Origin: Owenia fusiformis
Lineage: Eukaryota > Annelida > Polychaeta > Sabellida > Oweniidae
DNA: 64,000 nt
Assembly: GCA_903813345.2 (NCBI GenBank)
Contig: CAIIXF020000007.1
Location: 17,096,714 to 17,160,713 of the forward strand
Reading direction: 5' to 3'
The notes below the pieces were generated by a model. That model searched no databases, was not told the origin of the DNA, and saw only the letters and a program-made list of their open reading frames with translations. How positions within the stretch are numbered: the first letter of the stretch is position 1; each line of letters starts with the position of its first letter. Below, one piece after another: positions 1-64,000 of this stretch. The position numbers and the translations under genes were made by a program.

Positions 1-1984
1 ATTAATATAGCATGTATTAGGGTCCCACTATCCTAATATTTGGAAACGTTTTAACATGTGACACAATAATCTTGCCACATTATGTTTGCATCTATATTTT
101 GTTGAATGCTTTCATATGATAGTGCTTTCCTGTCATTGATTGTATAAAATGACACAAATTTATTCTCTAAAATTATGAGGACATGGTCCAATGTTATAAT
201 TCAATCATGTCCCTTTATGTTGCATTCACCCGCTTATTTTCATCTTCATTTCTGAATGCTCCCTTCATATAGGAGAAAACCTCTACTACAACTAATGTAA
301 TATATAATAAACATTATGCAACTAATGTTATAATATATAATAAATATTATAGTAGTTTATGCCATAAGATGTACAGGAGTGGGCGTGTAATATGAGTTAT
401 TGTGTATCTCGTTAACATTTCCATATATAGTTAAAACAGAGATCCGGTGCCCTGTGCTTGCTTAGCCTTCTACAATGTACCTTCTAGTGGTGTTTATGAT
501 GTGACCTTTTTGGAGGTGTCAGCATCATATATGTCTATTGTCTATCCATTGTATACTATGGCTTATTAGAAAACAGCTAGTTAAATATGATTTATGCATT
601 ATTATGTATGTTTTATGATTTTCAATATAATTGTGCCAAATAAGTATATACAATTTAGAATGATGCCAATGATAAGTAGGTGCCAATTTGATAGGTAAAC
701 CAACAAAATATTTCATGGTTGTTATCTTTTTAAAGTAAAATGGATTGATTAAAAAATTAAAAAGGAATGTACCCAAGATTTTGTAAACCACATTGCATTA
801 GCATTTTTATGTGGGTGGTAATATTTTCTTAAAATTTGATTGTTGATTTTTCTCCCAGAAAGCCATGACTTTCGTGAAATATCTTGTTTGGCTCTGTCAT
901 GATAGTTGCAATATATATGACATGTTATTTTAGTTTACATAGTTTATGATATACTGATTTTACTTATACAACCATCAGTTCATACATTTATAAATCAACT
1001 ACGCAATTGTTACTATCATGTATATTCAAACAGTTTTTAAAAATTTCTTTAGTTAGTCCATGAAAAGGAAAAAAACATTTTCCATTCATCGGTTTTAAAT
1101 GAATATACATACTTAAAAAGTGTACTACTTTTTCTGGACTAAGAAATGCTTTAAAGCAGTAGTATGCAATCATCTGAACACATATTTTTATTGTTTGTAG
1201 TCTTCTCATATGTGTATACATATTATGTAGTGATATAATGGAATATTTACTCCAACAGTCTGATTCTTCAGCAAACAAATATTTTGAACATTGTTGTTTC
1301 AATGTGAATAATAAAGTTAATATTCCAACATTCTTAATCTAGGAATTTGTTAGTTTTATCATTGTATGTATGTATTATAATTAGCTAAAAACTTTTGAGT
1401 AAAGATATTTTGTGCGGCCAGATCGTGAAAATTATCTCGATGATTCTCAATCCCTTTCTTGAGTTAGGAACCTGTCTTAAGCACTCGTTACTACTTTAAT
1501 GTATATGGATAGTCCAATGAACAATTTTTCTACATCCCTAAAGATTTTTACTCATTGATTGGGATTATTAAATGTGAGTGTTTACACTAAAAACCCCAGA
1601 AAATCAAAACAATTTCTCGAGGATCTTCAGTTAGGTGGGATAAGTGGAAGGCCAATCTGACAAGATAAATCATTTAAATATGGCCAGCAGCCCTTCAAAT
1701 GTTCATGACTGAGCAATTCATTCGAGTAAATATATCGGATGCAGTAAAAATTCCAAAGGTTCATAATCATTTCTTCCTGTGTCGAGAAAACATAAGAAGT
1801 ACAGTTTTAATATAAAAATCATTTATTCTCTTTAATTCATCAATATTTGTTATATGTACAATAATGTGTCTATAATACATACTATTATATAATATTAAAT
1901 TCTATTATATAATAGTACATACTTTTATATAAACCTGTACCACATATACACCTGAACCTTTGAAGCTTCAATGCCTCATATAAC
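1..1984. other. Intergenic, nothing recognised
   Basis: AT-rich sequence with many stops in all frames. A short tandem duplication (units near ACTAATGT...AATATATAATAAA) lies at about 286-351. No exon, RNA or element end was found. Confidence 0.5.
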
Positions 1985-1986
1985 TA

Positions 1987-2180
1987 CAGGGTGACCACAA
2001 AATGTAACCCTCTAAGTTTGGAATATATTTGTGAATAATGATGGAATCTTCTTGAATTCTTTTGTGTAGATAGTGAGTTCTCATGGAGCAAACAGTGGTG
2101 CAATTATACAACAACATTCCATCATTATTAAGTCTAATTAAAATGAGCCAAAAATAGAGTTTGATTTTTGGGTCACCCTG
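1987..2180. mobile_element. CAGGGTG MITE, 194 bp
   Basis: Terminal inverted repeats CAGGGTGACC at both ends, flanked by TA on each side. The size and TA target suggest a Tc1/mariner-superfamily MITE. No coding capacity. Confidence 0.75.
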
Positions 2181-2182
2181 TA

Positions 2183-4422
2183 CTTGTGATAATTAAATTA
2201 ATCATAGAGATGGGTGAACATGGCCTTAAGTTGTATATCCAGTTAATAACTAGTACGTCCAACAGTAGGAGCCTATTGCCCGTGTGTATTATTTACAATG
2301 TAAATGTCTCTTTAACATCAACTATAGCATGATAGATGCAGAATTCCAATCAGAGTAAATGTACAAGTCTTAATATATACTGCACTGCAAAAGCTCCAAA
2401 CAAAACCACTATGCATGTAATAATTATGTTGTATGTAAAACATCATTTCTCTACCTGTAAGTACCTGGAAAGTCACTTGCAAAATGCTATGTCACACATC
2501 TTACACTTTACAACAAACATCCAAATAGATAACATAGTTTAATTCAAATAGAATTAGGTTGTCTCAACATATTAAAAAAACAATAGGAATGATATGATCC
2601 AAGAAATTTTTTTTGATTTATGTCTTGTAGGGAATCAATACTTATAACGCAAATTGAAAAAAACTATTGGTATAACGCCAATCAGTCATTTATTTATTTA
2701 CTGATGCTGCAGCAACAGAAAACCCTATTTGACTCTAAAATATTTTGACTAAAACAATCCTTAAACTTTGTATTCCAGAGACTTTCCAGTAGATAAAGCT
2801 ATTTTGTTTCTTCAAATCAATGTGTACTAAAACCAGATAACAAAAACTATGTTGTACCTATAAATGCATATGACTACTTACAAACCAGGTACTTACATGT
2901 ACTTGTAGACTATAATTACTAGAATCATTCATTTTCTATAAATTGAGCTCATATACTTATTTTTTACTTCTCATTAGAGCATGTATCTAAATGTAACTCT
3001 GAATATAACACTTCTCTATATTCCACACCTGTGCATATAACACAGCAATAAATAACAACAAGAATTAACCTAATCACATTGAAAAGTTTAGATTTAATAA
3101 ATTATACAATCCTCTGATTAGTTACTCCTTAGTAATCTTACAATATTCAAATGAAATAAAAATATATTAAAATCACATTAAATCAAGAGCTCACATTTCA
3201 GCTAATAAGATCAAACTAAAAATTGCTACACATTACATCTAAATAAATAGAAAAACAGTATTATTCTACATTGTTTAATAAAAGAGAATTAATAATATAC
3301 AGTACATGTATATACTGTACTAGCATTTAGCTGTTTCTATCTCTATTCTATGATTTATGATCAAACAATGTCTAATAATACAGAAGTTCCATTATAATGT
3401 GCCCTTGAAATAACATCTATGGTATGCATGTAATTAATAGCTCAAAGCAAAACAGCTCATCCCCATCCCAAAATAAGTCAAGCTACTTAGTCCTAATCAC
3501 CATATGAAAGAGGAAAACCTAACATTTGAGGAGAAATTACTCTGATAATGTACGTACTTGTACGATAATATACTCCTTGTTCAACGTAGTTTCTCTCGTT
3601 TTCCATATGTGGCAATATCTAGTGCGGTATTTAGTGAATAAAAAGATGTTGCCTCTAAAAGCAAAAATGCTTACTGAGTAAAATGTCTTCGTTAAGCATA
3701 AACTTAAAATTTCAAAAAATAATATTACTCTTAATAAATGTAAGAATTGAATTACATAAGGACATCAATTCCTTATATGGTAATACAAGATAATGAATGA
3801 TAAGGTAATTTTCCCAAAGTTGAGCAAACATCGCCAAATAAATCATCACAATAGAGCTATCCCTTTACATCAGCCATCTATTTATATTTGAGCCAGAATG
3901 ATCAAAAAAAAGAATTTAAAACCATTGGTCTCCATGTTATTGTGCATTCAATGAACAGCCAATGAAAGGTTAAGCAGACAATTGAGAAGACACCATTTCA
4001 ATATAAGACTAGGTACCTCATTATTTTAGTATATAAAGTATCAATCCATAATCTTCATCTATATTATTGGTCTCATAGAACAGAATGGCAAGGAAGACTT
4101 TTCAATGTCAAGGTAAATGCTCACATCAAAATGTGCTTGATGTTTGTATAGCCACTTTCTACACTAGATGTATGTTCACTATTGTTCACCATCCTTTGCA
4201 GTTTCACAAAGATCATGTCTATCAGACTGAATATTATTTATGGAAGGACACAGCTTATAGTAGAGTATAATACTAGAGCACCCCCTACAATCTATTCCTA
4301 CACAACATAAAGATCCAATGGGAAACCAATGAGGCTATCATACACATGACTTAATGATCAATGACTTAATGAATGAGAAATCTTTATGAATGTAGAAACA
4401 GAATGTTGGGGGTGTTCCAGTA
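2183..4422 (-). other. MGAT1 3' side: 3' UTR and downstream DNA
   Basis: No coding exon. The MGAT1 3' UTR must begin at the upper end. Several AATAAA-like hexamers exist on the minus strand (for example around 2688-2698), but none can be chosen. Otherwise AT-rich unique-looking sequence. Confidence 0.4.
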
Positions 4423-4536
4423 TTAGTTCCAGGTGACGTCATATTTGTCCCAGGTTGGGGGAGGTGCGAAGAAGACTCGCCTGCCATTGCTCATAAAGCT
4501 TACTATTCCTCTGTAGCCAGCCCTAGGGACACCAGA
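4423..4536 (-). CDS. MGAT1: MGAT1 last coding exon
   Basis: Thirty-seven codons and TAA after TTTATTTCAG. The peptide begins [12 protein letters not shown] and ends [10 protein letters not shown], against TWEGYDPSWN in human. The coding sequence stops at 4423; the 3' UTR continues to lower coordinates, and its end is not clear. Confidence 0.95.
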   Translation of the reverse strand, partial: SGVPRAGYRGIVSFMSNGRRVFFAPPPTWDKYDVTWN

Positions 4537-7500
4537 CTGAAATAAAACAGTTCATAAACTTAAGTTATGTAGAAATGAACAAAATATTTCCTGAATATTG
4601 AGTTTTAACATATTCTGTTCTTTTAAAATTGTTTATACTTTAACAATAATATGCATACTTTTATGTCATGCAAATCAAAATATTAGCAGATCATCAAATC
4701 ACCAAAATCTCCAAATAAAGTTTATTTGAAAACAGGATACGTTACAGATTATCGATAACTATGAAATATTTTTTCCCTTACCTTCAAGTCTTCCATGATG
4801 CCTAGTTGTTTGGCAAGAGCTTTAAATCCTACTTTATCAGAGTATTGCACACGAACTGTGGTATATTTAGACTCCTCGTTATTGCGTATTTGTTGAACAG
4901 TCAATAATGGGGACTCATACACCTTTTTGACAAATATTTCGTCATATTTTTCCTGCAAATATTTGAAATGTGCATGTTACCATGACAATCTTACATAACA
5001 ATATCAGCATCACATGAAAAACTATTGTAAATGGTTACAATGGTGTCACAATTGGTCTGACCACAAATGCCTGTCACAAAAATGGTGGCTATACCAATAT
5101 GTTACCCCTTCTTGAAAATGACACAAAAATAACTAACCTTACTGGTACTTTTTGAATGTCTTAAACTCACAAAAATAACTAACATTACTGGTACTTTTTG
5201 AATGTCTTAAACTCACAAAAATAACTAACCTTACTGGTACTTTTTGAATGTCTTAAACTCACAAAAATAACTAACTTTACTGGTACTTTTTGAATGTCTT
5301 TAACTCACAAAAATACTTGTATGACAAACATGTTTAGACAATGTATGCAATATAAAATAATAACAAAGCAGAATAAATAGTCAACTTACTTTTAAAAGAT
5401 AAGAAATGTCCATAGTGGTAAAAGGCACAAACTGTTGGTTGAGCTGTATAAATTTTAAATGTTTTTCAAAGAACTGCCCCCTGAAAAAAGAATTATACGT
5501 AATATGAAGCAACTTTTAATTATATATCATCAATTTTCTAAGGTGTCTAAGGATAATGTGAGAAATGTAGGAAACTGGCAACAGAACTGCACTACATGTA
5601 TTTATGAAATCGTACACATATATTTGTCATACAATACTTAAACATGTGATCAATAGCTAATATGATAAGAATTTGTATTTGTATATTTGCAAAACAAAGT
5701 GGTAAAAATAGATATACTGCATAAAGTTCAGTTCGAATAAATGTCTCACAATCTTGTGGTTTGGATTTCAGAATATTGGTGAGCCTGTCTTAGGCATTCT
5801 TGATATGTTCATAGTTTAGGATATTGTGGGTTTGTGTTCTTATGACTCACAGGTTTTACTCTGTGACCTTTCCCTTTTTGGCACAACTACTTTAGTACAG
5901 GGTGTCCAAAAATCAGGACCAAAGAAAAGTTGATTTACTCTGTCAATCAAGCATATTCTGCCATGAAATTTCAGAATTATTTAGTTCATTCAATGTGAAT
6001 TTTGTTGTGAAAGTTTGATGATCTTGACTAACGGTACCTAACAAAACATGCTCAAAGCACCTCTCCTCTCTATGCACTATGGACACCCTGCATATATTTG
6101 TGCATAAAGAACATATTTTCAAGAAGACTTACTTGCTGACCCCTATTTTTCCAAAGGTGGTTGTTCTTGAGATCTCTGGTCGTATACATGACCTGTCCTT
6201 ACGCTGGTCTGGATGACGCATCCAGTCGTCCCAGAATCTACAAAAACAGAAGCATCTCTCTATTTATGGTACACACAATTCACTGAGATCAGCCAATGTT
6301 TAAAAGATAATATAATGAAACAAAATACATTATAAAATACAACATGATGAAAATTGATCCTCAATTTCAGACCCAAGCTGCTTCAAGGCTGGAGAAATCC
6401 CCTTATACTATTGCAACTGTCAATATGTACAAAACTTACGTTTTTGGCCACTTTGGTTCTAGTTCTAGCCAGGTAGACTTCTCTAACATCCAGCCGAGCC
6501 CAGGGAAGAAATCTGTTCTATAAAGAAGCTCTGAAAAAATAAAGAACATAAAATAACACTTGCTTTTATTCTTTTTTGCTAACAAACCTCAAGCCACTCA
6601 TGAACTTTGTCCTATAACAGTAGAACAGCATTTCTTAAGTGCTACTCGCATTAACTATATGTGAAAAACTGGATCGTGTTCAAGCATTAAAGACTTTATT
6701 TAACCCTATGCTAAATCCAGGCGAATCCAGACTAATAAAATACCTTATACTATAAAGAAATCGTATGACAGTTTTGCTAAAATAAGGAGTCTCTAGCATG
6801 GACAAGAAATAGAGGTTATTTAATGGAAGGTTTTTGATACAGGGTCTATCCGAGGGAAATACAATATATCTACCCAAGGGACTGTAGGGAATGTTTAAAA
6901 AAAAGAAATTTTGACTTTAAATTAAAATAAAATATAATATTCATGTTTTGATTGTAATTATCGTTTGTAATAACTACATTAGGGTTCCCTAACATTCAAT
7001 GCATATTTAATTTTCATAATCTACTAATAATAGGATAAATCAGTTATTGAATGTTCGATTTTTGATACAGGGTATATCTGAGGGAAATACAATATATCTA
7101 CTCGAGCGACCGTAACCTCTATATATGAGAATACTTTTTGTGTCAACCTGTATCTATCCTATTATTATTAAACATAATAATTTCATCATGACAAAACCAG
7201 AACAACGGCAACGCCAAAGCGTAGCGAATCCCATCGAACAGAAATGGCTGGCATTTTTACAAACGAAATATATAGCAAATATCATAAAACAACACACCAG
7301 AAAGGCCACCATTTTCAAAATGGTTGCTCACTAGCCAAGTTGTCATCAAAAGAAATAATATGTTTTAAGTAGCCACCTATAAAATCTTTGAAAAATCGCA
7401 CACATGTACTTGTAAAATAACACACATAAAAATGGTGGCCATTTTTCAAAATGGCCGACTACTCCCCAAAGTTTTATTAGACAATGTGCCATGCTTAGAG

Positions 7501-10500
7501 TATTCAAATATCAAATATGTACAAAATCGCTCCACTACTTTTCGAGTTATAGTAAAAAATGTAAAAAAAAATGACAGCCATTTTTTAAAATGGCCACCTC
7601 ATGAGACAGTGTGCAAGGCTCATGAGTATTCACATATCAAATATGAACAAAATCGCTTCACTACTTTTCAAGTTATAGTAAAAAACGTAAAAATGGTGGC
7701 CATTTTTCAAATTGGCCGCCTACTACCAAAAGTGTCATTAGACAGTGTGCCATGCTTATAGTATTCACATACGAATAGGAAACATACCAAATATTAACAA
7801 AATCGCAGAACTACTTTTCAAGTTATAGTAAAATACGTTAAAATGGCCGCCATTTTTCAAAATGGCCACCTTCTACCCAAAGTGTCATTATATAGACAGT
7901 GTGCCATGCTTATAGTATTCACATACCAAATATGAACAAAATCGCTTCACTACTTTTTGAGTTATAGTAAAATACGTTAAAATGGCGGCCATTTTTCAAA
8001 ATGGCCACCTTCTACCAAAAGTGTCGTAGGACAGTGTGCCATGCTTATAGTATTCACATACCAAATATGAACAAAATCGCTCCACTAATTTTCGAGTTAT
8101 AGTAAAATATGTGAAAATGGCGGCCATTTTTCAAAATGGCGGCCATTTTTCAAAATGGCCGCCTTCTACCAAAAGTGTCTTTAGACAGTCTGCAATGTTT
8201 ATAGTATTCATATACCAAATATGAACAAAATCGCTCCATTACTTTTCAAGTTACAGCAAAAATCGTAAAATAACGAGTAAAGGCCGCCATTTTTCAAGAT
8301 GGCTGCCATGTGCTTTTTTAATATCTACATTTGTAGCTTTATTAATGTCCTTTATAATTTTTTTACATTTAAAACATATTGTTATTACAGTTTTACATAT
8401 TGCACCTAATTACTGTAAAATCGGCACTAAAATGGCCGCCATTTTGAAATGAGCGGCCATTTTGAAAATCGGCTTTCGAGCAGAACTTCTACCCCCATAG
8501 GGTATATGTGTACAAAATATGAACAAAATCGGGCCAACGGTATTTGAGTAATTGCCCGGACGGATGGACGGACGGACGGATGGACGGAGGCGTTCCCTAT
8601 ATCCCTCCGAACTTTGTTCGATGGGATAATAATTTTCTTTGTACAATACCTGGTTCATTAGAGACCATGCCAGATTTCCCATTGTCATTCCAGGCTGAGA
8701 CACACCATAGGGATGGGTCACTGTGGAGCAGAGGGTAAGTGGCCGAGAAATACTCAAAGAAATCAGGTGATATATCTAAATCATCTGAAATATAGTGTAA
8801 ATATATAAATCGTTATATCATCTAATCAAGATTATAAGAAAGCGGACATAGGTGATTTGCCGAATGATCATGTATTATACCATGAGAAATATTGTAATGA
8901 AATAAACCTATTGTTTAAAAAAATCAATCTAGGAGAGAGCCAACTCGGGATCATTGGTGCTTATCTTAAACAAAAAATGAAGCATGACATTTCCAGTTAG
9001 ACAAAAGGTATACATTAGAACCTAAACTTACAACTTTATCATTTGAATAATAATGAAATAAAATACATATTAAAAAATACATATTAAAAAACTTGAGTCT
9101 GAGCGACTGTGAGTGAGTGAGTAATTGAGATTGTGGATGATATTGTCAACTGATTGATTATTATTAGTGATTGAGATTCAAGATTTGAAATAGTTCTTAT
9201 ATATTCTCATAGATGTCAGTTCACCTACCTTCTACTATAATTACTGCATTGTAGTTAAACTTGTGAAAAACTTGACTAATAGCCCATTTATAATGCCGGG
9301 CTATTTTATAATACCCTTGGAACTTCTTTTCTTTGAAAGACAATGGTATATCACTTAGGTCTGGGTGCTGCAAGTATAAAAAAAATGCAACTTATATTAT
9401 GACATATGTTTGATATTTGTTACAATTTAGCATCTAACACTAACTAAGGAGAGTAATGAGTAAACCGTTTTGATCGTAGGGATTTGTGATTGCTTAGACT
9501 AAAGTTAAGGATGCAGTACCGGGTCGGTTTTCACGTCTGTTTGCGCAGGTTTGACTTCCGGTTTGAGAAAGCTAGCTCCCAAGAACGTCATTTTCGTATT
9601 TAGTCTTATTCAAAAATTATAGTTTATTTCGATAATGGTGTTTCCAGAAAAGAATTAAATTGCAAACATTTTATCAAGCATATTTTATCCCTTTCACTTT
9701 TATGGGAAAACTTGTTCTTGAGTCGCAATTAGTGGATACGAAAACCAGGGTTCGAAAGGTGCCAGCTCTATTGAAAACTCAAAAAAGTAAAAAGATTCAT
9801 TTTGGGTGGGTAAAATAATTCTTTTATTTTGTAATTACCAGACGGTCAATCCTCTTCATATTGCACTTGGATGATGATAACATCATAGTGATACATTGTA
9901 AAAAATATGAGCAAAATATAATGTCTGGAACTTTTTCTACGCTGACCTGGTACTGCATCCTTAACAATAAAAAACATGTATATATTTAATTAATCTTCTC
10001 TTCATTACTCTTATAATATAAAGAATATTCAATATTTTTGATTGAGATGTTTGAAGTATGGCATCTGTGGGATACAACCTGCGCTAAGTTTCCGTAGTCA
10101 CTCTTATGCAAATTGAGTACTTTTATAATTTTTCTGAGAAATTGGAGTCTATTTTCATTTGACATTGGTTCAGAGATGGCATAGGTGGTTTCACTATATC
10201 ACACATGTTTCTGATTACCAGAGACATTCTGTAATCTGTTTGTAATACTAGCATTGGACAACCATTTTTTTAAATTAACCCAACCCCATTAAACTATATA
10301 TTTTCTGAAAGCTTGGAGTTTCAATAAAAAGAAAATCTATAACCTAAATTTTTAGAAAATGCATACTGGCCGTGGCACCCATTTAAAGTAGGTCACCCTC
10401 AGGGGGTCCAAAAATCGTTTTTGCTAAAAACTGACCCCAACTTTGAAATTTAATTAAAAATTAACAATAAGGTTTATCTTATCATACCTTATATTTTCTT

Positions 10501-13500
10501 GTAACTCTAACTTTTATTTAACCAAACAAAAAAAATGAAGGTCTAATATAAGTTCATATTTTCGTAAATTAGAGTCACAGAGTATCACCCATGGGCGTTT
10601 TTTGTATTTTTTTTAAAATAAACATTTGCAATGTACAATTTCCTATGTCTCTTTCATTTGGATCAATGGAGAACATTAGTACAAATATTTTTTTATTACT
10701 TGAGTAATATTCTTTCCATGTATACAAATAGTGTATCTATAAGCTGACACTACATGTATATCACTAAATTGTTTACCATAATATATAATATACATATGTC
10801 CATATGTACATGTATTATAGTTTTCAAAAGTCTTGAGAGAGACCAAAATAAAACTTTCCAAGTCGTTAAAACAAGCATGCTGCATTTAGAGATCAATGGT
10901 ATGAGACATCAAGTGATTAGTGGTATGGGACATCAACTAACCAATAGTATGGGGCATCAAGTGATCAATGGTATGGGACATCAAGTGATCAACAGTATGG
11001 AACATCAAGTGATCAACAGTACTGGATATCAAGTAATCAACAGTCTTGGACAATCAATAATCAATAGTAATTAATAAGTATTAGGGAATAAAATAATTAA
11101 CAGTGTGGGAAATCAAGTGATCAATGGTATGGGGTAGTAAGTGTTAAATAGTATGGGACATCAAATGATCAATAGTATGGGACATCAAGTGATCAACAGT
11201 ATGGGACGTCAAGTGATCAATAGTATATCAAAGGAATCAACAGTGTGGGACATCAAGTGATCAATAGTGTGGGACATCAAGTGGTCAATAGTATGGTATA
11301 CATGTATCAAATGATCAATAGTATGTGACATCAAGTGATCATTAGTATGGGTCATCAATGATAAACTTTTACAGTATGGGGCATCAAGGGAGGTGAGACT
11401 GCAAGTAGTCAAAGTGATTATCCGATGATAATAGATTGGGGCACCTGTAATTACTGAATTATGCATTGGTAATTGTCAAATAATCATACCAACCTATCCA
11501 CATCGATCCACGTGCTTGATCGCGAGAACAACAACAAACTAATCACGTGACAATAACAATCTTTTAATCTGTGTCTAATAAGTCCAAATTCAACGGACAT
11601 CGTATGAAGAAGTTTTCAATAGCATATTTGATTTCATAAATATACATTTATTTGAAGTAACAACCATAATTGAACACAGATTAACCAAAATTAACGATTT
11701 TATTTTTGCGCAAGACACGCGACCCCGGAAGATAAATATGGCCGCCATCTTGCATGAGAATCGGAAGATTACACCAGCCACTTTAAAAGTTGAATTTCTA
11801 CATTTGCGCATATATATATCAGTGTAAGTTTTAATTTTTTACGATCTGAAGACTTTAAACTTTACAAATAACTGCTTAATCAAAGCGACCAAAAATTATT
11901 GAGGGTATAATTAAATGATTTAAACTTTACAGTGGGGGACAAAAATAAAACTCAACGTTCACAAGTTGTCACAATGAGCTAATTTACAAGATTCGTGTCT
12001 CAAACTCTCCCAAGCAGTAGATAAATAATTCCCGTTCACTAAAGTAGCACAATAAATGAATCCAAAGCTTCATACCTGCAAATAATGGATAAATCCCTAC
12101 CAAATCGAATGAATGTTTTCATGAATCGCCATGTTTGTTATCCAAGGACGGTTGACTCCCAGAATGCAACATCAGTTACCGTATTTACTCATGACAGGTT
12201 TCAAAATGGCAGAACAGCATTTTGAAAGCTGGCACGTGTCATGTTGCATTCTGGGAGCCAATCCTCCTTTCCGGCGCAATCGGGCGACAAAATCACCTCA
12301 ACATTTGAAGAGTCGGCATTACATGTGAATATCAACTTCAACTTTTGAAGTTCTTATTTGTCATTAGGGACACAAATTCCACTATATTTGGACTTACTCA
12401 GACGGAGAAAATAGAGCACTGAATACACTGAGGTAAGAAGGTATTACATGTGCGACAGCATGTAATTTTCATAGCTTTTGGAATTCTTTATGATCCCCAC
12501 TGTACCTCGTGAAGTTCGTCCTCGCCAAAAACGATTTTCTTCTATTTTCCCAGAATGCGCGAAGACTTCATTCAATTATTAAACAGATTTTATAAAGAAA
12601 TAACAGCAATTCGACTTTTAACATAGTTAAAATGAGCGACCAAAATTGCATATAAAAGCGGGGTCAATTTTTTAGTGAATAAAATTTCCCGCGAAAACGC
12701 GCCATCTATTCGTTGTCCATTGCTAGTAATACATGTGTGCACTTAAGGATGCAGTACCAGGTCAGCGTAGCAAAAGTTCCAGACATTATATTTTGCTCAT
12801 ATTTTTTACAATGTATCACTATGATGTTATCATCATCCAAGTGCAATATGAAGAGGATTGACCGTCTGGTAATTACAAAATAAAAGAATTATTTTACCCA
12901 CCCAAAATGAATCTTTTTACTTTTTTGAGTTTTCAATAGAGCTGGCACCTTTCGAACCCTGGTTTTCGTATCCACTAATTGCGACTCAAGAACAAGTTTT
13001 CCCATAAAAGTGAAAGGGATAAAATATGCTTGATAAAATGTTTGCAATTTAATTCTTTTCTGGAAACACCATTATCGAAATAAACTATAATTTTTGAATA
13101 AGACTAAATACGAAAATGACGTTCTTGGGAGCTAGCTTTCTCAAACCAGAAGTCAAACCTGCGCAAACAGACGTGAAAACCGACCCGGTACTGCATCCTT
13201 AAAAGAAGTATTTCGCATGTGTCTGATATCCTATCAGACAAAAACATAGCTTTATCAATACAACAGAACTGCCAAATTAACTACTTGTGACTTGGCATTC
13301 TCCTATTGGACAGAATACGTCAAGTAGACAGATAATGTTGACCTTGTAACTTTAAATGAAAACATATTTTACAATCAATCTTAATGTTGACGTGCAAATT
13401 GATTAACTGTACACGCAGTGCTAAAAGACATATTAAGACATTCAAAGTGTAACCGTAGGAGTTGCACACCACAGTAAAAGCTGATATCAAATATACAGAT

Positions 13501-16500
13501 TTTGCAAGTAACAAATATACAGGTAAAGTTAATGAGGCTTTTCAAATAAGAATATCAAAGTGTCAATTTTAATCTAAATTTTTAAAATATTCTTAGATAG
13601 AAATCATGATCGATATTAGAGACTAGATATACATGTAGTACTTTGGGAGTTCAAGGTCAGACCATTTTTAATAAGTTTGATTTATTCTGGAGTAAAATAA
13701 ACAAATGCAAAATTACAATATATCTATATTTTATACATAGTTCATGATTTGAGAAAAAAAAACTTAAAATTTTTATTTCAAATGGTTATAGGTTAAAAGG
13801 AGGTTCTTTACTACAAAATAAAATATTTTAGAGGATAATGTCTTTATATTCCAGAAGTGATCATGGCTTCAGTACATGTGGTAGAAGAGAACTACAGGGA
13901 GGTCCTGACTTGTCCTATATGTATGTGCCTCCTCACCAATCCAAAAGTGACACCCTGCATGCATACAGTATGTTGTGGGTGCCTCGACAAATTGATCAAA
14001 GAAAAAGACGATACAGTATGTCCGTGTCCTGTGTGTAAAGTCGACTTTGAGGTACCAGATGGTGGAGCTGAGGGTCTCAAGGGCAATTATGTACTGAATG
14101 ACATGTTAGATGCACTGAGGAAGAAACTGGAAAAAACAGCTGACAACATTGAGCAACACTGTGACATTTGCGCGTCACATGATGAAAAAGTTAAAGCAAC
14201 ATCTAAGTGTATCGAATGTGACCAGTTCATATGTAACCCTTGCATGCGTACTCATCAAAGCATTAGGGTCACTAAAGACCACAAGGTCATTCCAATCACA
14301 GGTGATAACAAAACAGACATACAAAGTACTTTAGAAGTGATTCCAAAACGTATAAAGTTCTGTAAGTCCCACCCCAATGAGCCTTTGAAGTTCTACTGTA
14401 CAAGTTGCCATGAGGTCTTGTGTAGGGACTGTTGTATCACCACACATAATGGGCACAAGTGCGAGGATCTAATAGACAATGTGAAAGGTGACGTGAAAAA
14501 TATTGGATCTCTCATCGAAATGGCTGTACAAAGAGAGGCAAATGTCCACACTAGTATCAAAGAGATGAATGAATACAAAGAAATCATAGAAAACAATGCT
14601 GCAGCAGTCAAAGCAGCTATTGACGCAACAAGAAAAGTTCAGCATGATTTAATTGACAAGCACTATAACAGCCAAGTCACTGAAGTTGAAAAACTAAAAC
14701 ATGATACCATGAAGAAAGTGGATGAACATATTAACAATCTTGAACTACAAAATGGTATCACATTGAGCACCAAGCACCTTCTTGAGACGCAGCAGCAGTT
14801 TGGCCACCCTGCTCATATTATCAGCATGAGGCAGGAACTAACCAATAAAACACAGGAGTGGTCCAAGCCCCAGAAACTAAAGTTTGAACCAAAGATTCAG
14901 ATTATGTTCAATGATGGGAAAACAACAGAGACAGGACTGGACTTTGGTAGTGTTACTTCACCGAACAGTACCTTAAAAGAACAGGTAGAGATTGAGACAG
15001 CTATTAATACATTGCCAGGAACTTTATGGAATCTCCAATTTCTTGAGAACGGTGATATAGTATCAGCTCACGATGAAGGTGGAATAAATATCACTGATCC
15101 TATAACACTTAAACAGAAACATCATGTTCAGATGAAATGTGTACGCCTCACAACACAGGGCAATCATATCATAGCAGTGGATGAGGATACAGCCACAATA
15201 AAGCAGTTGGATGGAAAGGGCAACATTGAGAGAAATGTTGATTGTATTAAGTCACCAGTATATAATATAGCAGCTGCTCCTGATGGTAAACTAATAGCAT
15301 ACCACGAGGAAGATCAACTATCACACATTGATATTGATACTAACACCTTGATCTCAACACATAACATTAAAGGTGATGGCTATGTCCCTTACATATCTGT
15401 GACCTCCAAGTCTGAGACTATTATATCATACACAGATTTGAACATTGTAGAAAAATACAGCAAAAATGGTGAACTGCTCTTTACATATAATGGACAGAAG
15501 GATAAAGTGAATGAACTTGAAGGATCTCAGGATGTGTGTGTAGATCCATTTGATAGAGTTATAGTAGCGAGTCAAGGAAATAATACAGTTCATCTGTTGA
15601 GCCCTGGAGGAAAGTTCATTAAGCTTCTTGTCACCCCTGAAGACAATATCATAAGTCCTCGAGTAGTGGTTATGGACAAACATAATCATCTGATTGTAAG
15701 CACATACGAAGGCAAGGTACATTATATCAACTACCTAAGCCATTAGCTGAGAAAACAAGCAAGTACTGAGTTCAGGACACACCCAAAGTGTAGCTTGTAA
15801 CAAACAAGCTTGACAGTGGTAACATTCTTTCACAGAATGGCTGACTTATGCCCCTACTGGACATGACGACATGTAAGGAATGATGTGAACCATAATTATC
15901 GACTCAATTTTTTAAAAAATTAACCATGTATCTTTGATTCTACACTATTCTTGTAAAATCACGAGCAAAACAAATATATCTTTATGTGTTGATGTGATTT
16001 TCTGCGAGATGCAATTAAAGTTGGTATAAATCAAGCGAGTTAAACAGGCAATGCGCCTATTTTTGAAGGAAAAAGGACAAAATATTATTTGAGACATGTC
16101 ACTCACACAGTCAATCAAATATGATAATAACTTTAATTTGGGATAATACTGAAGTGAAAAAAAAATTATTCGCATAGAAAACGGCATTTGAAGTTCAGAG
16201 ATTGAAAAAAGTGAATTACCACTTTTCACAAAATGTATGTTTTAAATAACTCTTGGATTAAAAGATGGCGTATGCTTAAAAATCCTATCAAAAATGAATG
16301 GATAATCAATGCAAACAACAGTGCCATCTTTCTATGGCATTGCTAAAAACTTGACACATATAAATTGATAGATCAAAAATATTTTTTCATGATCTAGTGT
16401 CAAGTCTGATGTGGTCTGTTTGAGCTATTTTTGGTGTCAAATGAAAGATCAGGTACTTATTTATCCATTGGAAATACTATGAAGATCAAAAATGAGACTT

Positions 16501-19500
16501 CATTTCAGCACTTTGTCCCTTTAAGTCTAATCTTACCTTTATTAAAGTGACCTTATCCCCGTATGATAATATAACTTTTTCTGTTTCTGCGTGGCCACAG
16601 TCCTGGGTAACTATTATTGGGAACCTCTGGGCTGATGGCCTATATCTGAAATATAACAACCAACTAGTTAAACACTTATACAATGAGATAAGGGTGAGTG
16701 TGGGATTTCAAACTGTCTTCCCATTGAAAGAATAGGTTTTATTTAAAAGTTGAATTATATCATGGTCTTTCAATGAAGATTTCACATTAAACTGAGTGTA
16801 GTTTAAAATTCACCAATTATGTTTGCTATTTAGATCTTGGGAGCTACAATGAAAATACTTTTTTCTCACTTTGGATCTTGTATCAAGCCCCATAATATTA
16901 ACACCTTCTAGCTACGCAGTGGCTGGGTAGTTGGTAGTGGAATGATAGAGGCTTAATGCAAGACTATCATAAGATAATTCATGAATGGTTTGTATATGTA
17001 CTTACTTTATAAGTTGATCTAAGTTTCTATTTACAGTGATACGGTTACAGGCAAAGACTAGAACAGGTATAGGGACATTAAACAAGCTATCCTTTGAGGC
17101 TTCAAAGTCTACAGGCAGCACCACAGGACTGTCGGGACCATTCCCAATGTTCCCTTCACCCGGTGCAATATTTTTTTCACCTCCATCTATTTGATCTGCA
17201 AACAGAAATTTGAATGCATTTTTGGTTGAATATATGTGATGTTTGTTATATAATGAAAAGTCTATTTCAAGAAAGAATACATTATCAATTTATCTCTGAC
17301 TTCAGTTAAGTTAACATGTCTATATCTTTCATTCTTTCTAAAACATGTTATTTGTATTATATTAATCATATAAGTTTTTCATTAAATATAAATCAATATT
17401 TAGACTACACATCAATAAATTAGTGTCTAAAAATACTTTCTAATAGTTGTAAATTGTAGATATATAAAATACCAATAAAAATAAGATAAAATAAAACTAA
17501 TATAAAATACCAATAAAAATAAGATAAAATAAAACTATATAATGGCAATGCCAAGGCATCACAAATCCCATTGGATATCCAATAAGTGTCAGACAAGACG
17601 TCAAGTAATTGCATGAAAAATATAAATGATATGAATGACTAACATTTTCAAATGGCCACTTTACAGGCAGGTTGTCAAAAGAAAATGGGTCACGCTTTTT
17701 ATTTACATTTAAAAATAATAAAATTAATAGCAGTAACTGTAAAATAACACATATAAAATGGCTAACATTTTACCGCCTTCTAGCAAAATTGTCATAATGC
17801 TTCTACGTTTCCACATACAAAATGTTAGCAATTACTCTCCCCACCCTGAACACTCTGTTGACAAATTAATGATGCATATCTATTGACTGTGTATAATGAA
17901 GGAAACAAAAGTTAGTGGTCAGAGTTACATAGAGTGTGCATCTTTATTACAGCGATCAAACTAATGTGAAAGTCCATTAAATGATGGTGAAGGGTTAATG
18001 AAAGTTTGCAGCAGCAAATAAAGAAACTTACGAGATACGATCTTACGTTTATATTGATGCAGACGGCGTAAAAGTTCACTATTCTGACTTAGCTCAAGCT
18101 GAATCTCATTCTGTAGATCCTGTAGTCTACTCTCAAGCTGTGAACCCGCACCAACAGCAGACTACAATCACATAGGCATGCAACAAAACATAAATCCCAA
18201 CTACCAAACAGCAGTAAGCCTAACAACGTGATAATGCCAAGTCTGTCATTGCACTTAATGGTGTAACAAAATGAATGAAGAGTTTTGTGAAGGATTTTTT
18301 GTCAACAGTGCATGCAAAATTCTCTTTTTATATATTCTGACAAAAATGCCACTAAAGTGGAGCAAATAGAATTGCAGCTGGGTATGCAGTGCACATAATT
18401 TTCAAAATCTCAACGGGAAAGATTACTTAATGTGTGTTATACAACAAAGTGATAAAGAATCTTCTGAGATGAATAATCAGTAATTAATAACAAACTTGAC
18501 AAAATCGGTTTAATTAAAACAAAGAGAGTTAAACCCAAGTCCCAATTTGCGCTGTGCAAAGAAGAATGATTTTTTGATCTGCCTGCAAAATAAAAATTGA
18601 CATTAAAAGATTGGTACACGATGAAGGCTGGGAAATGGCACCCTAGAGCCCTATTGATCTGCCAAAACACCAAGATAGCCCAAAACCAGCTCCCTTATGT
18701 CACATAAACAGTCAATGTAGCTGACCTATTAATTCTTGAACATGTATATAGTTTCTCTTTGTATTTTTTATTTTGGGGGGGGGGGATTTCTGGGTTAATT
18801 CAAAAGTGTTTACTAGAATTGAAAACCCAGTTATATAAGAAAGCAAACCAAAGATAAATCCTAATGTTTGGAATATCTAAAAGATACAACAAATTACTGG
18901 ATTGATATCTACAGATGACTACTGATTTTAAACTTAAAAATTTGAGGGAAGAAAAAAAGAACTGATTGAGCCTGGTCTAAAAATGTTGACATGTTGAAAT
19001 GTTGACATTCACAAACAAATTATAAAGAATATGTCCTGTCATTTAGTATCCCGAATTCCATTCTAAACTTTGTCTACACAAGTGATCACTCAATCAGGAT
19101 TTGTAAGTAATCAAATCAAAAAAATTGATACTGTTTATCTTTGCCTTAATAGATAACATTCATTTCACATTCAAACTCCCATAAAAGTCAAAAAGATCCA
19201 TTTCAGATCATCGAGACATTATGACCATCAAAACCGAAAAATCTTCTGTAAACGTCAGAGTGCATTATAGCTTAATAATATAAATTCAGGATATTCAGTG
19301 TTCTCACCAGGATTTTATCACAAATGGGTGCAAAATTCTTGATTTCACAATTTAACCAAATTTGGTCAAAATATGTCCACTTTCATTAATCTTCTCGTTT
19401 TCAAGTAGGTACAAATAGATTCTCAGGTGGGTGAAATCCTATTTTCAAAATCTCAATTGGGTGCAGCGCTCGTTTGCTTTAATGCTGGAGAGATCACTGG

Positions 19501-22500
19501 TATTAATGACAGCCATGCAAAATAAAATATAAAATCAGCCCTCAGCCAACAGATTCTAGAAATCATAGTGCTTACTATTATTTTTTTGTTTGAGCAAATC
19601 GACTACCATTCTAAAGTTCTCGTTTTGTAAATTATCGAGTAACTCTTCGTGGGTTTTTACTTGTTTCTCAATCTCTCGTTCTAACTTTGTCAACTGTTTT
19701 AAAACCTCCCCGGGTTCCATGGGGTGCTATAAAAAACCAAAACAATTTTTTTGTATTATATAATGTACAAGTATTTTTTAGGGATAAACCAGTTATGTAA
19801 TGACCAGTTTTGGATAGAGGGCTTATGTCATATTAAGCAAAGTATAGAATTAACCTTGCATCCTAACATCCATTATAAACCCTCCTATCATAAGCACCAA
19901 TTGAGTCAGTTCTGGCCAAAATCACTGCATGATGTATCTCACCTAAAATATAACAAGGCACATACATGATTAATTCTAAAAATATATAGTTTTATAACAA
20001 TGTAATAAAGACCGATGTGGGTTTTTATAGCTCATGTAATTGTAACAATATAATGCTACTGATGTGATCTGATGTAGATCACTTATTCAATCACAATATA
20101 TCCATCAAAATCACATAAATCCTCTCCTTTTACAAACACCACCCGGCATACCCAAAGGAGTAATTTCATACACATGTACAATAACTTGATTAATGTTCTA
20201 CTTTCATTTTCTCTTAACCTGAAGTCTGACAGATGAAAGACCATGCTCAATGTCACAAGCCTGTTACTCATAATCAAATCAAAATATTACCTATCATAAT
20301 AAATATTGATAAACTTCACTTGTGATAGTTTTCGAGAAAGATGTTAAAGATGTAATACAGATTCAATACAGTGAAATCTGTATATCTGAACATCTCAATA
20401 CACACACCTTTTCTTGGTCCCAAATTTTTTATTTCTCATTGACCGTTGTTATAAAACAGGTTTTACTGTATTCCTTATTGTGAGAAAGAGCTTCTGTTAA
20501 CTGATCCCTCTACATGTTCCAAAGGAAATCAATCAAAGAAAGACATCAAGCATAGTTTTTATGAGATTCTCAATTTCCCAACAATTAATCAACCAAGTCA
20601 CAAAATTATAAATAACAAATAAAACTGAAAATCGATATGCACAAGTGCCGTAACGTCATTTCCTTCTCTCAGATAGAATATTTATTTGATTATTGTTTCT
20701 TCCATCAGGAAGCTCTTACAATGACTATTTTAGGGATCTTAGTCACAAAATATTTCTCTATTTCTCTACCAAATTTAATCATATTAACTGAGCAAGAGAC
20801 CTGATCTCAATTTACATGCACCTATGGGTATCACCATTGTAAAAACTTTGTCAAAAGTAAGATATAAATATCAGAAATGTTGTAACTTATATATACTTTA
20901 TTGTAAGAACTCTAATTGTTCTTCATTGGCAAACTCATTAATCAGGAGGTGAAAATGGGAACCTAGGGACTAAATTTAATCCTATTTGTTGGTTTTTGTA
21001 AAAAGTATCTCAAACCATTTTTATATAGATTTTATATTGAATATCATTTCTCATTTATGTATTACAAGCCTTACAATAATATGTATCATGAGATCTGTAC
21101 ACCCATATATGGTAATAATTTACTTAATATGCGATTTAGTCCACATATAAGAACTATATGTTTGTCTGTTTGTCATTTATCAGATCTTGAGGGATCTAAC
21201 TTTTTCAAAATATATGAACTTGGATATTTAAAACAAATTAAGGGAAAGGGTAGTTCTTTTTTCTGATAAATGGCTCGTTTATAATAACATTTTGGGTTTT
21301 GGTAGGACTAAAAAATTTTAGAGCCAGTTGTGTCAACAGAGTGATTTTTGGTAGAGGGTATAGTAAAAAGATAGATTCTTCAAGATCTGCCTAAAGAGCT
21401 AGATGTTCTCAAGTTGGTTTTATTTCCCTGAAGTGCAGCAATGTAGTATGATGTAAGACGCTTTATGGGAAATGAACAAAAATAGCACAGAAAAGATGTT
21501 AATGTTTTAAAATAATTGCCCCTGAGATCAATGAATGGTTTTGTTTGAATCAATGAAGTCATCAAGAATACTTAATCTTACGAGGAATGTGATATAAAAC
21601 ATTATATATCACAAGTACACAAAAGCGGAAAATAATGAAAAATAAATCTTAAGAGCAAGTTTTGAATGTGTGGCATTAGTTGTATTGTCATAGATGGATT
21701 CAGGATGCATGTACAATGAAAGTTTTCACAAAGATTTCTAAGGCTGAATACAATTCGTCCATATGCAATATCCTCGGGTTCCAAAACATGTTCAATGAGC
21801 ACAAGAATTCTCAAAACACTCAAAGGAACTAGTGTACATGTAGTTACAAAGTAATATAGTAAACATACTCATGGGAGTATTTAGTATTATCACCCATAAA
21901 CAGTCAGTGCACTTAATTACAAACCAAGTGCATAAGGCAGCTAAATAATTCATTTGGTGAGACAGACTATTTGTCACTTTCAGCCCCAATAGACAGTTCA
22001 AGAGTAATTAATCCTTGATGAAAATACATACATTCTATAAAACCTTATGTATGGTAAATACACTAAATAATGGATTCAATGAAGCATGCTATTTCTCATA
22101 AAGCACACATCCTCATCACAAAAGCAAAGATGTCTCTAGGAATAGTGCAGAAGATAAGGGAGGAACTGGTGAAGTGAACAATCTACCCCATCCTTGATTT
22201 AAACCAATGAATGAATCTAATTTTAAGTGACAATGACACTCTGATGACTTTACTATGGTCATATATTGAATACTACTGCAAGAATTCTAATGAAGATACT
22301 CAATGAAACTCTTAATTAAAATGTCAATCTACAAAATGAGATTAACATTAAAGTGAATTAGTGTCACTTCCCCAAGTCATGATTCCATTACAGTTCTCTA
22401 GATCAATTTTCTTGGCAACATTGAATCCTGATTAAAGATAAAGATGAACCTAAATATGATTCCAGCTGAGGAAAGATCTCAAAATGGTTTATACGAAAAC

Positions 22501-25500
22501 ACCATTTTTGTGGTGATATTGAATCAGAAGGATTCTTGCCTCCTAGGAGACCTATTTATGATTATCAGAGTAAAAGCTAACTAAGTAAAGTCAACAATGA
22601 CTGTCAAGTCCATTTTTCTTCCAATGAAATATTGATTCCAAATAAGGAAGGGCGCATAAGAGCAGAACGCTGCCCATGAGACTGTTTAATAATTGCGATA
22701 TTATTCAAGATATCCTTCGGATAGTTCCAAATTACAATAAATTTCTGGAAATAATCATTAACAATGGCAGATGGCTTGAACTGATATGAGGCATTATTAT
22801 ATCACTATCTAGCTAGCGACATTATGATTGGTCAAAACCGGGTCACATGTCATGGGATATCTGGCGATATTCAATGGCAATGCTAATCAGATAAGACAAC
22901 CGTGAGATATCTAGCGATATCCCACGCTCCCGGGAATTTTCAAAGAATTTGTTTTCGTTCAGTGTAAATAATTTAGTTCAGTGTAAGTCAAAATGGCAGA
23001 CGAACCGAGTAGATTCAATGTATTTCAATGTTAACCTATGACTTAATAATATTAGGGATGTTTAGCTAGACAGTGATATAATAAAACAAATATTTCACTC
23101 TATTTTCGGTGAATACCTGTAGCACTTTCACAAGGTGATATTCCACTTGCCCTTCGGGCTTCGTGGAATATCACTTGTGAAAGATGTACAGGTATTCACC
23201 TCAATAGAGTGAAATATTTGTTCATTATCTTCTATCAATGTTAACTGACTGTGGAAAGAATGTAATCTATATTAAAGAATTTAACCCCAAGACTCAATGC
23301 ATTGTTTGCTGAATCATACCATGAAGGTGTTGTTTCCAAACCTTTGCATGACCACACAGCAGGAATGCAAAGTTTAGGAAACAACGCCTGAGTGGAATGA
23401 AGCAGCTAAAATGCATTGAGTCGCGGGCTTAAATTCTTTTCACACATTGCAATTTTTTTCTATAAAATCATTTAAAAGGAACAAAATCACTAAAAGAGCA
23501 CATTTTTAATGAATTTTTTTGCATGGGTCAAGTTGGCAAGTCATCATATCCAATGTGAAAAATCCATTCATCGCCATGACAACTGTTTAACTAGTGCCCT
23601 TGCACGTGTTATTGATATTTCACACACTGTTCATTATGTGAATACTCTGTTTGGATTGGCTGGAATCGGACACACCTTGCCTAGCTATGTGTGAATTGAA
23701 AAATCAAACATTGTGTCAAGGAATCTCACTATTTCCATTGTATACTTTTAAAATATGATATAGATCATTGTCTGGATTTAATTTTTTAATTGTAAAAGAA
23801 AATCGAGATATATTTGTCTTTCAATTTAATGTCACAAATAATTCTACTATCAAGGTTTATTAACACTGTTTTTACCAATTTACACACATTTTATCAAGTA
23901 TGACGCAGGACTGACAGTTTATTGCATTTCATTGACGCACTGATATGTATGGAATTCAATTATATTTGTATTATATGTGATGAGCGAGTGTTTCAATTTA
24001 TACCTCTTTAATTGATTTAAAGTAGTTGGGACTCCTTATAAGGAATATTGGACTTTAATTGTATGTTATTCTCTCTAATAAATGCACAATGTATCTCCAA
24101 AATTCTCCTGAAAGAGATATTCTCCTGAATGAGTCTCAAATAACAAAACATTTAAAGACTTGTTCATGTTGGCAATTTCCAGCAAAACCTGTCTACATAT
24201 CTAATTGCTTATTGTTATTAACAACTGATAGGTAGTAAGCTAGCACCCAAAAATGTATTAGTTCGTCAACAAATTGAAATTACTTGTTTCTTATGTATTT
24301 TTATGTGATACTTCAGAAAATGTTTGTCTGACGCGCCGTATCCGGGGCGAAAGTTGTCAAATTGGCGTTTTGGACCCTAAAATGGAAAATTACAGGGGGT
24401 ACTTTATGATCATTGAATAAATCCTTTAGTTGGTCTTCAATCATCATAATAATTTTATGGGGAGTTGATTGGATCATGCTGAGGTAGTATGTTAAGGTTC
24501 AATCACCTGTCACTCATGGTTGCCATGGAAACCACAATTTTCATTGAAAAATCCTTAATTTTGGCCAAACCTGTACAGGTACATAATATAGAATGAGGAT
24601 TATTTTTCAAATCAACAGATATAAGAATATTTTAGCACACCCAAAATGGCCAGGGAAGTTCAAGCATTTGTTTAAGCATAAAGGATATTGCAATTTATAT
24701 AATTGGTAAGTGTCAAAGACCATACTACTACATAAGTGATCAAAAGTGGGCGTCGCCCCCATAATAGTAAATGATTACCATTCTCTGAAAAGACAGAGTT
24801 TAACTTGACTTTTGAGATACATTTATATTGAAGTTCTTTGAATATACTTAATATCATGCATTCCTGGTAAATAATGTACATATAAGTGTAAAAGTTGTTA
24901 CATGGGGAGCGGAGGGGGGGGGTGGTAGTAACAGAATTTGGAGGGGGCAGAGCTAATCAGCCTTAGTATAATTCTCATTTATATAGTTCTGGATATTCAA
25001 AGGTTACATCTTCTGGGTCTTCTTCATTTTCATAACAATAGGTACTACATTTTACATGATTGGTGTCAAAGACCATACCATTACATAAGTGATCAAAAGT
25101 AGGCATCACCTTCATAGTAGTAGATGATTTCCATTCTCTATAAATACAGGGTTTAAGTAGAATTTTCAAGATATATATATATATATATTTATCATTTATA
25201 CTTCTTTGATTATACTTAATATCAACCATTTCAGGTGAATAATGTACATCTCACTGGTGTCAGTTGAGAAGATATTTATAGTTTTCATTGACTTAAACTA
25301 CTTTATAGTTGATGTAACGCTTTGATATTTGAACTAAACCAGGCTTATATGGCATATACCATCACTCGATACTGACCAGTGACATCTGAGTTTTATAGTT
25401 ATTGCATGAGATGCAGGTTGAGAGGGGGGGGGGGGGGCTAGTAATAGAAACTGGAAGGGGGTTCATATGGTTCATTCTCTACAAACAGAGGTCAACTTGA

Positions 25501-28500
25501 GTTTTAAGATCATCCAGTGATCTCCCTAGGATTTCTTCTTAGGTGGGTACAAAATTTTCATTTCCTCAATTTAGACCACAATTGGTCAAAATATGCTGAT
25601 TTTTCTAACTTTCAAGTGGGTGCATATGGATTTTCAGATGGGTGCAAACCTATTTTCAAAATCTCAGGTGGGTACTGCGCCCACTTGCTTTAATGCTTAG
25701 AAGATCACTGTCATCTATACGTCATCTATACTTCTATTATTTAAGAAATATAGACTGAAGAGCAGGTGTTATATTGACAAATACACTCCACATGGCTATG
25801 CAAGAGAGTGAGGGGTTCGAAAGCTTTTGTACCTAGCCCTAAGGGGTCATTGTCAATATCACACCTGCTCTGAGGTATATATTACAATTCAAACATGAAA
25901 ACTCCCCAAAATTTTTCGAATATTCAACTTATGGTCTGCCATTACTACAGCCCTCTTGAAATTACTTGTATTACCAAGGGTAGTGTTGACATATACATGT
26001 ATATACCCCGGGTAAAATGTTGACTTTGTTCACAGTTTATAGAAGGCGTGAATACAGTCATGTTCAAATATAATTTATATAAACCATTTCTCATAAATAT
26101 GTTTAGTAGTATAGTTTTTACATGAGGTGAGGGTGGGGAAGTGGTTTCAGACCTAGGAGGGAGCTCTACTCCCTCCCAATTATTCTGTTACTACTCCCAT
26201 CTAGGGCCTGGCATAATATATGCAGCCTTCATACCTTCATGCGATAAATCACAAGAATGAAAATGATCAGACTATGAGAAGGCTCATTTATAGTTGTTGT
26301 TGTATTGCCATGACTAGACATTCTGATACTCATAGCATCTTTCTGTCTCACCTGAAGGGCTGGGAAGAAATAAAATTTCATGGTTTATCATGATGATCAC
26401 TAGAAAGGATATGGCATTTCCCACCTGCTACACAGTAGATTTTTTCTTGGCATATTCTGGTCTTATTCAATTAAGTGTAACTGGTATAGTTGCTTCTTGT
26501 TTGCATCCTTATTCATGAACTCATTCCAATCTTAAGGGACTCATGTATTTCTACATTTGATAAGGTGATGTGCCACCACCCACTTCTCCTATCAGGTTCG
26601 TTTATAGAATTTTGGATTTAATTATCACATAATCACTCTGCTGTAAGAAGTATCTTGAAAAACATGTATTTTCTGCCAGCTCCAGAAACAAAACAACCCA
26701 TCAGAGAATCCATGAAATTTAGTGTGATATTTCCTTAGGGCCGATATGGGCCCAGAGAGTAATATTGTCACAAGGAATAAACACATATTCAATCCATCTC
26801 TCATATGCATTTTAAAGACTACATATCTTTCATTTATAAGTCCTTCAATCAATGTGTTAGGATAAGCGCAGAATACAGCAAAGTGTAGTGCTGGACACAC
26901 AAAAGAAGACTGATTAATATGATAAAAAAAACACATTTATGTTAAGCCACAATGTCTTACACCAGCAAAACCACATAAACCAATTGAAATAGAAGTTTAG
27001 ACCCCATAAAACAATCAAAGACTATGAAGGAACCGACATCAGTCTTCTTCCACCTTGTCAAGAGCTTACTACAAAGCACTTATCATGCATATGGCCCATA
27101 TTGTAAACCCTGACATTCCAGCAGAAGATGGACATGGATGGAAACTGAATAACTCCACCATTGCATTGGGTATTGACTGGTATTCTCAGACAAATGATTG
27201 TTGATATAGCACCAGGAGATGAATCAGAAAGACTCCAGAAGATGTATCTTATGAAATCCAGAACTCTGAAGATGAAATTGATACTTAATGCTGACTTGTT
27301 CCCCCCACACCTCCAAATTCTGTTACTACCCCCCTCCCATACAATAACTATATACAGTATATTGAGATACATGTAACTAAGAAGACCCAGAAAATACTCT
27401 ATGAAGAAGTCCAAAAGAAAGAATTTATTAGTATTCCTAAGGCTGATTAACTCTGCCCCCTCCCAATTCTGTTACTAACCTCACCCCTCCTCATGCAATA
27501 ACCAGTCCAATGTAAATGTATCTCAAGTCAAGTTTAACTCTGTTTTTATAGAGAATAGCAATCATCTACTCTAGTATGGGGGCGACGCCCACTTTTGATT
27601 ACTTGTGTAATTGTATGTTCTTTGACACTGACCAATCATGTAAGTTGTAATATCCCATAAACTGAGATGAATATGAAGAAGACCCATGCAGAAGATGTAC
27701 CCCATGAAATCCAGATATATGTAGATAAAATTTATACTTAAGGCTGATTAGCTCTGCCTCCTCCCAATTCTTTTACTAGCCCCCCCCCCTCCAACCCCCC
27801 CCCCCCCAATGCAATAACTATAACACTTAGATGTACATTATTTACCAGAAATGCTTGATATAAAATATAATCAAATAAGTCTAGTGTAAATGTATCTCAA
27901 AAGTCAAGTTGAACTCTGTTTTTATAGAGTATAGCAATCATCTACTATTATGGGGGCGACGCCCACTTTTGATCACTCATGTAATTGTATGTTCTTTGAC
28001 ACTGACCAATCATGTAAATTGCAATATCTTTTATATTTAAACAAATGTTTGAACTGTACTGGTTATTTTGAGTGTGCTAAAATGTGCTGATATGTATTGA
28101 TTCGAAAAATAATCTATATTCTACATGATGTACATGTTCAGGTTTTGCAAAATTAAGGATATTTTGAACGAAAATTGTGGTTTCCATGACAACCATGAGT
28201 GACAGAGCATTGGAATTTTACATACTACCTCAGCATGATCCAATCAACTCCCCATAAAATTATTATGATGATTGAAGACTAACAGAATGATTTATCGAGC
28301 GATGATAAAGTACCCCCAGTAATTTTCCATTTTAGGGTCGAAAACCCCATTTTGACAATTTTCGCCCCTGATATGGCGCGTCAGACAAAAAAATTCTGAA
28401 GCATCACATAAAAATACATAAGAAACAAGTAATTTCAATTTGTTCACGAACTAATACATTTTTGGGTGCTAGCTTACTACCTATGAACTGGTCTGTACCA

Positions 28501-31077
28501 TAATGTGCACTGACACTGATCAATTCATGAGGGTAAGGGAATTAAACCAATTATCACCCACATAATTTTCATAGATTTTTTATTCTTGATTTTTGACAAT
28601 CAATATCGCTAAGGTTCTTCATGAAATATTGAGTAGGGTGTGTATTTATTGAAGTACATGTATGTATGTGTCTATAAGAGAGAATACGGTATGATATAGC
28701 ATTAAAAGCAGCCTCAGCTAATGAATCTTTGAATTCCTTAGACGCAGAATGACCTTTTCACCATCAGAAGATTGAAGCTATGATAGGCATTGTAGACAAT
28801 TCCATCAATGCTGCTATAAGCTGAAACAGCCCAATTTATTTAATTAGCCAATTACTTCCATACTGGAGCCAAACAGAACCATCAAAAGAAATCTCTATAT
28901 TCAATTTCTTCTTCCTTATTCAGCTGCCCTGTATAAGCACCATAGGTCCAGCTTCAAAGTGAATCTGACTTAATCTTAATAAAACATTAAGATATTACAC
29001 AAAGTGCAATGTCTTTATAATAAATCAAGGGGTTTCTATCAAAAATATTGACTGGGTCTCCAGAGAATATAATTTGAGATTTCAGGTGTATGTATACGGT
29101 TTTGAAAATCAAGAGTATGGTACTCGTATGTTGTATATGGATGGCTTTTTGTTGGACTGCCAATGTGGATAAAATAAAAAAACTAAACTGTCATTTAAAA
29201 TAATAAAGAAAAAACACATAGTGATTAAATGAATATGAAGATTATTTACTCAAAGGGATTGGATAATTATCCCAAAGGATATAATATACTATGGCTATTT
29301 ACTTACTATTAGTGAGATTGAATAATCACCCCAAAGGATATAATACAGAGTGCCCGAATTAAAATAAATTGTACCAAGACTATAGAATTACTCTGTGGGT
29401 TTTGAAGGAATATTCTTGAAAAGACTAGTCTCAGTTTGGAGAACAAAGTTCATCAGTCTACTGCACGTTACACCTGCTTTGGACAATTTTGATATTTTTA
29501 CAAATTGTAGATTTAAATGTCCTCTTTTGAATATCCATAATTTAATTTGGGTGATATTTCTATATTTTCATAAAAAATTATTAGCGCAGTACACTGATGA
29601 ACTTCTTTCTCCAAATCGAGACTGGTCATTTATAAAATCGGTCTACTGCATGATGTCATGCCTGCTCCAGACAATTTTGATATTTTTATATCTTGTAGAT
29701 TTAAATGTCCGCTTTAGAATATTTATAATTTAATTTGGGTGATATTTTGATAATTTTCATCAAATAAATATTAGCCCAAACCGAGACTTGTCCTTTAGTC
29801 ATCTGAAAACAATTTAATCATCATAAACATGGAGGTTATTAGGAGCACAGCATGTAAAATGTAAAATTTCTCAGTAACTACAGGGTGTCAAATAAATATG
29901 TTCTCCCCTGTAACTTTAACATCCAAAAAATGTTGCTTAACCTTTTGTCTGAAAGTTATCTGAATTGTTCTTAAGCACATTAAAACTAGGCTTCATGGAG
30001 CAACTCTACAAGAAGTTTCAGATGACTAGTTTAAGTAGATGCGCTTTCATGCATAAAAGTTCATACTCTTGAAATTAAGAGGGAGAACATATTTATATGA
30101 CACCCTGTACTTTACAAATTTTTATGAACTTTTTTAACTGCTAATTGGAAAATTAATTTTCTTTATCACGCGCAAAGTTCAGCTTTTTTAGTGAAGGAAA
30201 AAGAGTAATTCCCCTTAAATTTGGATCTATTTTTTGGGACACTCGCTATATTACTATATCACTGTCAAACTTGTAAATGAATAATTGGTCAACATTGGGT
30301 TACATGTCACGAAAGATCAGGCAATATTCCCGGACCACGCTTATCAAATTTGACAACTGGGGAAAGACTTCCAACTTTTTCATCGCTCCCAGATATTTTC
30401 AACATACACATATTTCGTTTAGTGTCGATGAACATTATAATGATGACATGTAAACAGATGTTTTAACCTGTACGTACAACTTCATTTATTATCAGTTTTA
30501 CATATGAATAAATCATAATGAGGGTCATGAGCTTGACAGTAATATAACAAAACAAATATTTAATTCTAATATTGTGTACTATTTCATGAGTAGTAAATGT
30601 CATACAGACCAAACAGGGGATATATCCACATTTAATCCCTGACCAAAAATCAGATTTACACATTCTGGTTCTGAATTGGTTCCCTTCTACACTTAGATTG
30701 AACTATCATACATATACAGTAGATCTTGGCTAAAGAAATATCATTTTTATTCAATATACAATAAACAAGACTTGAAAATACATGTATACACTGTACTATG
30801 CTTGGGTAAAGTTAATAAGTTGAGAAACTGAATAAGAATTATCCTAATTGCTTCTTGTTAATGATTACCAAAGTTGAGAAGAGAATTTTGATTTGCATTA
30901 TTTTGATAGAAATTTCTCTCCTCAAGTTACCCCCTCTATTGGCTGAACCCTTAAAACATGCTGTATAATAGATTAACCTACCCGTCCCTGAGGTTTATTC
31001 ACTAAGAAGTAATAGGTCACACAGTTCCACATTAGGAATGTTGCCACGACAACGATGATGACGGTACGTCGCTTCAT
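4423..31077 (-). CDS. MGAT1: MGAT1 (GnT-I) gene, coding span, 12 recognised exons
   Basis: Alpha-1,3-mannosyl-glycoprotein 2-beta-N-acetylglucosaminyltransferase, a Golgi type II membrane enzyme (family GT13). It transfers GlcNAc from UDP-GlcNAc to the alpha-1,3 arm of Man5GlcNAc2 and so opens hybrid and complex N-glycan synthesis. Twelve exons were read on the minus strand with GT-AG borders and matching phases from exon 3 to the stop. The product has about 506 residues; the human enzyme has about 445, and the excess is in the stem. In order: a membrane anchor near residues 5-26, a coiled-coil-like stem, the start of the catalytic domain at [15 protein letters not shown], the metal-binding EDD motif, [23 protein letters not shown] with the catalytic Asp of the family, and a C-terminus ending in TWN. 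Vertebrate MGAT1 has its coding region in a single exon, unlike here. The one unresolved point is a phase mismatch between exons 2 and 3. Identity is very secure from motif order; it is not inferred from a search. Confidence 0.96.
4782..4952 (-). CDS. MGAT1: MGAT1 exon 11
   Basis: Fifty-seven codons encode the C-terminal part of the fold: [34 protein letters not shown]. They align without gaps to the human segment ending LGVMDDLK. The acceptor is TTTGCAG and the donor AAG|GTAAGG, phase 0. Confidence 0.95.
5123..5320. repeat. 46-bp tandem repeat in an MGAT1 intron
   Basis: Four full copies and one partial copy of a 46-bp unit containing CTTACTGGTACTTTTTGAAT, nearly identical, in the intron between exons 10 and 11. 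On the MGAT1 strand most units contain a donor-like CCA|GTAAGG or a close variant. Confidence 0.9.
5390..5480 (-). CDS. MGAT1: MGAT1 exon 10
   Basis: Encodes [19 protein letters not shown] and DISYLLK. The human counterpart begins HGQFF, so His is replaced by Lys at the junction residue. The acceptor is CTTTTTTCAG and the donor AAA|GTAAGT, phase 0. Confidence 0.94.
5898..6090. mobile_element. CAGGGTGTCC MITE, 193 bp
   Basis: Ends CAGGGTGTCCA and TGGACACCCTG. TA stands on the left and a degraded CA on the right. Same terminal type as the copies near 2.0 and 29.9 kb, but the interior differs. Inside an MGAT1 intron, 43 bases from exon 9. Confidence 0.7.
6133..6237 (-). CDS. MGAT1: MGAT1 exon 9 (FWDDWMR motif)
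   Basis: Encodes [13 protein letters not shown], then CIRPEISRT and TFGKIGVS. In the rabbit GnT-I structure the Asp of this WDDW segment is the proposed catalytic base. The acceptor is TTTTTGTAG and the donor AGCAA|GTAAGT. Confidence 0.95.
6440..6530 (-). CDS. MGAT1: MGAT1 exon 8
   Basis: Encodes [16 protein letters not shown] and LELEPKWPK, conserved in GnT-I around the acceptor-binding loop. The acceptor is TTTTTTCAG and the donor AAAAC|GTAAGT; phases 1 and 2 match the neighbours. Confidence 0.95.
7205..8602 (+). repeat. Minisatellite-bearing repeat family, copy 1
   Basis: Begins with CAACGCCAAAGCGTAGC and AATCCCATCGA, continues with about six copies of a 135-140-bp unit (AATGGCCGCCATTTTTC, GTGCCATGCTTATAG, TTTTCGAGTTATAG), and ends in GGAC tetranucleotide repeats and GCGTTCCCTATA. 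Copies of the same layout lie at 42.9, 17.5 and 44.0 kb. No transposase. It fills the MGAT1 intron up to 48 bases from exon 7. Confidence 0.85.
8650..8784 (-). CDS. MGAT1: MGAT1 exon 7 (EDD motif)
   Basis: Starts after ATATTTCAG and completes the EDD motif ([14 protein letters not shown]), then continues [14 protein letters not shown], which is almost invariant in GnT-I. The donor is CCAG|GTATTG. A TCCACAG inside the exon could be mistaken for an acceptor, but the upstream codons belong to the conserved fold. A repeat array begins about 48 bases past the donor. Confidence 0.95.
9229..9367 (-). CDS. MGAT1: MGAT1 exon 6 (catalytic domain)
   Basis: Encodes HPDLSDIPL, then [14 protein letters not shown] and VIIVE, the last being the strand that carries the first acidic residue of the EDD metal-binding motif. 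The acceptor is ACTTGCAG and the donor GAAG|GTAGGT (phase 1), so the motif is split across the next junction. Confidence 0.95.
9509..9960. mobile_element. 452-bp TTAA-flanked MITE, copy A
   Basis: Terminal inverted repeats start GGATGCAGTACC and are flanked by TTAA on both sides, the target duplication of piggyBac-type elements. The interior has no long ORF. A near-identical copy of exactly the same length lies inverted at 12.7 kb. Confidence 0.88.
9965..10890. other. MGAT1 intron, nothing recognised
   Basis: Sequence between the first MITE copy and the 24-bp minisatellite. No exon or element ends were seen. Confidence 0.4.
10891..11386. repeat. 24-bp minisatellite
   Basis: About twenty imperfect units of 24 bp with core TATGGGACATCAAGTGATCA. 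Because 24 is divisible by three, reading frames stay open by chance and would encode MGHQVINS-like octapeptides on the plus strand. There is no sign of a real gene. Confidence 0.88.
11930..12502. mobile_element. CAGTGGGG mariner-like MITE, 573 bp
   Basis: Ends CAGTGGGGGACAAA and the inverted CAGTGGGGATCAT, with TA on both sides. Contains the inverted pair CTCCCAGAATGCAACAT / ATGTTGCATTCTGGGAG. A related element lies at 56.7 kb. Confidence 0.8.
12747..13198. mobile_element. 452-bp TTAA-flanked MITE, copy B (inverted)
   Basis: Reverse complement of the 9.5-kb copy with only a few base differences and the same TTAA flanks. The two copies form a long inverted repeat around 2.8 kb of intron. Confidence 0.88.
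13203..13854 (+). other. TRIM upstream region
   Basis: AT-rich. Should contain the TRIM promoter or its first intron. The only supported signal is the acceptor at 13852-13854. No TATA box could be chosen. Confidence 0.4.
13863..15746 (+). CDS. TRIM-family RING E3 ubiquitin ligase, intronless ORF
   Basis: Probable E3 ubiquitin ligase of 627 residues. The RING is C3HC4: C17, C20, C32, H34, C37, C40, C55, C58. Two B-boxes follow, about residues 99-146 (HCDIC, CIEC, CNPC) and 166-205 (FCKSH, CTSC, CRDC, H195/H198). A helical, Lys/Glu-rich coiled coil spans about 205-325. The last 230 residues contain repeated short strands such as [16 protein letters not shown] and [13 protein letters not shown], typical of NHL-like or six-bladed propellers in TRIM2/3/56/71-like proteins. 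The start is the ATG in ATCATGG. A splice acceptor (TATATTCCAG) ends nine bases before it, so a 5' UTR intron is likely. The gene lies inside an MGAT1 intron on the opposite strand. Which TRIM subfamily, and which substrates, cannot be told. Confidence 0.93.
   Translation: MASVHVVEENYREVLTCPICMCLLTNPKVTPCMHTVCCGCLDKLIKEKDDTVCPCPVCKVDFEVPDGGAEGLKGNYVLNDMLDALRKKLEKTADNIEQHCDICASHDEKVKATSKCIECDQFICNPCMRTHQSIRVTKDHKVIPITGDNKTDIQSTLEVIPKRIKFCKSHPNEPLKFYCTSCHEVLCRDCCITTHNGHKCEDLIDNVKGDVKNIGSLIEMAVQREANVHTSIKEMNEYKEIIENNAAAVKAAIDATRKVQHDLIDKHYNSQVTEVEKLKHDTMKKVDEHINNLELQNGITLSTKHLLETQQQFGHPAHIISMRQELTNKTQEWSKPQKLKFEPKIQIMFNDGKTTETGLDFGSVTSPNSTLKEQVEIETAINTLPGTLWNLQFLENGDIVSAHDEGGINITDPITLKQKHHVQMKCVRLTTQGNHIIAVDEDTATIKQLDGKGNIERNVDCIKSPVYNIAAAPDGKLIAYHEEDQLSHIDIDTNTLISTHNIKGDGYVPYISVTSKSETIISYTDLNIVEKYSKNGELLFTYNGQKDKVNELEGSQDVCVDPFDRVIVASQGNNTVHLLSPGGKFIKLLVTPEDNIISPRVVVMDKHNHLIVSTYEGKVHYINYLSH
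15747..16536 (+). other. TRIM 3' UTR, then MGAT1 intron
   Basis: No ORF of note. ATTAAA at 16014-16019 is a possible TRIM poly(A) signal. The rest is intronic to MGAT1 up to exon 5. Confidence 0.4.
16537..16645 (-). CDS. MGAT1: MGAT1 exon 5 (catalytic domain)
   Basis: Thirty-six codons after TATTTCAG encode [18 protein letters not shown] and following residues, a family hallmark close to the human segment with QDCGH. The donor is AAG|GTAAGA, phase 0. The large upstream-to-downstream intron that follows (7.2 kb) hosts the TRIM gene. Confidence 0.95.
17006..17195 (-). CDS. MGAT1: MGAT1 exon 4 (start of catalytic domain)
   Basis: The first half is a low-complexity Gly, Asn and Pro linker. The second half opens the catalytic fold with [20 protein letters not shown], which matches the family's first strand and helix (human IPILVIACDR...). 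The acceptor is TTTGCAG and the donor AA|GTAAGT. Only one frame is open, and it matches both neighbouring phases. Confidence 0.93.
17537..17820 (+). repeat. Degraded copy of the minisatellite-bearing family
   Basis: Carries GGCAATGCCAAGGCATCACA and CCCATTGGATATCC, matching the head of the family, then a shortened AATGGCTAACATTTTACCGC segment. The GGAC tail is missing. Confidence 0.55.
18032..18161 (-). CDS. MGAT1: MGAT1 exon 3 (stem region)
   Basis: Open in one frame that joins exon 4 correctly. It encodes a polar, probably helical stretch ([12 protein letters not shown]), continuing the stem. The donor is TCTC|GTAAGT (phase 1). The acceptor is TTGTAG at 18162-18164; a second possible acceptor, CACAG, 24 bases further in, keeps the same frame. 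Confidence 0.72.
19306..19500. repeat. Dispersed repeat of about 195 bp, copy 1
   Basis: Shares blocks with 25.5 kb in the same orientation: GGTCAAAATATG, TATTTTCAAAATCTCA and GCTTTAATGCT, and an end like AGATCACTG. A fragment may also start at 46.48 kb. Class unknown. Confidence 0.65.
19576..19726 (-). CDS. MGAT1: MGAT1 exon 2 (stem region)
   Basis: About fifty codons between TTTTTTATAG| and |GTAAGC. The peptide is rich in Glu, Lys, Leu and Gln with heptad-like spacing, so it is probably a coiled-coil stem. It joins the anchor exon in phase 0. With the GTAAGC donor it ends in phase 1, which does not fit exon 3. An internal ATG|GTAGTC donor (phase 0) would fit, or one short exon was missed in the 1.4 kb between them. 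Confidence 0.75.
19727..22794. other. MGAT1 intron, nothing recognised
   Basis: First 3 kb of the 11-kb intron between exon 2 and the start-codon exon, read from the exon 2 side. No exon or well-bounded element was found. Confidence 0.4.
22795..23224. mobile_element. TATTATATCACT element plus 134-bp hairpin
   Basis: Inverted ends TATTATATCACTATCTAGCT and AGCTAGACAGTGATATAATA frame about 290 bp. A long hairpin follows at once (23087-23220), whose arms pair almost fully around CCCTTCGGGC. A weaker relative lies at 30.25-30.58 kb. Looks like a composite MITE. Confidence 0.7.
25511..25713. repeat. Dispersed repeat of about 195 bp, copy 2
   Basis: Same family as the copy at 19.3 kb, same orientation, sitting inside the 4.3-kb foldback between its arms. 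Confidence 0.65.
25769..25871. repeat. Short hairpin element, about 103 bp
   Basis: The 21-bp ends GAGCAGGTGTTATATTGACA and the inverted GAGCAGGTGTGATATTGACA differ by one base, around a loop of about 60 bases. Confidence 0.6.
29346..30246. mobile_element. TA-flanked element with an internal duplication, 901 bp
   Basis: Ends like CAGAGTGCCCGAATTAAAA and the inverted GCGAGTGTCCCAAAAAATAG, with TA on each side. Inside is a direct duplication of about 200 bp (ACAATTTTGATATTTTTA, GTAGATTTAAATGTCC) and an intact smaller MITE inserted later. Confidence 0.6.
29881..30107. mobile_element. CAGGGTGTCA MITE, 227 bp, nested
   Basis: Long, near-perfect ends (CAGGGTGTCAAATAAATATG and the inverted CAGGGTGTCATATAAATATG) with TA on both sides. 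Inserted inside the 901-bp element. Confidence 0.8.
30247..30580. mobile_element. Degraded TATTATATCACT element
   Basis: Matches the 22.8-kb element at TATATCACTGTC, AATTGGTCAACATTGGGTTA, ACATGTCACG and the AAACAAATATTT block, but has lost the clean hairpin. Confidence 0.5.
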
Positions 31078-31117
31078 GGCTGCGGCTAGTACCCAGCGAA
31101 GCCTTGTGTCATGACAT
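30982..31117 (-). CDS. MGAT1: MGAT1 exon with start codon (coding 30982-31077)
   Basis: The ATG lies at 31077-31075 in a short 5' UTR that follows a good splice acceptor (TTCTATTTCCAG). Thirty-two codons encode a basic N-terminus (MKRR) and one hydrophobic membrane segment, as expected for a type II Golgi transferase. The donor is GGACGG|GTAGGT, phase 0. An ATG at 31117 in the same exon stops at its third codon (ATG-TCA-TGA) and could act as a minimal upstream ORF. The acceptor implies at least one upstream non-coding exon. Confidence 0.9.
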
Positions 31118-32330
31118 CTGGAAATAGAAAAATATGATGCAAAGTAAAGAAAATGATTATCGACCTAGATTTAACTTCATCAATACTGATTATAAAGACA
31201 CTGATTTTTTTCCTGAGAATGTGTCAAAACAATATAATGTCAGAGGTTATTTGGTCCCTGGGGCATGATCTCTACATGAATTGCTATTAACTGGTAGTAT
31301 CTGTTTTATGGGTAAGCTGACTTTGTAATTACTGTAATACAATTTCTCTGCCCATATGGTTACAATAGATAACCTAAATAAAGGCAGAATACTCAAAATA
31401 AGAAATCTCAAAGGGGAAGAAGCATCAGAGCAATTCATAACAGCAAAATTGAGACTATGTATAATGTAAATCAAGTTATTAGGGCTCGGGATCATCAATG
31501 TTTTGTAAAATTGCAAAACCATATGTGAATGCCAAAAACAAATTAAACACTGATCCAGTCTACAGAGTTGTTCCATATTTCCTGTTTGACTGACATATAC
31601 TATGTTCTTTGCTCAAGACATGAAAGGGTCAATCAAGGTCATCAAGGTCAATATAATATCAAGGTTATATATACAGGGCAAGGTCACGTTTATTGATCAA
31701 ACGTCAATATCTCAAGTTTTTTAAATTACAAAGCTCTCTGATGTAATTCTCATTCTGCACTTTGCTACTCAGTAATGGTCATTGTTTGTGATTGGTCAAT
31801 TCTGGTCACGTAACAGTAACTAGTCAACATGAATTAGCAACCGCAAAGCTAAAGTTAATTTGATAATTCTGAAATTATGAAGATTTACAGACTATACAAT
31901 ATTAAATTATGATGTCAAAGTCAAGAAGAGAGCCACTTGCTAACTATTTCCAAGGAGGTGAAGATCTATACAGATGTATACACCTTTGTTAAGTATAACC
32001 CAAATCATCAGTTTCAATTCGTATCTTTAAGAGAACTTCACCAATGAAGACTGTAATTAAGTAGGATCTGACACTCAGGGTATACACAGGACTAACCTAC
32101 ATTGCAAAAGTAATTATTTGCTATCAGCCTTCAAAGAACAATCACCTGTTATCACCAGTAGTGATTTGTGCTCCCTGTCTTGGAATAGGCTTAGGACTTC
32201 AGAAAACCCTACTTAATTCTACAATAATTTTTTCTTATATTCACCTCCAAAAATCTATGAAATTTTGAAGTGTTTCACCAAGATTCTAGGTAATAGCATC
32301 TTGCTTAATCAAGCTTCGGACCTATAGAAC
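31118..32330. other. MGAT1 first intron, nothing recognised
   Basis: AT-rich. Short repeats of the type AAGGTCA near 31.63-31.69 kb. No exon was seen. Confidence 0.4.
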
Positions 32331-33040
32331 GTAGTCACTGGGTGGTATCGTGATGCAACAACACCGTGTTGTTGCATCAAGATGGCAAGACTTCCGGTGT
32401 TAGATTTTCGTACGATATTTTGTTTCCCAATTTAAACCCATTTCTAGGACGAGTTTCTCAATCAACCATACACGTGCAGTTAGCGCACGATCTATATTTA
32501 AAGAAATTGTCATTAGTATACATGTAGCATCATCAAGAAGCAATAAGTTCACGGTTTTAGTTCCTCACTATTGATGCAACAACACCAAACCGAAGATGCA
32601 ACAACACTCCTCTAGATTTGAGCAATGATGCAGCAACACCAATTAATAGTATAATTTCAGAAGACCATAAATCTCGAGAGGAACAGATTTTTAAATGCTA
32701 CGATTGCGACACCGTTACCCATTACCCATTTGCGTTCTTCTCAAGGCATTCAAAATACACGTCCTGCGGGCGAAGATTCTTTACATATATTTTCAAAATT
32801 TATACTTTTAAATATCATAATGTAATGGACGTTGTTCTATAACATAGTTCAATCGCCTTTAACATGGCAAGCTACAGTAACCCAATCTATTTTCATAAAC
32901 CACTGTTCCATAGCTTGATGACCCTGACTCCATTTAGTATCATTCAAAATGGTGGACAAACATCTTTCGTTCTCGGTAAACATGACGAGCTATTGGAAAT
33001 TATCTGTCATCCATCTGTAGAACAGTGATAAACTAGATAT

Positions 33041-34304
33041 CACGGTGCCCATGTCAAGCTGCGCGCCTAAGTAGGCGCGCAGTTTGTTTTGATCACAAAC
33101 TGCGTGCCTAACAACATTGCATCATTTAAGTCGGAGTCTGTATTTTGAAACGTAATTTAAGGACATTTATCCTGCATTGTTTTCTTGTTCAATGCGTTCA
33201 TTCTGTGGCGAATGTACAAATCTTGCAAATACTAGCAAAAACTACATGTATGTGCAAATGAATCTAAGTTTTAAAACATAAGCAGATTAATGGCATTTTC
33301 GTCACTGATTTAACGGGAATTTATACGTAAATCGATCTAGCACTTTAAACATAAATGACAAATACTTTAGACACGTTTTATATTTAATTCCTTACGCATT
33401 TATCATGTATAATTCAAAATATTTCGAGATAAAACAGATAATCAGGAGATTAAAAAGAAATGAACCACAAACTGCGCGCCTATTTTAACCAGAAATTATA
33501 AACTGTGCGCATACACTATTAAAACTACATATTATCATTGAAATTTTTACAGAGGCACGTAAAGGTGTTTTTCATATAGCTTTGGAAATTTTGCTTTCTC
33601 GTCAGATTTTATGAGATTTTCATATTGAAAGTCAAAATGTATAATAGAAGTGACAATTAAGTTGGGAACGAAAGAAAGTATTTTATTTTCAGATCACCAT
33701 TTGGTGGATGGACTCTCATAGTGTTTCAATTATAGGGTTCTACTATTAGACACATATGTGCCTTACATATGGCGCCTACGTTTTCTAATAATACAAAACA
33801 AGCTTGGATAGGCAAGTTTGGAAATATTAGGCACGCAGTTTGGGAAATACATGTGAATATAGGCGCGCAGTTTGACAAGAAAAATGTTTAAATCACGTTT
33901 ATGGCGTATTATCGTTTTGAACACAAACTATGCTGCTTTAATCAGATGGAGTGATCCTATATATTCTAGCATACACAGACACAATGGCTGAATAAACGGC
34001 ATATGACGATAAAAATACAAAGATATAACTTTACACTGTAAATTTTGAGCACAGAAGTTACTTAAGACCCTTATATTGAGATAACTAGGTTAACATCAGG
34101 AAAAACATTGAGTACTAAGAGTAAATTAAGTTCATCTTCACAGAATGGTACTATCTATAGAACGAGACTAACCTTGTATTTTTCGTATTTTGTCTCTTTT
34201 TGGGAGTCGTGTCCTCCCCGTCTTCAATTTTGAAATATGCGCGCAGTTTGTCAGAGTTTCAAACTGCGTGCCAAGTAGGCACGCTGCTTGACATGGGCAT
34301 CGTG
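33041..34304. mobile_element. 1.26-kb nested element, CACGGTG ends, 5-bp duplication
   Basis: Inverted ends CACGGTGCCCATGTCAAGC and CACGATGCCCATGTCAAGC, flanked by GATAT on both sides (33036-33040, 34305-34309). Subterminal and internal copies of CAAACTGCGCGCC occur at least seven times in both orientations. No ORF longer than background. The 5-bp duplication and CAC-start ends resemble Transib-type elements. Confidence 0.8.
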
Positions 34305-34436
34305 GATATAGTAGATGTACGTTACCACTGTTTATCAAAATATAGCTAAAACAGTTTCACTGTAACATTCGTGAGCTTATCGGAGAACATTTCAAAAAGC
34401 ATGTTAATGAGATGATTGCTTCATCTATGATATGAT

Positions 34437-34565
34437 ATGATTCTTTATTTCCTCCAATTTGGAGAGCCAACGAGTAAAAACGTACCCTGCGCGCAGAGTC
34501 TAGTTAAACTACGAAGCTCTCTTTTAAGAAGTGAAGTCAAACGAATGCAAAGGGTAGTAAAAACG
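34437..34565. repeat. Repeat fragment shared with 38.9-39.3 kb (inverted)
   Basis: Contains AGTCTAGTTAAACTACGAAG and GAAGTGAAGTCAAACGAATG, found inverted in two blocks at 38.90-38.95 and 39.25-39.29 kb, which are separated by about 300 bases absent here. Confidence 0.65.
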
Positions 34566-35999
34566 TCTAATTGACTTTATTAGGGAGGTTTAGTTACACG
34601 TTTAATGAAAATCTTGCACGGTGCACATGTAGAAGTATTGCTCTCTGTGGATTCGTTCTCTCCGACTAAGTAAAAAGGTAAACAAAAGTGATAGGATTTA
34701 GGGCCCAAAAAGGTAAACTGATAGGGGTACAGTAATCCCAGATTCCCCCCGGGCCCTCGGGACATATCATATTGTCTCTCGGAATAAAATCAATATTGAA
34801 TCCCTCTTAGTAAATAACCTCTATATAATAGCATTGTATAACTGCAATATCATTAAACCAACACTCATCCTATACAACTCTTGAGAACGATGTACAACTC
34901 CTGGATAGCGTACACGACTCCTGAGCAGCGTATACAACTCTTCAACTTGATAAATGACGTCATACTTTGGGTGGGATAACAAAGGATATACAATATACAA
35001 TTGTAGACCTCTCTTGAGGTCAACTGTCAAAATTGTATACCGATACTGTAAACCTTGAAAGTTCTGTTGACCGAGACCGGAGATCTAGGTCAACAGTACT
35101 CTCAGTGTTTACTGTTAAGGTATACACTTTGGTCAGTTGACCGAATAGAGAGGTGAACAATTGTTTGTTAGTCCGAAGAATATAATAATTGGACGAATAT
35201 ATAATCGAATATCAAGTGAACATATTTGATAAGTAAAGGTATCATATTTTAGCAAAAAATCTCAAAACCGTCGAATACTTGTAATTTTTTACACAACTTA
35301 TTTTTTCAAAATTAAAAAAAAATCAACATTCAAAAAACATTTTTTCAAAAGTAGCGGTCAACAGTACATATTGTTGTCCGCTCATCAACCAATCAGAAAT
35401 GAGTATTTCAATTGAGGTACAAACAACACAAAATGACTGATATCTATTGTCTTTCCATGATTATATTCTTAGTTATTTGTATACAATGTCCATACGGTAA
35501 ATCAAGGGCATTTAATTTAGAAAATGTTCGTATAATAATCTTTATTTTTCAGATACAAATACATTAAGAAACCAAACAAAATACGTTTCATTCATGGACC
35601 ACGGACTCACGCGTTTTATTCATGTCCCGACCAACACCTGTAAACAGGACATAAACAGTTTCTCTTGTTGTTCAATGATACATTATATTGGCGTTTTTGC
35701 ATCAGCACATTGGTGTTGTTGTATCATCGATAATAAACAGAGTGGTGTTGTTGCATCAATAGTGAGGAATTAAAACCGCGAAATTATAGCTTCTTGATGA
35801 TGCTACATGTATACTAACGACAGTTTTTCAAAATATAGATCATGCGCTAGCTGCATGTGTATGTTTATTGAGCAACTCGTCCTAGAAATGGGTTTAAATT
35901 GGGAAAACAAATATCGTTCGAAAATCGATCACCGGAAGTCTGGCCATCTTGATGCAACAACACGGTGTTGTTGCATCACGATACCCCCCAGTGGTAGTG

Positions 36000-38898
36000 A
36001 TTGAGCGTGGGAACCGACGATGAGGTAATAGAGCTTGTTATACATGCACAAGTCTGTGGGTTCACCTGATGAAGTCAATAACTACCTGAAAAGTAGCCAA
36101 GTAGCTATTTTGGCACAGAACAAAAATGTCCAATCTCAGATCTATTATTACAATATTCTTAGTCGAAGCCAAATCATACAATTGATAGATCTGAGCATGT
36201 GTGTTTGTCATGGATCTCAATGGTTTTCAATATATCAAAGGCGTGAAGAAAATGAATACACAGAATCTTCATGGGAATGTCTGTTATGTCATGAAGTTAG
36301 ACATATCCAGCAGGTAGCAGGCCACAGTGACTTTAAACACAAATCTAATCTATGGTGTTCAACATACATAACCTTAATACCAGTACAAAGTTTATGCTGC
36401 ATCTGGACCCCAAAATGTAGACCAACATCAATGCTGAAGCGGGATCAGGGTAAAAATAACTAATCCTAACTAACTAATAACTAACTTTTATGTTATAGAT
36501 TCTATTTTGATCGATTTTAGCTTTTGACTAGAACATGGAAACTGACCTAATAATGATGATAAAACACTAAAGCCATTCAACTTGGATTGAGTAGTACCAA
36601 GATCATCATAAACAATGAATATTATGTTATATCAAAACACATGCTAAATGTCTGGGGCACTTTGATCTTGTTTAGACTAGCAGTCCATAAACGTTTACTG
36701 TTTAAGTCATAATCTCATGTCAAGACACCAAAAAAAAATAAATGTGTCATGAACTCTCCTGGCTCCGAAATTGAAAAAATGACATTTCCCAGTATATGTG
36801 CCATATATCATATGTCAAATAGTCTTATAACCCCCTCCCCCCAACAACCTGTACATATCATCTCCACGTTGTGAGAAGAAAAGGGGGCGTGCTGCAGAGA
36901 TGTGATGAGGTCTACATACCTACTAGTAGATTCACATTTAATATAAATAATATATTGTACTGCATGGCTCACCAGGATCAAATGATTTTTTATTCTTATA
37001 ATGCACTGTGACACTATTTACACAAAATGAAGTGAAATCTGATTTTTCATATATTTCCTGTTGAGTATAAGAGGTAGAAATGAGATGTAGCTTATCAGAG
37101 TGTAAATATTGTAAGACATGCTACTATCAAGTTTATATATTATATATAAACGCATTCTATGGTAGGATATTTTAGTATAAAGTATCTTATCCAGGCTAAT
37201 CCTCATGTAAGAGGTTGCTAACTTTAAAAGTGAGGTTCATCTACATGTACATTGTAAATGTATATATACACAGCTTGTTTACTGGGCTCTGTGGTTACAA
37301 AGCAATAAAATAACACAGTCAATGGAGCAAGCTATTTTTCCAAGTGTGACTACTTTCAAGTCACGCTTGACCATTCATAAGCGATAAGCGATAAGGCCTC
37401 GATAAAATAATGTGTGTCATCGGTTAAACATATTTAATTGTCTAGTTTCTTATATATCCCAGTAACAAGGTCTTCATTAATAATACATGTATTACGAGTA
37501 AATGTCAATTGTAAAGCTGTATAGTACATAGCTGCAAATGAACATTATATGATAAATTATTCATGAAAACCATTGTTTAACATGATAGTTAACATCACAC
37601 AACTGTAACATCTAAGTGAAAGTAAAGATTGTTTATAAATAAAAACATTACTGCCGATTTCTTTGAAATGACAATGATTGCATTATCAGTGTACGTACTA
37701 TAGCATTTCCTGCTATATAAGATATATAAGTTACAGCGAGTCTTGCTACATAACCCCTTCTCCCACTCTCAATAATTTCATAACCCGAAGCTGTCTGTGA
37801 CAACCATCATGTTATATTTCCCAGTATTGTCTGAGGATAGATATTTCAATTGATCCCAGCAGGTTGATATCTGATATTACTCTGCAATACAAACAATAAC
37901 AACTGTCCAAGTGATTCATCTCTCACATTTACCATTTTTTTCCTTGTACAAACTGAACACAATCGTGTGAAATAAATCTTACTTACCAAGTGCAACTGGC
38001 TGATGTTCTAAAAAACGAAGGCCGCATTAAATCATGACATATATTTAGCCTCCTTTCCTACTTTACGATCCACTAGAAGTGGATGCAATCTAAGAGGAAA
38101 TTAACTTTCCAATAGTCTGTCTTGTCTCTAATATCATACAAAGTCTCCAAAATTAAGTTTGTCAGATAGGGAGCTTGATTTTATGCTTCATTGAGCCACG
38201 TTGCCAACTCTGCTCCTCCAAGTCAATTGGGAGATGCATCTATGTGAATACAATTCTTACAAAATATTACATCTCTATATCAGATCAGAGGTGAATTTTC
38301 AAGCAATTTTGATTGCATGTTAGATAAATTACAGCGCCATAGTAACTTTTAAAATGGAGAAAAACTTATTGCACTTTTGCAAGAAAAAATGGAGATTTAG
38401 TGATAAGAAGTTCTACTTGGGAACTTCAATATGTTTATATTGGACATTGAGACACTGCAAGCAATATACATAAATATAACTTCCAATTATGATCCAATCA
38501 ATGTAAGGCTATAAGTCTTCCTCATACTTAGCTAGAATCCCCCGAGACACCATCTACCCAATTTTTAGCATGATCATATCGCCATTTTTGCATATTAGAT
38601 AAATGAAATATGTCATAATTCCTTAGCCCTATGGAAATATAAGTTTTATTCATGAGCCCTAAATCCAAAGATCTGATTTAGATCATTTGTATCCATCATG
38701 CTAAAACTAGACATTCAATCCATCTTCAGAATCCAACACACAAATATGAGATAACTACAACAAATACTGAAGCATCTGGTTTTCTCAAATATACTTCTCA
38801 GATATATCTCGTATCCCAAGATTTTGATTTAATTTAATGTTCATTTGCATGCCAATGTCTATGTTGACCCTACCTCAGAATTTTGAAAACTATTTCAT
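36000..38898. other. MGAT1 first intron, nothing recognised
   Basis: AT-rich, with TA dinucleotide tracts (about 37130-37150). A 142-codon open frame at 36035-36463 has no recognisable domain and no splice context. Confidence 0.4.
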
Positions 38899-39290
38899 TG
38901 GTACCCTTTGCATTCGTTTGACTTCACTTCTTAAAAGAAAGCTTCGTCTTCACTCTTTCAAACTAAAATAAACCTGTGAACTCACCGCGCCAATCAGTGT
39001 TCGTCGGCCAAATTTGACCGACGTTCTATATATGGGCATTCCTTCTGACGTCATCGTTGAGCCCGGGATTGACCAATGACATACGCATATTTAATTAGAA
39101 CGCATTTGGCGTATGTTTCTTCAAGCTCGCTGATTGGTGGAAGAAAGGTCAGCACGTAGGTCAGAAGTGATTTACTACCCAAACTGTCACCGGTACCCGT
39201 CCTGGGGGCGGGGCTACTTAACTGTAATATGGTCTCTACTAGGCAGAGTGTAGTTTAACTAGACTCTGCACGCAGGGTATTTCATTGGTA
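38899..39290. repeat. Split copy of the 34.5-kb repeat
   Basis: Two blocks match 34.44-34.56 kb inverted. The interval between them begins CACTCTTTC and ends GGCAGAGTG, a possible 6-bp inverted end, and contains the promoter-like sequence. Confidence 0.55.
38986..39140 (-). promoter_or_regulatory. Candidate MGAT1 promoter and first-exon donor
   Basis: Read on the minus strand, two CCAAT boxes (39133-39137 and ATTGG at 39073-39077) are followed by a full CRE (TGACGTCA, 39046-39053), a TATATA box (39027-39033), and a splice donor GCGCG|GTGAGT at 38986/38985. Local C+G is higher than in the surroundings. The order suits a minus-strand promoter feeding the MGAT1 acceptor at 31117. The segment is also bounded by pieces of a repeat found at 34.5 kb, which lowers confidence. 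Confidence 0.35.
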
Positions 39291-39299
39291 GAGGTTACA

Positions 39300-42200
39300 G
39301 TGAAAGTTGGTAAACTGCCTATAGCACTATCTATCAACAGTGAGATAAACCTTATGAATCATTAACTTCTATTCCGGGTTGTGATTAATAGTCCCCCATT
39401 TTCACACCTCTCAAGACAAAACTAACATTTTGTTTCCCATGTCAAACCACTTTAACCACACTGCATTTCTTTCCTGGACTTTTTGTCACTGGAAGTGTAA
39501 TCTCATTTTTCCCAGGAAAGGAATACTAAATGATGTAGGTTGAAATAAATGTTGAGAATGTTGCATACTTAGTGACCAGCAACTCATTAATCTTGATATA
39601 TTTAAGTATAGCCAGGAGCCTGTTTACTACTTAAATATACCGTGCCTGTATAATAGTCATCCCAAACTTCAATTATAGCAGATACCTGTATATTTAGTAA
39701 TAATGAACTAAATGTATGTAATAATAATTAACTCGCTTTTTCTTGCTAAATTACTGGAAATTATGATTCAAATATGAAAAGTGAAAAATTCCTAAAATAA
39801 GCTAGTTGGTAAAAAACAAGCTAAGAAAAATTGTGTTACCTGATACTTAGTAAATAAGACATTATACACCTATGTTTTGTTATTCCCATGATGCTGTTTG
39901 GATGATAGTACTGTATAACATAAACATGTCTATCACCTCATCCACTATGTGTTTTATTACTACTGCTATAAAGAACTAGTAAAATATAACAGAATATCAC
40001 CATATGAAGGCACTGAAGCATAACCCCCAATGTAAAGAACTTGTATGTCATTCATTCACTTAATCAATTGTCAATATGCAAACGGGTAAATGAGAATTAA
40101 AAAATATGATTTATTTTTATCAAACCTGTATAGTCAGTGGGGTTAACTGAAACTACAGTTAATAGGATCCAATATCAGTTTTATGTTCTCATTCAACCAT
40201 AAAGAGGGTGATAAACGTCCATTGTAAGATCTGGCACTAGGGATTGGCCATCTATAAAGTGGCTCAATGGCAGCCTACATCCGATCCGAAAAAACATCAA
40301 AATTTTATGATTTCCATACAAAGCTTACATGATCTTACACAATATGTATATTGTTCAAGTTCACTGTTTCCAGCTACCAAATCGAATGCGGAGACTGTCC
40401 ACGTTCACATCAGATTCTCTAATTAAAAAACTATAATTATCAAAGCAGGATTTTTAGTAACGATTGAGAATTATTACACAAAACCAAAGGTTGATATCGG
40501 AGTGACATTTGACTTTTGAACTTCTGGGCTAATAACTGGAATTGCTGCATGCAGGTTTGGAATTGCAGATTTCGAATCAACAAAAACACAATACACCAGA
40601 GAAAGTTGCATTGTTGAGGGCACGACAACTTCCCGCAATTTTCAGTACAGTCTCTTATTGAGAATTGGCCGTTTTATTCTGGTTTCACAACATCGCTTTG
40701 GTGATTTATGACATAGCATGTACTAATTTACATTACCAGGTATTATTGAAAAAATTGCTAAGTAATCAACTTTACTGTGTACATGTTACAATATTCTAGA
40801 TTATGGACATCAATATGAATATGAAGCAATTTTTGGTGACTGTTAATGAAAGAGCCCCCCGATTATAGGGTTTTTATATGCCACAACTTTTGTTATTTTT
40901 GGATCGCAACTTTTGCATACCCCTCCCGCAACGTTTTGCAAAAAAATTGCAACTTTCTCTGGTCTCAGATATATTCACAAATAAATGAGCTCTTCTTAGT
41001 TATCGAATTTCCTCAATAATGTTAACAGCAGGGGATGATATAACTGTATTAGTTCTCTAAGATTGTCTTAATAAAGCAATTTAAGCATATTCTACAAATA
41101 TTGGTCAATAACTGATCTAGAGCCTGTATATTATAAAACGTAGGATTAAAATACATGTAAATATTTGATATTAACAAAAATTATATATCTGAGTTAAAAC
41201 TCATCGGTCTCCTATTTCCCCGAGTCTCCCTCTCCACATCCTCTTATGTGAAATATACCATGTTTTACTAACTAGATCTAAATATTGTTAGGGGTCATAT
41301 CAAACAACTCTAATACATTCATTTTGGTATTTGGAGTGTATAAGATAATTTCCTTTACTTGATGATATTTTTTCTAATTTCAAATTCAGTTAAATATTAG
41401 ATGGGAGAGATAGAGTCAAATCTAAATATAACTGATTTGGTTAAACTCACTTTAATATATTCATTGGTCCCTTAATAAAATTGCTTATTAATTATAACTA
41501 GTATATACAGTAAGCAAGTAATGCTACAAAGCAGCGTTATAAATGTTTGTGGTGTGATTTAATAGCTCCCATGCTGTATGCTATAACTATAAAGAGAGTC
41601 TCTGACTGCAGTAGAAAATGTTACCCCACCATTGAATATTTATCTAAAAACTCTCAAGAGTCTGACTGTATTTTATGATCCAAATTCTCAAAAATCAAGA
41701 AATAAACATAAGTGGATATAGACATTCAGGGAACCTCATATCAGCCTTTGGACATTGGGCCAAGATCTATGTTGCCCAATATTGCCTAGACCTAGCTGTA
41801 GGAAATCATATATCAGCATAATCAACAATTAAAAATTGACACATACCTCATGTAATAAACATTACCATTGATGTTGAAATTGAAATTATCATTAGAATTT
41901 GATTCTGCCTCGGTGCTTCTGCCATGTTGTATCTAAGTTATATTTGATGAAATGTCAATTTTCCAGAGTATTATTTGATGTATTTTTCCAAAATCAGTTA
42001 ATTGAATTTGTTAGATGGGATCACCAAAAATCAAAATGAAGGATTCCTCCAAATCAGCGCAATTGAGTTTTAGTGAGAGTACAAATTGTATGTATGAACA
42101 ATGGCAACAGTACAGTATACTGCAACCATATTACATAGCAACAGTATATACAGTAATATAACCAGACCTACAGATATGTAAGATCAACATTAGGACTCAT

Positions 42201-42827
42201 CATATATCCAATTTCCAGAAACAAATATACAGAGACCACTGTCCATATTAAAAGTATCTGTCTAAATACTAGATGTGATAAAAACAGTATTCTGTATCAC
42301 AACAATAATTAGATAGAACGCTGACCAAGATATAAAGGCTGTTTCTTATTTAAATAGTGATATTGCATCCTCCGAACACAGGCCTCCAGAACTCGTACTT
42401 CCTGCGTTCAGAGGACGGTGATATTGATGTAAATCAGAGATGCTGCCTCAAGCTGTAATTTGTATCTTATTTGATAATAGTGACATTAGTGTTGTAAATC
42501 AAGAGATTCTACCTAAAGCTGCAATTTATATTTGATATAACTTGCAATTTAGTTAGGTTATCTAATATGACAGTAGTATTACCTTAGATACTTGATGTGA
42601 AATTGTACAAATCAAATCAATGCATCTCTTATTGGCAATTCTGAGAAAATACAACACAGTTTGAACTAGATGTACTTCACTTACTTGTTTTACAGTCAGT
42701 GAAATGAGATGTTTTAAAGTCTAATGGTGTGAACTTGACATATGTGCTTTCAAACAATATTGCCAGAAGCAAATATGTTTATCAGTTATCAGACAAGGGT
42801 GGTTGTAATATAGGTCTACAGGTTAGT
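39300..42827. other. Intergenic, nothing recognised
   Basis: Upstream of the candidate MGAT1 promoter. AT-rich with no exon-like ORF and no clear element ends. Confidence 0.4.
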
Positions 42828-42831
42828 CCAT

Positions 42832-43858
42832 AGGCGTAGCCAGAGGGGGTGCGATGGGTGCACCCTGCACCCCATTACCAACTAGACCGCAGCAACGCCA
42901 AAGCGTAGCAAATCCCATCGAACAGCCATGGCTGGCATATTTACAAAAAAGTATAGCAAAAATGGCAGCCATTTTTCAAAATGGCCACCTTCTACCAAAA
43001 GTGTCATTAGACAGTGTGCCATGCTTATAGTATTCACATACCAAATATGAACAAAATCGCTCCACTACTTTTCGAGTTATAGAAAAATATGTTAAAATGG
43101 TGGCCATTTTGAAAAATGGCCACCTTCTACCAAAAGTGTCATTAGACAGTGTGCCATGCTTATAGTATCCACATACCAAATATGAAAAAAATCGCTCCAC
43201 TACTTTTCGAGTTATAGTAAAATACATTAAAATGGCGGCCAAAATGGCGGCCATTTTTCAAAACCGCCGCCTTCTACAAAAAGTGTCATTAAACAGTGTG
43301 CCATGCTTATAGTATTCACATACCAAATATGAACAAAATCGCTCCACTACTTTTCGAGTTACAGCAAAAATCGTAAAATAACGAGTAAAGGCCGCCATTT
43401 TTCAAGATGGCTGCCATGTGTTTCTTTAATATCTACATTTTTAACAATATTAATGTCCTATTTTTTACATTTAAAACATATTGCTATTACAGTTTTACAT
43501 ATTACACCTAAATTACTGTAAAATCAGCACTAAAATGGCCACCATTTTTAAATGAGCAGCCATTTTGAAAATCGGCTTTCGAGCAGAACTTCTACTCCCA
43601 TAAGGTATATGTGTACAAAATATGAACAAAATCGGGCCAACGGTATTTGAGTTATTGCCCAGACGGACGGACAGACGGACGGACGGACGGAGGTGTTCCC
43701 TATAATTTTGAAGGAAGTTGCAGCAATTTTTGTAAAATTCAAGATAAATCTTAATTTTTGGCGTGTTTATGCCACAATCGCACCCCATGACTAAAAATCA
43801 AAATTTTTTGTGATTGCACTCCCCCTAACTGAAAGCTGGCTATGACCCTGTTAGTCTA
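42832..43858. repeat. CATAGGCGTAGCCAG repeat interrupted by another family
   Basis: Starts CATAGGCGTAGCCAGAGGG and ends GAAAGCTGGCTATGACCCTG, as does an uninterrupted copy of about 220 bp at 50.35 kb. Here the middle is broken by the minisatellite-bearing family. Confidence 0.7.
42889..43706 (+). repeat. Minisatellite-bearing repeat family, copy 2
   Basis: Same order as the 7.2-kb copy: CAACGCCAAAGCGTAGC head, three to four units of about 136 bp, GGAC repeats and TTCCCTATA tail. Long stretches are almost identical to that copy, so both are fairly young. Confidence 0.85.
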
Positions 43859-43986
43859 GTCTTGCATCAAGCCCTTGAGTTACCAATGTTCTCTTCTGAT
43901 AGATTGACAGGAGAGCAAGACTATAAATCTTGCATCTTGAGAGACAATAACAACTGCATTTCTAACCATGAGGACCATTGAAACTA

Positions 43987-44690
43987 GACAATGGCAACTC
44001 CGCGGAGTCACAAATCCCAACGAACAAAATATCAATTACCGAATTCCAATCAATTATACTCATTACTTTGGTTAAAATTGAAAAATTTAAATGTTAGAAT
44101 TGCGAATTCCTGCAAAGCAGCCATTTTGAATTTTCTGAGGTACAAATCTGAAGAATAATACCATAATTGTGATCTACTGACTACTCCAAAATTCCTTCAA
44201 TTTGAGTATAATATAGCCATACTTTGAAGGGATCGAAAAATTATTGCGAAATCGTACATTAGACGGCCATTTTGAATTTTACGAGGCTCGAATCAGAAAA
44301 AAGATACAATATTTACAATCTACTCTTAATTGCCTTTCATTTGAGTATAATAAAGCTATACTTCAGAAAGATCTAAAAATTAGCGAAAATTACTGTTTTC
44401 CTGACCCCCCATACACAGCCCCTGGGGGTCAGGATGAAAAACACGGAATATATGTGAAATAGATAGATGTTGCGAATATACTACCAAAATTTCAAACAAT
44501 AATGTTAATTACTTTGGTTTAGAATAAAAAATTTATGGTTTTTGCGAAAAAGTCCCGTCATTTTTAAAGCGGCGGCCATCTTTTTTTGCGTACAACTATT
44601 CACCAATATACATCTTTCCACTAAATATGAAGAAAATCCGTCAACTCGTATTTGAGTTATCTTCCGGACGGACGGACGTCTTGTAATATA
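43987..44690 (+). repeat. Diverged copy of the minisatellite-bearing family
   Basis: Head GGCAACTCCGCGGAGTCACA and CCCAACGAAC, tail TTTGAGTTATCTTCCGGACG and further GGAC. The middle has different units (GGCCATTTTGAATTTT), so it is a sister subfamily. Confidence 0.65.
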
Positions 44691-44814
44691 TAGATACACT
44701 GTCCCACATGTTTTGTTAAAGAGCAACTGAAGCATACAATCTTTCCACAAAGATAAATTCAGACCAACATTTGGATATCTACATCATATAGGTAGATTAT
44801 AATTGATTTTATTT

Positions 44815-44970
44815 ACTTGTCATATCCAGTATTTAATACATTATAGGTTTAAACCCATATTAATATTGAAGTCATATTTTGTAAGTTAAAATCCAGTATA
44901 TATTAATTATAGGAAATACCCATATTAATATTTAAGTCATGATTGGTAAGATAAAAATCCACATTAGATA
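44815..44970. repeat. Tandem duplication, about 75-bp unit
   Basis: Two diverged units sharing CCCATATTAATATT, AAGTCAT and AAAATCCA. Confidence 0.55.
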
Positions 44971-45124
44971 TAAAAGCAGGTTCCTCAGGCTTGTGACTGG
45001 GCATAGGTGGGTTTAACGTTTTAGTCCATGGAAACACTCCCCTTCCCTGCATGGATTCAATAAATAAGACATAACTGGGTCCCTGGACTATATTAACAAG
45101 TCCATGAACGCTTCAGTGTACGGT

Positions 45125-45255
45125 GTATTTTTATAGTTAACATTTTTCATTTGTTTTCCATTTTTATAGTTAACATTTTTCATTTGTTTTCCATTTTTAT
45201 AGTTAACGGACGGACGGACTGACGGACTGACTGACAGACTGACGGACGGAATTTG
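45125..45255. repeat. 34-bp tandem repeat followed by GGAC/TGAC repeats
   Basis: Units with TATAGTTAACATTTTTCATT, a little over two copies, run directly into GGACGGAC and TGACGGAC repeats like the tails of the minisatellite-bearing family. Confidence 0.7.
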
Positions 45256-46842
45256 CAAATGATGGCACTTGATAGAAGACAATGATTTGCTTTTAGCCAA
45301 CAAGGAAGCCTAATGATTGCATGGTTGAAAAGTGTACAAATTATTTCAATTAGAGTAACTCCCATTGCTGTCAAATCTAATATAGGGCCTCCATGATGCA
45401 GTTCTCTCTTGGAAAGATAATACAAAGTCAATTTTTGCTCTTAATCCCTGCAAGCGGACGCATAATTGAAAAATTCAATATGGATTAACCTTCACTTTCA
45501 GTTAGACCAAGTAAAATCTGGATTCCAAATATTTTGTCATGCAAACCAATAGTGTTCTCAGTTAACATCTCATTGATCATAAAAAGTCTTGCATCTTAAT
45601 ATGAATTTAGTTAGACAATGATAAAATATCACCATCTGATAGTGTCTTAGGTCTGAAGACTGGTAGCAGAGATTGCATGTGCGCTAACTTACATTATTCA
45701 GATATATGGTATACTCAATGGGACTACCTCATCTTTTAGAAATCGTGCATTCATTTAAGTAAGCCAATTCCAGATTCCACAGCACGCTTTGATCAAAATT
45801 CCTTCAGTATGTCACATACATTGTCCAATCTTACCCAGATACCCTTACTGTAACTGTTACATATACCCAAGCACCAATGACTCTCAAGTCTCTCCCAGAT
45901 TAACAATGAACCTGATACTGTTCCAAATAAATGTAAACAGATTGCTTCTTTAATCCACCATGTTGAATGCGAGTTAGGTTTCCTGAATTTCATAGATTTT
46001 GAAAGTGAAAATGAAAGTAGAGTTCTATTTTGACTTAACCTTATGTTATTTAAAACAAATAGTAACATTTTGAGGGAAGCTAGAGGCGAAAATTGATATA
46101 CCCCTAATACTTTCCTGTAGCCTACTTGTAATCCTGGTGAGATCAAAATCCTGGAGAGATTACTGGACTTGTGACATATTGATGAAACCTTATGTTCTAA
46201 TTTCAAGTATTCTGAATGTGATATTCAATGTTCCAACACTCGGATCAATTGCCTTGCTTTAATACTGCAACTGAGGCAATTCTAATTGCATTTCACACCC
46301 ACTGAATCCAATCCCAAAATTCTGTCAAATATTCCACAAACTTCACCGCCATAAGGCACATGCTAAACACCAGAGTCTCCCCTGTATTGATTCCCAACAC
46401 TTCCTTTAATACAGACTAAAATTAGAGACCTCGGGTCAATGTACTAACTCAATCAAAAAATATTAGAGAAAACGAATACCAGGGTTCTCACTTAGGTGGT
46501 TAATTTTGGTGCAAACACTGTTTCATATTTGATTTTAACCTAAAACACATTGGTTTAACAGAAATTAGACATATGACTGAGTAACAGAGTGCTCTGGGGA
46601 TATTAGTCCTGTCTGATGCATGTAGCGAGGATCATCTTAGCATCATTAGATTTAACACAAGAACTAATTTGTTTAATAAGAATTCTAAGCTTGAGTCATC
46701 TTCACATAATGCAACTAAGCTTCCAGGTCTACTTTCTTCATGATTCCAAGACAAGTTCAACCATCAACAAATAATTTACCATTCTTTATCTATTATATGA
46801 TAATATATCATCAAGGACCTTATAAGGATATAGACTAACAAG

Positions 46843-47222
46843 GGGGCTCCTCAAGGGGTATGTGATAAGGCGACCTGGCCCCTAAAAATGTGACTAAATG
46901 CGACTTTGGGGTATTTAAAAATGAAAAATGTGACAAATATATCCTTACTTGTGACAATTTTGAACACTCATCTGACTGACAAGTGTTTTGAGAGTGAAAA
47001 ATTAGAGAATTTGTTCTGAATGTAAATATATGCAAGTAAATGTGACTTATTCTTACCAGTAATCAAAAATGGAACATAACAAACTATTTGTTGCATATTT
47101 ATTGACTGACTAAAAAAGAAAAAACTGACTAAATATGACAAATAAATTTTAAATGTGACAAATGACAATTTTGAAAATTTAAAAGTGACTAAAGCGACCT
47201 CACTGCCCCCTCTTGGGGAGCC
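46843..47222. mobile_element. hAT-like MITE, 380 bp
   Basis: Imperfect inverted ends GGGGCTCCTCAAGGGG and GGCTCCCCAAGAGGGG, with CTAACAAG duplicated on both sides (8 bp). Contains repeated AAAATGTGACTAAATGCGAC-like units. An 8-bp duplication is typical of hAT elements. Confidence 0.55.
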
Positions 47223-47225
47223 CTA

Positions 47226-47835
47226 ACAAGGCATTAACATGAGAATATGTCACCACCTAGTTGCTCACAATATTATTAGTTCAATCTTAGTCAGATTTGA
47301 ACTTCTGAGAACTTGTAGATGATTTTGAAAAAATGGGTCAATCTGAAGCAAGGTTTTTGAACCCGAGAAGGTCATTGACGGTGAAATCTAAAATCTAAAG
47401 TCAGATTAGAACTTCTGAGAGCTTGTAGAAAATTTTGAAAAAAATTGGTCAATTTGAAGCAAGTTGAAAAAAGACCTTTTTGACATTGAGAAGGTTATTG
47501 AAGGTCAAATCTATAGTCAGATTTGAACTTTGAGAACTTGGAGATCTTTTTTTTTAATTGGTCAATTTGAAGCAAGTTAAAAAGAGAACTTTTTTTACCT
47601 TTCTTTGATCTTGAGAAGGTCACTGAAGGTCAAATCTTAAATCTAAAGTCAGATTTGAACTTCTGATAACTTGTAAATTATTTTGAAAAAACAATTGGTC
47701 AATTTGAAGTAAGTTAAATAAGACCTTTTCTCACCTTTTTTTACCTTGGAAAGGTCATTGTAGGTCAAATCTTAAATGTAAAGTCAGATTTGAACTTCTG
47801 ATAACTTGTAGATGATTTGGAAAAAAATGAAGTCA
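47226..47835. repeat. Degenerate tandem array, family of the 52.5-kb array, copy 1
   Basis: Head AAGGCATTAACATGA, GTTGCTCACAATATTATTAG, then four to five imperfect units of about 115 bp with GTCAGATTTGAACTTCTGA and AAGGTCATTGAAGGTCAAAT. Confidence 0.8.
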
Positions 47836-47869
47836 GTCTAAACTGTATTTATTTAGTTATTAAGTATAA

Positions 47870-48035
47870 AATAGGTGAGGCAAAATTAATAGGTGAGACA
47901 AATATAAATAGGTGAGGCAAAATTTATAGGTGAGGCAAATATAAATAGTTGAGACAAATTAATAGGTGAGGCAAAATTAATAGGTGGGGCAAATAAAAAT
48001 AGGTGAGGCAAAATGTATAGGTGAGGCAAATTAAA
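47870..48035. repeat. 19-bp minisatellite
   Basis: About eight imperfect units of AATAGGTGAGGCAAA type. Confidence 0.85.
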
Positions 48036-50344
48036 CTTGAGGAGGAGGTATATTACAACATTTGGTTTCATTTCCACAATTTTAGTTGAAAATCAAAAAT
48101 ATTACTGTAAGTTCTGGTAGAAAAATAGCATCACCTGGCTCATTTCACGCTTTCATTAATACATGAAGTCTTTACCATAATTTCGTTTATGAACTAAAAA
48201 TACCTGATATAACCTAGGGTACCTCCCAAATGAAATGATACTCGATGGATATGCTAATCTTATAATCTTATAAAAATCCCTAGAGACAATAATCAAATGA
48301 AGCTTTCTTGCATGACTAAAATTTTTGAAGCAATACATGCCTAATTCCATATTTCACACATCATCTACAGCATCATGGCAATTTCGTGTAAAAATAGACA
48401 AAATGATAGAGGCAATAATGATGTCACCTTACATAACAACTATGACAACTATTATCTATTCTTTGAACACAACCTTATAGTCTTTTGAAAGGCAAGTGAG
48501 ACTTCCATATAACCAAACCCTTATGTATCTAAAGGTTATGCATGTTAAAATATGTCCAGTAAAAGAAAATGTTGTCTGTCCAATACAAGAAAAGATATTT
48601 CACTTTTTCTGATTTTGTAACATGGGGTCTATGGGGAATCAACCAGAACTATAAGTCACTTTTTGTACTTTTTTGAATATTTAATGACGTAAATCAAGAT
48701 TATTTCTACTATTCCAATAGTCTGAATCAGACCAGTGCGATTCAGACCACTTGGTATCTGCCAATAGAATTTGGATGATTGGGATTCAGACGATTGGAAT
48801 TTGTGATTCAGACCAAAGGTATGTCCTCCATAAAGCAAATCTCTTCTTGTTCCAATCCATTGAGAAGAGTGCTTTACGTTCACTTGCACTTCATTTCTTA
48901 AAACATAGGGTCACCTTATCTTCGTTTGTCACTAGACTTTGAACAAGGTACTGTATACTCCCCTTTGAATACCAAGAGCACAGAAGTTTTCCAGAACGTA
49001 ATTTCTGAACGGTTGAGACACTTCTATGGTTAAGCAGCCCCACCTATACTACTAATGAAACATTGAGGGTAGTAGTGGCATAAGGTAGTGAAATCTGGCA
49101 ACTGGTAAAGTTACTGACATGCACTACAAGCTAGCAAGGGCTTGAAGCTAAGGGAGCCTGAGCCGTGACAGTCCACAATAGAACATTCCATTATATGTGT
49201 TAATACAGAAGAGACTGAATTACCAAATTGAATGTAATCAGAGAAAAATCTTCCGGAACCTAATTTGCTAAAAATCCTTAAAACCAGCTGTGAACCATGA
49301 ATGTGATTACAGTAATGTTTCCGTATGGAATAGAATAAAGTCATTAAGATAGTGGTTCAAAAACCAAGTTTCAATAAATCACTCCAAGTGATTGGTACCC
49401 ACCAAAGCATGAAGTAATGAGAGAGAAGTAATGAGAAAGCTGGAAGGATGAAACACTGGAGAATAACAATTTAATTTCATTAATAGAGCTCTGGGTGGAA
49501 ACCAGTTTCATTCATATTCCTATATACCAATTAAGGCACAGACATAGCTGTACTCTACAAAAAATAACTGGTAGAAGAAACTATAGTCAAATCTGAAACT
49601 TTTTACATGCTAGGATTGTATATTTAGACTAGGGACTAAAGACTTCCAAAATTCCATTAATTTTTTAAAATTGGTAATTCTGATTTTCGAAAGATGTATT
49701 ACAATACATACTGTATTGCTTTTCTAATAACTATGGTAATTATCCTCCCTTTTCATTCACCGAACAATGTAATTATACAGGAGGATACAGGGGATTTTAT
49801 ATTGGAGTAAAATGTAAAATATGTTGGTAAGTTATGTCACTAAACGCAGGTGTTCACCAGAGAGAGAGAGTTGTTCACTAGGATAGGTATTACTGTAATT
49901 TTGTTCATGGCAATCATTACTTGAAAAAATGGATTGCCAGCTTGGTTATCATGATTTTTTACTAGTCACTGATCTGTAGCTAAGTCACTTCAAGTACAAT
50001 GTTTTATGTATTATAAATTATTTCATTAAAAATTGCCTTAATGAAAAAAATGTTTCATGAATGGAGCTTTATGCAAAAGAAAATTATATAAATCACATGG
50101 GAAACATTAATTTGGTATGATTTTTATCAAAAGCAAATATAGCAAAGGAATTCAATATTCCTTTGAGAATTATTAATAAAATTTGACTTGAATAATACAT
50201 CACTCCTTATACCCTTATTACCCCCATGTTGCCATTTAGATTTTATATTATTTGGACAAAGAACATCGTTACACAAAAAGTAGAATATTTACAAATTATG
50301 TTTAATAACTAAAATGGATCAATTGATAAAATTGTACTGTGACG
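48036..50344. other. Intergenic, nothing recognised
   Basis: AT-rich. A short run of GATTCAGAC repeats lies near 48.72-48.82 kb. No exon was found. Confidence 0.4.
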
Positions 50345-50566
50345 CCTCATAGGCGTAGCCAGGGGTTGTGATAGGTGCGACCGCCATAGAAAATAGAAGT
50401 TAAGAGCTTTTTATTTGAAGCTTCTAGCTCAATTTGGAAGGAAGTTGCATCCATTTTTGTAAAATTTAAAACTTAAAAATTTAAAGCTTGTTTATGCCCC
50501 CCCCTGACTGAATTTTTTAATGATCAGACCCCCACTGACTGAAAGCTGACTATGCCCCTGTATTTG
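50345..50566. repeat. CATAGGCGTAGCCAG repeat, uninterrupted copy
   Basis: Begins CATAGGCGTAGCCAGGGG, ends GAAAGCTGACTATGCCCCTG. Same family as the interrupted copy at 42.8 kb. Unknown class, about 220 bp. Confidence 0.7.
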
Positions 50567-50569
50567 TAT

Positions 50570-52540
50570 ATTTTCAAAGACTAATGCCTCTATGAGTTAT
50601 AAAACACACAGACAAATGATCTCAATTCCAAATACATAAGCATACATGTATATCCAATCTGGGATATAATATAGGATTTCCATTTATGATAGTGTGATCT
50701 ATGGATGCTAGAGAAAATGGAAGCCATTAAGGCTGTATCCTTTATGTTACATTGCCCACATGGGATGATGACATGATTCTGACTTCAATCTATCAAATAA
50801 ATACCAGCTATCTAGATTCAAATTGTATTATTGCCCAGGGATCAATCAATAATGAAAAACACTAAATTCTTAGTCAATAAGAAAAATTCATCATTTTGGC
50901 TACATGCAATATGTTATTTAATACAAAAACAATTACTCTGAAAAATCAACACTCAGCTACCCTGATGCCCAAATTAGCCAAGTTATAGTTACTATATAAG
51001 ATGATGAAACTCTCTTTAAAAAGGTGAAATCAAACTTTTGAAAAGGGTAATACATGTACATTATTTAAAATGTGTTCTTCATGAACATTGAACCCATATG
51101 CTTTATATCCTTTCCAATACAATGTACATTTGTAGCTTGATTTTGCTCTGAGCCTCAAGGCAAAATGTCCCTGAATCACATTAACCTACCAGTTGCTTGC
51201 TGACATGTTGTACATGTACATGCATATCAATGATAGTGATAAGGAGTTGTCACTGATTTACAACACTTGAGCACTACATACTGTCCAACAATTGTAGTTT
51301 CTAGATATCAGTGGTTGGAAACTAGAGGGAGTGTACTTTCATTGAATATGTAATCTCTTCAATTTCACCACCTATAAGTGTCTCTTACTTAATTTTTGAT
51401 TTCAATCTGGCATTCCCAAGAAAACTGACACGCTTCCTTTACCCCATTTGTGGTAAGTCACGCGCTCTCCATCTCTATCCTTCTGTGATGCAGCAGAGAG
51501 AGATGGTATGAGTATCAGAATGCCTTAACCGATATAAACAAAAATAATTTGACAGGGATGGAAATTTACTCTCATAACTATTTGGTAGCTAAAAGGTTTT
51601 GAGGTAATTTACATGAAATTGCTTTTTACATTGATCTTGAAATTGATATACAAATCCTCGGTATCTCTTTAGGTCAATTTGGTTTATAGAAACGTACTAG
51701 AGTACTGTAGAGTACACTGTCTGTCTAGTGTCTATACATCAAACGATTCAAACAAAGACAAAGCACATGTTTAAAGCAAACAAAAAAGAACATTTTAGTA
51801 AAACTCAAAACAAAACAAAAAATTTCCGATATAACTCATATAGGTTTTGGAGTTGCTGATATTTACTAGGTCAAAATTATCAGGGAAAATCAATTATGTT
51901 ATTTTCCCAGTAATTCACTTAAAACCAGCCTGAGGGTTTGTGTCATCAAAAATCATTTGACTAATTGTTTACCAAAAAAATTAAACACATGTTTTTCACA
52001 TAATTCCCATATATTATAGTACATGTATAATATGATATGACTAACTGTCTACAATCAGCACATTATGAATTATATATAATGATTCATTAAAACATAAAAA
52101 TTGTCCAATTACCCTATTTTGAAAATAATTTTCTCAGACTCAAGAGAAAAACACAGCTCATCATTCTGAGACATACTCACTCCCACTGCAATGAGTTGAT
52201 AAATACAATATCAGGAAAAACATGAACTGTCTATCACACCTGACTTTTCCAAGAAAGACTGGCAACTTGAGTATAAATAGAGCTGCGTGTATACACAATG
52301 CTGTTACAGACATGTCTCTGACCAGTCAGTGACAGGAAGCCTTAAGATTCAATGATATCGATGCATATATTTAGATTAATCCACAAAAAAAACATAATCT
52401 GGGAGTCGCACAGTGTGTTTATTAGAACAAATATGATATATTTTATACTGATAGCTCATTTTAAATACAGCACTTTTGGAGCTAGGTGTTAATATCAACT
52501 TGACATAAATACAAAACAAAATGTCAGGACTAGCAATGGT
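50570..52540. other. Intergenic, nothing recognised
   Basis: AT-rich, no exon-like ORF and no clear element boundaries. Confidence 0.4.
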
Positions 52541-52542
52541 AA

Positions 52543-52885
52543 CACAAGGCATTAACATGACAAAATGTTACCACATAGTTGCTCACAATATTATTAGTTC
52601 AATCTTAAGTCAGAGGAAAGTGATATCTAAAGTCAGATTTGAACTTCTGAGACCTTGTAGATGATTTTGACAAATTAGTCAATTTGAAGCAAGTTGAAAA
52701 TACCGTTTTGACATTGAGAAGGTCATTGAAGGTCATATCTATTTTGACCTTGAAAATGTCATTGAAGGTCAAATCTATAGTCAGATTTGAACTTTTGAGA
52801 ACTTGTAGATGATTTTGAAAAACGACCTCTTTGACCTTTTTCAACCTTTTTTGACCTTGAAAATGTCATTGAAGGTCAAATCTCA
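52543..52885. repeat. Degenerate tandem array, copy 2
   Basis: Same head (AAGGCATTAACATGACA, GTTGCTCACAATATTATTAG) and units (GTCAGATTTGAACTT, AAGGTCATTGAAGGTC) as the array at 47.2 kb, fewer units. Confidence 0.8.
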
Positions 52886-53914
52886 AAACTGTGTAATACC
52901 AAAGCACAATCATTTAGTTAAAAAAACAATATATAGGTTGAAGACCACAGTAGAGTTTCCCATAGGTGGCCATTATAACATTTTACCCTGTATCTTATTA
53001 ACGATTAGTATCCAAGCCTAGTGCAACATACCACAGTGTTCGGGAGAGACTCGCCTAGCCTGCTATAACAATCTTACCATGGGTTGTCCACCGAATTTTT
53101 GAAATAAATAAACTTGAAGACACTAACCCCCTCTATCGTCAGATTTCTCAGAGAATTCTGGTAAAATCACCAAGGTCAAAATCACTCCGCCGCCAGCTTA
53201 AAATGAGATTTCCAAATGAACTCTGACATGTTTTCAGATAAATTAGGACCTACCCTATAAATATATAGTCCCGATTCACTTCCCAAACGCCAGATGGCGC
53301 TCCAATGGGGTAGGGAAGGAGAAAATGACTTTTTATTCAGAAAACCAAATCACTAACCGTAACCGCTAATGTCCTTACTCAGAACTATATCCATACCAAT
53401 ATACCAATATGTATATATATATCACATAAACTTGATTGACAAACTTGTTACAGTGTATGTCTATGATTTCGCCAGACCAATCAAAGAGAAGCTTTTCTAG
53501 GTCAACCTCAAGAAGTTTGAAAACTGTCTGGCCAGATTGACATTTTCCACTATTATGTCAATTATCGATTGCATTGATTGGAAGATATATATTCGACTAT
53601 AACTGATATGCTGGTTTGGACTCTTCACAGAAAAATTGATCTACAGCCTATTTCACTGTTTAATTAGTAAAACCAAAAAATAAGAAATCAAAAGATCATT
53701 ATGCAATAATATATGGAAAAATATATTCCTATTGTATAAAAATGACATTTGTTTCTAGTTTGGCTAATAGGTGGCCTCTTATATTTTGATGCTTCTCTGC
53801 CATAGTATTGTAATGACCCGAGGAGACCCAAGGGAATGACTAACTAACGAGCATAGTGTAACAAGCCAGATAATGAAAATGAAGAGAAAGTGTGCTAAAT
53901 CCAATGCCTCGTGT

Positions 53915-53972
53915 GGGAATCGAACCTAGGAACCATGGACCCAAAGTCTCTACCGACTGAGCTATAAAGGCT
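53915..53972 (-). other. tRNA-like sequence (SINE head or tRNA pseudogene)
   Basis: On the minus strand it has an A box (TAGCTCAGTCGGTAGAG) and a B box (GGTTCGATTCC) at tRNA spacing, with a partial acceptor match (GCCTTTA / ACGAGGC). The anticodon arm does not fold well, so it is not a functional tRNA. A SINE body could extend toward about 53.8 kb. Confidence 0.6.
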
Positions 53973-54495
53973 TAAAGGACAACTGAAATAACTTTTCTCA
54001 ACTTGCAGCTACAAAAATGCGGTTTTCTCCATTGTAAGCCCAACGTAGAGTTCTTGCGATAGCCATTATAAAATAAATGTTAGATAACTGCTAACGGTCA
54101 TAGATAACGAAATAAAACTAACTGATTAATCAAATTGGCCCCCACATGATTAGTAACGTCATATACAAAATATAGCTTTGGTTTATTGGTTTCTTAGTAA
54201 TCCCAACGTCACGGCAACCATAGGATTGTTGCGTAAACTAATAACAAAACATTTCTGCATTATGACGTCATGATCCAATGGACCAAAACGGGCCATGTGG
54301 GGACCAGTGAGAGATCACGTGGGGGCCAATAACGTCACAACCAATTCAAATATTGCTTATTAAGCAGCTAATAACGATCGTTAGAGTAAAATAATTTCCA
54401 CACTACTGATGAGAAAACATGTCCAAATACATCTATCAAAAAATTATATTGATTCCTTTTAGGTTAAAAATACCATTTCATATCTGCTTTAAGCC
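53969..54495. mobile_element. Possible MITE with GGCTTAAAG ends
   Basis: GGCTTAAAGGACAACTGAAAT at the left and GGCTTAAAGCAGATATGAAAT inverted at the right, about 527 bp. An internal inverted pair surrounds GGCCCCCACATGATTAGTAA and the CACGTGGGGGCCAATAACG block. Confidence 0.45.
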
Positions 54496-54568
54496 ACTAC
54501 AGCTGGACCATAGTAGCAACTTCGTATCAAGGGTCATATACAAATGTCATTCGTGTACAATATGAATA

Positions 54569-55117
54569 GGGCGAAGGGGTGTATCGTCGACACCATTTTG
54601 GGGTAACTTCGACATGTGGGGTAACTTTGACACCTTGTTGTTTATTTGCTCTAATTTCTGATCTCGGGACAAGCCATTTTTTTCTCACATGGATAGAGAT
54701 ATCGCGAGATTTTTCCAGAAATCAAACATGGCGGAAAACTGAAATTCTACTTCTCATATGGAAGTCTCGAAGTTACCCCGACTCTTATGTCAACATTACC
54801 CCACATGTAGTTCAACAAGTTAAACCTAGTCTGGGCCTTATTTCTTTTCTGACATATCTTGTGGCCAGCCCTAGGTTTAACGTCCCTGCCTATTCGGCCC
54901 TTGATGCAAAAAATTTAATGGTGGCCTATGGTAGCGCATTGAATTCCATGCGCGTTTAATTAATAACTGATAGTGAGAATTTGCAACAAATGAAAGCATA
55001 GCACGGAAGTTAAACACAACCACGGCAACAAGAACATTCAGATTAATAAATGAAAGCCGTGGTATTGGGTTTAACTTGTTGAACTACCCCACATGTCGAT
55101 GTTACACCCCTTTGCCC
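54569..55117. mobile_element. TA-flanked MITE, GGGCGAAGGGG ends, 549 bp
   Basis: Ends GGGCGAAGGGGTGTA and the inverted GGGCAAAGGGGTGTA, with TA on both sides. ACATGTGGGGTA is repeated near both ends. The TTCAACAAGTTAAACCTAG segment inside is also seen at about 58.28 kb. Confidence 0.75.
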
Positions 55118-55375
55118 TAGACTGTATCCTTCGTCTGAATAAATTCAGACTGTAAGTCACCTATTGTAAAATGTGGTGTTGTATAAATGTTACAAATAAG
55201 TTTGTTTAATGATAAAATGATTACCTTATAAAGAACTTACAATATTATTTTTTCGTATATTGTCCTCTTACTGAAGATATTCATAAAATGTACAGACGCT
55301 TCTTGTAGCGAAGCCATTGATTAGGTCAAGCCATTTTGGCAATGCCAATTCTCACGATAAACGAGATTTAGCCAG

Positions 55376-55666
55376 TGACGTCAGTCTATTTGTAAACAAA
55401 TAACACGTGGAGCGGACGGAGCAACATTACGGAAGCGTATTGATAAATTCCATTTGTGCGGGAATTTATTAGATCTAGTCATTTATTATCATTATCCCGA
55501 TTAATTTTCGTCATTTATAGTAAATAGAGCGGAAATATTCATGAAGAAGGCCGAGGTTATCAAGTGGTCATGTGTTGTCAAAGTTCAAAAATTTGCATAT
55601 CTCGTTTGGATCTCGTGAACTCAAACGTCCTTGACATTGATTTCGCGATCTACTTCTGAAGTTTTG
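55376..55666 (+). promoter_or_regulatory. Candidate promoter and 5' UTR exon of the CHGN-family gene
   Basis: A CRE (TGACGTCA) and a CACGTG E-box are followed by a relatively CpG-rich stretch and a donor GTTTTG|GTGAGT at 55666/55667. It is the only plausible plus-strand first exon seen between 55 kb and the acceptor at 59040. No start codon is required here. Position and splice site are the whole case. Confidence 0.3.
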
Positions 55667-56714
55667 GTGAGTCTGAACATTTCATTATTTTATATCAACT
55701 TGTACCCGCCTTATACAAATATTTTTGCTTCTAGTTTAAGATGAACATCTCTTCAACATATTCACCAATTTTCAAGGTGAACATTCTTGTAATAAACGAG
55801 AAATTTATGTGCAAAAAATATCACCGCGATTTCCACAGGAAATATATCAATCATAACAGACCGAATACTATATTCTATACTTTTCCATATATTATTGCAC
55901 TAGTGTCCTGAATTCTTACTTTTGGGGTTCTACTGACGCAATAAAATAATGAAATTGGATGCAAAGGTGGTAAGCTGACAGAATTTACGCTGTTCAACTT
56001 GTAAAACTTCAAACTAAATTTGACTGGATTTTCATCGAATCGTTCAAAAAAATTTTTGGGATCAGAAAAGTTTTTGAACGATAACTCCTATTTTCCATGC
56101 CAAATAAAAACAATCATGGCTATATAACAATGGTTATTTGTAGAAAAAATATGTACTTACCTCAGTCCAAAATATGGACTGTAATTATTTCTTCTGAGTT
56201 GTTGAATTCGATACAAAACCGTCAGAATTATTTTTACACCGAATCTACCATCTTGAAATGTGGCACCCGAGAGTCACACGAGATTTGAAAATTCGGGGAG
56301 CGATCATATTGGACTATATTGGTTGAACTTTATTTCAAATGTTCTGAGCTTCTTTGGAAGCTTGAGTTGGCGATTTATATGGAAATATATCATACTATCA
56401 GATTGCAGTGATTTTTTTGCAATCTCCAAATTTGAACATGTTTCAATCGTAAAACAAGCGACTGTTTAAAAAGCACGTGCCTTTGTTTACTTCCGTTTAC
56501 GCATGTGCACTAGAACCAATTTAATTTGTCAAATTTTACAAATCGACGACCAGTTGCTTATAACTTGTTTCACAGTGCAACGACCCGACTGATTGAAGTA
56601 TAATTGCTATGCCAAGTAAGTTCAGGTACTGGCTATTGGTATGTCTGTGTTTTATGCATAATATTCTTCGGCCAATATTCTTACAGGCTTTTCAGTGGGG
56701 AATCCAAGAGTGTA

Positions 56715-57601
56715 AAGTGGGGAACAAAAAAAAAACCTCAACCATCAAAAGTTGTCACAATGACCTAAATTCTAAGTTTCGTGTCTCAAACTCACGAAAG
56801 TGTTGAGGTGATTTTGGAGCCTGATTACGCCGCAAGGAGGATTGGCTCCCAGAATGCAACATGACACGTGCTACCTTTCAAAATGGCGAAGCGGAACCTG
56901 TCACGAGTAAATAATGATGTTGCATTCTGGGAGTCAATCCACCTTGCATTTGCAGGTATGAAGCTTTGGATTCATTTATTGTGCTACTTAAAGTGAACAG
57001 GAATTATATTTCTACCGCTTGAGTGAGTTTGAGACATGAAACTTAGAATTTAGCTCATTGTGACAACTTTTGATGGTTGAGGTTTATCAACCTGCACATT
57101 GCTCCAAAGCGCAATATTTTGACATATATTGTTTTTACATTTTCAAGCTCTAAAATAAAGTTTCTGTAAATAAAAATTGTTTTTTTCTGTGTAATATCAA
57201 AGAACAATCATTTAGTTAAAAAAAGAAAAAAAAAAGTGCATGCGGGAGTCGAACCCGAGCCGCCTGCGTGCTAGGCGAGCATTCTACCGCTGGGCTATCA
57301 ATTCATTATGAATGATTGGTGTAATTAAACGCTACTTATTTTGAATGCTATAATTCGGAAGTGACATCACGTTCTTAATTTAGAAACCTTCCAAAAATCA
57401 TATTGTCGTCGACAATCGAAGCAATTCAATGAAGAATCGTTGTAATGAATGGCACATTTATCGTGAGTATTTGTACACAAGATTTGCCCCATTTGTTCAT
57501 CATTCTATAATCTTTCATTAAGCTCAAAATGATAAAGTTCACCCCCGAAACAACCCAAGATTGCGTTTTGGAGCGATGTGCAGGTTTAATGTCTCCCACT
57601 G
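56715..57601. mobile_element. CAGTGGGG-family element, 887 bp, composite
   Basis: TA-flanked ends AAGTGGGGAACAAAA and inverted CAGTGGGAGACATTA. The first 370 bp are palindromic around CTCCCAGAATGCAACAT and related, in opposite orientation, to the 11.9-kb element. A second inverted pair (AACCTGCACATTGCTCCAAA and its inverse near 57.58 kb) encloses a tRNA-like sequence. Confidence 0.65.
57237..57303 (-). other. tRNA-like sequence inside a transposable element
   Basis: The minus strand shows an A box (TAGCCCAGCGGTAGAA) and B box (GGGTTCGACTCCC). The anticodon position would read AGC. Acceptor strands do not pair and the anticodon stem has a mismatch, so a tRNA pseudogene or SINE head is likelier than a working tRNA. 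Confidence 0.6.
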
Positions 57602-57603
57602 TA

Positions 57604-59040
57604 TACTAGACTACCTTTATCCAGGAGGGAGAGATTTCCAAAAGATCACCTTTCATATTGGCATATTCGATAACCAATTTTATAAACAGGCCTCATTTGC
57701 CATTGAAATGGATCTCTTAATGTTCGCTTGTGTTTTATGAGTATTCTCTGAAAGGTTGGATTGAGTAACTTCAATAGTATTACCATAGTTTTGAAATTAT
57801 GATGTTGAACTGATGTTAAACTAAAAATATGCCATTTCAACGATTTCACATTTTACTTTGCCAACGTAGGCACTGAGAAAGCACTAGTTCAACGTCGTTA
57901 AACTCAATAACGGCTTTCTTTACTATTGGGAATTTTGTTGGCCATTATTGCTAGCTGGGGCCATAAGAGGCCCAGGCTAGGTCTAATGTTGTTGGACTAA
58001 GAAAGCACTTGCTCATGATTGTTCACATGATCACATCCTGCAATTTGATTAGAGATCGTATAATGGGGAATACCCAAATACGATAGAATATGAAAGAATT
58101 ATGGGAACTACTTACTTCTGACCTTTATCCAAACCCCCTGCACTCTTAGTCCGCACTGATAAGCCTGTGAATATTCTCAGTGATGCATTATGTGTCTAAT
58201 TAAACTAGAAGAAGGAGAGTTCCTAAATACATGTTGTAATCTAGAAGGGTCATTTATAATGCTATCACATGCATGTCGCTAGTTCAACAAAATTAAAGTA
58301 GTCTCTGGGTCTTATCGTACATATCTTGTGGCCTGTGACAATGTTTAACATCCATGAAAATTCCACATGTTATGGGGAATGTTAATGGTAGTGCTTGTTT
58401 GACAAGCATACTAATTAAATCATGATTACTTACATGATGGTACATTACCCCTTCAGATCCAAGTAAGCATACATACCTTCTGAATACAAACACATCATCT
58501 AATATTCCCCCCTGTCCTCGATGATGGATATATTCAGAAGTATTTGAGACGGCTTTCAAAATTATTTGGAAAAATTTGGTTCAGGTAATGATAACATCTA
58601 AATGGCAAATCCGAAATCGTGACAAAAACCACCTTTGACACACTGAACGAAACGCCGTTGATAAGTATACTAGAACTGTTAAAAGTGCAGATGTTAACTG
58701 TTTTGACTCCATCTCGTGAAATCATGAAAATAGAAAAATTGTTCTTGAAGGCTACTCCATTTTGTAACTAAAATGGATCTATTCGTAAACAGTTTGAAGA
58801 GTTCGGCCAGTGGATTATAGATGTTCAATTGGATTTGCTGCACTTGCCCAATGCAATTGCCATTATCTAATTACTAAAATGTCAACTGTATTGATCACAT
58901 TTTAAAAAGTGGTATATCCTTTGTGTCCGACCTTTGACTTTAATTTGTTATATGATATTTCCTCATACCTCTCAAGCCATTAAAGTCCCTAAAAGGGAAT
59001 TGTTTACTCGCCTATTATGCTTCACAATTTCTGTTTTCAG
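57604..59040 (+). other. CHGN gene upstream intron or 5' region
   Basis: Holds a fragment (58278-58352) related to the inside of the 54.6-kb MITE (GTTCAACAA, ACATATCTTGTGGCC). Ends with the acceptor before the start-codon exon. No other exon was seen. Confidence 0.4.
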
Positions 59041-59057
59041 GTTAGAAATTAAGAATA

Positions 59058-60069
59058 ATGGCTCTAAGATGTCGCAAGCTTCACATCTTTCAAGTCTCAT
59101 TAGCATTTCTGGCTGGCTATTCTGTACGGCTAATTATGGACATCCAAGCATTGTCCAACCCCCCATCAGATCCTGTCACATGCCCTGTACTTGCAGATGA
59201 TGTGAATATAAATGAGGATATTCATCAATTGATACGTGAACCATACAAACCTAAAACAATGTATGACATATTGAGATACCAGTATTTTACAAACCAGGAT
59301 ATTTTTGATAACACTGATTTTGGACCAACAATTAAATTAAAAGGTTCTGCTCAGCTGGACATGAAAGATTTACTTCATCATGTGATGATTTTATTCAACA
59401 ATGGAAAACCAAAACAATGGAAGTTAAATAAACTGCTGAATGGATACAGACGATATGATCCAATCAGAGGGGAGGAATATATTATCGACGTACAACTTAA
59501 ATCTGGTGAAGAAACACAAAATCATCATATGAATGTTGTAAAACCTTTTTCGTCAATACAAATCCTTGAGAGTGCCCAGACAGTGAAATCTCCAACTATA
59601 CACATGATTGTAACAATCTCAGGACAATTTGACAAACTTGTATCTTTTCTAAAACATTATGAAGAAATAGTTCTTAAAAATAAAGAGGATGTTCACCTCA
59701 TAATTGTAGCATTTACAGGGAAACCTGGGATTGACAAAAATGTGGATAAAATAAGGAACTTAGTGCAAGTTTATACTGTTCGATATCGGCCAATGGCACG
59801 AATTCAACTAATATTCACATATAAACCATTTTCACGTGGGCAAGGATTGGATATTGGAGCAAAACAAATTCCTGGAGAAAAAGTGATATTTTTTTGTGAT
59901 ATTGACATGAGATTCAACAGGGAATTCTTAAATAGATGTCGCCAGAATCCTAAACGTGGCCGTCAAGTGTATTACCCAATCGTGTTCGCTCAATACGACC
60001 CAGATATAGTCAGGAATTACTCTCCAAAAGTAAGCTCCCCAAACCCAATGGCAATTAACAAATATACAG
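59058..60069 (+). CDS. CHGN-family gene, coding exon 1
   Basis: A long exon of 337 codons plus one base. It carries the anchor, the stem and most of the transferase domain with the DID motif. The donor is ACAG|GTAAGA (phase 1). The reading frame stays open past the donor for eight more codons, which are intronic. Confidence 0.9.
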
Positions 60070-61041
60070 GTAAGAGTACAACAGATGATTCTTAAATTTT
60101 CCATAAAACATTTTATCGGAACAATCTCCATTTCAAAACCATGATCTTTTATTTATAGAAATCTTCACGTTTAATTAATCTTTTTAAAATACATGTATAT
60201 CATAATTTTTGTCATATGACTCCATTGTAGGTCACTGGGTAGACTATGGCTATGGCATGATGTGTCTCTATAGACAGGACTATTCTGCAGTACAGGGCTA
60301 TGATCTTGGGATCAAAGGCTGGGGTGGAGAGGATGTTGATATCTTCACCAAACATGTCAAAAGTAAACTGAAGGTAAGTCAACCTCTGCAGACAGATTGC
60401 GTATTAGAACTTCTATGTGATGCACAATTTCCTAGTGATCGTCCTTGCATCACACAGAAGTTGAGATGATATTGCAGGTTGATATTGTTATTATTAGTAT
60501 TGAAGGATGTTGTTATTATTGATATTGCAGGTTGATATTGCAGGTTAATGTTTGTTATTATTGATATTGCAGGTTGATATTGTTTATATTGTAGTTGATA
60601 TTCAATTGTTATCATTGATATTGCAGGCTAATGTTTGTTATTATTGATATTGAAGGTTGATATTGTAGTTGATATTCAATTGTTATGATTGATATTGCAG
60701 GTTAATGTTTGTTATTATTGCTATTGAGGGTTGATAAAGTAAATTGATATTATTATCGTTGATACTGTAGGCTCATATTGTTATAATCTATTTTGGTGGT
60801 TAATATTGTCATTATTGAAGGTTGAGTTTATAAGAGGTTGATATAAAATATTAAATTGTTATAATTCACACTTCAGGTTATCCGAGCTATGGAACCTGGT
60901 CTGGTACATCTATACCATGGCAAGAACTGCAGCACTAAACTTGACAAAGACCAGATGAGAATGTGTATAGACTCCATGGCTGCGGGTCTTGGCAATGCTC
61001 AACAGCTTGCAAAGAAAATACTCCATAATTCATTGAAATAG
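59058..61041 (+). CDS. Chondroitin synthase / CSGALNACT (CHGN) family glycosyltransferase
   Basis: Golgi transferase of chondroitin sulfate synthesis. Three coding exons give 439 residues. The N-terminus is a short cytoplasmic tail and a membrane segment near residues 11-27. Residues about 100-140 contain GYRRYDP, and FSRGQGLDIGA lies at 258-268. The metal-binding DxD is FFCDID (281-283), and GWGGEDVD (367-374) is the CHGN signature. Vertebrate CHSY/CHPF proteins are about 800 residues with an N-terminal fringe-like GT31 domain. That domain is absent, so the layout is like CSGALNACT. GYRRYDP and the region before GHWVDYGYG look closer to CHSY. The exact donor sugar (GalNAc or GlcA) is not certain. 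The first coding exon begins after an acceptor (CTGTTTTCAG) 17 bases before the ATG, so a non-coding first exon lies upstream. Confidence 0.9.
60231..60373 (+). CDS. CHGN-family gene, coding exon 2
   Basis: The acceptor is CCATTGTAG and the donor AAG|GTAAGT, phase 0. It encodes GHWVDYGYGMMCLYR, then GYDLGIKGWGGEDVDIF, the most conserved stretch of the family; the ED pair belongs to the active site. Confidence 0.93.
60470..60860 (+). repeat. Intronic minisatellite of about 28-35 bp units
   Basis: Imperfect units of TTGTTATTATTGATATTGCA followed by GGTTGATA in intron 2 of the CHGN gene, ending just before the true acceptor. Confidence 0.85.
60877..61041 (+). CDS. CHGN-family gene, last coding exon
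   Basis: Fifty-four codons and TAG after CACACTTCAG. It encodes VIRAMEPGLVHLYHGKNC, MRMCIDSMAAGLGNAQQLA and a basic tail. The spacing and the CxxxLxxxQxxMC pattern match the C-termini of CHSY and CSGALNACT proteins. Confidence 0.92.
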   Translation, partial: VIRAMEPGLVHLYHGKNCSTKLDKDQMRMCIDSMAAGLGNAQQLAKKILHNSLK

Positions 61042-62488
61042 CGATGGAAACGATGTTTAATCAAAAATGGTTATTATGCAACATAGCTGAACAGCAATAT
61101 TTCCTACTTCGCAATTTTGAAATTAGGATTGCAATGATCTTACTATGAAGATGACATGAAAATTAAGATGACCTCATAATGGCATGTTGCACTGGATTTA
61201 ACTGAAAATCTGATTCCGTTTTCATGAATCTACATGTTATTGATGTTATTGAACGTCTTCCATAGGAGTCGTTGACATTAATATAAATGCTACAGTTTAC
61301 CAAGGATGTGGATTCAAGTAATTGAGAAATCCAGGAATCCAAAATATTCAAGAAAATTCTGTAGCTTTTATTGTAAGACTAGCTGTAGAGAGCCGTAGTT
61401 TAGAATGCTGTTTAGAACCAAAACTGAAGCAATGAAAAGAAATGAATGATCTGAATCTACCAACTGTGGAACAGAATCACCACTTACATATTAAATTATG
61501 TCTTCCCTGAACAAGGACAATTATATATGATGTACAAGTGTTACTTTATTTTAACCATCTGTGCCAAATGACATTTTATAGAATTCTTCCATATACATGA
61601 ACAATCAAGAAACAAAGTGACTAAAATATATTATTTTATTAGCTTTTTGAAGCATGACACATATTAAAAAGAAAATAGTGGTGGCAATAATTGTTTTGAA
61701 AATAGGAGAAGAGAACCAATCCAACACAATCAGCAATGTTGCCATTAAGACATAATACAGACAATCAAGTAAAGTACCAACACAATCAAATAAAGCACAA
61801 TTGGCTCAACAAATTCAAGCACAATCAGCACAATCAAGGTGAGCGTATAGTTAAGGCAAAGTTGAAGCACAATCATCTTAAACACCAGTTTAAGCACAAT
61901 CAAGGTGTGTGTGTAATTAAGGCTTAGTTATTATTATTACGAATAGTGAAATGGTAAACACAGCTAGTTAAGATGGAAACTCATTCCTTTGCCATTTGAT
62001 TGATGAACAGATAATAAAATACAAATAACCCAAAACAACACAGATTCCACCAGGAATGGACAATTCATTATTGGACAATGTAGTGATCTGGGTTTGATTA
62101 CCCATAGATTCTTTTGCATCACTTTTATTTCTGATTTTCTGTTCATCCATCATGCCAGATTGTACTTTAATCAAATTAAACATAGTTAGTTGAGGCATAT
62201 TGACTCATGTTGCTTTAGTTAAGGGACTAGATAAGAGCAGAATCAATGTTTTTATTGCATAAGAAAGGACCAGGTATTGTAAGGCAAGTGATTTTAGATC
62301 TTTGACCATAAGTATTTTCTCACCATACATTCAACAATCTACAACAAACAAAAGACATGAAATATATTGTTATCCAATTGAGGTTCCAGGGATAGTTAAT
62401 TTATCAATTCAACTCTCTGAAATACATGGATTAGGACCCTAGTACCTCAACACATTTTCCAATTTGACCCATTTTATAAAAAATGAGG
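61042..62488 (+). other. CHGN 3' UTR and following DNA
   Basis: No coding exon recognised. A block of CACAATCA-rich short repeats occurs at about 61.75-61.91 kb. A poly(A) site could not be fixed. Confidence 0.4.
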
Positions 62489-62963
62489 CTTTTAAGGTAC
62501 AGCTGGAAAATAATATTTTGGTAAAAAATTGCTATAAAAATAACATTTTGGGAAAAAATTGCTATAAAAATAACATTTTGGTAAAAAATTGCTATAAAAA
62601 TAACATTTTGGGAAAAAATTGCTGTGCCTGTACATTTTATTTTCTGGTACAAAATAAAATATGAAGGCATTGTGTCAATTTCCTTGCTTTTTTCAGGAAA
62701 GTATCATTACATTGTCTTCTTTTAGTAAATCTGGTATTTCACACTTTCTATTTTCCAAATTTTCTTTTAAAGTTTCCAGATAACACAGGAGCTACCATTG
62801 ACCTGTATCCAAGTTTACTAAAAGTAGACAATGTAATGATACTTTCCTGAAAAAAGCAAGGAAATACACACATGCCTTCATACTTTATTTTGTACCAGAA
62901 AATAACAAGTGCAGGTATGGCAATTTTTTCCCAAAGTGTTGTTTTCCAGCTGTACCTTATAGA
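62489..62963. mobile_element. 475-bp foldback element with an internal tandem repeat
   Basis: The outer arms (AAGGTACAGCTGGAAAA at both ends, inverted) and the inner arms (TACAAAATAAAATATGAAGG ... CAGGAAAGTATCATTACATT and inverse) pair nearly fully over about 100 bp. The left arm has three to four extra 29-bp units of AAAAATTGCTATAAAAATAA type. Confidence 0.8.
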
Positions 62964-63130
62964 GCATTATTGGCCCCCTGAAAGCCCATGTTAGTAACAT
63001 GAAAGAAAAACGGGATATGTTGTTTTCAACTTTATCACATTTCAATGCAACCCCCCCCCCTTGCAGAAGTTATGGTCAAAGATATGACTGTCTATATTTG
63101 CCATACCTATTACCTTGTCTTTTTCTTTAG

Positions 63131-63792
63131 GTTGGTGTAAAACCCAGTAAAACGTATAACTACATGTACTTGTTATTGCCCATGAGTTTAGTGAAGACTG
63201 AAGAGGAGGTAACTAATCTCATTATCATTTCTTTTGATATTTTGACATTTTGTAACATACTGTACATGTATTTAGAAGTCCTCAGAACCACTTTCCTATA
63301 GTGGGCTATAGTTAAACACTGGCCTTAATGTGGTGCTAGGACTTTTCTAGGACTTAATATCAGCATGGGCTTTCAGCCACAGATAGTGGGGAAATCTCCA
63401 TCATGCTTGAAACCTACATGTATTAGATCATGGAGAACTTCCCACTATCTGTGATTTCAGCCCATGATTTCAGTTATGACTGGCAGAAAACAATAAACAT
63501 ACATTTGCAATATAGTTTTGATGAGAGAATGTTAATGCATACTTCATGCAAGTTACATAAAGACATGTAGGTAATTGCTTGGTATGTTATCTTTTTAGAT
63601 TATTATTTTTTGATATTTTTTCTCTTCTTATACTGATCTTTTCAAATATGTAACAGTACTGAATATCTTTGAGGTATAAATGAGTGCAATATTCAATATT
63701 TATCTCATAATTAGACTGCATTGTTTTTTAAAAAACAGTTTACAGATTTTGTTGAAAAGGAAGCCGGGGAGCTTTCAAAAATGTTAATTTGA
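63131..63792 (+). CDS. Two terminal coding exons of an unidentified transcript (63131-63208, 63739-63792)
   Basis: The first exon has acceptor TTTTCTTTAG and donor GAG|GTAACT. Of its three frames only the phase-0 frame is open and gives VGVKPSKTYNYMYLLLPMSL and VKTEEE. The second has acceptor AAAAACAG and gives FTDFVEKEAGELSKMLI, then TGA. Phases agree, and AATAAA follows about 170 bases after the stop. No family was recognised. The preceding exon is not visible in the 2 kb upstream. The phase would also allow splicing from coding exon 2 of the CHGN gene, giving an alternative C-terminus, but this is speculative. Confidence 0.45.
63371..63467. repeat. Hairpin of about 100 bp
   Basis: Arms around CCACAGATAGTGGGGAA and its inverse TTCCCACTATCTGTG, and CATGGGCTTTCAG with CTGAAATCATGGGC-like inverse, with a short loop. 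Lies in the intron between the two terminal exons. Confidence 0.6.
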
Positions 63793-63960
63793 TGAATTAA
63801 AGAAATCCCCCTTCCTCGAAGCATTTTTCATGTGTACAATTTGATTTAATTTGAAAGCAATTACAAAACAGTTTGTTTCAATTGTTATTCCATTGTTATT
63901 CTAAAAATGACATTTCAATGTTTTATTGTTTTACAATTAGTTTTATAATATCGTAGTTTG

Positions 63961-63966
63961 AATAAA
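63961..63966 (+). promoter_or_regulatory. Possible poly(A) signal
   Basis: AATAAA about 170 bases after the TGA of the small terminal exon, followed by T-rich sequence to the window end. This fits the 3' end of that transcript. Confidence 0.4.
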
Positions 63967-64000
63967 TTAAACTTGTTTACAAACAATTGTATTCTTTTTG

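Follow-up and report, generated by a model that had tools for sequence, protein, structure and literature searches.

Probable insertion of one non-autonomous transposon into another with unrelated ends and a common end layout

Results

The stretch of DNA analysed here (the window) comprises 64,000 nucleotides. A Pfam scan was performed on 10 of its 11 open reading frames of at least 110 amino acids. An open reading frame at 13839-15743 is TRIM-like, as it encodes B-box zinc fingers with a Pfam match that exceeds the cut-off, and a RING match that falls just short of it; a second one at 59046-60092 contains a chondroitin N-acetylgalactosaminyltransferase domain. By these two domains the DNA looks animal, in agreement with the setting assumed in a preliminary description of the locus. 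The central part of the window is occupied by two nested elements, the features of which are compiled in Table 1.

Table 1. Positions of the outer and inner elements and of their parts, in window numbering
Feature	Position	Strand	Description and basis
Outer element (probable non-autonomous transposon), host of the nest	32336-35993	.	3,658 bp including the inner element; inverted 252-bp ends, 91% identity; CAC..GTG; 5-bp duplication
GTAGT, left copy of the outer 5-bp duplication	32331-32335	+	sequence, exact
GTAGT, right copy of the outer 5-bp duplication	35994-35998	+	sequence, exact
Left terminal inverted repeat (TIR), outer element	32336-32587	+	first bases CACTGGGTGGTATCGTG; dyad 32351-32379
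Right TIR, outer element	35743-35993	-	first bases CACTGGGGGGTATCGTG; dyad 35950-35978
Inner element (probable non-autonomous transposon)	33041-34304	.	1,264 bp; TIRs and flanking GATAT
GATAT, left copy of the inner 5-bp target duplication	33036-33040	+	sequence
GATAT, right copy of the inner 5-bp target duplication	34305-34309	+	sequence
Left TIR, inner element	33041-33069	+	29 bp, 90% complementary to right TIR; weaker similarity to 33110
Right TIR, inner element	34276-34304	-	weaker similarity to 34236
Left dyad, inner element	33055-33086	.	two inverted TAGGCRCGCAGTTTG copies, centre 30.5 bp from tip; palindrome scan, 13/14 arms
Right dyad, inner element	34260-34290	.	two inverted motif copies, centre 30.0 bp from tip; palindrome scan, 12/14 arms
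Further TAGGCRCGCAGTTTG copy	33096-33110	-	motif search
Internal TAGGCRCGCAGTTTG copy	33468-33482	-	motif search; 3-mismatch copy next to it, 33499-33513
Internal TAGGCRCGCAGTTTG copy	33828-33842	+	motif search
Internal TAGGCRCGCAGTTTG copy	33860-33874	+	motif search
Further TAGGCRCGCAGTTTG copy near right end	34236-34250	+	motif search

The boundaries of the inner element agree with those given in the preliminary description, both by sequence and by a search for its terminus. Its left tip (33041-33059) is CACGGTGCCCATGTCAAGC, starting CACGGTG, and its right tip (34286-34304, minus strand) is CACGATGCCCATGTCAAGC, starting CACGATG. At up to 3 mismatches, these tips were the sole two matches in the whole window, with 0.01 expected and two matches reached in 0 of 100 shuffles, indicating that the inverted ends described earlier are real. 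The TIR is longer than was originally given, extending over 29 bp at 90% with weaker similarity out to about 70 bp at 77%. The GATAT previously noted on both flanks is exact, and with the boundaries fixed, 5 bp is the only direct-repeat length between 2 and 9 that fits. From base 15 inward, the TIR is made up of copies of a 15-bp motif, TAGGCRCGCAGTTTG, which occurs ten times in the inner element in both orientations, with copies at either end and two clusters of them in the interior. Ten of the 11 window matches to this motif (up to 3 mismatches; 1.04 expected) fall within the inner element. At the left end, a second palindrome has its centre at 51 bp.

The inner element had been called nested, and this fits the outer element as its host, with TIRs and a 5-bp duplication of its own. 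The CAC..GTG ends and duplication of the outer element, as well as the 15-bp motif of the inner one, had been absent from the preliminary description. Both ends of the outer element begin CACTGGG(T/G)GGTATCGTG. The element has its own repeated 15-bp motif, TGATGCAACAACACC, for which 10 of 11 window matches lie inside the outer element (2.39 expected), and two inverted copies of it form a dyad at either end (14/14, centred 30.0 bp from each tip). Duplication lengths of 3 and 4 do not fit the outer element; a 2-bp reading (GT) fits, as part of GTAGT.

The outer element also contains smaller units. A 127-bp unit at 32901-33027 is flanked on either side by the 6-bp sequence ATAAAC and has imperfect CACTGTTC..GAACAGTG ends (16/20); the GATAT of the inner element starts 2 bp past the right ATAAAC. 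When units 60-400 bp long with ends of at least 16/20 and a flanking repeat of 5-9 bp were searched for, the window yielded five rows, this unit included, and 100 random sequences yielded none. At 34484-34555 lies a 72-bp ACCC..GGGT unit with an 11-bp flanking repeat, AGTAAAAACGT, of which a longer relative occurs on the other strand at 38903-39278, with about 302 bp extra in mid-unit and the 11-bp flanking repeat ACCAATGAAAT. Because of these long duplications, the two units suggest a Mutator-like non-autonomous pair. A self-inverted stretch of about 168 bp (77%) is located at 34997-35164.

Pairs of CAC..GTG ends bordered by an exact 5-bp duplication were searched for at two stringencies. With at least 16 of 20 end bases paired and a distance below 6 kb, the window yielded two pairs, the inner (18/20) and the outer element (19/20), compared to a single one of 300 Markov-1 random sequences that had any pair, at 16/20 and none higher. 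With at least 14 of 20 end bases and up to 12 kb between ends, three pairs were obtained in the window, as opposed to 100 random sequences with a mean of 0.23 and never more than 2. In view of this random mean, the third pair, at 23621-28642 (14/20), was taken as chance. Such looser pairs lend some colour to the notion that the inner element is a chance inverted repeat and no transposon, but the stricter scan, the terminus matches seen in none of the shuffles, and a 15-bp motif array that lies inside the element except for one 3-mismatch match leave this notion next to no credibility.

All four ends display the same layout, in which CAC is followed by a core of approximately 14 bp and then by a palindrome whose centre lies 30.0-30.5 bp from the tip (30.5, 30.0, 30.0, and 30.0 bp at the four tips). 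In their first 100 bp, the inner and outer ends have nothing in common beyond 8-bp matches (E 0.31). A palindrome of the dyad type lies 29-31.5 bp downstream of 72 out of 63,940 window positions. Since left and right ends within an element cannot count as independent, the coincidence of the dyads rests on two elements or families, not on four ends. Scanning the window for CAC plus dyad yielded seven matches, four of which are the known ends, and 60 random sequences averaged 1.7 with a maximum of 6; given these values, we regarded the three extra matches as noise. The match at 38983, one of the three, is situated in another repeat, and no partner end in the window matched it at more than 13/20. 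In folding of the four ends as single-stranded DNA, each one did better than all 200 of its own shuffles. In the minimum-energy folds, the 30-bp dyad forms the main hairpin at the outer ends only, and at the inner ends the main hairpin involves the motif copies that come next, further in (approximately bases 32-70). The 30-bp dyads of the two elements do not have hairpin formation in common, and they are for this reason read as protein-binding sites rather than as hairpins. In the parts of the literature covered by our search, transposon consensus libraries aside, no description of either element or of the 30-bp dyad layout was found.

A Pfam scan of all 31 stop-to-stop open reading frames of at least 45 amino acids in 32300-36030 gave no match above the cut-off. 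Three sub-threshold matches (E 0.069, 0.027, and 0.093; 13-14 bits compared to cut-offs of 24.5-28) were ignored. With no recognisable coding sequence, the enzyme would thus come from elsewhere. The window holds one copy of each element, and we infer their mobility from anatomy. When the flanks of both elements were joined in silico, no match across the junction was obtained; the matches that did occur were short and chance-like (the best one 31 bp at 84%, E 0.003). Scans of viral contigs gave 0 matches for the inner terminus, 0 for the outer dyad, and 0 for the paired inner motif. The outer terminus had three viral matches (L022-L024), in which, by eye, similarity ends right after the 17-bp pattern. 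The inner terminus was found in 21 stretches of the genome contigs, all in bacterial records, with about 15 expected by chance for two pattern variants on both strands of 257 Gb. The G+C content at these bacterial loci is 0.42-0.69 versus about 0.34 in the window. A second site within 4 mismatches occurred at two of the 21, on the same strand at L002 and inverted about 2.4 kb off at L004, there with no matching duplication. All 21 stretches were treated as chance.

The ends were further compared to the signals of RAG-related elements. The heptamer pattern CAC(A/T/G)(A/G)TG, taken as the preliminary description gave it, is matched at 7/7 by both ends of the inner element and at 6/7 by both ends of the outer one (CACTGGG). 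Heptamer fit alone is weak evidence, as about one in 40 ends starting with CAC would fit by chance if equal base frequencies are assumed. According to the available part of the source, the TIR consensus of protostome RAG-like elements is CACTWMCAAACKTYKBB with a conserved AAA at positions 8-10 (PMC7204232). Agreement with this consensus amounted to 5/17 and 6/17 at the inner and 9/17 at each of the outer ends, and positions 8-10 are occupied by CCC, CCC, TGG, and GGG. The nonamer of the vertebrate-type recombination signal sequence (RSS), ACAAAAACC, placed at a spacer of 11-13 or 19-24, had a best score of 3/9 at each inner end and of 6/9 at each outer one; at least 6/9 was reached by 728 of 5,000 random window sites.

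Discussion

Cut-and-paste transposition is recognized by inverted ends that are flanked by a short, exact duplication. The inner element is very probably a non-autonomous DNA transposon of this cut-and-paste kind, and it would have inserted into a second one that is likewise non-autonomous, has unrelated end sequence, and belongs to the same mechanistic type. A nested insertion of two apparently non-autonomous transposons is ordinary in kind; it is the common end layout that is unusual. In the mechanism that we envisage, a DDE transposase supplied in trans would take the outermost 14 bp or so as its cleavage core, and a separate DNA-binding domain of the enzyme would bind the dyad, that is, two inverted motif copies, and might use the further and internal copies as extra sites. 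The transposase would then excise the transposon and join it to the target DNA with a 5-bp stagger, repair of which would produce the duplication. The motif differs between the two families, and each therefore probably has its own transposase, both enzymes being of one common type. For hAT transposases, subterminal repeats at several hAT ends have been described to modify transposase activity in the part of the report available (PMC4763223), which offers a parallel for the presumed role of dyads and motifs in binding, not a proof.

As to the superfamily, we tentatively consider a hAT transposase of the group with 5-bp duplications, hAT5, that would move both elements, the dyads and motif arrays being sites for its N-terminal zinc-finger domain. 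The canonical hAT duplication of 8 bp fits neither element. hAT elements usually start with CAG or TAG, so that C as the third base, as in the CAC found here, is unusual for them; this and the fact that no transposase was seen argue against hAT5, and the literature search gave no published hAT5 ends with which to compare. In its favour, hAT5 is the hAT group characterized by 5-bp duplications (PMC12730594, citing Kapitonov and Jurka 2007, in the section at hand), and the motif arrays at the ends of both elements resemble the subterminal repeats reported from several hAT elements, hAT5 itself aside (PMC4763223). A survey of molluscs, as far as available, ranks hAT second among the DDE superfamilies and lists a single Transib (PMC10294476), which counts only if the host is a mollusc. 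That it may be one is no more than a guess, made from the frequent TACATGTA sites of the window, which are associated with molluscs. In proposing a relative of RAG, the preliminary description had left out hAT5, which also makes 5-bp duplications (PMC12730594).

A non-autonomous element of Transib, as in that earlier proposal, or of another member of the CACTA/Mirage/Chapaev/Transib clade, is a possible reading about which we are doubtful. It is in line with CAC..GTG ends and exact 5-bp duplications (GATAT and GTAGT) in two elements and with the full heptamers of the inner one. In the literature available in part, most of this clade is described with CA..TG ends and duplications of 2-5 bp (PMC12730594), and duplications of 5 bp are reported for Transib and RAG-like elements (PMC7204232, PMC8289069, PMC1852546, PMC8355894), Hztransib being an example (PMC1852546). 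By the pattern of the preliminary description, Transib also has the CAC start in common with the present elements and heptamer-like ends in common with the inner one. On the other hand, the outer element lacks a full heptamer, and both duplications are AT-rich, whereas the targets of ProtoRAG, Transib, and RAG lean towards GC (PMC8289069), a comparison in which two sites prove little. Repeated subterminal arrays, 15-bp motifs, and 30-bp dyads are not mentioned for Transib in the portions of its literature examined. What stands of the proposal is a TIR transposon, apparently non-autonomous, that has CAC..GTG ends and makes a 5-bp duplication; the specific tie to RAG and ProtoRAG is not supported, given the low agreement of the inner ends with the TIR consensus, CCC in place of AAA, a nonamer match of 3/9 at most in the inner element, and the CACTGGG of the outer one. 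A RAG/Transib reading is possible and unproven.

Within the clade, CACTA elements also bear subterminal repeats, and the duplication of Chapaev is 4 bp. CACTA/EnSpm, Mirage, and Chapaev elements share the CAC..GTG ends (for EnSpm, PMC12730594), but CACTA duplications are 2-4 bp long in the part of the source at hand (PMC9033116), as opposed to the 5 bp observed here. Duplication lengths of 2-4, the range of CACTA, Mirage, and Chapaev, do not fit the inner element.

Only slightly less likely than the Transib clade, in our estimation, is a lineage outside the described superfamilies, or within a described one not considered above, such as Ginger, that makes 5-bp duplications and has a dyad as end module. 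In its favour, two families with unrelated ends have the layout in common, and neither element matches the published consensus sequences tested; yet this lack of a match reflects the small number of consensus sequences compared, and no new enzyme is required. Ginger is named in the literature in connection with 5-bp target duplications; its ends start with TGT.

A non-autonomous derivative of a RAG1L-RAG2L (ProtoRAG-like) transposon is very unlikely: such derivatives are known from Pinctada imbricata (PMC7204232), and the CAC start and 5-bp duplication are shared with protostome RAGL (PMC7204232) and amphioxus ProtoRAG (PMC8289069) as far as these sources were available, but none of the four ends follows the protostome consensus beyond CAC or has AAA at positions 8-10, and the element has no RAG1L or RAG2L match.

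Returning to two non-autonomous transposons of one mechanistic type, one could speculate, with little confidence, that the 5-bp-duplication transposons of animals include a lineage with a modular end. In such an end, CAC and a core of about 14 bp would be followed by a dyad with its centre fixed 30 bp from the tip and its sequence variable between families, so that the cleavage core would be separate from a swappable dimer-binding site. Should the transposase of this lineage be Transib-like, its two-part end would combine a heptamer with a second module other than a nonamer, which would bear on the origin of bipartite RSSs. More generally, if the partner is Transib- or RAG-like, the common end layout would give a fresh hint at the evolution of two-part recombination signals. 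If it belongs to hAT5 or to another group, the case would caution against identifying relatives of RAG by CAC-type heptamers and 5-bp duplications alone.

Additional repeats in the window

Several further repeats occur outside the nest. A TTAA-flanked element at 9509-13198, starting GGATGCAGTACC, has inverted ends of 460 bp (TTAA included) that are 99.6% identical, and it is therefore probably recent. A large inverted repeat at 24228-28484 spans about 4.3 kb overall, with arms of approximately 960 bp at 84% identity. An element of 279 bp at 54808-55086 is flanked by a 9-bp repeat, CCCCACATG, and has TAGTTCAACAAGTTAAACC ends. Two short units, at 29880-30108 and 1986-2181, have ACAGGGTG inverted ends and are each flanked by ACT. 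Sites of TACATGTA occur 26 times in the window, compared to a mean of 2.5 and a maximum of 7 in 60 random sequences.
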